Positions 1-29,944 of a stretch of DNA of 29,944 nt are shown here, piece by piece. Position 1 is the stretch's first letter; every line of letters begins with the position of its first letter. A model generated the notes under the pieces. That model was not told the origin of the DNA and ran no database searches. It saw only the letters and a list, made by a program, of their open reading frames with translations. Origin of the DNA: Desulfobacula sp. (lineage in GTDB: Bacteria > Desulfobacterota > Desulfobacteria > Desulfobacterales > Desulfobacteraceae); assembly GCA_011390085.1 (NCBI GenBank), contig JAABTB010000001.1:1-29944 (forward strand). The letters run 5' to 3'. The position numbers and the translations under genes were made by a program.

Positions 1-1
1 G

Positions 2-1069
2 GATATCATTGCATCCCGGACCGTTCCCTGCTTTGAGTTGACACAGATATTTCGCCAGGCCCGGGAATCCTTGATCATTCAATACGCCCACCAGATCAAC
101 AAAGGCGAGATTCCCTGGATACAATCCCCGTTTAAACATCCTGAGGTCTGGCAGGACAAAATTGATTGCCTGTTTCTGGATGCAGACGAGGCCGGTAAAG
201 ATCAGATCAGCTTTATTTCAAGGGTGAAACGATTTTATGAATTAACCCTTCCCGGGCTGGAAAACAATTTGTCCGATGATCCGGATGAAGCAGACTTTTT
301 TGAATTCCGGGTCCAGGAACCGGTGATTCCTTATGAGACGGAAATCGTTATTCCGAAAAAGTTCGAGCATGTGAATTTACAAAAGGTGTGTGAGGCTGAA
401 ACCAGAGCTGAAGAGTTGCTTGCCGTCTTAAAAAAAGTTCATCCCTGGTCGTCCCTTCATTATGGCCTGTCCGCCCTGGATGTCGTCAAGCAGCTTTATC
501 AGGAATGGATTCCCAAATATTACGGCAATTGTGAAATACAGATTCTTTCTCCCATGACACGGGGAAGCATGGGGACGGTCAGCCTGAATAAAGTCATCCA
601 GGAAGCCTCAAACCCCTTTATTGAGGGCAAAAAACAATTAAAGGTCGGAGAAAGGATTTTCAGAATCGGAGACCGGGTCATACACCGGCGGAACAATTAT
701 GATCTGGGTGTTTTTAACGGTGACATCGGCGTCATCCGGGATATGGATAATATCGACCTGACCTGCTCTGTTGCATTTTATCCGGATAACCGGCTGGTTC
801 ATTACCAACAGACCGATATCATGGAGCTGGATCTGGCCTATGCCATTACCATCCACAAATCCCAGGGCAGTGAGTTTGAAGTGGTCATCATACCCGTCCT
901 GACCCAGCACTTTAAAATGCTGTTTCGCAATCTGATTTATACAGGCATCACACGGGCAAAAAAACTGGCTGTATTTGTCGGCACCCGAAAAGCGCTTGCC
1001 ATGGCCGTTAAAAACCAGGACATCAGTAAAAGACAAACGGCTCTGCAGGAATTATTGACCGTCGGATGA
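2..1069 (+). CDS. recD2: RecD2-type DNA helicase, C-terminal part (cut by window edge)
   Basis: This is the 3' part of a superfamily 1B 5'-3' DNA helicase of the RecD2/RecD-TraA type, acting in DNA repair or recombination. The reading frame is open to the left edge, so the true start lies outside; the TTG at 38 is internal. The first visible residues (VPCFELTQIFRQA) match the RecD-family stretch containing the conserved TxIFRQ motif. In the middle, SPMTRGSMGT and IGDRVIHRRNNYDLGVFNGDIG are typical of the nucleotide-binding and SH3-like region of RecD2. The end has the UvrD_C_2 signatures AITIHKSQGSEF and YTGITRAKK (helicase motifs V and VI). The Walker A region is not in the window. The gene converges on the response regulator gene, leaving 17 bp between them. 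I am confident of the family; RecD2 rather than another RecD-like ATPase is an inference because RecB/RecC are not visible. Confidence 0.88.
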   Translation, partial: DIIASRTVPCFELTQIFRQARESLIIQYAHQINKGEIPWIQSPFKHPEVWQDKIDCLFLDADEAGKDQISFISRVKRFYELTLPGLENNLSDDPDEADFFEFRVQEPVIPYETEIVIPKKFEHVNLQKVCEAETRAEELLAVLKKVHPWSSLHYGLSALDVVKQLYQEWIPKYYGNCEIQILSPMTRGSMGTVSLNKVIQEASNPFIEGKKQLKVGERIFRIGDRVIHRRNNYDLGVFNGDIGVIRDMDNIDLTCSVAFYPDNRLVHYQQTDIMELDLAYAITIHKSQGSEFEVVIIPVLTQHFKMLFRNLIYTGITRAKKLAVFVGTRKALAMAVKNQDISKRQTALQELLTVG

Positions 1070-1111
1070 TCCTGAATGATGATCCGTTAAAATCTATTTT
1101 TTATCTTTTTT
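1063..1111 (+). terminator. Possible terminator of the RecD2 gene
   Basis: A 9-bp stem with one G-G mismatch (1063-1071 with 1078-1086, 6-base loop) overlaps the stop codon and is followed by a T-rich tract (about 1087-1111). The T run is interrupted, so termination efficiency is uncertain. Confidence 0.35.
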
Positions 1112-1584
1112 TCCCAGAATCGTTTTTCCTTATCCCTCCAGTTTGTTCCGTGAAAGCGGCTGTCATAGAACCCGCCAAGCCGGTCAAACCATTTTTCCCA
1201 GGTGTTTTTCCTGCTTTCCAGGGCCTCCAGCACATCTATGACAAAAAGATCAATCTCGGCCATCTTATCCTTTGGCGCAAAATAAGCGGCCCCGTCTTCA
1301 AAGGATTTCTTCAGGCTTTCTTCCGACAAGGCATTGGCGGTGAGCATCAGGGCAGGGATCTTTTGACCATTGGCTATTTTCAGCAGGTCAAATCCTTTTA
1401 CCCCCATGATGTCCAAAATGGCGATATCATAGTTTTGCCCCTCCAGCAGCCGCCTGCCCTCCTCAAAAGAAGAGGCGGTATCGATTTTACACATATCCAG
1501 AATTTCCACTAAAGAATCCAGCACATCCGGTTCATCATCCACAATAAGAATGGTTTTGCCTTTCAGTATATTTTTGGGATTCAT
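1087..1584 (-). CDS. Single-domain response regulator (REC) with short basic tail
   Basis: This 165-residue protein is a receiver domain with no recognisable output domain. Conserved REC residues are visible: acidic pair D16-D17, phospho-acceptor D58 in AILDIMG, T82 in MLTANA and K105 in APKDK. After about residue 125 the protein continues as a Trp- and Lys/Arg-rich tail (KNTWEKWFDRL through RFWEKKIKNRF) that I do not recognise as a DNA-binding domain. An AAGGAA sequence precedes the ATG. No histidine kinase gene is adjacent; the preceding minus-strand gene (cupin) ends 32 bp upstream, so this gene may be the last one in that transcript. It could act like CheY by protein contact, or be phosphorylated by an orphan kinase elsewhere. 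The REC assignment is firm; the role is unknown. Confidence 0.85.
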   Translation of the reverse strand: MNPKNILKGKTILIVDDEPDVLDSLVEILDMCKIDTASSFEEGRRLLEGQNYDIAILDIMGVKGFDLLKIANGQKIPALMLTANALSEESLKKSFEDGAAYFAPKDKMAEIDLFVIDVLEALESRKNTWEKWFDRLGGFYDSRFHGTNWRDKEKRFWEKKIKNRF

Positions 1585-1616
1585 TTTTTTTATTCCTTAA
1601 TTTATAAAAGATACTG

Positions 1617-2090
1617 TTAAATATCGGGCTTTAAAGAACGGCCGGTAAAACGGGGTACAAAATAGGGATCGGTTTCACTGACACCAAATATAATTTCAAG
1701 ATAAGGCCTATCCACTTTTCTATGGATTAACGGACAATGTTCAAGTCCTTTGGGAATGAAGACGGCACAGGTTCTGGTCAGCATGTGTTTTTCATCCCCC
1801 AGTTGCATTTCAAGCACGGCACCGAGGCTGGCTGGATTTTTCGGGTCTGAACCCACAAAACATGAGATCGTATCGAAATGATGGAAATGAGTTGACTCAA
1901 TAGGGTCGGGATCAGGAATTGTAAAATGCCACCGTATGTCCACAAGCATGGGGCAGCCTTTTAAAAGACTTGAGTTCATAAATATCTCATATGGGAATGT
2001 TACCCCTTTTATCCCTTCACCCGGAGGAGAATCAAGGGAAACCATCATGGGATCACTGATAATATACTTTCCATACTTACTATCAGGCAA
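1617..2090 (-). CDS. Cupin-fold protein, last metabolic gene of the amine/aldehyde operon
   Basis: This is a 157-residue protein with a single cupin barrel. Motif 1 appears as H68-x-H70 followed by D73 and G80, with Asp where the consensus has Glu. Motif 2 is P113-x-G115-x-x-H118 in FIPKGLEHCPL. H68, H70 and H118 could bind a divalent metal; no signal peptide is seen. The start is taken as TTG because GGAGA lies 10 bases upstream, and the next in-frame ATG pair (residues 15-16) would still leave the barrel intact. It follows the second aminotransferase gene after a strong hairpin. Small cupins act as isomerases, decarboxylases, dioxygenases or ligand sensors, and the sequence does not say which. 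In this context it may act on an intermediate of the pathway or bind the substrate. Function unknown. Confidence 0.75.
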   Translation of the reverse strand: MPDSKYGKYIISDPMMVSLDSPPGEGIKGVTFPYEIFMNSSLLKGCPMLVDIRWHFTIPDPDPIESTHFHHFDTISCFVGSDPKNPASLGAVLEMQLGDEKHMLTRTCAVFIPKGLEHCPLIHRKVDRPYLEIIFGVSETDPYFVPRFTGRSLKPDI

Positions 2091-2118
2091 TTTTCAAACG
2101 TCTCCGTAATTTTTAAAG

Positions 2119-2160
2119 CCGGTCCGCAGGCATTCGGTTTGATAAATGTCTGCGGACCGG
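2119..2160 (-). other. Strong intergenic RNA hairpin between aminotransferase and cupin genes
   Basis: Arms 2119-2134 and 2145-2160 can pair over 16 bp (11 perfect GC-rich outer pairs, one G-U, four more pairs) around a 10-base loop. On the transcribed strand the stem is followed by CTTTAAAAATT rather than a clean U run, so it fits partial termination or mRNA stabilisation better than a full intrinsic terminator. Confidence 0.7.
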
Positions 2161-2183
2161 ACACCGTTAAAAAGCCGTCCTGT

Positions 2184-3572
2184 TTAAACACGAATACCGC
2201 TCAGGACATCGAGAAGGATATCCGAAGCCTTGTCTAAATATTTTTTAGGTGTTGTGAGGGGCGGCATAAATCTTAAAACATTTCCATAGCGCCCACAGGG
2301 CACCATAATAATCCCCCGGCCCAACAGCCCCATGATGACCTGTCCCATGAGAGGTCCATCAAAAGGCTCTTTCGTCTTTTTGTCCTTGACGAGTTCAATT
2401 CCGATCATAAAGCCCCTGCCCCGGACATCGCCGATACATTTGATCTGCTTTGCCCCTTTGAGGATTCTATTTTTAGTCTGCTCGCCAAGTTTGGCCACTC
2501 TTTTCACCAATGCATAATTGTTTTCCGTAATGATATCAATATTGGTCATACAGACTGCGGCGGAAACACCGTTGGCGGCAAAGGTATTGGGCTGGGAACC
2601 GTCAACTATTTTGTTTGCAAGGTCTTTTCGGATCGAAAGGCCGGCCATGGGAACATCACCCCCCATTCCTTTTCCAAATGTAAGCATGTCCGGTTCAACA
2701 TTGCTGTGCTCAATGGCCCACATCTTGCCGGAACGTCCGGCTCCGGACTGAACCTCATCGGCAATAAAAAGTGCGCCGTGTTTTTCACAGGATGCTTTCA
2801 ACCGTTGAAAAAATTCAGGGTTTGGCGCAAGATATCCGCCTTCACCCTGTTGGGCTTCTATGATCACCGCACCCACATCATCGGCTGCCGTATAGGGCGT
2901 GTTCAGAAGATATTCAAGATAATCGGCACACATGTCTTCACATTTTTTCTGGGTGCTGGTGCCAAAGCAGCATCGGTAGGAATAGGGGTAAGGGGCATGA
3001 ATGACGCCCGGAATAAAGGGGCCAAACCCTTTTCGGTACTGATCGCCCGTTGTCAGGGACCCGCACCCGCAATGGACGCCGTGATAAGCGCCGTGAAAGG
3101 CAATGATCTGGGACCGTCCGGTTATTTTTCTCACAAATTTGATGGCAGCCTCAAGAGCGCTGGAACCGGATTGGGTAAAATACGTAATACAATTGTCTTT
3201 AAGGCCGGGGGGCATGATGCCGGATATTTTTTTGGCCAGAGCCAGCCGCAGGGAACTGCTGCAGTCACTGCCATGCATAAGCCTGTTGGACTGTTTTTGA
3301 ATCGCATCGACAACCCTTGGATGACGTCTGCCGACTGAATTCACTGCAACCCCTGCGGTGATATCGATGAACAGATTGCCGTCCGGGTCCTTTACGGTTA
3401 CACCAAAGCCGTCGTCATAAACAAATGGAAACCGGCCGGCACCCCTTGCCATGGATTCAAATTCCGGGGCTTCCTGGAGTTGTTGGAGGCTTTTGGGGCC
3501 GGGAACAGCATCCGTTATTATTTTCGGGGCATCGGGAAAAGAAAGTTTTTCAAAATCAGATTCTGTAAGCAT
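2184..3572 (-). CDS. PLP-dependent class III aminotransferase (paralogue 2 of the operon)
   Basis: This is a fold-type I, class III (omega-amino acid:pyruvate or 4-aminobutyrate type) aminotransferase of 462 residues, the usual length or slightly longer. Visible features are the GSSALEAAIK cofactor phosphate-binding region, the GAYHG motif (161-165), D272 in ADEVQ that should contact the pyridine nitrogen, and Schiff-base lysine K301 in TFGKGMGG. The start ATG follows AGGAG at 7 bases. The protein shares its whole layout with the aminotransferase at 7799-9220, including the N-terminal PDAPKI...PGPK stretch, so they are paralogues. Related enzymes with this N-terminus and a Cys-rich insert include archaeal amino acid racemases and omega-aminotransferases, so racemase or epimerase activity is a real alternative. 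The insert here has C201, C202, C211 and C215 but Ser198 where the paralogue has Cys. It lies between dctM and the cupin gene, implying a role in metabolising the TRAP substrate. Confidence 0.9.
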   Translation of the reverse strand: MLTESDFEKLSFPDAPKIITDAVPGPKSLQQLQEAPEFESMARGAGRFPFVYDDGFGVTVKDPDGNLFIDITAGVAVNSVGRRHPRVVDAIQKQSNRLMHGSDCSSSLRLALAKKISGIMPPGLKDNCITYFTQSGSSALEAAIKFVRKITGRSQIIAFHGAYHGVHCGCGSLTTGDQYRKGFGPFIPGVIHAPYPYSYRCCFGTSTQKKCEDMCADYLEYLLNTPYTAADDVGAVIIEAQQGEGGYLAPNPEFFQRLKASCEKHGALFIADEVQSGAGRSGKMWAIEHSNVEPDMLTFGKGMGGDVPMAGLSIRKDLANKIVDGSQPNTFAANGVSAAVCMTNIDIITENNYALVKRVAKLGEQTKNRILKGAKQIKCIGDVRGRGFMIGIELVKDKKTKEPFDGPLMGQVIMGLLGRGIIMVPCGRYGNVLRFMPPLTTPKKYLDKASDILLDVLSGIRV

Positions 3573-3630
3573 TTTATTTCTCCTGTTAAATTGATAAGGC
3601 TTATTTTTGTTTATTTTGAGCCACTCAGTG

Positions 3631-4932
3631 CTACATCATTCTTTCCGGCAGCCATAACGCCAGTTGCGGAAAAATCATGACCAGCACGAGGACAGCCAAC
3701 TGCATGATCACGAAAGGCGGAACGGACTGCCAGATATGCCTTGTCGAAATATTAGCCGGTGCAACCCCTTTCATCATGATCAATGCCCAGCCAAAGGGGG
3801 GGGTAAGGTAGGCCACCTGCATATTGAGAATAAAAAGGATTGAGTACCATATGGGATCAAAACCAAGTACAATGGCAATGGGAACAAAAATCGGTGCACA
3901 TACGGTGACAACCGCATAATCGTCCATAAACATCCCCAGGATGAGCAAGATAAGCTGCATGGCGCCCAAAACAATCCAGCGGTTTATACCCAGATCGCTG
4001 ATCAGCTCCGTCACAAGAGATTGTGCCCCTTGACTGGTATAGAAAACGCTGAACAGGGTGGCACCAATCAGAATCCAGAAAACCATGCCGGTGATGGACA
4101 TGGTTTGGCGACAGGATTCCCACATTACCTTCCAGGATAATTTTTTAAGAAAAATGCAAATCAGAAATGCACCGGTTGCCCCGACTCCGGCAGCCTCGGT
4201 CGGTGTGGCAATACCCAAAAAAATGGAACCCAGCACCAGGACAATCAACAATGCCGGCAATAGGATATCTTTTAAGGATGACAGTCTGAGCGCCCAGGTG
4301 ACTCTGTCTTTAAGCGGAGGGGCCAACTCGGGCTGAATATGACATCTGACCATAACATAGAACAGATATAAAAAAGCCGTCAGAAGCCCTGGAACGACTC
4401 CGGCCAAAAAAAGTTTCCCTATGGATATTCTGGCAATATAGGCAAAGATGATCATGATGATGCTGGGGGGAATGATTTCTCCCAGCACCCCGCCGGCCAT
4501 GACCGAACCAAGGGCCAGAGATTTATCATAGGATTGTTTCAGCATGGCGGGAACCGCAATCAGTCCCATGGTTAAAATACCGGGACCAAACCCTCCGCAC
4601 ATGGCCAGTGCCACACACACACCGATGGAAACAACAGCCAAACCGCCCCGGATGCCGGATAGCCAATACCCGAGAGACTTGAACATCCGGTCGGATATGC
4701 CGGAATGAAGCAAAAAATTTCCCATGAGCAAAAAGAGCGGGATGGTAATCAGATTCGGATCCGTTATCTGCTTATAGGTTGTTGTGGCAACGATGAATAA
4801 ACTGGTTGGTCCTTCCATCAGATACGTCAGAAGAACCGTAATGCCGCCAAGGGCAAATGCCACGGGAATACCGAGAATGAGAAGGGCCATCAGCCCTCCG
4901 AACAGCAATAGGGTGATCATTTCAATACTCAT
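3631..4932 (-). CDS. dctM: TRAP transporter large membrane subunit (DctM type)
   Basis: This is the ion-coupled large permease subunit of a tripartite ATP-independent periplasmic transporter. It is about 433 residues and almost entirely hydrophobic, with around a dozen membrane segments. Typical DctM stretches are GIPVAFALGG near the N-terminus, the PPSIIMIIFAYIARISIGKLFLAGVVPG block, TPTEAAGVGA in the middle and LTPPFGWALIMMKGVAP towards the end. The chosen start is the ATG at 4932; a TTG three codons upstream is also possible, and the AAGGAA sequence lies about 3 bases from the TTG and 11-12 from the ATG. It follows dctQ by about 38 bp and precedes the second aminotransferase gene. It works with the DctP and DctQ proteins of this operon to move an organic acid or amino-acid-like solute inward, driven by a Na+ or H+ gradient. 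Confidence 0.93.
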   Translation of the reverse strand: MSIEMITLLLFGGLMALLILGIPVAFALGGITVLLTYLMEGPTSLFIVATTTYKQITDPNLITIPLFLLMGNFLLHSGISDRMFKSLGYWLSGIRGGLAVVSIGVCVALAMCGGFGPGILTMGLIAVPAMLKQSYDKSLALGSVMAGGVLGEIIPPSIIMIIFAYIARISIGKLFLAGVVPGLLTAFLYLFYVMVRCHIQPELAPPLKDRVTWALRLSSLKDILLPALLIVLVLGSIFLGIATPTEAAGVGATGAFLICIFLKKLSWKVMWESCRQTMSITGMVFWILIGATLFSVFYTSQGAQSLVTELISDLGINRWIVLGAMQLILLILGMFMDDYAVVTVCAPIFVPIAIVLGFDPIWYSILFILNMQVAYLTPPFGWALIMMKGVAPANISTRHIWQSVPPFVIMQLAVLVLVMIFPQLALWLPERMM

Positions 4933-4970
4933 AAAAATCAATTTCCTTGCCCGTCGTTAAATGGCGGTTG

Positions 4971-5459
4971 TCAGTCTCTGTTTTTAAAAAGAATATAAAT
5001 GCCTTCCAGAAAGAACAATATGGCAGCTATAGGGATTAAGATCTTTAAAGGGTATAAAGGAATCCTGAAGGCGCCATGGGCTGTTTCTCCCGATGCCAAT
5101 GAATTTTGTCCCATCCAGGCTCCTTGCCAGATCAATACTCCCATAAAACAGGCAAAAGATATCAGGCCGAATATGCTTGCAATACGCTTCATTCTTTTTG
5201 AAAACAGGTTATGAAAGATTTCTATTCTGATATGACCGTCTTTAGACATGGCATAAATCCCGGCAAAAAGGATATAAACCCCAAAAATTTGTCTGCTGAG
5301 CGGCCAGACCCAGATGGTCGGGCTGTTAAATGCATACCGTAAAACCACTTCAATGGTTGTAAAAAACATGATGACGACAATCAATATACTCAGGCCGTCG
5401 CCTGTCCTGCTGCTTATCCGGTCAATGAGATTGAAAAAAGACGTTATCCCCTTTATCAT
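4971..5459 (-). CDS. dctQ: TRAP transporter small membrane subunit (DctQ type)
   Basis: This 162-residue protein has four hydrophobic segments, the standard size and layout of the DctQ small permease, which pairs with DctM in the inner membrane. Family features are ALRYAFNSPTIWVWPLSRQIF-like text around residues 46-66 (FNSPTIWVWPL visible), a central amphipathic GHIRIEIFHN stretch and a second hydrophobic half. The ATG is preceded by AAGGAAACGACGG. A strong hairpin (5480-5511) separates it from dctP upstream, which could set a lower membrane-subunit level relative to the binding protein. dctM follows downstream. Confidence 0.9.
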   Translation of the reverse strand: MIKGITSFFNLIDRISSRTGDGLSILIVVIMFFTTIEVVLRYAFNSPTIWVWPLSRQIFGVYILFAGIYAMSKDGHIRIEIFHNLFSKRMKRIASIFGLISFACFMGVLIWQGAWMGQNSLASGETAHGAFRIPLYPLKILIPIAAILFFLEGIYILFKNRD

Positions 5460-5479
5460 CCGTCGTTTCCTTTTCTAAA

Positions 5480-5511
5480 GGTTGAAGCCGGGTTTCCTCC
5501 CGGCTTCAACC
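5480..5511 (-). other. Perfect 13-bp hairpin between dctP and dctQ
   Basis: Arms 5480-5492 and 5499-5511 are a perfect 13-bp GC-rich inverted repeat around a 6-base loop, lying 22 bp beyond the dctP stop codon and about 20 bp before dctQ. The downstream bases on the transcribed strand (TTTAGAAAAGG) are a poor U tract, so a stability or processing element, possibly with partial termination, is more likely than full termination. Confidence 0.8.
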
Positions 5512-5533
5512 CGGTTGATATGGCTATAGAAAA

Positions 5534-6586
5534 CTATTTAACCTTTCTCCAATCTTTTATCATCTTAATTGCTTCAGATGATGCAGCATCTCTCTTGGCC
5601 ACTTCATCCCAGATCTCATAGGCTATTTTTTTATGTTTCTCGATGGTTTCGGGCTCAACCCGGCTAATCTTCAAGGTACCGGCCGCCACCATTTTTTTTG
5701 CATTTTCAAATTCTTCTCCATAACCTTTTACGGTAGCCGACCAATAATTTTTAGCAGCCTGTTCAACCGCTTTTTTCAAATCATCCGGAAGGGCCTTCCA
5801 TGATTTATCATTGATCAGCATGTGGCCGATGACATGATCATTATCACCGGCCTGTACCCAATAGGGAGCGACTTCATGCCATTTAAGGCCGGATATGGCG
5901 CTGATATCCCATTGGCTGGCATCGAGTGTACCCAGCTTTAATGCCATATAGGCTTCCCCGCCGGACACATAGGTGCCCCGTGCACCGATCATATTGTGAA
6001 ACTGGGTGTATATTCCCTCGTCCCTGATTTTGACACCGTTCCAATCGCTATATTTATCCAGGGGTTTGGTTGAAAGCACAAACGGCCCGCCATAGGTATG
6101 CATATCCAGCCAGTAAAGACCGTGTTTGCCGTATTCCCGTCTTAAAAGGTCGACAAACCCTTTTTGATAATAAAAATCCCGGATAACCTCGCCTTTGGCG
6201 GCAAAGGTATCTGCCTCGGTTATGGTATAGGCAAAGGGAAGTCCGAATTCGATCTCTCCCACCGGAACAATACCCCCCCAGAATGCACCCATACAGTGCA
6301 GGATATCCAGCACACCCTTCTGGGTGGATTCAAACAACTGTTCCAGGGGCACAATCTCTGCATCTGCAAAAACGGAAATGATCAGTTTACCATTGCTGAA
6401 TTTTTTCACATCTTCGGCAAACCCCTTCAAGAGCTCAAAGGACAGATCTCCATGGGGATAACCGGATTGAAGTTTCCAGCGGTATACCTTGTCGGACGCA
6501 ACAGAAAATCCTGTTGAAAAAATACTGCAACAAATCAGGATTATAAGAAATAAAGCTAATTTTTTAACATTTGGTTTCTCTGCCAT
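5534..6586 (-). CDS. dctP: TRAP transporter periplasmic solute-binding protein (DctP family)
   Basis: This 350-residue protein has a Sec signal peptide (basic VKK, then a hydrophobic stretch to about residue 28, probable cleavage near SVAS-DK). The mature part is of the DctP family: WKLQSGYPHGDLSFE at the start, GKLIISVFADAEIVP, and G-VKIRDEG around residues 184-191, where the Arg normally forms a salt bridge with the substrate carboxylate. The ATG follows AAGGAG at 6 bases. It captures the solute in the periplasm and passes it to DctQ/DctM encoded next. The substrate is not readable from sequence. A carboxylate is expected from the family, and the neighbouring aminotransferases suggest an amino acid or omega-amino acid; a 2-oxoacid, as in the TakP branch, is an alternative. 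Confidence 0.92.
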   Translation of the reverse strand: MAEKPNVKKLALFLIILICCSIFSTGFSVASDKVYRWKLQSGYPHGDLSFELLKGFAEDVKKFSNGKLIISVFADAEIVPLEQLFESTQKGVLDILHCMGAFWGGIVPVGEIEFGLPFAYTITEADTFAAKGEVIRDFYYQKGFVDLLRREYGKHGLYWLDMHTYGGPFVLSTKPLDKYSDWNGVKIRDEGIYTQFHNMIGARGTYVSGGEAYMALKLGTLDASQWDISAISGLKWHEVAPYWVQAGDNDHVIGHMLINDKSWKALPDDLKKAVEQAAKNYWSATVKGYGEEFENAKKMVAAGTLKISRVEPETIEKHKKIAYEIWDEVAKRDAASSEAIKMIKDWRKVK

Positions 6587-6647
6587 TCTTTTCTCCTTGA
6601 CTTAATTATGTTTTTATTAAAATCCCTTCTAAAGATTAGGGGCGGGA

Positions 6648-7475
6648 TCAAAAGATGTAAACAAGGCGGAGATATGTCCAGGAGCCTTTTGTATAGGATT
6701 CGGACTCTATGTCTTGCATATATCTTAAATTGACTAAGAGATTTTCCTGTAGCATGTAGCCCAGGTTTAAGCCCAGTTTTATATTTTCTCCCTTAGTGCC
6801 GTCTATATTGATACCCCCGGCTTTGATATCGTCAAAGTCTTTCCACCAAGCAGCCTGAACACCGACTCGAAATTTTTCCGTTACTGCGTAGCCCACAACT
6901 GCCTCAAATTCAACCGCATCCGAGACATCTGCACCCGTAGCATCCTCATCTTTTTGCCAATAATTCAGACATACATCCAGAGAAAAGGGAGCAGGATACC
7001 AGCCCAGGGCAATCTGGTGCTGAAACCACCAGGAGTCGTTGCTGACTTCACTGGAACCTGTCGGAGTAGAGGCAAATTCCCAAAAAGAAAGAAAAAGCTG
7101 ATCTTCGAAATTTTCATACAGGAAGATAAATGGGCCAGCTACTATGTCTCCTATGCCGGTCTCACTATCCGCTCCATCAATGCTGATGTCCAAAAGTGGA
7201 AGAACTGCGTTGACACCCCAGGTTTTTCCAAACACTTTTCCTGCAAAATAAACGGGCCTGAATGCAGCATAGGCGATATCAACACCGATATCCACTTTGG
7301 TGCCGTCCTGATTTTCATACTCCGGCAGGTGCTGAAAACCAAAATAGGTGACAAGAACTTTTGTTCCAACAGGCGCTGAGCTGTTGTCCAGCGGGTCTAA
7401 AACATCTGCCCGGCATATTGGGCGAATTGCCATAAAAAACACAATAATAGATAAACAAATTAGCAGTTTTTTCAC
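6648..7475 (-). CDS. Outer-membrane beta-barrel, MetA/phenol-degradation transporter-like
   Basis: This 275-residue protein has a signal peptide (MKKLL through about residue 23, ending ICRA) followed by alternating amphipathic strands, many aromatic residues and a C-terminal Phe, as expected for an outer-membrane barrel. The overall pattern (VLVTYFGFQHLPEYENQDG, then GVNAVLPLLD, GIGDIVAGPFIFLYE, DVCLNYWQKDE, NLGYMLQENLLVNLRY) resembles the family annotated as transporter of the meta pathway of phenol degradation (COG4313). The start is GTG with AGGAGG 7 bases upstream. It lies between the MoaD-like gene and dctP, so it may be the outer-membrane entry pore for the TRAP substrate. Members of this family are mostly known for aromatic or hydrophobic compounds. 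Barrel assignment is good; substrate is unknown. Confidence 0.8.
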   Translation of the reverse strand: MKKLLICLSIIVFFMAIRPICRADVLDPLDNSSAPVGTKVLVTYFGFQHLPEYENQDGTKVDIGVDIAYAAFRPVYFAGKVFGKTWGVNAVLPLLDISIDGADSETGIGDIVAGPFIFLYENFEDQLFLSFWEFASTPTGSSEVSNDSWWFQHQIALGWYPAPFSLDVCLNYWQKDEDATGADVSDAVEFEAVVGYAVTEKFRVGVQAAWWKDFDDIKAGGINIDGTKGENIKLGLNLGYMLQENLLVNLRYMQDIESESYTKGSWTYLRLVYIF

Positions 7476-7552
7476 CTTGTTCCCTCCTTGATTTAATTGC
7501 AGAAAAAAAAATTTCCCAGACCGCCTTTTATTTAATACGGATAATCACTTTA

Positions 7553-7798
7553 TCACCCCCCGGATATTAATGAGAAAACATGGACCGTCATCCCATCAGT
7601 AAGTATATTGTCATGTTTAAGGGGACGGTTCCCATCACTGATAAGTCCTATATGGGTCATCGGTATCCGTAAATGTTTCAAAATATCCTCAGGCGTAACA
7701 CCATCCGGCACCTCAATCGCAATACCTGTTTTATGGTTGTAATCGGTCACCCTCAGGCTTAAGGTACCGAAAAGCCGGACTGTCAGTTGCACGGTCAT
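7553..7798 (-). CDS. MoaD/ThiS-like ubiquitin-fold sulfur carrier protein
   Basis: This 81-residue protein has the beta-grasp pattern of MoaD/ThiS: LTVRLFGTL at the N-terminus, VPDGVTPEDILKHL, then DGMTVHVFSLISGG with the terminal Gly-Gly that is adenylated and thiocarboxylated in this family. Its ATG begins directly after the TAA of the preceding aminotransferase gene (TAAATG), suggesting coupled translation. In MoaD the thiocarboxylate supplies the dithiolene sulfurs of molybdopterin. AOR enzymes carry a tungsten bis-pterin cofactor, and many anaerobe AOR operons carry a dedicated MoaD-like gene. I infer that it serves the AOR encoded two genes upstream. Thiamin or protein-modification roles cannot be excluded. 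No MoaE or MoeB gene is in the window. Confidence 0.85.
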   Translation of the reverse strand: MTVQLTVRLFGTLSLRVTDYNHKTGIAIEVPDGVTPEDILKHLRIPMTHIGLISDGNRPLKHDNILTDGMTVHVFSLISGG

Positions 7799-9220
7799 TT
7801 ATCCGGCCATGGTCCAATTCAGGCTGAATCTTGCCATATCAATGGTTTCAAGCACTTCGGCAATAATATCAATGCCTTTGTCAACCAGTGCTTTTGATAT
7901 GGTAAGCGGCGGAATGACACGTAAGATATTGCCATATCGGCCGCAGGGAAGAACATAGACCCCATTGTCCCTCAGCAGCCACACCATGCGGACAACCTCT
8001 GCCGTTGACAGGGGTTTTTTGGTTTTTTTATCACTGACCAATTCCAGGGCAATACCCCAGCCCATCCCCCTGACATCACCGATGACTTCCCGCTGCTCAG
8101 CCAATGTCTTGAGTCTTTTCATGGCATAGGCCCCCATTTCCCGTGACCTTTCCAGCAATCCATCCTGAACCAGCTCGATATTCTTGCAGGCAACTGCGCA
8201 GGACATGGAATTTCCAACTGCCGTGAGGACATGGCTGAAGGGTTCCAGATCCTTGACCAGATCCGATCGGCATAATACGGCGCTAAACGGCAGGTCCCCG
8301 CCCAATGCCTTTCCCATGGTGATAATATCCGGTTCCACGTCAAAATTTTCCACGGCAAACAGGGTTCCGGTGCGTCCCATTCCCATCTGTACCTCGTCAT
8401 CGATGATGAGGATTCCCAGGCGTTTGCATAAATTGTAAATATATTTCATCCATCCCGGCGGAGGCGGTACATATCCTCCTTCACCCTGCATGGGTTCAAG
8501 GATGAGGGCTGCCACATTGCCGATATCAATTCCGCCATAGGGATCAGTCAACTGGAATTCCACATATTTGGCACATTGAAGATCACATTCAGGATGGGTA
8601 AGCCCATAGGGGCAGCGGTAGCAATAGGGATAAGGCCCCAACCGATCCACAAAGGGCATAAAGGGCCGGTATTTGCTTCGAAAGGTGGGAGAGGTCGTCA
8701 ATGAAAGCGTCGTACCGATGGAGCCATGATAGGCGCCTTGAAAGCCGAGGATGATCGATTTCCCGGTTGATGCCCGGGCGAATTTGATGGCAATTTCATT
8801 GGCGGAGCTGCCGCTTAACCCATAAGCCATCTTAACATTTCCCTTAAGGCCGCCCGGGGCCAGTCCGGAAAGCATTTCTCCAAGTTTCTGGCGGTGTTTG
8901 CAGGTACCGTCCGGCGTATGCATGAGGCGGCCGCATTCATTTTTAATCACCTTAACAATTTCAGGGTGGCAATGCCCCACATTGTTTACGGCAACACCGG
9001 ATGAAAGATCGATATAGATATTGCCGTCCGGGTCTTTGAAGGTGGCCCCAAAGGCTTCTTCCCAAGCCAGGGGGATACCGATGGGAGCAATCCGGGTGGG
9101 GGTTTCATTGGCCAGTTCTTTGTCCAGAAGAGCCCTTGTTTTGGGGCCGGGGATGGATTTTGTTACAATTTTAGGGGCATCCGGATAGGACAGTTTATCA
9201 AAATACTCTTCAGAAATCAT
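7799..9220 (-). CDS. PLP-dependent class III aminotransferase with four-cysteine insert (paralogue 1)
   Basis: This 473-residue class III aminotransferase has GLSGSSANE for cofactor phosphate binding, GAYHG near 162-166, D275 in IDDEVQMGMGRTG for the pyridine nitrogen, and the Schiff-base lysine K304 in TMGKALGG. The expected reaction is transfer of an amino group from an amine, omega-amino acid or amino acid to a 2-oxoacid such as pyruvate. An insert at residues 196-216 carries C200-x2-C203-x8-C212-x3-C216, which could bind a metal or be structural; archaeal racemases and aminotransferases of this class have similar text. The ATG has AAGGAG at 7 bases. It sits 28 bp after the AOR gene and abuts the MoaD-like gene. 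With alanine dehydrogenase two genes upstream, a pyruvate-dependent transaminase producing alanine and an aldehyde is the most coherent role. Amino acid racemase is the main alternative. Confidence 0.9.
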   Translation of the reverse strand: MISEEYFDKLSYPDAPKIVTKSIPGPKTRALLDKELANETPTRIAPIGIPLAWEEAFGATFKDPDGNIYIDLSSGVAVNNVGHCHPEIVKVIKNECGRLMHTPDGTCKHRQKLGEMLSGLAPGGLKGNVKMAYGLSGSSANEIAIKFARASTGKSIILGFQGAYHGSIGTTLSLTTSPTFRSKYRPFMPFVDRLGPYPYCYRCPYGLTHPECDLQCAKYVEFQLTDPYGGIDIGNVAALILEPMQGEGGYVPPPPGWMKYIYNLCKRLGILIIDDEVQMGMGRTGTLFAVENFDVEPDIITMGKALGGDLPFSAVLCRSDLVKDLEPFSHVLTAVGNSMSCAVACKNIELVQDGLLERSREMGAYAMKRLKTLAEQREVIGDVRGMGWGIALELVSDKKTKKPLSTAEVVRMVWLLRDNGVYVLPCGRYGNILRVIPPLTISKALVDKGIDIIAEVLETIDMARFSLNWTMAG

Positions 9221-9248
9221 TCATCGTCTCCTTTTTTATCATTCGCAT

Positions 9249-10958
9249 CTAAAACGCATTCACTTTATCAAGATCTTCGTCTGATACATCAAAAACATTT
9301 CCCGAAGGCAGCAAGGGTTCTTCTTTGAAAAATAAAGGAAGACGGTCATCTTCTTTGGTGAAACCGGCCCGGGTGTTAAAATCCCTTTCTGCTTTCAGCG
9401 CACTGATCCCGAGTTGCTTGATATAGTCTTTATCAAGGGATTCCCCATACAGGGCGGCAACCCCCTGAACCACATGTCCCTGAAGGTCGGCAAAATCAAG
9501 GGCCGGCAGTGAAGCAAACAGACAAAGTCCAAGGCTGTCTATTGCAGCATGATAGATCTGCAGAAAAGAGGATATCTGCCACTGTCCCTGGGATGATGAC
9601 GGATCATATTGTGATAAGGGATTGGGAATGGCGTTTCCAACGGTATGGTCAGCGCCCATGGCTGATGTGGCGTAGGTGGTGCCCGTGCCCTTGAGACCTC
9701 TTGGGTCATAGGCCGCCAGGCTCTGGCCTTTCACATGGGGGATTCGTTTTGAACCCAGCTTTTCACCGGTTGTTTTGCAACCGTTACCGAGCATGAGACC
9801 GTTTTTCGATCCTGAGCCGATTTCCTTTACCAGGGACAGGGCAGCGTTTCCATCCCCCATCTTCAGAAGCCCTCCCTCCATGGCAAGGGCGATGGCCGCT
9901 CCCACATCCATGGTATCAACGCCGATATCATTGCAGGCGCGATTGATTTTGGCAATGGTATCAATATCATCAATCATGCAATTGGAACCGGTCAGAACAA
10001 TGGATTCATATTCAAGCCCGGAAACAATGACCTCGCCTTTTTCATCGGTAAATATATTTGAACAGCCGATGATACAACCGGCCATACATTTATGATCTGA
10101 GACGGAATTGGGCCGGTCGGCCATCAATCCGGCAATATATTCTCCGGAAATTTTATGGGCCCCGTCAAATTGGCCTATGGAGTAATTACGGGTCGGCAGA
10201 CATCCCAGAGCATTGATCATATTCACCAGAACAGGGGTGCCAAATACTTTCAGGGCTTCAATCATCGGATAGGCCAAGACTCCCTTGGTAAATTTTGAAA
10301 CTGCCGATTTAAATGCTTCCTTATCCCGGATTTTAACCCCCTTGGTGCCCTGGTCGTCAATAATGACGGCTTTGATGTTCTTTGACCCCATTACCGCACC
10401 CATACCGCCTCTTGCCGCCATTCTGATATGAAAATCAGGAGAGGTGACGGAAACCGATGCTGCTTTTAATTTTTTTTCTCCGGCAGGCCCTATGGAAATA
10501 ATGGCTACCTTATCCCCATGCTCTTGTTTTAAATTTTCAATGACTTGATAATTACCCATGCCTTTTATGGAATTCGCTTGCATGAACGTGACCCCTTGGG
10601 TATCTATTTTCAAGGTGGTCAGCTTATCTGCGCATCCTTCGAGAACAATTGCCTGAATCCCCAGTTTCGGCATCTTTTGTGCAGCGCTCCCACCCGCATT
10701 CGCCTCTTTTATCCCTCCGGTTAGAGGGCTCTTGGCACCCACCGATAATCTTCCGCTGTTGGGGAAATTCGTGCCGGCTAAAATTCCCGCTGCAAATATC
10801 AATTTGTTCCGGGGGTCCAGTGCATCCACTGTGGGAGGCACTTCCCGATTGATAATCTGCGAACTTAACGCCCTGCCGCCCAGTTTAGCGTATTCCGGAG
10901 ACAATTTCTCAAAAACATAGCTTTGTTTTCCCAAATCAATCCTCAACAATTTCAACAT
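9249..10958 (-). CDS. aor: Aldehyde:ferredoxin oxidoreductase (tungsten pterin enzyme)
   Basis: This 569-residue enzyme of the AOR family oxidises aldehydes to carboxylates and passes electrons to ferredoxin. Its cofactors are a tungsten (or molybdenum) bis-pterin and one 4Fe-4S cluster. Typical stretches are FPNSGRLSVGAKSPLTGG, AARGGMGAVMGSKNIKAV and the central DIGVDTMDVG. Likely cluster ligands are C291, C295, C299 and C479. The spacing C-x3-C-x3-C differs from the C-x2-C-x3-C of Pyrococcus AOR and probably marks a subfamily. The reading frame extends 47 codons further upstream, but the start at 10958 is chosen because AGGAGG lies 6 bases before this ATG and because MLKLLRIDL is a normal AOR N-terminus. 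It follows ald and is followed by the aminotransferase and MoaD-like genes. The substrate may be the aldehyde made by transamination; the direct substrate is not known. Confidence 0.93.
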   Translation of the reverse strand: MLKLLRIDLGKQSYVFEKLSPEYAKLGGRALSSQIINREVPPTVDALDPRNKLIFAAGILAGTNFPNSGRLSVGAKSPLTGGIKEANAGGSAAQKMPKLGIQAIVLEGCADKLTTLKIDTQGVTFMQANSIKGMGNYQVIENLKQEHGDKVAIISIGPAGEKKLKAASVSVTSPDFHIRMAARGGMGAVMGSKNIKAVIIDDQGTKGVKIRDKEAFKSAVSKFTKGVLAYPMIEALKVFGTPVLVNMINALGCLPTRNYSIGQFDGAHKISGEYIAGLMADRPNSVSDHKCMAGCIIGCSNIFTDEKGEVIVSGLEYESIVLTGSNCMIDDIDTIAKINRACNDIGVDTMDVGAAIALAMEGGLLKMGDGNAALSLVKEIGSGSKNGLMLGNGCKTTGEKLGSKRIPHVKGQSLAAYDPRGLKGTGTTYATSAMGADHTVGNAIPNPLSQYDPSSSQGQWQISSFLQIYHAAIDSLGLCLFASLPALDFADLQGHVVQGVAALYGESLDKDYIKQLGISALKAERDFNTRAGFTKEDDRLPLFFKEEPLLPSGNVFDVSDEDLDKVNAF

Positions 10959-10964
10959 ATTGAC

Positions 10965-10970
10965 CCTCCT
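10965..10970 (-). promoter_or_regulatory. Ribosome binding site fixing the AOR start
   Basis: A perfect AGGAGG stands 6 bases before the ATG at 10958. This rules against the longer reading frame beginning at 11099, which would overlap the end of ald. Confidence 0.85.
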
Positions 10971-11002
10971 TAAAACTGATTTTTCTAATTTGCCATAACC
11001 TG

Positions 11003-11043
11003 TAATGATCACCTGCCCCATCTCAACGCACGGGTGATCATTA
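11003..11043 (-). other. Intergenic hairpin between ald and AOR genes
   Basis: Arms 11003-11015 and 11031-11043 pair over 13 bp (one G-U) with a 15-base loop. On the mRNA the ald stop codon TAA forms the first bases of the 5' arm. There is no U run after the stem, so it is a candidate processing or stability element, or a translation-coupling structure, not a terminator. Confidence 0.7.
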
Positions 11044-12147
11044 AATGTCAATGGGGAAATATTCATACCCCGTTGCCATGGCAACGGGTTTATTAACAAC
11101 TTTGCCGTTACAGATATTCAGCCCTTTTTTCAAGGAAGGGTCCTCTTGCATTGCCTTTTTCCAGCCCTTATCAGCAATCGCGACAGCATAGGGCAGAGTC
11201 GCGTTTGTCAAGGCAAGCGTCGAGGTTTTAGCGACTGCACCGGGCATGTTTGCCACACAATAATGAATTACGCCGTCAATGGTATAAACAGGGTCGGAAT
11301 GGGTTGTCGCTCTTGAGGTCTCAAAACATCCGCCCTGGTCGATGGCAACATCCACCAGCACAGATCCTTTTTTCATTGTTTTCAGGTCTTCTTTTGTCAC
11401 CAGCCTCGGTGCTTTCGCTCCGGCTATGAGAACAGCACCGACAACGACGTCCGCCTCTTTGATCAGCTTTCTGATGGTGGCAGGGCTGGACATCATGGCA
11501 ATACAATTTGCCGGCATAATATCACTGAGATAACGTAAACGATCCAGATTCATATCCAGAAGATAGACTTTTGCACCCAGGCCACAAGCCATTTTAGCTG
11601 CATTGGTGCCCACCACGCCGCCGCCGATGACCACCACCATGCCGGGCTCGACACCAGGTACGCCCCCCAGGAGAATCCCGTTTCCCCCCTGGGCCATTTC
11701 AAGATATTTCGCACCCTGCTGAATTGCCATCCTGCCGGCCACTTCACTCATGGGCGTCAGCAGGGGAAGTGAGCCATCCTCTTTTTCAATCGTCTCATAG
11801 GCAATACAGACGGATTTGCTGTTCTTCAGGGCGCCTGCCAGTTCCTTTGCAGCAGCCAGGTGCAGATAAGTAAAAACGATTTGATTTTCCCTTATCAGAT
11901 CGTATTCTGACGGCAACGGTTCCTTGACATGCATCACCATTTCACAGTCTTCAAAAATCCGTTCAGGTGTTGCAGCAATGGTTGCCCCGGCACTGACATA
12001 TGAGGCATCTTCAAACCCGCTCCCACTACCTGCATTTTTTTCAACCATGACCTTGTGGCCGTTCCGTACCATCACCTCTGCACCCGATGGCGTCATTGAA
12101 ACCCGATTTTCCGCTTCTTTGATTTCTTTTAAAATACCTATCTTCAT
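11041..12147 (-). CDS. ald: Alanine dehydrogenase
   Basis: This is NAD-dependent L-alanine dehydrogenase: L-alanine + NAD+ + H2O gives pyruvate, ammonium and NADH. The 368-residue length is normal. Key residues sit at the positions known from characterised enzymes: R15 and K75 for pyruvate binding, catalytic H96 in TYLHLA, the nucleotide-binding GGGVVG at 175-180 and D198 at the end of the second strand. The start at 12147 ([10 protein letters not shown]) is preferred over the ATG four codons earlier because GGAG lies 6 bases upstream of it. It is the first gene after a sigma-54 promoter and is followed by AOR. In this setting it probably regenerates pyruvate as amino acceptor for the two aminotransferases and releases ammonium, as it does beside taurine:pyruvate aminotransferase in other anaerobes. 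Confidence 0.96.
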
Positions 12148-12153
12148 CTTTTT

Positions 12154-12157
12154 CTCC
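12154..12157 (-). promoter_or_regulatory. Ribosome binding site deciding the ald start
   Basis: GGAG is located 6 bases before the ATG at 12147 and is itself part of the upstream ATGGAG. The upstream ATG (12159) has no Shine-Dalgarno sequence of its own. Confidence 0.7.
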
Positions 12158-12203
12158 ATGCTTGATAAAATATAAAATCCAGCGATAAATATTCATGATG
12201 ATG

Positions 12204-12219
12204 AGCAATAATCGTACCG
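12204..12219 (-). promoter_or_regulatory. Sigma-54 (-24/-12) promoter for the ald-AOR-TRAP operon
   Basis: The minus strand reads CGGTACGATTATTGCT. The invariant GG (12218-12217) and GC (12206-12205) are separated by exactly 10 bases, and the flanks match TGGCACG-N4-TTGCA except at a few variable positions. The predicted transcription start is near 12193, about 46 bases before the ald start codon. Two activator-type dyads lie upstream and the gene next upstream encodes a sigma-54 activator, which strongly supports the call. Confidence 0.8.
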
Positions 12220-12305
12220 GGTTGTGATATAAAGAATAATGGCTTCAATTTAAGCCGCTTATTGATCTTTTAATTCTGAAATGATCAAATCCGCATTTGA
12301 ATTTA

Positions 12306-12323
12306 TGGGTCAAAAATGTCCCA
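12306..12323. promoter_or_regulatory. Upstream activator site 1 for the sigma-54 regulator
   Basis: The 18-base dyad TGGGTCAAAAATGTCCCA has 7-base arms with one mismatch, centred about 121 bp upstream of the predicted start. It shares GGGTCAAAAA and the 16-base spacing with site 2. This is the expected distance for an enhancer-like binding site of a sigma-54 activator. Confidence 0.7.
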
Positions 12324-12375
12324 ATAAAAATTATTTAAGTGCCGGGAAGGGCGAGGGAGAAGCGCATGGAAGAAA

Positions 12376-12392
12376 TGGGTCAAAAAAGACCC
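12376..12392. promoter_or_regulatory. Upstream activator site 2 for the sigma-54 regulator
   Basis: TGGGTCAAAAAAGACCC contains a perfect GGGTC-N6-GACCC dyad, centred 70 bp from site 1 and about 191 bp upstream of the predicted start, immediately after the stop codon of the activator gene. Confidence 0.7.
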
Positions 12393-12400
12393 GAAACGGG
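12382..12400 (-). terminator. Possible short terminator of the sigma-54 activator gene
   Basis: On the minus strand CCCG-TTT-CGGG is followed by TCTTTTTT, right after the activator stop codon. The stem is only 4 bp, so the terminator would be weak; it overlaps activator site 2. Confidence 0.3.
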
Positions 12401-12401
12401 G

Positions 12402-14744
12402 TTATATTAACCCATATGTTTTCATTTTTCTGAAAAGTGTTTTCCTGGAGATGCCCAGAGCTTTTGAAGTTTTGCCTTTTTTCCACCGATTCTGATTTAA
12501 TATATCCAGGATATGATTTTTTTCAAAATCCCCCACGATTTTGATTAAAGGGATGACGCCCTCTGCATGAGTTTCAGCCTGATGTTCCGGATTGCTCCCG
12601 ATAGCTGTTCTTTTTACAGGCGATGCTTCCAAAAAATCAAGGGTTTTAAGAGTGATATACCTGCGGAGAACATTCTGTAATTCACGAACATTTCCCGGCC
12701 AGCTATAATTTTTCAGTATTATCAGGTCTTTGGGGGTCAACGGGGTAACGGAATTGGATTTAGAGTATGATTTTAAAAAATGGTCTACGATGAGAAAAAT
12801 ATCATCCCCCCTTTCCCGAAGCGGCGGCAGATGGATGGGCAGGACATGAACCCTGAAAAAAAAGTCGGTTCTGATGTGTCCTTTTTTTACAAGTTCCATC
12901 AGATCCTTATTAGAAGCTGTAAGAATTCTTAAATCCGGTTTTTTAACCTCTGTACTACCGACGGGGGAGTACCCGCCCCCGTCGATGGCTCTTAAAAGTT
13001 TCACCTGGAGGGATGGGCTGATCTCACCAATTTCATCAAGAAATAGGGTTCCGCCATCCGCCATATCCAGATAGCCTTTTTTATCCACATGGGACCCTGT
13101 GAAGGCGCCTTTTTTTGAACCGAAAAATTCATTTTCTATAAGATTTTCGGGAATGGCACCGCAATTCACAACGACAAATTCTTTACCGCTACGGTCCGAA
13201 GCATTATGGACGGCCCTTGCCAACAGCTCTTTTCCGGTTCCTGATTCTCCATAGATGAACACGCTGTCGTTGCTTCCGGCGGCTTTGAGGATCAGATCAT
13301 AAACATCCTGCATGGCCTGGCAGTTTCCGATGATATTGTCGAATTTATATCTATCTTTGATGGTAGATCTCAGATACCGGTTCTCTTGTCTGAGTTTTTG
13401 CTCCATCTGCTTGAACACCGTAAAGTCGGTAATAAACCCTTCAATGGCTACAAGTTTGTCATCATCAAAAAGCACCCCCTCTGCTTTATCAAAAACCCAT
13501 TTTATATTACCAAGGGGATTCATGATGCGATATTCAGTCATAGAGGGCTCTCTTTGTCTGGTGATGGCATTGAACATCTCTTTGCCGACCCTTTCCATAT
13601 CATCCGGATGAATCAATGTCTTGAATTCCTGAAGGCATTTGCCCATAAAAAAAGAAGGTTCATACCCGGTGACAAGGCTGCTTCCGTTACTGACAAACTC
13701 CACCTCCCAATTTTCCTTTTTTATTAATCGATAGGCCATGCCGGGCAGATTATTCATCAGGGTGGATAATTTCCGTTCGCTTTCAATGACTCTTTTTTCA
13801 ACAGTTTTGATATGAGTGACATCACGGATAGACTCAATTGCACCGACAGACAGGCCATCCCGGTTTAAGATTGGAGTTGCAGTGATCCATGCATATCCTC
13901 CCTTCCCAAGATTCATTGATCGAATAAATTTTTCTGAAAACAGCAATTTTCCGTTTCGGGTAATTTTAAAATTTCTGAATACCGGGTTTTCCGATTCCAG
14001 GTTTAACAGATCGATAAGCAAAGGGACGTCGTCATGGTAGAATGGGGTAATGAATTCATAAAAAGGCTTCCCCATGGCTTTGTCTTTAGGAATGTGCAGC
14101 ATTTCCTCAAGTGCATTATTCCAGGCAATGATGGTTTTGTTATTGTCTACAACATAGGTGGGGTCCGGCAGAAAATCAATAATCTCCTGCAAGCGCCGCT
14201 GAGAATTCTTAAGTTCAATGGTTCTTTGTTCAACCAATTCTTCCAAATGCTCTCGATATTTTTCAAGTTTTTCCGCGACTTTGCATTTTTCAGTGATATC
14301 CCTTGCTATCCCTTCCACAAAGATCACTTGGTTGTTTTCATCAAAAATCGGAGTTTCAATAACCACGAGTCTTCGGGAAGATCCGTCCTTATGAAACACA
14401 TCAACCTCATAAGGGGGCTGCCGAAATCCCTGAACACTTAATTCCGTATGCTGGCGGGCCGTTTTATTCCCCGGGTGATCTGTCCAGACCTCATCCACCC
14501 TTTTTTTATATTCATCCGGGGTATATCCTAAAATATTTTCTATGGAAGGGCTTAGAATGGTAAAGGTTTTATTGGTGTCGTGGGTAAAGAAAATAAATTC
14601 ATTTTTAAGATTTTCCAGCATCCGGTTGTAACGGTCTTCGGTCTCAACTCGTAATTTTTTTTCGTTGCCCGGATTTAAGGAAGGCCTTTCATTCGTTTCC
14701 AATGGTTCGGTCAATTTTATCAATGATTCTTGTGCCATTTGCAT
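12402..14744 (-). CDS. PAS-domain sigma-54-dependent transcriptional activator
   Basis: This 780-residue bacterial enhancer-binding protein has three PAS-type sensor domains (about 40-155, 183-312 and 322-445), the first two joined by a coiled-coil-like EKLEKYREHLEELVEQRT segment. An AAA+ sigma-54 interaction domain follows (about 468-700) with Walker A GESGTGKE (499-506), the sigma-54 contact loop GAFTGS (546-551, usual sequence GAFTGA), Walker B GGTLFLDEIGE and the arginine-finger FRVHVLPIHLPPLRER region. The end is a Fis-type helix-turn-helix (about 740-778, TSKALGISRKTLFRKM). No receiver domain is present, so the signal is probably sensed by the PAS domains, possibly a small ligand. It lies directly upstream of ald on the same strand. 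The dyads and sigma-54 promoter in the gap indicate that it activates the ald-AOR-aminotransferase-TRAP operon. The start has GAGG 8 bases upstream. Confidence 0.93.
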   Translation of the reverse strand: MQMAQESLIKLTEPLETNERPSLNPGNEKKLRVETEDRYNRMLENLKNEFIFFTHDTNKTFTILSPSIENILGYTPDEYKKRVDEVWTDHPGNKTARQHTELSVQGFRQPPYEVDVFHKDGSSRRLVVIETPIFDENNQVIFVEGIARDITEKCKVAEKLEKYREHLEELVEQRTIELKNSQRRLQEIIDFLPDPTYVVDNNKTIIAWNNALEEMLHIPKDKAMGKPFYEFITPFYHDDVPLLIDLLNLESENPVFRNFKITRNGKLLFSEKFIRSMNLGKGGYAWITATPILNRDGLSVGAIESIRDVTHIKTVEKRVIESERKLSTLMNNLPGMAYRLIKKENWEVEFVSNGSSLVTGYEPSFFMGKCLQEFKTLIHPDDMERVGKEMFNAITRQREPSMTEYRIMNPLGNIKWVFDKAEGVLFDDDKLVAIEGFITDFTVFKQMEQKLRQENRYLRSTIKDRYKFDNIIGNCQAMQDVYDLILKAAGSNDSVFIYGESGTGKELLARAVHNASDRSGKEFVVVNCGAIPENLIENEFFGSKKGAFTGSHVDKKGYLDMADGGTLFLDEIGEISPSLQVKLLRAIDGGGYSPVGSTEVKKPDLRILTASNKDLMELVKKGHIRTDFFFRVHVLPIHLPPLRERGDDIFLIVDHFLKSYSKSNSVTPLTPKDLIILKNYSWPGNVRELQNVLRRYITLKTLDFLEASPVKRTAIGSNPEHQAETHAEGVIPLIKIVGDFEKNHILDILNQNRWKKGKTSKALGISRKTLFRKMKTYGLI

Positions 14745-14925
14745 AAATCCGGCCTCGCATAGATATCATTATGCTCTTTAAACAGAGCCTTAACTAATCG
14801 AGAAATGAAAGCATTCTACTTTAATACAACCTCAAAATCAACCCATCCATCGGCTGTCTGTAGAATCTTAAATCCCCTGGATCCCATGCAACCTCACATT
14901 AATATTTGCGTCGGATTTCCAAACT
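14745..14925. other. Non-coding divergent region between the activator gene and glnS
   Basis: About 230 bp separate the divergent activator and glnS genes, and no convincing gene is present. A small dyad GCTCTTTAAACAGAGC (14773-14788) lies near the activator start and could be an operator or 5' leader structure; I cannot assign it. The glnS side carries a separate, longer inverted repeat. Confidence 0.4.
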
Positions 14926-14954
14926 GTGTTAAATAGGACATTCATATTTAACAC
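14906..14954 (+). promoter_or_regulatory. Candidate glnS promoter overlapped by a perfect inverted repeat
   Basis: A perfect 10-bp inverted repeat GTGTTAAATA / TATTTAACAC (14926-14935 and 14945-14954, 9-base spacer) ends 24 bases before the glnS ATG. A weak sigma-70-like pair, TTGCGT (14906-14911) and TTAAAT (14929-14934) with 17-base spacing, would place the -10 element in the left arm, as for a repressor operator. Alternatively the repeat is a leader hairpin. The repeat is certain; its role is not. Confidence 0.5.
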
Positions 14955-14978
14955 TCAGGTTGAGGATATAAAGGATAA

Positions 14979-16649
14979 ATGGAAACAGAGACCGGTAAAG
15001 GGCATTTCATCGAAGCCATCATCAGAGAAGACATAAAGAATCATAAAAACAACGGCAGGGTCGCCACGCGGTTTCCGCCGGAACCCAACGGGTTTCTCCA
15101 TATCGGCCATGCCAAATCCATCTGCCTGAATTTCGGCATGGCCGGTAAATTCGGCGGCAAATGCAATCTGAGATTTGATGATTCCAACCCGGCAAAGGAA
15201 AAACAGGTCTATATCGATTCCATCCAGTCCACGGTGAACTGGCTGGGGTTTGAATTCGGGACCCCCTATTATGCCTCGGACTATTTTGACCGGCTCTATG
15301 AATTTGCCGTGGAACTGATCCAAAAGGGCAAAGCCTATGTGTGCAGCCTGGCCCCGGAGGAAATCCGGGAATACCGGGGCACCCTGACGGAACCCGGCAA
15401 GAACAGCCCCTACCGGGACCGGTCCGTGGAGGAAAACCTGGATCTCTTCACCCGCATGAAGGCCGGGGAGTTTGAAGAAGGACGGCATACCCTCCGGGCC
15501 AAAATCGATATGGCTTCTCCCAATATCAATCTGAGGGACCCCATCATCTACCGGGTCAAAAAAGCCTCCCACCCGAGAACCGGGACCAAATGGTGCATCT
15601 ACCCCATGTATGATTTCACCCACAGCCTTTCCGATGCTCTGGAAGGCATTACCCATTCCCTTTGCAGCCTGGAATTTGAAGACCACCGGCCCCTCTACGA
15701 CTGGATACTGGATGTCCTCGATACCCCCTGCCACCCCCAGCAGATTGAATTTGCCCGGTTGAATATCAATTATACGGTCTTGAGCAAGCGAAAACTCCAG
15801 AGGCTGGTGGAAGAAGCCCATGTGGACGGCTGGGATGATCCGCGCCTTCCCACCCTGGAAGGCATCCGCCGGAGGGGCTATACCCCCGAGGCCATCCGGA
15901 ATTTCTGCGACCTGATCGGGGTTTCCAAAAAAGACAGCCGGGTGGATATGGGGCTTCTGGAAAGCTGCCTGAGAAATGATCTCAACGAGCGTGCGCCAAG
16001 GTCCATGGCCGTGCTAAAGCCCTTGAAACTCACCATTAAAAATTATCCGGAAGGCCAAACCGAAACCCTGGAGGCCGCCAACCACCCCCAGAAAGAGGAG
16101 ATGGGCAAACGGCCCGTCACCTTTTCCAGGGAAATCTTTATCGAGCAGGACGATTTCATGGAAGATCCGCCCAAAAAATTCTTCCGCCTGGGGCCGGGCC
16201 GGGAAGTGAGGCTCCGGTATGCCTATCTGGTGACCTGCACCGAGGTGGTCAAGGATGAAACCGGCCGCGTCACGGAACTCATCTGCACCTATGATCCGGC
16301 CACCAAAGGCGGCAATACCCCGGACGGCCGCAAGGTCAAAGGCACCCTTCACTGGGTCAATGCCCAGGACTGCCTGGAAGCGGATGTGAGGCTCTACGAC
16401 CGGCTTTTCAAGGATGAAAACCCGGAACAGGACAAACAGGATTTTATCGAAAACCTGAATCCCGCCTCCCTGGAAGGGCTGAAGGGATGCAGGCTTGAAA
16501 AAAGCCTGGGCCAAGCCCTGCCGGAAAAGGTCTACCAGTTTGAACGCCTGGGGTATTTCTGCCTGGATTCAAAGGCCGAAGCAGTTGGACGGCCGGTGTT
16601 CAACCGGACCGTGACCTTAAAGGATACCTGGGCCAAACTGTCCCGGTAA
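14979..16649 (+). CDS. glnS: Glutaminyl-tRNA synthetase
   Basis: This class I aminoacyl-tRNA synthetase charges tRNA-Gln with glutamine. The 556-residue length is normal for bacterial GlnRS. The HIGH motif is at 41-44 within [25 protein letters not shown] text ([14 protein letters not shown] seen), and the KMSKS-equivalent is LSKRK at 268-272. The text FPPEPNG and the Gln-specific [19 protein letters not shown] point to GlnRS and not GluRS. The C-terminal anticodon-binding beta-barrels are complete ([25 protein letters not shown]). Presence of GlnRS means at least part of Gln-tRNA is made directly without the GatCAB route. It stands alone on the plus strand, divergent from the activator gene and convergent with cysS, 12 bp apart. 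An inverted repeat lies just upstream. Confidence 0.97.
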
Positions 16650-16661
16650 ACAGGGCCGGTT

Positions 16662-18173
16662 CTATTCAAACCGCCAGGTGGTGCCGCCGGGGCCGTCCTC
16701 CAGGACGATCTTCATGCCCTGGAGCTGATCCCGGATTTCATCAGCCCGCTTGAAATTCTTGGCTTTCCGGGCTTCGGCCCGTTGGCGGATGAGGTCTTCG
16801 ATTTCAGCCGATGTATATGGGGTTGCGGATGAATTTGCCGTTACGGATGCCGCCAGATCCGCCATGCCCTTTTCCTTTTTAGCCTTAAAATAAGCGGCCG
16901 GAGACAGCAGGAAAATGCCGAAGATTTCGGCCAGGGACCGGATATCAGAGCGCGTCAGGCCAAGTTCCTTTGAAAGGGCCTCATCCGGACCATCCTTGGC
17001 CTCGTCCAGGAGCCGATTGCCTTTTTTGACGGCGTCAAAGACACAGGCCAGGGCCTTGGCTGAATTAAAATCGTCGTTCATGGCCTCGGAAAAGGCTTCC
17101 CACAGAGGTCCGGGCCGGGCCTCGCCGGTTTTGATCCCGGCCTGATCCGGTACTGACGGGTCCGATCTTAGCTGGTCTATGCCTGCCTGATCCAGTCTTT
17201 CCAGGAAGGCATAGACCCGGTCCAGGCCCAGGGAAATCTCCCGCATGGAATCTTCGCTGTAATCTATGGGGCTCCGGTAGTGGTTGGACAAGAGGAACAT
17301 GCGGATGACTTCGGCCGGGTATTTGGCCAGCACTTCCTTGATCATGGTGAAATTGCCCAGGGATTTGGACATTTTTTCATTGTTGATGTCCACAAACCCG
17401 TTGTGAATCCAGTATTTGACAAATTGCCGGCCGAACAGGGCCTCGCTCTGGGCGATCTCGTTTTCATGGTGGGGGAAGATAAGGTCCTTGCCGCCGCCGT
17501 GGATGTCAAAGCCTTCTCCCAGATATTCATAGCTCATGGCCGAGCATTCGATATGCCAGCCGGGCCGCCCCTTTCCCCAGGGGCTTTCCCAGAAGGGTTC
17601 GCCGGGCTTGGCCGGTTTCCACAGGGTGAAATCCAGGGGGTTTTTCTTTTTCTCATCCACGGCGATCCTGGCCCCGGCCCTCATGTCTTCCGGGTTCCGG
17701 CCCGACAGGCGGCCGTATGCCGCAAAGGCGTCAATGGAAAAATACACGTCCCCGCCTTCCACGCCATAGGCTTTGCCTTTTTCGATGAGCATCCGGATAA
17801 AGTCTATGATATGGGTGATATGGCCCGTGGCCCTGGGTTCAATGGTGGGCCGTCTCACGTTCAGGGCATCCATTTCGGTGTGGAATTCATTGATGTATTT
17901 TTCCGTGATCACGGCGCACTCTTCGCCGGTTTCATTGGCCTTTTTGATAATCTTGTCGTCCACATCCGTAAAATTCCGGACATAGGTGACCTCGTACCCC
18001 AGGCGCTCAAACCACCTGAAAATGACGTCAAACACGACAACGGACCGGGCATGGCCGATATGGCTGGTGTCATAGACCGTGGGGCCGCACACATACATTT
18101 TCACCCGGCCCTCGGTTAAGGGGATGAATTCTTCTTTTTTACCGTTCAGTGTATTATAGACTTTTAAACCCAT
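16662..18173 (-). CDS. cysS: Cysteinyl-tRNA synthetase
   Basis: This class I aminoacyl-tRNA synthetase is specific for cysteine, 503 residues from the chosen start. HIGH is at 38-41 and KMSKS at 267-271. The catalytic zinc ligands are all present: C29 (YVCGPTVYD), C210 (WHIECSAMS), H235 and E239 (FPHHENE). The C-terminal DALR-type domain ends with the usual [10 protein letters not shown] and [12 protein letters not shown] text. The reading frame extends 20 codons upstream, but the ATG at 18173 ([13 protein letters not shown]) is preceded by AGGAAAG and is the normal N-terminus, and it avoids overlap with ispF. It lies 26 bp after ispF, a common bacterial pairing. Confidence 0.97.
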
Positions 18174-18199
18174 GCTGATCTTTCCTATGGTTTTGTGTT

Positions 18200-18694
18200 T
18201 CAATTGCTCAGGGCCTTTAGCAGAAGGGTGCACTGGGCCGCAATGCCCTCCTGTCTCCCGGTAAATCCGAGGCCTTCCGAGGTGGTGGCTTTTATGTTCA
18301 CAAGGCCGGGGTCTGTTTTCAGGACCCGGGCCAGATTTTCTTCCATGTCTTTTTTATGGGGGCTGATCTTTGGCTTTTCGGCAAACACAATGCAATCCAG
18401 GTTGTTGATCGCATACCCCCTTTCTTCCATGAGGGCCCGGCAGTTTTCCAGCAGAACCAGGCTGGATATACCCTTATAGGCCGGGTCCGTGTCCGGGAAA
18501 TGCTCCCCGATATCCCCGCATCCCAGGGCGCCGAGGATGGCGTCGCAGACGGCATGGACCAGGACATCGGCATCGGAATGCCCGTCAAGGCCCGTCTGAA
18601 AGGGAATATCCTTTCCGCCCAGGATGAGTCTGCGGCCGGGTACCAGCCGGTGGACGTCATAGCCTGTGCCGATTTTATAGTCCGGTCGATTCAT
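18200..18694 (-). CDS. ispF: 2-C-methyl-D-erythritol 2,4-cyclodiphosphate synthase
   Basis: IspF converts CDP-ME 2-phosphate to MEcPP and CMP in the MEP isoprenoid pathway. The protein is 164 residues from the chosen start, close to the usual 155-160. Metal ligands D13, H15 (GTGYDVHRL) and H47 (DADVLVHAVCDA) are present, as are the GLDGHSDAD and DIGEHFPDTDP loops and the C-terminal ATTSEGLGFTGRQEGIAAQ. The ATG at 18694 (MNRPDYKIG) is chosen because GGAGG lies 11 bases upstream and it matches the family N-terminus; the reading frame runs 28 codons further. cysS follows. Confidence 0.96.
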   Translation of the reverse strand: MNRPDYKIGTGYDVHRLVPGRRLILGGKDIPFQTGLDGHSDADVLVHAVCDAILGALGCGDIGEHFPDTDPAYKGISSLVLLENCRALMEERGYAINNLDCIVFAEKPKISPHKKDMEENLARVLKTDPGLVNIKATTSEGLGFTGRQEGIAAQCTLLLKALSN

Positions 18695-18816
18695 GGACAA
18701 GCTTTCCTCCGTGGTTCCAAAAAAATTAAAGAATAATATACCCAGGTTCGGCATAAAAGTCAAAATCTCAAGCCTCATAATTCATGCTGCCGTTTTCAGC
18801 CGTTTTTCCTTTAATG

Positions 18817-20178
18817 CTAAAAATTGCGAAAAGAGACCTTTAACCTCATCTTCCAGAAGGAAGGGCTGTGAATTTTCTTTAGGGCCCGGATCACCCGGTC
18901 GAGTTCCGGGCCGGTCAGGACCATCTCCCCATAGGTTTCCAGGTGAAAGGCATGAAGGATGGTCAGGATTTCCGTTTCAAGGGGGGAAAACAGGGCCTGA
19001 AGCCGCTGCACGTATTCTCCCGGTGTTTCCGTGCTGCGCCGTTTCGCCCCGCTTTTCCGTCCCCAGGCCGCGAGCCGTGCAAACCCGGTTTGAGCCGTGT
19101 CGATTCGTCCGGAAAACAGTGAGATAAATCTTCTGAAAAGCCCCAACACTGCATCAAATAAGCGCCTTAGCATAGACCACAGGGAGGGGCGGCTCTCCGG
19201 CGCAGGTCCGGTCAAGGGCTTTTGCAGGAGAAATTTTAGCAGCCGTAGGATCAGGGTTCCGATAAGAACCAGGGCCACGGCAGCCATCACCAGCAAGATC
19301 CCGTAAAAAATAAGGTCAAAAAACCATCCGGCCTCACCAATCATCCCGATATGATGGGGGTCCTGGATGCCCTGGTCCTGGGCCGGCGGTGCCGCTGCTC
19401 CCCTGGGTTTCGGAACAAGGAGGATAAAGCGGAGAATATGGACGAAATAGGGCCCCAGGGAACCGGACACCCCTTTTAACAACGTGTACCCGGATTCGGC
19501 CATGGAGGTCATGAGGGGCAGGAACACAAAGACCAGGCCCAGGCCGCACAGGAGAAAGGCCACGCAAAAGCTGATCATCACCCCGATCCCGCGGAATCCT
19601 TCCATATAGTGTCTTTTCCGGGTGGTGGGGGCGTTGGATAAAAAGATGGCCGCAAGGCCGATGAAAAAAAAACCAATCATCAGATATAACAGGGCCCCGT
19701 CCGTCAACCGGATTCCGGACTGGTAAAAAACCAGGAGTTTGATCAGGAGCAGGCCGAAAAAAAGAGAAAGGCCCAGGTCAAAATAATTGCACACCATTTT
19801 ATAGGACATCACCCGGAAACAGAGCTTTGTTCCCTTGTACCAGAAAAGCCCGGCCAGGGCCAGGGTCAGGAAGGACTGGTACCAGTCAAGAACACCGGGG
19901 CCGGGTGGAAAGACCCGCCCTGTGGCCCAGTGCAGAGCAAAGGCGGCCAGGGCGGAAAACGCGATCCCATGGCCCAGGACCCCCCAGATGAGACGCAGGC
20001 GTTTCTGTTGGAATCCCGAGGCCAGGGCAAAGGCAAGAAAATACCCGGCCGCAAGGGGAATAAAGGGAAGGGAAAGCCGGGCCGTGGACCCCATGAGAAA
20101 ATCGGACCAGGCAAAGAGCCAGAACAGTTCCATGCCAAAGAAGGCTGAAAAAAGGCCTTTATGCCGGGTGATCGTCAT
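18817..20178 (-). CDS. Multi-span membrane protein with C-terminal DUF4129-like domain
   Basis: This 453-residue protein has about nine to ten hydrophobic segments in its first 340 residues, then a basic linker and a cytoplasmic C-terminal domain. That domain (TPGEYVQRL, then LEILTILHAFHLETYGE-like helices near residues 385-440) resembles DUF4129, which is often the last part of transglutaminase-like membrane proteins. It starts inside the DUF58 gene end (ATGA overlap), completing a MoxR-DUF58-DUF4129 set. Such sets usually also encode a transglutaminase-like protein, which is absent here. Molecular function is unknown. The family link rests on the C-terminal pattern and the neighbours. Confidence 0.7.
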   Translation of the reverse strand: MTITRHKGLFSAFFGMELFWLFAWSDFLMGSTARLSLPFIPLAAGYFLAFALASGFQQKRLRLIWGVLGHGIAFSALAAFALHWATGRVFPPGPGVLDWYQSFLTLALAGLFWYKGTKLCFRVMSYKMVCNYFDLGLSLFFGLLLIKLLVFYQSGIRLTDGALLYLMIGFFFIGLAAIFLSNAPTTRKRHYMEGFRGIGVMISFCVAFLLCGLGLVFVFLPLMTSMAESGYTLLKGVSGSLGPYFVHILRFILLVPKPRGAAAPPAQDQGIQDPHHIGMIGEAGWFFDLIFYGILLVMAAVALVLIGTLILRLLKFLLQKPLTGPAPESRPSLWSMLRRLFDAVLGLFRRFISLFSGRIDTAQTGFARLAAWGRKSGAKRRSTETPGEYVQRLQALFSPLETEILTILHAFHLETYGEMVLTGPELDRVIRALKKIHSPSFWKMRLKVSFRNF

Positions 20179-21368
20179 TCCTCCTGACCCGCCTGTTTCA
20201 GGAAAATGGATTCTATGGGCAACACCCGGTCCGGTAGGCCTTCATTTTCACCGGGCCGTGACACAAAATATCTCACCGGGATTCTCTTCCCGGCATAAAA
20301 GGCCTTCATCTCCATGATGGAAGAATCCATGCTGTGGGAGCAGAAAATACAATTGATGCCCCAGAGCACGCTGATATGCTCTGAAAACATTTCCGGCATT
20401 CGTTTTTCAGGTTTCATTTCCATCCGGGCCAGGGTTTCCAGGATCAGGGAAAGGGTTTCAAAATTCCGGCGCAGGGGAATGAAGCCGGGCCGGTTCCCTT
20501 TGATGACGGCATTGGTCATAAATCCCACACTCTTGCCCCGGTCTTCAAAGAACACGGCCATGGAGGCCGCCGCTTCCAGCATTCTTTCAAAATCATCCCC
20601 GGCCTCGTGGGCGAAAAACAGATCCACATCCACCACGATGAGGATTTTTTCCTGGACCGAGGGTTCGCAGACCTTTTCCTTTAATTTACCCTGGCGGGCG
20701 ACGGCTTTCCAGTGGATATGCCGGACCGGGGTAAAACTCTGGTAATCCCGGATTCCCAGGATATACACCGGGTCCTGGACCGGGCTTTTTGCACCGGGCA
20801 AGCCGAAAAACCCGTGCTCAGGCAGAAAAAAAGGCCTCACCGGAAAAATTTTTGGAAAGATAATGATATCGGTGGCGTCCTTTTGGACCCGTTCCCTTGG
20901 AAAAAACCGGAAAAGGTCGGATACCGTTATTTGAACCCGGCCCATGGAAAAACATCCTCTTTTCAAGGCCAGGAGGTCAAACCTGAAACGCGTCTCCTGG
21001 AACCATAACAGGAATGCGGTTTCAAGGGTTTGGGACACAGACGCAAGTCCCTTGCCGTCCGTCGTCATCCCGGCTTCCAGCCATACGGGCAGGATCTTAT
21101 TGTTTTGCGCCAGGAGATCAACCCGGATGGTTTCACCCGGAAACACACGGGTGCGTTCAAATCCGGATTCAAAACCCATATGCCGGAACCCGTATCGGCT
21201 CCAGAGTCTGGTAAGGCCCACAAGGCCGAGAACCAGCAGGATCAGAACCGTCAGAAGGGTCTCGCGGAGCAGGAGGGAAACAAAAAGAAAGGCCAGGGCC
21301 AGGATGACGATAAAGGAAGCTGTAAAAATACTGGTGAAATGGTTTGAAACCGGCTGATCCTTCACCAT
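20175..21368 (-). CDS. DUF58 domain protein, membrane anchored
   Basis: This 397-residue protein has two N-terminal membrane helices (about residues 14-35 and 38-55) followed by a beta-rich region and the DUF58 core. The family signature is clear: DPVYILGIRDYQSFTPVRHIHWKAVARQGKL with the RxIHWK element (about residues 210-240), then ILIVVDVDLFF, which starts a von Willebrand A-like fold. These proteins are encoded next to MoxR AAA+ ATPases, which are thought to remodel or activate vWA-like partners. The MoxR gene ends 5 bp upstream and the DUF4129 gene overlaps its stop codon by 4 bp. The biological output in this organism is not known. Confidence 0.9.
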   Translation of the reverse strand: MVKDQPVSNHFTSIFTASFIVILALAFLFVSLLLRETLLTVLILLVLGLVGLTRLWSRYGFRHMGFESGFERTRVFPGETIRVDLLAQNNKILPVWLEAGMTTDGKGLASVSQTLETAFLLWFQETRFRFDLLALKRGCFSMGRVQITVSDLFRFFPRERVQKDATDIIIFPKIFPVRPFFLPEHGFFGLPGAKSPVQDPVYILGIRDYQSFTPVRHIHWKAVARQGKLKEKVCEPSVQEKILIVVDVDLFFAHEAGDDFERMLEAAASMAVFFEDRGKSVGFMTNAVIKGNRPGFIPLRRNFETLSLILETLARMEMKPEKRMPEMFSEHISVLWGINCIFCSHSMDSSIMEMKAFYAGKRIPVRYFVSRPGENEGLPDRVLPIESIFLKQAGQEE

Positions 21369-21373
21369 GGTGC

Positions 21374-22315
21374 TTATCCGGGAATGCCGCCGGGCACCGG
21401 GGTCCGGTCCAGGATGTCTTTGAGCACCCGGTCCGGTTTTTCACCCCGCATCCGTTCATTTTCATTCAATACCAGGCGGTGGGCCAGGACCGGCTTGACA
21501 AGGGCCCGGACATCATCGGGAAGGGTGAAGGTCCGGCCGTCCAGGGCTGCCAGGGCCTGGGCCGAGCGCATCAGGGCCATGGATCCCCTGGGGCTGGCCC
21601 CGTACCGGATCATGGGGTGGTGCCGGGTGGCCTGGACCAGGGTGGTGATATAGTCCCTTACCGGCTCGGACACAGTGATGGTTCTCCGCTCCTGTTGGAG
21701 CATCCGGATCTGTTCCGGTGTGGCCACAGGTCCAAGGGACAGAAACGGATCACAGGTCTGAAACCGCTTTAAGATATCCATTTCTTCCTGCTTGTCCGGG
21801 TAGCCCATGTCGATCTTCAGCAGAAACCGGTCCAGTTGGGCTTCGGGCAGAGGGAAGGTGCCTTCCAGCTCCACCGGGTTCTGGGTGGCGATGACAAAAA
21901 ACGGGTTCGGCAAGGGATAGGTTTGGCCGTCCACGGTGACCTGGCGTTCTTCCATGCTTTCCAGAAGGCTGGACTGGGTCCTGGGAACGGTGCGGTTGAT
22001 TTCATCGGCCAGGAGCACATTGGCCATGACCGGTCCTTCCTGGAATTTAAACCGGCCTTCATTCTGATGATAAATATTAAATCCCGTGATATCCGATGGC
22101 AAAAGATCCGGCGTAAACTGAATCCGCTTGTAAATTCCGCTCATGGAGGCGGCAAGGGATCTGGCCATGAGGGTCTTGCCCACACCCGGTACATCTTCCA
22201 GCAGCACATGGCCGTCGGCCAGCAGGGCCGTCAGCATGAGTTTCAAACTCTCCTTCTTGCCCACAATCACCTTGGATATATTGTCCATAATATCAACACA
22301 GATGCCGGAATCCAA
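21374..22315 (-). CDS. MoxR-family AAA+ ATPase
   Basis: This is a chaperone-like AAA+ ATPase of the MoxR group, about 313 residues. The Walker A is DVPGVGKT and the Walker B LLADEINR; MoxR-specific text includes SSLLESMEERQVTVDG, ATQNPVELEGTFPLPEAQLDRF (sensor 1 and arginine region) and ASPRGSMALMRSAQALAA towards the end. A GAGGAGG sequence touches the ATG at 22321 directly, too close to serve it, but stands 6 bases before the TTG two codons later, so I place the start at 22315. It is first in a MoxR-DUF58-DUF4129 unit and follows mnhG after a gap of about 90 bp. Confidence 0.94.
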   Translation of the reverse strand: MDSGICVDIMDNISKVIVGKKESLKLMLTALLADGHVLLEDVPGVGKTLMARSLAASMSGIYKRIQFTPDLLPSDITGFNIYHQNEGRFKFQEGPVMANVLLADEINRTVPRTQSSLLESMEERQVTVDGQTYPLPNPFFVIATQNPVELEGTFPLPEAQLDRFLLKIDMGYPDKQEEMDILKRFQTCDPFLSLGPVATPEQIRMLQQERRTITVSEPVRDYITTLVQATRHHPMIRYGASPRGSMALMRSAQALAALDGRTFTLPDDVRALVKPVLAHRLVLNENERMRGEKPDRVLKDILDRTPVPGGIPG

Positions 22316-22412
22316 AATCATCCTCCTCTTTTTTCAACACTCCCTGGATCGGGAAAATCCATACTAATGGCTAATCTCTTATATTTCAAGGATAAAACGG
22401 AATTGAAATCGG

Positions 22413-22748
22413 TCAGGGCGGCAAATTCGTTTTTTTCTTGAGTTCATCGATCCAGGTCCTTTCGGACAGGGGTTCTCCGCTTCGATAAGCGACCCGGCCG
22501 ATGAGGTGGGCCGCCACAGGCGCTGTGAGCAGCAAAAGGAGGATAAGGGTGACGGCTCGGAGGGAATTGCCCATCTCCTGATAAAAAAGGGCATGGGCCA
22601 GGGTCAGGAGACCGGCACCCAGGGACCCGGCCTTGGTAGCGGCATGCATGCGGATGAGGGGGTCAGGCAGGCGAATCACACCCAGGGCCGCCACCAGGCA
22701 AAAAAAGCTGCCGGCCAGGATGAGCAGGCCCGTGACATATTCAATCAT
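22413..22748 (-). CDS. mnhG: Mrp/Mnh cation:proton antiporter subunit G
   Basis: This 111-residue protein has three membrane helices. GVIRLPDPLIRMHAATKAGSLGAG is the MrpG/MnhG signature (GxxRxPDxxxRxHAxTKAxTLG, residues about 23-46). The ATG at 22748 overlaps the end of mnhF by 8 bp and is preceded by GGAG. The 71-codon N-terminal extension open in this frame is the shadow of mnhF and was discarded. It is the last gene of the operon. Confidence 0.93.
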   Translation of the reverse strand: MIEYVTGLLILAGSFFCLVAALGVIRLPDPLIRMHAATKAGSLGAGLLTLAHALFYQEMGNSLRAVTLILLLLLTAPVAAHLIGRVAYRSGEPLSERTWIDELKKKTNLPP

Positions 22749-23082
22749 GGGGCTCTCCTTTGGGCGGCTCCGGTTCCGGCGACCCAGGCCGGGAAGATTT
22801 TCGCAGGCTGGTCCGATGAATAAAACGCACCAGGGCAATGGTGCCCAGAAAGGCGATACAGGCATAGGCAATGGCGACATCCAGATAGGTGGTATTCCGG
22901 GCATGGAGGGAAAACACCACCAGAAAGGCCACCACCAGAACGGACAAAAGATCCAGGGCAATGACCCGGTCTACTGCGGTGGGCCCCTTGGCCAGCCGGA
23001 ACAGCAGCATGGCCATCCCGGTCACCAGCATGGCCATGGCCGCCTGGCCCGCTCCCGAGAGAAAACTCACACCCGTCATCAT
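22741..23082 (-). CDS. mnhF: Mrp/Mnh cation:proton antiporter subunit F
   Basis: This 113-residue protein has three membrane helices and the subunit F core RLAKGPTAVDRVIALDLLSV (about residues 29-48), followed by YLDVAIAYACIAFLGT. A charged Pro-rich tail follows. The start overlaps the mnhE stop by ATGA. It is part of the hetero-oligomeric Mrp antiporter in the inner membrane. Confidence 0.93.
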   Translation of the reverse strand: MMTGVSFLSGAGQAAMAMLVTGMAMLLFRLAKGPTAVDRVIALDLLSVLVVAFLVVFSLHARNTTYLDVAIAYACIAFLGTIALVRFIHRTSLRKSSRPGSPEPEPPKGEPHD

Positions 23083-23555
23083 GATCGCATCACCTCCAGG
23101 ACTCTTTTTTCCAGGCCGTTTTTGATGTCGGCCCTGGTCTTTTCCACATTCTCTAAAAACATGACATGAACAAAAAGGGTTTTCCGGTCCTCGGACAGGT
23201 CCAGACTCAGGGTGCCCGGAGTAAGGGAGATGAGATTGGCTACCATGAAAATCTCAAGATCCGTTCGTGCTTCCAGGGGAATGCCGATAATTCCCGGTCG
23301 GCTGATATGCCGGGGGGTGATGACATCCCAGAGTACCCTCAGGTTGGAAATTACCAATTCTTTTAAAAAATAAACGGTCAGGTTAAGGGTTTTCGGCAGT
23401 TTTTTAAAATACCCGGTATCCTGATACAAGGGGCTCGTGACCCATAGAATCATATAGCCCAGAGCAAAACCCGACAGAAAAAGGATGATGTTGCCGCTGT
23501 CCCAGAGAAGGGTGAACACGGCGGCAAATACAATATTAAGGATGAGTAGCGACAT
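23079..23555 (-). CDS. mnhE: Mrp/Mnh cation:proton antiporter subunit E
   Basis: This 158-residue protein has two or three hydrophobic N-terminal segments and the MrpE text YFLKELVISNLRVLWDVI and IGIPLEARTDLEIFMVANLISLTPGTLSLDL (about residues 66-125), which is diagnostic of the family. It overlaps mnhD by one base (TGATG) and mnhF by four. It stabilises assembly of the antiporter complex in known systems. Confidence 0.94.
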   Translation of the reverse strand: MSLLILNIVFAAVFTLLWDSGNIILFLSGFALGYMILWVTSPLYQDTGYFKKLPKTLNLTVYFLKELVISNLRVLWDVITPRHISRPGIIGIPLEARTDLEIFMVANLISLTPGTLSLDLSEDRKTLFVHVMFLENVEKTRADIKNGLEKRVLEVMRS

Positions 23556-25048
23556 CAGCTCCCTCCTTGAACGGCAAGAATATAGGCCCGGGGGTCCATG
23601 AGCTGCTCTCCGGCCGCCAGGGCCAGCCGCAGGACCGGTTCCATGAACAATCCCAGCAGAACGGTGACCAGGGCCAGGACCAGAACCGGCCCCAGCATCC
23701 AGGCAGACAGGGTTGCGGGTTCAGCAGGTGTGAATTCGGTCTGTGGGGCAGGTTTCCAGAAGGCCTCGGACCAGATTTTAATCATGGAAAACAGGGTCAT
23801 AAGTCCCACCAGTGCCGCCACTCCGGCCAGGGCATACTGGCGGCTTTCCAGACAGGCATAAATAATGAGCAGCTTGGCCCAGAAACCGGATAAGGGGGGG
23901 AATCCGGCCAGGGAAAAGGCCGGGATGAAAAATACCGTGCAAAGCAGGCCCCGGGTCTTGTACAATCCCCCGATACGGTTCAGATCAAATGATCCGCCGG
24001 CTTTTTGGATCAGTCCGCTGACCAGAAACAGGTTGGCTTTGACAAAAATATGATGAATCAGATAGACAAGGGTTCCGGCCAGGGCCAGGGGGGTGAACAG
24101 AGAAAGCCCGAGAACCATATAGCCCACCTGGCTGATGATGTGAAAGGACAGGATGCGGCGGATATCCATCTGGGATGCGGCGGCAACGACCCCGGACACC
24201 ATGGTCAGCACGGCCAGAACCATGAGGGTGGTATGGGTAATGGCGGTGTGGGTGGCAAAGACCAGGGTAAACATCCGGATCAGGGCATAAACCCCCACCT
24301 TGGTCAGCATCCCGGCAAAAAAAGCGGATACGGACACGGGCAGGGTATGATAGGCTGCCGGCAGCCAGAAAAACAGAGGGAACAGGGCGGATTTGATGCC
24401 AAAGGCCATCATGAGCAGGAGGGCTGCGCTGTTCACCAGGGCCGTGTTTTCCACCAGGGGGATTTTCCCGCTCAGGTCGGCCATGTTCAAAGTGCCGGTA
24501 AGGCCGTAGATGATCCCGATGGACATGATCAAAAACAGAGTGGCGACAAGATTCAGGACTACGTATTTCACGGCGTTGGTAAGCCGGCCCGATGTATTTC
24601 CCAGGACCATGACACCAAAGGATGCCATGAGCATGACTTCAAACCAGACATAGAGATTGAACAGGTCCCCGGTGAGAAAAGAACCGCAGATGGCAGCCGT
24701 TAAAAGCTGCATAAAGGGGTAAAACCCGGCCCTGACCTGGGAGGCCTGGATATCTTTTCCGGCATAGACGATCACGGCAGCATGGATCACGGCGGTGATC
24801 AGCACCATGACCGCGCTCAGAATATCTGCAACCAGGCAGATGCCCGCCGGGGCCGGCCAGTTTCCCACCCACAGGGTCAGAACCTTTTTTTCCAGGACAG
24901 CGGCCAGGAGCATGCCGGTAATGCAGATGTGGATCAGGGCGCCGATGATGGCCACAGTATTAGACCGGCGTTCCTCCTGTCTGAGGAATCCGGTAAGGAT
25001 GGAAAACAGAATGGGCAGAAGGATGGGAAGGATGAGAAGAATTTTCAT
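23555..25048 (-). CDS. mnhD: Mrp/Mnh cation:proton antiporter subunit D
   Basis: This 497-residue, about 14-helix membrane protein belongs to the proton-pumping NuoL/M/N superfamily. Expected charged residues for proton transfer are visible: the Glu in LYVWFEVMLMASFG (about residue 137) and the Lys in MMAFGIKSALFPLFFWLPAAYHTLPVSVSAFFAGMLTKVG (about residue 219), with a second Lys in MLTKVG. The gene context with A, B, C, E, F and G identifies it as MnhD and not a complex I subunit. The start overlaps the mnhC stop by 4 bases. Confidence 0.95.
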   Translation of the reverse strand: MKILLILPILLPILFSILTGFLRQEERRSNTVAIIGALIHICITGMLLAAVLEKKVLTLWVGNWPAPAGICLVADILSAVMVLITAVIHAAVIVYAGKDIQASQVRAGFYPFMQLLTAAICGSFLTGDLFNLYVWFEVMLMASFGVMVLGNTSGRLTNAVKYVVLNLVATLFLIMSIGIIYGLTGTLNMADLSGKIPLVENTALVNSAALLLMMAFGIKSALFPLFFWLPAAYHTLPVSVSAFFAGMLTKVGVYALIRMFTLVFATHTAITHTTLMVLAVLTMVSGVVAAASQMDIRRILSFHIISQVGYMVLGLSLFTPLALAGTLVYLIHHIFVKANLFLVSGLIQKAGGSFDLNRIGGLYKTRGLLCTVFFIPAFSLAGFPPLSGFWAKLLIIYACLESRQYALAGVAALVGLMTLFSMIKIWSEAFWKPAPQTEFTPAEPATLSAWMLGPVLVLALVTVLLGLFMEPVLRLALAAGEQLMDPRAYILAVQGGS

Positions 25049-25449
25049 GACCCTTCCTTTCCGGATGCCCCGGAGCTGCCGTGAACCGTGTCGGCTTCAG
25101 AAAGTTCGGCCAGAAAAGCCGGCTCATCCGCGTCCAGGGTACGGGTCTGACCATAGGTCCGAAAAAGCAGGATCAAAAGAAAAGTGGTCATGGCAAACCC
25201 GATAACAATGGCCGTCAGGATCAAGGCCTGGGGCAAAGCATTGGCCGCAGGCAGCACCAGGCTGTGCCGGCCCGGATCAATCAGGGGCGGACCCGTATGG
25301 GTCAGTCGCCCGGCTGCAAAAATCAAAAGATTGATACTGTTTCCCAGGAGGGAGAATCCGAAAACAAACCGGACCAGGTCGCCGGACAGCATCAGGTAAA
25401 GGGCTGCCGCTGTCATCAGGCCCACCAGCAAGGAGAGCAGGACTTCCAT
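25045..25449 (-). CDS. mnhC: Mrp/Mnh cation:proton antiporter subunit C (NuoK-like)
   Basis: This is a 134-residue NuoK-like subunit with three helices. GDLVRFVFGFSLLGNSINLLIFAAG and PLPQALILTAIVIGFA-type text (DPLPQALVLTAIVI consensus; here NALPQALILTAIVIG) are diagnostic. The start at 25449 leaves a 1-base gap after mnhB; an upstream ATG would overlap mnhB more and adds an unrelated stretch. It has a longer acidic C-terminus than many MnhC proteins. Confidence 0.94.
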   Translation of the reverse strand: MEVLLSLLVGLMTAAALYLMLSGDLVRFVFGFSLLGNSINLLIFAAGRLTHTGPPLIDPGRHSLVLPAANALPQALILTAIVIGFAMTTFLLILLFRTYGQTRTLDADEPAFLAELSEADTVHGSSGASGKEGS

Positions 25450-25450
25450 C

Positions 25451-25849
25451 CTAATTTTCCTCCAGGGCCAATAGGACCGCCAGAATAGAGCCCAGAACAG
25501 CCAGAAATACCCCGACATCAAAGATCAGGGGAGTTCCCAGGGAAAAATCGCCGGATTTCCACCAGAGGCCGGTCAGATAGGGCCGATCCAGGAAAAGCGC
25601 CGGCAGGCCTGCTCCTGCAGCAAGGGCCAGACCGCTTGCAGCAAGGGTTGAGGGACGTAGCCGGATGGCGCGGCGAACCCGGGCCGGTCCTTCGGTAACG
25701 GCAAACAGGGCGAAGGCTGTGCCCGCCACCAAGGCCGCGATAAATCCACCGCCAGGCTCATGATGTCCCCGCAGGAGCAGGTACACGGCAAAGACCAGCA
25801 TCAGCCCAACCATCAGGCGGGTGGCGGTTTTTAAAATATCGGACTGCAT
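25451..25849 (-). CDS. mnhB: Mrp/Mnh cation:proton antiporter subunit B
   Basis: This 132-residue MnhB has four helices, with [23 protein letters not shown] (about residues 26-48) as the family hallmark and [19 protein letters not shown] near the C-terminus. Its ATG directly follows the mnhA stop codon, and mnhC follows after one base. It is a separate gene, as in group 1 Mrp operons, not fused to mnhA. Confidence 0.95.
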
Positions 25850-28120
25850 TTATCCCTCCCTTGCCGAGCGCATCAGGGCCACCCCGGCCCAGGCAGCCAG
25901 GACCACCACGCAAATCTCTCCCAGGGTGTCCAGGCTTCTGAAATCCACCAGGATCACATTGACAATATTGCGGCCATGGGCCGCCACATAGCTGTTGATC
26001 TCAAAAAATGCCGTGAGGCTGCGGTCCAGGGGTTTCTGCAAAATTCCCATCAGCCAGGTAGTGACCAGAACACCGACGGAAACAGAAAGGCCCGCATCCA
26101 TCCATTTCCGCAACCCTTTTCTTTTCCGTCCTCCCTCCATGGGCGGCAGCCGAAACAGGACCAGGGACACAATGACCACGGTCAGGGTTTCCACCAGCAA
26201 TTGCGTCAAGGCAATGTCCGGTGCGCCAAACATGAGAAAAATCAAGGCCACGCCTGCACCCACGGCTCCCAGCCCGCCAATGGCGACCAGCCGCCTCCGG
26301 GCCGTGACCACAAGACCGGCAGCGGCCAGAATAAAAAGGCAGATCCCGGTGGGCATGATCAGGCCCCTGGGATCCGGGACAATAAAGGCCGAAGGGATAT
26401 GAGCCACCCAGGGCCACCCGGTGACCATGACCACGGCCAGCACAATGACAGCCAGATAGCGGTGCAAGGAACCGTTCTGGAATCTTTGGGCAAACCCCGA
26501 GGCCATTTGGATAAAACCGTCCAGAATCACCTGGTAAATGCCTGGGGTGGTTACCCGGAGCCGGGCCAGGATATTTTTGACAAAGGCCCGCAACGCTTCC
26601 CGGAACCGGTAGATAACGGTGCCCAGGGCCAGGGTGACCATACTGAGCAGAAGAGGAAGATTCAATCCGTGGAAAAGGGACAGCCGGATTTCTTCCCGGG
26701 ATGGGTGGAAGGCAAAGACCGCCGGCTCAATGAGGTTGGCAGAAACCCATTCGGGAACGATGCCGAAAATGATGCCCAGCCCCCCCATGACGGCTGGGCC
26801 CAGACGCATGGTCCAGGGCGCTTCACGAACCGGTCCCATATCGGCCGGACGGCGGCCCAGAAAGGGTGTGATGAAAATGACGGCTGACACAGCCGTCATC
26901 AGGGCATTGGAAAACAGGGCAGCCAGGGTGGAAAAGGCCGGAAACAGATCTTCGGAAAGGGCTCCCGCATACATGATTTCTTTTCCGATGAATCCGAAAA
27001 ATAAAGGAAATCCGGCCATGGACAGGGCTGCTGCGGCCACGGCCAGAGCCGTCAGGGGCATGGCCGGCAAAAGACCTCCCAGATGACGGAGGTCCCGGGT
27101 CCCGGTCTGATGATCCATGCTGCCCACGGCCAGGAACAAGGAGGCCTTATAAAGGGCATGGACCATGAGAAAAGTGGTGGCCGCCGTGAGAGAGGGCGCG
27201 GACCGGCCACCCAGGAAAAGGGTCATTATGCCCAGGGCCATGAGGGTGGTATAGGCCAGGATTCGTTTCAAATCACAAGGTGCCAGAGCCTGAACAGCAC
27301 CCCACAGGGCCGTGATTCCGCCGACCACCACCAGGGTTCCCATCCACAGGTGCGTCCCTCCCAGAAGGGGATGAAACCGCATGAGCAGGTATATTCCGGC
27401 TTTGACCATGGTGGCGGCATGCAGAAAAGCGCTGATGGGCGTGGGAGCGCTCATGGCATTGGGCAGCCAGAAATGAAACGGGATCTGGGCGGATTTGGTC
27501 ATGGCCCCCACCAAAACACAGACAAATATGGCCGGATACAGGGCATGTTCACGGATACTATCCCCAAAACCAGGCCATTGGCTGAGGATCATCGATCCTC
27601 CCGCGGTTTTCAGAAGAAGGATGCCCAGCAGCAGGAAAAGGCCGCCGGCCCCTGTGATCAGGATGGCCTGACGGGCATTATCCCGGACCGTGGCGTCTTC
27701 ATGGTCAAACCCGATGAGCAGATAGGACAAAATGGTGGTGGCCTCCCAGAACACAAAGAGAAGGATCAGATTGTCCGCCGTGACAATGCCCAGCATGGCC
27801 AACATGAATCCGTGCAAATAAACAAAAAAGCGTCCGAGATGCTGTTTTCCGGCCATATAGCTGGAAGCGTAAAGGCTCACAAAAAACCCGGCCAGGGTAA
27901 TGATCAGGCAAAATAAAAGGCTCAGCCCGTCCAGGCGGAACCGAAGGGAAAGATCCAGGCTGGGAATCCAGGGCATTTCCACCTGAATTGCCCGCCCCTG
28001 AATCACGCCGGGCCAAGCCAGGCAAAGCAGGGCGAAAAGCAAAAGCGGCAGCAGGCTGGAAATAAGTCCGGCCCTGCAACAGTCCGGGACCTTTGCGATA
28101 TTCGACCGATTCTTGATCAT
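25850..28120 (-). CDS. mnhA: Mrp/Mnh cation:proton antiporter subunit A
   Basis: This 756-residue subunit is full length. The NuoL-like N-terminal part (about 500 residues) carries LLFVFWEATTILSYLLIGF with the key Glu and MTKSAQIPFHFWLPNAM with the key Lys, then APTPISAFLHAATMVKAG. The C-terminal part contains the MbhD/MbhE-like segments (FLMFGAPDIALTQLLVETLTVVIVSL and the closing FRSLDTLGEICVVVLAAWAGVALM). The start ATG lies 1 base after the usp stop. Mrp complexes expel Na+ (or K+) in exchange for protons and help in pH and salt tolerance; in anaerobes they can link H+ and Na+ gradients. Here the Na+ gradient could also feed the TRAP transporter of this window, if it is Na+ coupled. Confidence 0.95.
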   Translation of the reverse strand: MIKNRSNIAKVPDCCRAGLISSLLPLLLFALLCLAWPGVIQGRAIQVEMPWIPSLDLSLRFRLDGLSLLFCLIITLAGFFVSLYASSYMAGKQHLGRFFVYLHGFMLAMLGIVTADNLILLFVFWEATTILSYLLIGFDHEDATVRDNARQAILITGAGGLFLLLGILLLKTAGGSMILSQWPGFGDSIREHALYPAIFVCVLVGAMTKSAQIPFHFWLPNAMSAPTPISAFLHAATMVKAGIYLLMRFHPLLGGTHLWMGTLVVVGGITALWGAVQALAPCDLKRILAYTTLMALGIMTLFLGGRSAPSLTAATTFLMVHALYKASLFLAVGSMDHQTGTRDLRHLGGLLPAMPLTALAVAAAALSMAGFPLFFGFIGKEIMYAGALSEDLFPAFSTLAALFSNALMTAVSAVIFITPFLGRRPADMGPVREAPWTMRLGPAVMGGLGIIFGIVPEWVSANLIEPAVFAFHPSREEIRLSLFHGLNLPLLLSMVTLALGTVIYRFREALRAFVKNILARLRVTTPGIYQVILDGFIQMASGFAQRFQNGSLHRYLAVIVLAVVMVTGWPWVAHIPSAFIVPDPRGLIMPTGICLFILAAAGLVVTARRRLVAIGGLGAVGAGVALIFLMFGAPDIALTQLLVETLTVVIVSLVLFRLPPMEGGRKRKGLRKWMDAGLSVSVGVLVTTWLMGILQKPLDRSLTAFFEINSYVAAHGRNIVNVILVDFRSLDTLGEICVVVLAAWAGVALMRSAREG

Positions 28121-28121
28121 C

Positions 28122-28952
28122 TTATTGGGACAGGAACAGGGGGATCTCGGCCGAATGGATGGTCTCCAGCACGGTATCGCCCAGAATGCTCCGTTTGATG
28201 ATGTTTTGGGAGCTGTTGCCCATAACGATCAGGTCGATTTGGTTCTCCCGGGCATAGGGCAGAAGATCGGACCGCGGATGGCCGTCGACAAGATCGGTTT
28301 GAACTTCAAACCCGTAAGCCCGGCAAAAATCTGCGGCCTTATCCGCCAGGAACGGCTCGGTTTCCTTGTTTGTTGTAAAATGAACAATGCGAAGATTCGC
28401 CCCGGGCCAGGGATTCAGACGAATGAAATCGCGGATGGCCCTGGCCGATTCCATGGAATTGCTCAAGGCCATGAGCACGGTTTTGACGGGCCGGTAATGC
28501 TCCGCCACTGCCAGAATGGGCTTTACCCCCTGGCGCAGCAGCTTGATGATGGCCTTGTCCGGGTCGGTGACAAATCCGTATTCAAATATGCTTCTGAGCC
28601 CGAAAATGGTGATGTCGTTAAACCGGGACTCGGCAATCATGGCTTCAAAGGTGTCCCCCTGTTCATACTGGATGCGGCGGCAAACCACCTGCTGTTTGGC
28701 GCAATGTTCTTTGAACACGGATATGGCCAGTTCAGTGCCTTCTCGGGTGATCTTGATTTTCTTTTCCCGCATCCGCTGGGCATAGGCATCGGCGCCTGCC
28801 GGCACAGGTCCGACGTTTTCCAGTTTAGCGGCATCCACAATGGTGACGCCGGTCAACTGTGCCTGATGGGTGTCTCCCAGTTCGGTTGCACATTGGGTTG
28901 CAATTGCCGTAAACGGTGTCCCGCCCAGTCCGACCAGTATTCTTTTGATCAT
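28122..28952 (-). CDS. Tandem universal stress protein (two Usp domains)
   Basis: This 276-residue protein has two Usp domains: residues 1-135 (MIKRILVGLGGTPF at the start) and about 150-276 (VKTVLMALSNSMESARA, ending with IDLIVMGNSSQNIIKRSILGDTV). The second domain keeps the overall loop but lacks the second Gly of the GxxGx9GS ATP motif, so nucleotide binding is doubtful. The start at 28952 has GGGAGG 5 bases upstream; the frame extends 22 codons further. It is the first gene of the mnh operon (1 base before mnhA), suggesting it regulates or senses antiporter function, as proposed for other Usp-transporter pairs. Confidence 0.88.
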   Translation of the reverse strand: MIKRILVGLGGTPFTAIATQCATELGDTHQAQLTGVTIVDAAKLENVGPVPAGADAYAQRMREKKIKITREGTELAISVFKEHCAKQQVVCRRIQYEQGDTFEAMIAESRFNDITIFGLRSIFEYGFVTDPDKAIIKLLRQGVKPILAVAEHYRPVKTVLMALSNSMESARAIRDFIRLNPWPGANLRIVHFTTNKETEPFLADKAADFCRAYGFEVQTDLVDGHPRSDLLPYARENQIDLIVMGNSSQNIIKRSILGDTVLETIHSAEIPLFLSQ

Positions 28953-28988
28953 GGCTGCCTCCCTTTTGACGATTTTCCGGATTGTCCA

Positions 28989-29018
28989 ACAGTAGATTAA
29001 GGGTCTGTTTTTTGTCAA
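28989..29018 (-). promoter_or_regulatory. Candidate sigma-70 promoter for the usp-mnh operon
   Basis: A perfect TTGACA (29018-29013, minus strand) is followed after 18 bases by TACTGT (28994-28989), 37 bases before the usp start codon. The -10 match is poor. Confidence 0.35.
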
Positions 29019-29042
29019 GAGAAATATCGGATAAAATGATCA

Positions 29043-29071
29043 TTGACTTATGCATCCATTCTCTTTATGTA
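29043..29071 (+). promoter_or_regulatory. Candidate sigma-70 promoter for the GAF gene
   Basis: TTGACT (29043-29048) and TATGTA (29066-29071) have 17-base spacing and lie 42 bases before the GAF gene start. The -10 match is only partial. Confidence 0.3.
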
Positions 29072-29113
29072 TTTAAATCGGAGCATAAATATCTCATCAA
29101 ACGAGGCCTCAAT

Positions 29114-29797
29114 ATGAGAAATTCAAAGGCAAACCCATTTACCCGGGAAAAGCTTGCCCAGGACGTTCTGACCGAATGGCAGAACCTTATCGACTCAACG
29201 GCTGAAATCTTTGGCGTCCCTGCAGGGCTGATCACGCGCGTTGACGGAGATCAAATCGAGATCCTCCTGTCCAGCTCATCTGAAGGGAATCCTTATACGG
29301 CAGGGTACACGACACATTACCCGGATTCGGGATGGTATTGTGAGCGGACCCTGAAGAGCAGGGATCTGAATCTTATTCCGGATGCGCTCCGGGACCCTGA
29401 ATGGAAGGACAATGATGCCGTCGTCGGATTGAATATCATATCCTATGTCGGCATGCCTATATTTCGCCCCGACGGCGGGGAATTCGGGACCGTATGCTTC
29501 CTGGACAACAAGGCGAACCCCCATAATGAGCTGCACATCAAAATGCTCAACCAGGTCAAGCGGATGGTCGAGTTGTCCCTTCGCATCATCTACGATAAGG
29601 ATCTGATCGAACAACAGGAGCGATTGATCAATGATTTGAGCAGGATTTACCCGATTTGCAGCTATTGTAAAAAAGTCCGGGAAAAATCAGGTGCCTGGGT
29701 TCAAATTGAAAAATATATCCAGGATATCGCCGGCACCCGGCCTTCCCACGGGATCTGCCCGGATTGCTTCGCAAAGGAAATGAAACAATTTGAATGA
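29114..29797 (+). CDS. GAF-domain protein with C-terminal four-cysteine cluster
   Basis: This 227-residue cytoplasmic protein has a GAF domain over about residues 15-160; YVGMPIFRPDGGEFGTVCFLD (about 111-131) is the typical GAF core. A short helix (DLIEQQERLINDLSRI) follows, then ICSYCKKVRE...GAW...SHGICPDC with C182-x2-C185 and C215-x2-C218 plus H212. This small motif is frequent at the end of PAS/GAF sensor proteins in Desulfobacterota and related groups, and I infer metal or redox sensing. There is no kinase or cyclase domain, so it must act by contact with other proteins. The start at 29114 is supported by GAGG 7 bases upstream. It is divergent from usp-mnh. Confidence 0.85.
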   Translation: MRNSKANPFTREKLAQDVLTEWQNLIDSTAEIFGVPAGLITRVDGDQIEILLSSSSEGNPYTAGYTTHYPDSGWYCERTLKSRDLNLIPDALRDPEWKDNDAVVGLNIISYVGMPIFRPDGGEFGTVCFLDNKANPHNELHIKMLNQVKRMVELSLRIIYDKDLIEQQERLINDLSRIYPICSYCKKVREKSGAWVQIEKYIQDIAGTRPSHGICPDCFAKEMKQFE

Positions 29798-29809
29798 GGT
29801 TCTGCATCA

Positions 29810-29944
29810 TCACAAGGGTTTGACCATTTGCCTGATCCGCCCGGATGCAATGGATTCGACAAATTCCAGGCCCAATTCCCGGCTTCTTTTAACGGTTTCC
29901 TTCCAATAGGCCATGCGCTCCCTATCCCTGCCTTTAAACCCATA
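29810..29944 (-). CDS. C-terminal end of an unrecognised protein (cut by window edge)
   Basis: A reading frame enters from the right edge and ends with TGA TGA at 29812-29807. The 44 visible residues (YGFKGRDRERMAYW, then KETVKRSREL and a basic end, RQMVKPL) have normal amino-acid composition and no conflicting gene, so coding is likely. It converges on the GAF gene, 12 bp apart. No family is recognised. Confidence 0.55.
   Translation of the reverse strand, partial: YGFKGRDRERMAYWKETVKRSRELGLEFVESIASGRIRQMVKPL

Follow-up and report, generated by a model that had tools for sequence, protein, structure and literature searches.

What could an anaerobe do with an operon in which two class III aminotransferases, a TRAP transporter, an alanine dehydrogenase (Ald), and an aldehyde ferredoxin oxidoreductase (AOR) lie side by side? 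This question is raised by a 29,944-nucleotide stretch of a Desulfobacula-like MAG, which was analyzed as a whole and is referred to here as the window. We think it rather probable that the genes form a sigma-54-activated operon whose products take up an amino compound and deaminate it oxidatively. Genomes, contigs, and loci other than the window are cited by our own handles (G, C, and L; G000 is the window's genome).

Gene content and control of the locus

An earlier note on this DNA had listed eleven consecutive minus-strand genes; their open reading frames occupy positions 1087 to 12159, with intergenic gaps of 0–93 bp and 242 bp to the gene of a PAS/Sigma54_activat/HTH_8 activator (Table 1). 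Most of the gene identities given in that note agree with Pfam matches (Response_reg, two Aminotran_3, DctM, DctQ, DctP, a Phenol_MetA_deg-type barrel, AFOR_N and AFOR_C, AlaDh_PNT_N and C), whereas the MoaD-like and cupin-like proteins have no Pfam match above the curated cut-off. The former is so named because of a weak match to Ub-Mut7C (PF14451, E 0.03), its C-terminal Gly-Gly, and its position beside the AOR; relatives (52–59%) hold the same place in five orthologous operons. For the cupin-like protein, the best PDB match is weak (E 0.002).

Table 1. Features of the operon and its upstream region (positions in the window)
Position	Strand	Feature	Basis
1087–1584	-	Single-domain receiver protein, accessory	PF00072, 8.6e-11
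1617–2090	-	Cupin-like protein, accessory	Weak PDB cupin matches; no Pfam match
2184–3572	-	AT2, class III aminotransferase, conserved core enzyme	PF00202, 9.1e-98
3631–4941	-	DctM, TRAP large permease	PF06808; TIGR00786 above cut-off
4971–5459	-	DctQ, TRAP small permease	PF04290
5534–6586	-	DctP, TRAP solute-binding protein	PF03480
6648–7475	-	Outer-membrane barrel, not conserved in operon	PF13557, 4.6e-27
7553–7798	-	MoaD/ThiS-like protein, probable WorX	C-terminal GG; weak PF14451
7799–9220	-	AT1, second class III aminotransferase, lineage-specific	PF00202, 4.6e-92
9249–10958	-	AOR large subunit, Class I-like	PF02730 and PF01314
11041–12159	-	Ald, alanine dehydrogenase, accessory	PF05222 and PF01262
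12204–12219	-	-24/-12 sigma-54-type promoter, ~45 nt upstream of ald	Conservation
12307–12323	-	Enhancer-like dyad TGGGACATTTTTGACCC	Conservation
12377–12392	.	Enhancer-like dyad GGGTC-N6-GACCC	Conservation
12402–14744	-	PAS-type sigma-54 activator, presumed regulator	PF00158, 4e-59; PAS domains; HTH_8

The AOR combines AFOR_N and AFOR_C in a large subunit with the cluster cysteines, and WorS and WorN genes are absent among the eleven, as expected of a Class I WOR/AOR. It matches the PDB structures 9mqx and 1aor, and the CX3CX3C, GLEYE, GADH, and GLCLF motifs are all present; we dropped the CX3CX3C Fe-S spacing as a special trait of this enzyme, because it is common to many unlinked AORs. The reading frame from TTG 11099 is over-long: listed homologs are mostly about 569 aa, so the start is probably ATG 10958. 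Judging by its family, the enzyme would hold tungsten; it would also pass electrons to ferredoxin.

Sigma-54 control, which the earlier note had also proposed, is supported by sequence conservation, as the locus has a -24/-12 promoter, upstream enhancer sites, and a gene for an AAA+ activator. The promoter-like site, CGGTACG-N4-TTGCT, with which the range given in the note ends (12219), scores weakly when taken alone (10 of 12 matches, with about 2.4 such sites expected on both strands of a shuffled window), but it is conserved in register in all four upstream regions that reach so far (the window, G005, G009, and G014). Two tandem dyads accompany it in the same four genomes. One of them, TGGGACATTTTTGACCC, occurs once per genome, at this operon; the other, GGGTC-N6-GACCC, is perfect in the window and G009, has GGGAC in G005, and has one mismatch (AGGTC) in G014. 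The activator gene is in the same place in G005 and G014, and its PAS-type product is the presumed partner of the two dyads.

The part of the operon that recurs across genomes

Conservation centers on three components, namely the class III aminotransferase AT2, the TRAP transporter, and an enzyme that oxidizes aldehydes; Ald is accessory, AT1 is lineage-specific, and the barrel is absent from relatives. We detected AT2 at 21 loci in 19 of 389 genomes of the class; a search of 297 genomes of the phylum matched it in the window's own genome alone; these sets, like the 145 relatives searched, are samples in which a few first-look candidates were scored per genome. TRAP genes (at least dctM) are adjacent at 19 of the 21 loci, and none was found beside AT2 in the stretches read of G308 and G040. 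An AOR or aldehyde dehydrogenase is present at 15 loci (as pieces at the contig end in G036 and G020), four loci end at contig edges (G009:C60, G019, G014:C113, and G014:C66), and no aldehyde oxidizer was found at two, namely G308 and G009:C41, the latter having Ald and no AOR in 20 kb. Beyond the closest matches, the remainder of the best 120 database relatives listed for each enzyme are about 61–68% (AOR) and 64–69% (AT2) identical to the window proteins, which suggests that the module may be common.

The nature of the oxidizer varies among these loci. In the AOR tree, the window enzyme belongs to a clade of 10 rows (100*), all from aminotransferase-TRAP modules; eight share a contig with AT2. 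In the other two (G009 and G014), contig ends separate the AOR, which lies with AT1 and TRAP genes, from AT2 on a different contig. Loci in G018, G012, and G020 (a piece) have a second AOR lineage at AT2, a further type of AT2 locus has a distant AOR as oxidizer, and in three genomes of another genus (G046, G055, and G080) a PF00171 aldehyde dehydrogenase adjoins dctPQM-AT2, its top scores being those for aminobutyraldehyde and phenylacetaldehyde dehydrogenases, both below cut-off. This exchange of one oxidizer for another argues that AT2 makes an aldehyde. The tree is of a quick kind and includes 15 of at least 80 named AOR loci, which were collected with two peptide patterns and all 80 of which were scanned for neighbors; it excludes the AOR pieces of G020 (L155) and G036 (L178) and rows below 85% query coverage, and several long rows (the window genome's own L001–L004, G040, and others) are placed unsurely.

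The earlier note's view that aminotransferase, TRAP transporter, and aldehyde oxidation belong together thus gains from repeated co-localization, varied gene orders, and oxidizer exchange. On the other hand, its treatment of all eleven genes as one module is not supported as stated, for they are not conserved as a unit. In the five relatives whose sequence covers this region (L039, L040, L041, L042, and L178), no barrel gene was found between the MoaD-like gene and dctP, and AT1 was found solely in Desulfobacula-type operons, with orthologs (86–90%) in 4 of 25 other genomes of the genus (G005, G007, G009, and G014) and in G036. The suggestion that Ald recycles pyruvate fits the gene set only in part: Ald is found in G007, G009 (two modules), G049, and GMC4_bin_23, but in two orthologous operons it is reduced to a 27-residue remnant (G005) or not seen (G014), and the parts of G206, G173, G012, and G018 that were read show no Ald. 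Recycling by a local Ald is therefore not obligatory. The cupin-like gene adjoins AT2 in G005, G009, G014, G019, and G036, and a relative with 50% identity lies near the AOR-AT2-TRAP set of G173; a receiver gene follows AT2 and cupin in G009 (L158), G014 (L159), G019 (L156), and G036 (L178) and was not found there in G005.

In related modules, although not in the window, a dCache_1AA-type kinase adjoins AT2. We compared these kinases with dCache_1AA amino-acid sensors, in which Arg126 binds the ligand carboxylate; in each of the four, the residue two places ahead of the W in the WY pair is S or T, going by positions that were assigned by eye from spacing and not by alignment with PctA.

A candidate pathway and its substrate

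The proposed pathway would begin with import of an amino compound by DctPQM. AT2, here together with AT1, would then form an aldehyde by passing the amino group on to a keto acid, for which pyruvate is the likeliest candidate; Ald would convert the alanine back to pyruvate with release of NADH and ammonium. Aided by the MoaD/ThiS-like protein as a cofactor helper, the single-subunit AOR would oxidize the aldehyde to a carboxylate and reduce ferredoxin, which could feed a presumably sulfate-reducing metabolism, and the PAS activator, acting on the two dyads, would switch the operon on. Each step is ordinary chemistry, and the combination of aminotransferase, TRAP transporter, and AOR looks undescribed: we found no description of it, including for Desulfobacula or taurine, in the open-license PMC literature. 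A broader claim, to which we give an even chance, is that Desulfobacterota have here a pathway dedicated to oxidizing amines or amino acids with a yield of reduced ferredoxin, with one AOR clade fixed to the aminotransferase-TRAP unit and the window-type AOR, the second AOR lineage, and the aldehyde dehydrogenase being interchangeable.

Both aminotransferases have a whole PF00202 domain and the PLP lysine (GKALGG/GKGMGG column) of class III (Aminotran_3) enzymes. In an alignment of 22 rows, including two aminotransferases that are more distant, YHGV, QGEGG, the PLP lysine, and the arginine of the (V/F/I)RFMP stretch are conserved across the 17 AT2 rows. In GABA, ornithine, and acetylornithine aminotransferases, the arginine of YHGR binds the distal carboxylate. 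This position is V in 17 of 17 AT2 rows and S in three of three AT1 rows; AT2 and AT1 thus lack the residue, canonical GABA/ornithine recognition is disfavored on the strength of the alignment, and a small acceptor such as pyruvate would suit better than 2-oxoglutarate, in keeping with the frequent presence of Ald. The best solved relative of both is the aminotransferase of PDB 7vno, which we take to be Pyrococcus horikoshii PH1423; it carries the arginine (FHGR), whereas AT1 and AT2 carry S and V. Both score below the cut-off of every one of the best 25 of 69 NCBIfam models, and we therefore assign no specificity to them. The presence of two aminotransferases in one operon is not explained by the proposed pathway.

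All three TRAP components (DctP, DctQ, and DctM) are present. The PDB chain closest to DctP is 2zzv, followed by 7e9y (named lactate-binding TTHA0766); we base no claim of Ca-lactate binding on the similarity to 2zzv. Among 14 aligned module DctPs, a subset comprising modules with a full-length gene, W-D-x-S is invariant, and the usual TRAP arginine is present in 10 and replaced by lysine in 4, so modules may differ in substrate. The window's substrate may be an amine or omega-amino acid; our best guess, a weak one, is an amine or amino acid, other than taurine, with an acid group that a GABA/ornithine-type arginine does not recognize.

An aromatic amine or amino acid has a small chance of being the substrate, with the oxidizer's product, an arylacetate, then converted to a CoA thioester. 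The surroundings of AT2 in G206 include a PaaK-like ligase (TIGR02155, 491 bits, below the cut-off of 646), an IclR-type regulator identified by eye, and a molybdopterin oxidoreductase, and G308 has relatives of these three near its AT2. A UbiD decarboxylase adjoins AT2 in G012 and G040 (TIGR00148 above cut-off in G040), and the best scores of the module aldehyde dehydrogenase, although below cut-offs, also point this way. However, window-type operons have none of these neighbors, G308 has no TRAP or aldehyde oxidizer at AT2, and substrates may differ among modules. Racemization is unlikely. Under this reading, TRAP would import amino acids whose D and L forms the class III proteins interconvert, Ald would deaminate L-alanine, and the AOR would only detoxify aldehydes made elsewhere; an alanine racemase with Ald would make a simple D-alanine route, and the closest solved relatives of AT2 and AT1 do include an Ala/Ser racemase and isoleucine 2-epimerase. 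In the latter, Asp222 is catalytic (PMC6053490, in part), and the two solved racemases that were compared have QGD where AT2 and AT1 have QGEGG. The second catalytic residue of an isoleucine 2-epimerase-like racemase (QGDGG) is thus replaced by Glu, which is present in 17 of 17 AT2 rows, 3 of 3 AT1 rows, and 119 of the 120 AT2 database relatives among the matches listed, the remaining one having no motif match. QGEGG disfavors this reading, which also leaves the several kinds of aldehyde oxidizer at AT2 unexplained.

Very unlikely is a route for taurine, hypotaurine, or another sulfonate in which the AOR replaces Xsc and turns sulfoacetaldehyde into sulfoacetate, the other parts (a Tpa-like aminotransferase, Ald, and a TRAP transporter) being those of the known set. 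In taurine use, taurine:pyruvate aminotransferase is known to be combined with alanine dehydrogenase, and sulfonates are among the solutes of TRAP transporters (PMC6453916, in part); Ald and a TRAP transporter are indeed present in the window. The earlier note's remark that Xsc is absent is correct for the window but not for the genome, where TIGR03457 matches, one of them above cut-off, lie on C291, C177, and C453 and none on C1, the window's contig. What led us to reject taurine as the leading reading is that the module-bearing genomes G012 and G049 have a separate Xsc locus (TIGR03457 above cut-off) with its own class III aminotransferase, 30–32% identical to AT1/AT2; taurine is thus unlikely as the substrate, and the argument does not extend to hypotaurine or other sulfonates. 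Finally, the AOR might be a general detoxification enzyme that lies by chance beside an unrelated amino-acid uptake operon. AORs are indeed numerous (119 of 145 relatives matched at E 1e-60), yet we regard mere neighborhood as highly improbable, given that the linkage recurs in varied gene orders in several families of the order, that the clade of 10 AOR rows lies entirely in such modules, and that aldehyde dehydrogenase can take the AOR's place.

Comparison with known systems

The TRAP transporter TauKLM belongs to the taurine dissimilation set. With this set (taurine:pyruvate aminotransferase, alanine dehydrogenase, and Xsc; PMC6453916, in part), the window module has in common the logic of a pyruvate-type aminotransferase, Ald recycling, and TRAP uptake; it differs in having no Xsc and in that an AOR would oxidize the aldehyde. 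Anaerobic phenylalanine degradation in Aromatoleum aromaticum likewise uses an AOR-family enzyme alongside an aldehyde dehydrogenase, with MoaD-like genes in the operon (PMC6365974, in part). However, the Aromatoleum AOR, a Class III enzyme (PMC13328260, Table 2), has three subunits and uses NAD (PMC10413684, in part), whereas the window AOR has one subunit, and the window operon has class III aminotransferases and TRAP, with no keto-acid decarboxylase among the eleven genes.

Only 5 of 92 tungsten-oxidoreductase clades hold a member with a defined physiological role (PMC13328260, in part). Since genes for uptake, for cycling the amino-group acceptor, and for a dedicated regulator accompany the present AOR clade, its role is testable; if the proposal is true, an uncharacterized tungsten-enzyme clade would gain a physiological role, and the operon would also point to a means by which such anaerobes obtain low-potential electrons and ammonium from dissolved amino compounds. 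The Class I WORs (PfAOR and relatives) offer a parallel in architecture: WorL is their only subunit, and a ThiS-like WorX lies near some of them (PMC13328260, section 7), as it probably does here. Characterized members have been assigned to detoxification or glycolysis (PMC13328260, in part), whereas the window AOR lies in what appears to be a dedicated uptake-transamination operon.

The operon in the window and in close relatives

The eleven consecutive minus-strand genes listed in the earlier note were borne out, with a corrected start for the aldehyde ferredoxin oxidoreductase (AOR), probably ATG 10958. The window's own genome (a MAG) comprises 2.47 Mb in 498 contigs and is 57% complete; its AOR and AT2, the more conserved of the two class III aminotransferases (AT1 and AT2), are 85% and 89% identical to proteins named Desulfobacula sp. 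in a database search. Parts of this operon were found in six relatives, five in the window's genus (G005, G007, G009, G014, and G019) and one in another genus of the family (G036), where the gene order is [activator]-[Ald]-AOR-AT1-MoaD-DctPQM-AT2-cupin-receiver (Ald, alanine dehydrogenase; DctPQM, TRAP transporter). The operon is spread over several contigs in G009 and G014 and truncated by a contig end in G019 and G036. AT1 has orthologs (86–90% identity) in 4 of 25 further genomes of the genus that were searched, and also in G036. The expected ald-AOR-aminotransferase-moaD-TRAP order holds in part: pieces of it recur in the six relatives, but the outer-membrane barrel is absent from all five loci that span its place (L039, L040, L041, L042, and L178), Ald is not universal, and the order varies across lineages. 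G007 and G009 have Ald, G005 has a mere 27-residue match to it, and neighborhood reading showed none in the G014 operon.

Features and their coordinates
Feature	Location	Coordinates	Strand	Remarks
Eleven genes	window	12159 down to 1087	minus	Ald, AOR, AT1, MoaD/ThiS-like, outer-membrane barrel, DctP, DctQ, DctM, AT2, cupin-like, receiver protein
Barrel gene	window	6648-7475		between MoaD-like gene and dctP
PAS-type sigma-54 activator gene	window	12402-14744		upstream of eleven-gene run
MoxR-type ATPase, DUF58, DUF4129 genes	window	18817-22321		in a row
Mrp-type cation/proton antiporter operon	window	22413-28120		MnhG, MnhE, Proton_antipo_M, Oxidored_q2, MnhB, MnhA-like with MbhD/MbhE
Ald remnant	G005, L040	14349-14429		between activator and AOR; promoter kept
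AOR gene group	G000:C14 (L044); L059	2781-6503; 7847-12872		with zinc alcohol dehydrogenase-like, ThiS/MoaD-like, and small mycofactocin chaperone MftB-resembling genes; in L059, radical SAM-like protein next (all named by eye)
UbiD family decarboxylase adjoining AT2	L153; L183	66-1424; 3305-8045		in G040 also UbiX and a second class III aminotransferase
PaaK-like ligase, molybdopterin oxidoreductase, IclR-type regulator near AT2	L151; L182	14511-19343; 11984-18560		two families; in G308 also a GltD-like Fe-S oxidoreductase
TIGR03457 (Xsc) matches over cut-off	G000:C291; G005:C78; G020:C8	464-2161; 4170-5867; 9665-11362		in G005 and G020, a second, weaker-matching enzyme of the family and SDR-like genes alongside

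Sigma-54 control, also claimed earlier, is supported by sequence conservation: an activator gene lies upstream, and the -24/-12 site, unremarkable by score, keeps its sequence and its aligned position in the window, G005, G009, and G014, including where Ald has been lost (the G007 contig begins too late to cover it). Approximately 90–170 bp further upstream lie two dyads, with the window forms GGGTC-N6-GACCC and TGGGACATTTTTGACCC, both present in the same four genomes; in G005 the first dyad reads GGGAC, and in G014 it carries a single mismatch. Each of the four genomes has exactly one copy of the second dyad pattern, in every case at the operon. This pattern was not found in G007, G019, and G036, where the operon contigs stop short of the region, and a reversed control pattern had no occurrence in 7 genomes. 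A promoter with dyads is the trace that a dedicated sigma-54 activator with a putative enhancer would leave. Upstream of other module types, 3 of 11 stretches contain a -24/-12 site scoring at least 8 (G014:C66, G046, and G173) and 8 do not. A large hybrid histidine kinase and a divergent gene resembling the window's activator accompany the modules of G018, G014:C66, G009:C41, and G049.

One aminotransferase-TRAP unit with several aldehyde oxidizers

With AT2 as the query (threshold E 1e-140), we identified 21 loci in 19 of 389 class genomes; among 297 phylum genomes, the window's own genome alone passed this threshold. The context of all 21 loci was read within the limits of the contigs or of 20-kb stretches. 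TRAP genes (at least dctM) adjoin AT2 in 19 loci; none were seen next to it in the stretches read in G308 and G040. An aldehyde oxidizer is encoded in 15 loci: AOR in the window, G005, G007, G036 (piece), G012, G018, G020 (piece), G049, G173, G206, and G258; a distant AOR (29%) beside a split iron alcohol dehydrogenase-like gene (the latter named by eye) in G040; and an aldehyde dehydrogenase in G046, G055, and G080. Four loci run into a contig edge (G009:C60, G019, G014:C113, and G014:C66), and two, G308 and G009:C41 (with Ald), contain no aldehyde oxidizer in the stretch read. A further module, Ald-AT2-AOR-DctPQM, is found in MAG GMC4_bin_23 (L045).

In a 57-row tree, the window AOR belongs to a clade of 10 rows (support 100) comprising nine genomes found by search and GMC4_bin_23. 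AT2 is on the same contig as the clade AOR in 8 of these rows; in the other two, G009 and G014, AOR shares its contig with AT1 and TRAP genes, and AT2 lies on a different one. A separate lineage unites the AORs of the G018 and G012 modules with a second AOR of the window's own genome (L044), which has no aminotransferase beside it on its short contig. The G040 AOR is more distant, with an uncertain placement. A PF00171 aldehyde dehydrogenase, divergent from dctPQM-AT2, replaces AOR in three genomes, all of one other genus; the best NCBIfam scores of this enzyme, all below cut-off, are to aminobutyraldehyde, phenylacetaldehyde, and betaine-aldehyde dehydrogenases. The strongest evidence for an aldehyde as the aminotransferase product is that several kinds of aldehyde oxidizer occur beside one aminotransferase-TRAP unit; rows within one genus are not independent, and we count kinds of enzyme, not 15 events. 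The linkage is not merely inherited order, because gene order varies between lineages. Against uptake, deamination, and oxidation as the proposed role of the module stand the patchy presence of Ald, the two AT2 loci without TRAP genes, the two without an aldehyde oxidizer in the stretch read, and the unexplained pair of aminotransferases in one operon.

Active sites and candidate substrates

AOR matches solved AORs across its length and contains the cluster cysteines together with the GLEYE and GADH motifs. In the alignment, both aminotransferases have the PLP lysine as well as the LR/FR-x-x-P-P/S-L arginine; neither reached an NCBIfam cut-off (best 25 of 69 models). In GABA and ornithine aminotransferases, the distal carboxylate is bound by the Arg of the YHGR motif. 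All 17 AT2 rows have Val at the aligned position, as do 119 of 120 AT2 database relatives among the matches listed, window included (the motif was not matched in the remaining one); the three AT1 rows all have Ser. The missing Arg argues against canonical use of GABA, ornithine, or acetylornithine and would be compatible with pyruvate as the acceptor. AT1 and AT2 read QGEGG; among their solved relatives, isoleucine 2-epimerase, for which Asp222 is described as catalytic (PMC6053490), reads QGDGG and Ala/Ser racemase QGDAG.

Hybrid kinases with a dCache_1 domain adjoin AT2 modules at four loci (L152, L154, L157, and L043) and none is in the window; the domain is borne by the G018 kinase, to which the other three are 66–73% identical. 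By eye and from spacing, without an aligned PctA sequence, all four have equivalents of PctA W128, Y129, Y144, and D173, residues common to amino-acid and amine sensors, and Ser or Thr in the place of carboxylate-binding Arg126. These features of kinases outside the window hint at an amino-group compound whose carboxylate would be absent or bound otherwise, possibly a further dCache ligand subclass. DctP belongs to the same TRAP family as 2zzv; of the 14 modules aligned, 10 retain the usual TRAP Arg and 4 have Lys instead, and all share a W-D-x-S motif.

For some modules, the genes near AT2 suggest aromatic acids: G206 and G308 have PaaK-like, molybdopterin-enzyme, and IclR-type genes there, and G012 and G040 have UbiD. 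G009 and G014 have two AT2 modules each; thus, substrates probably differ between modules. Taurine is unlikely, because G012 and G049 hold a separate locus for Xsc, the taurine-route enzyme, with its own class III aminotransferase, which its neighbor would identify as Tpa. The earlier note had Xsc absent: none is named in the eleven-gene set, but Xsc-family matches over cut-off occur in 5 of 16 genomes searched, the window's own among them, and weaker ones, below cut-off, also in all 14 control genomes. No aminotransferase was seen at the G005 and G020 TIGR03457 loci, and the G000 contig is short. Given these clues from kinase, DctP, neighbor genes, and Xsc, we commit to the mechanism and not to a specific compound.

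Comparison with known systems

Each single step is known chemistry. The taurine set has aminotransferase, Ald, and TRAP in common with the window operon (PMC6453916). Aromatoleum AOR acts in phenylalanine breakdown beside an aldehyde dehydrogenase (PMC6365974), and Class I WORs with a ThiS-like WorX have already been described (PMC13328260), in a paper that never uses the word aminotransferase in its main text. In the open-licence collection searched, we found no paper joining AOR, aminotransferase, and TRAP; the novelty would lie in the joining of these three, the single steps being already known.
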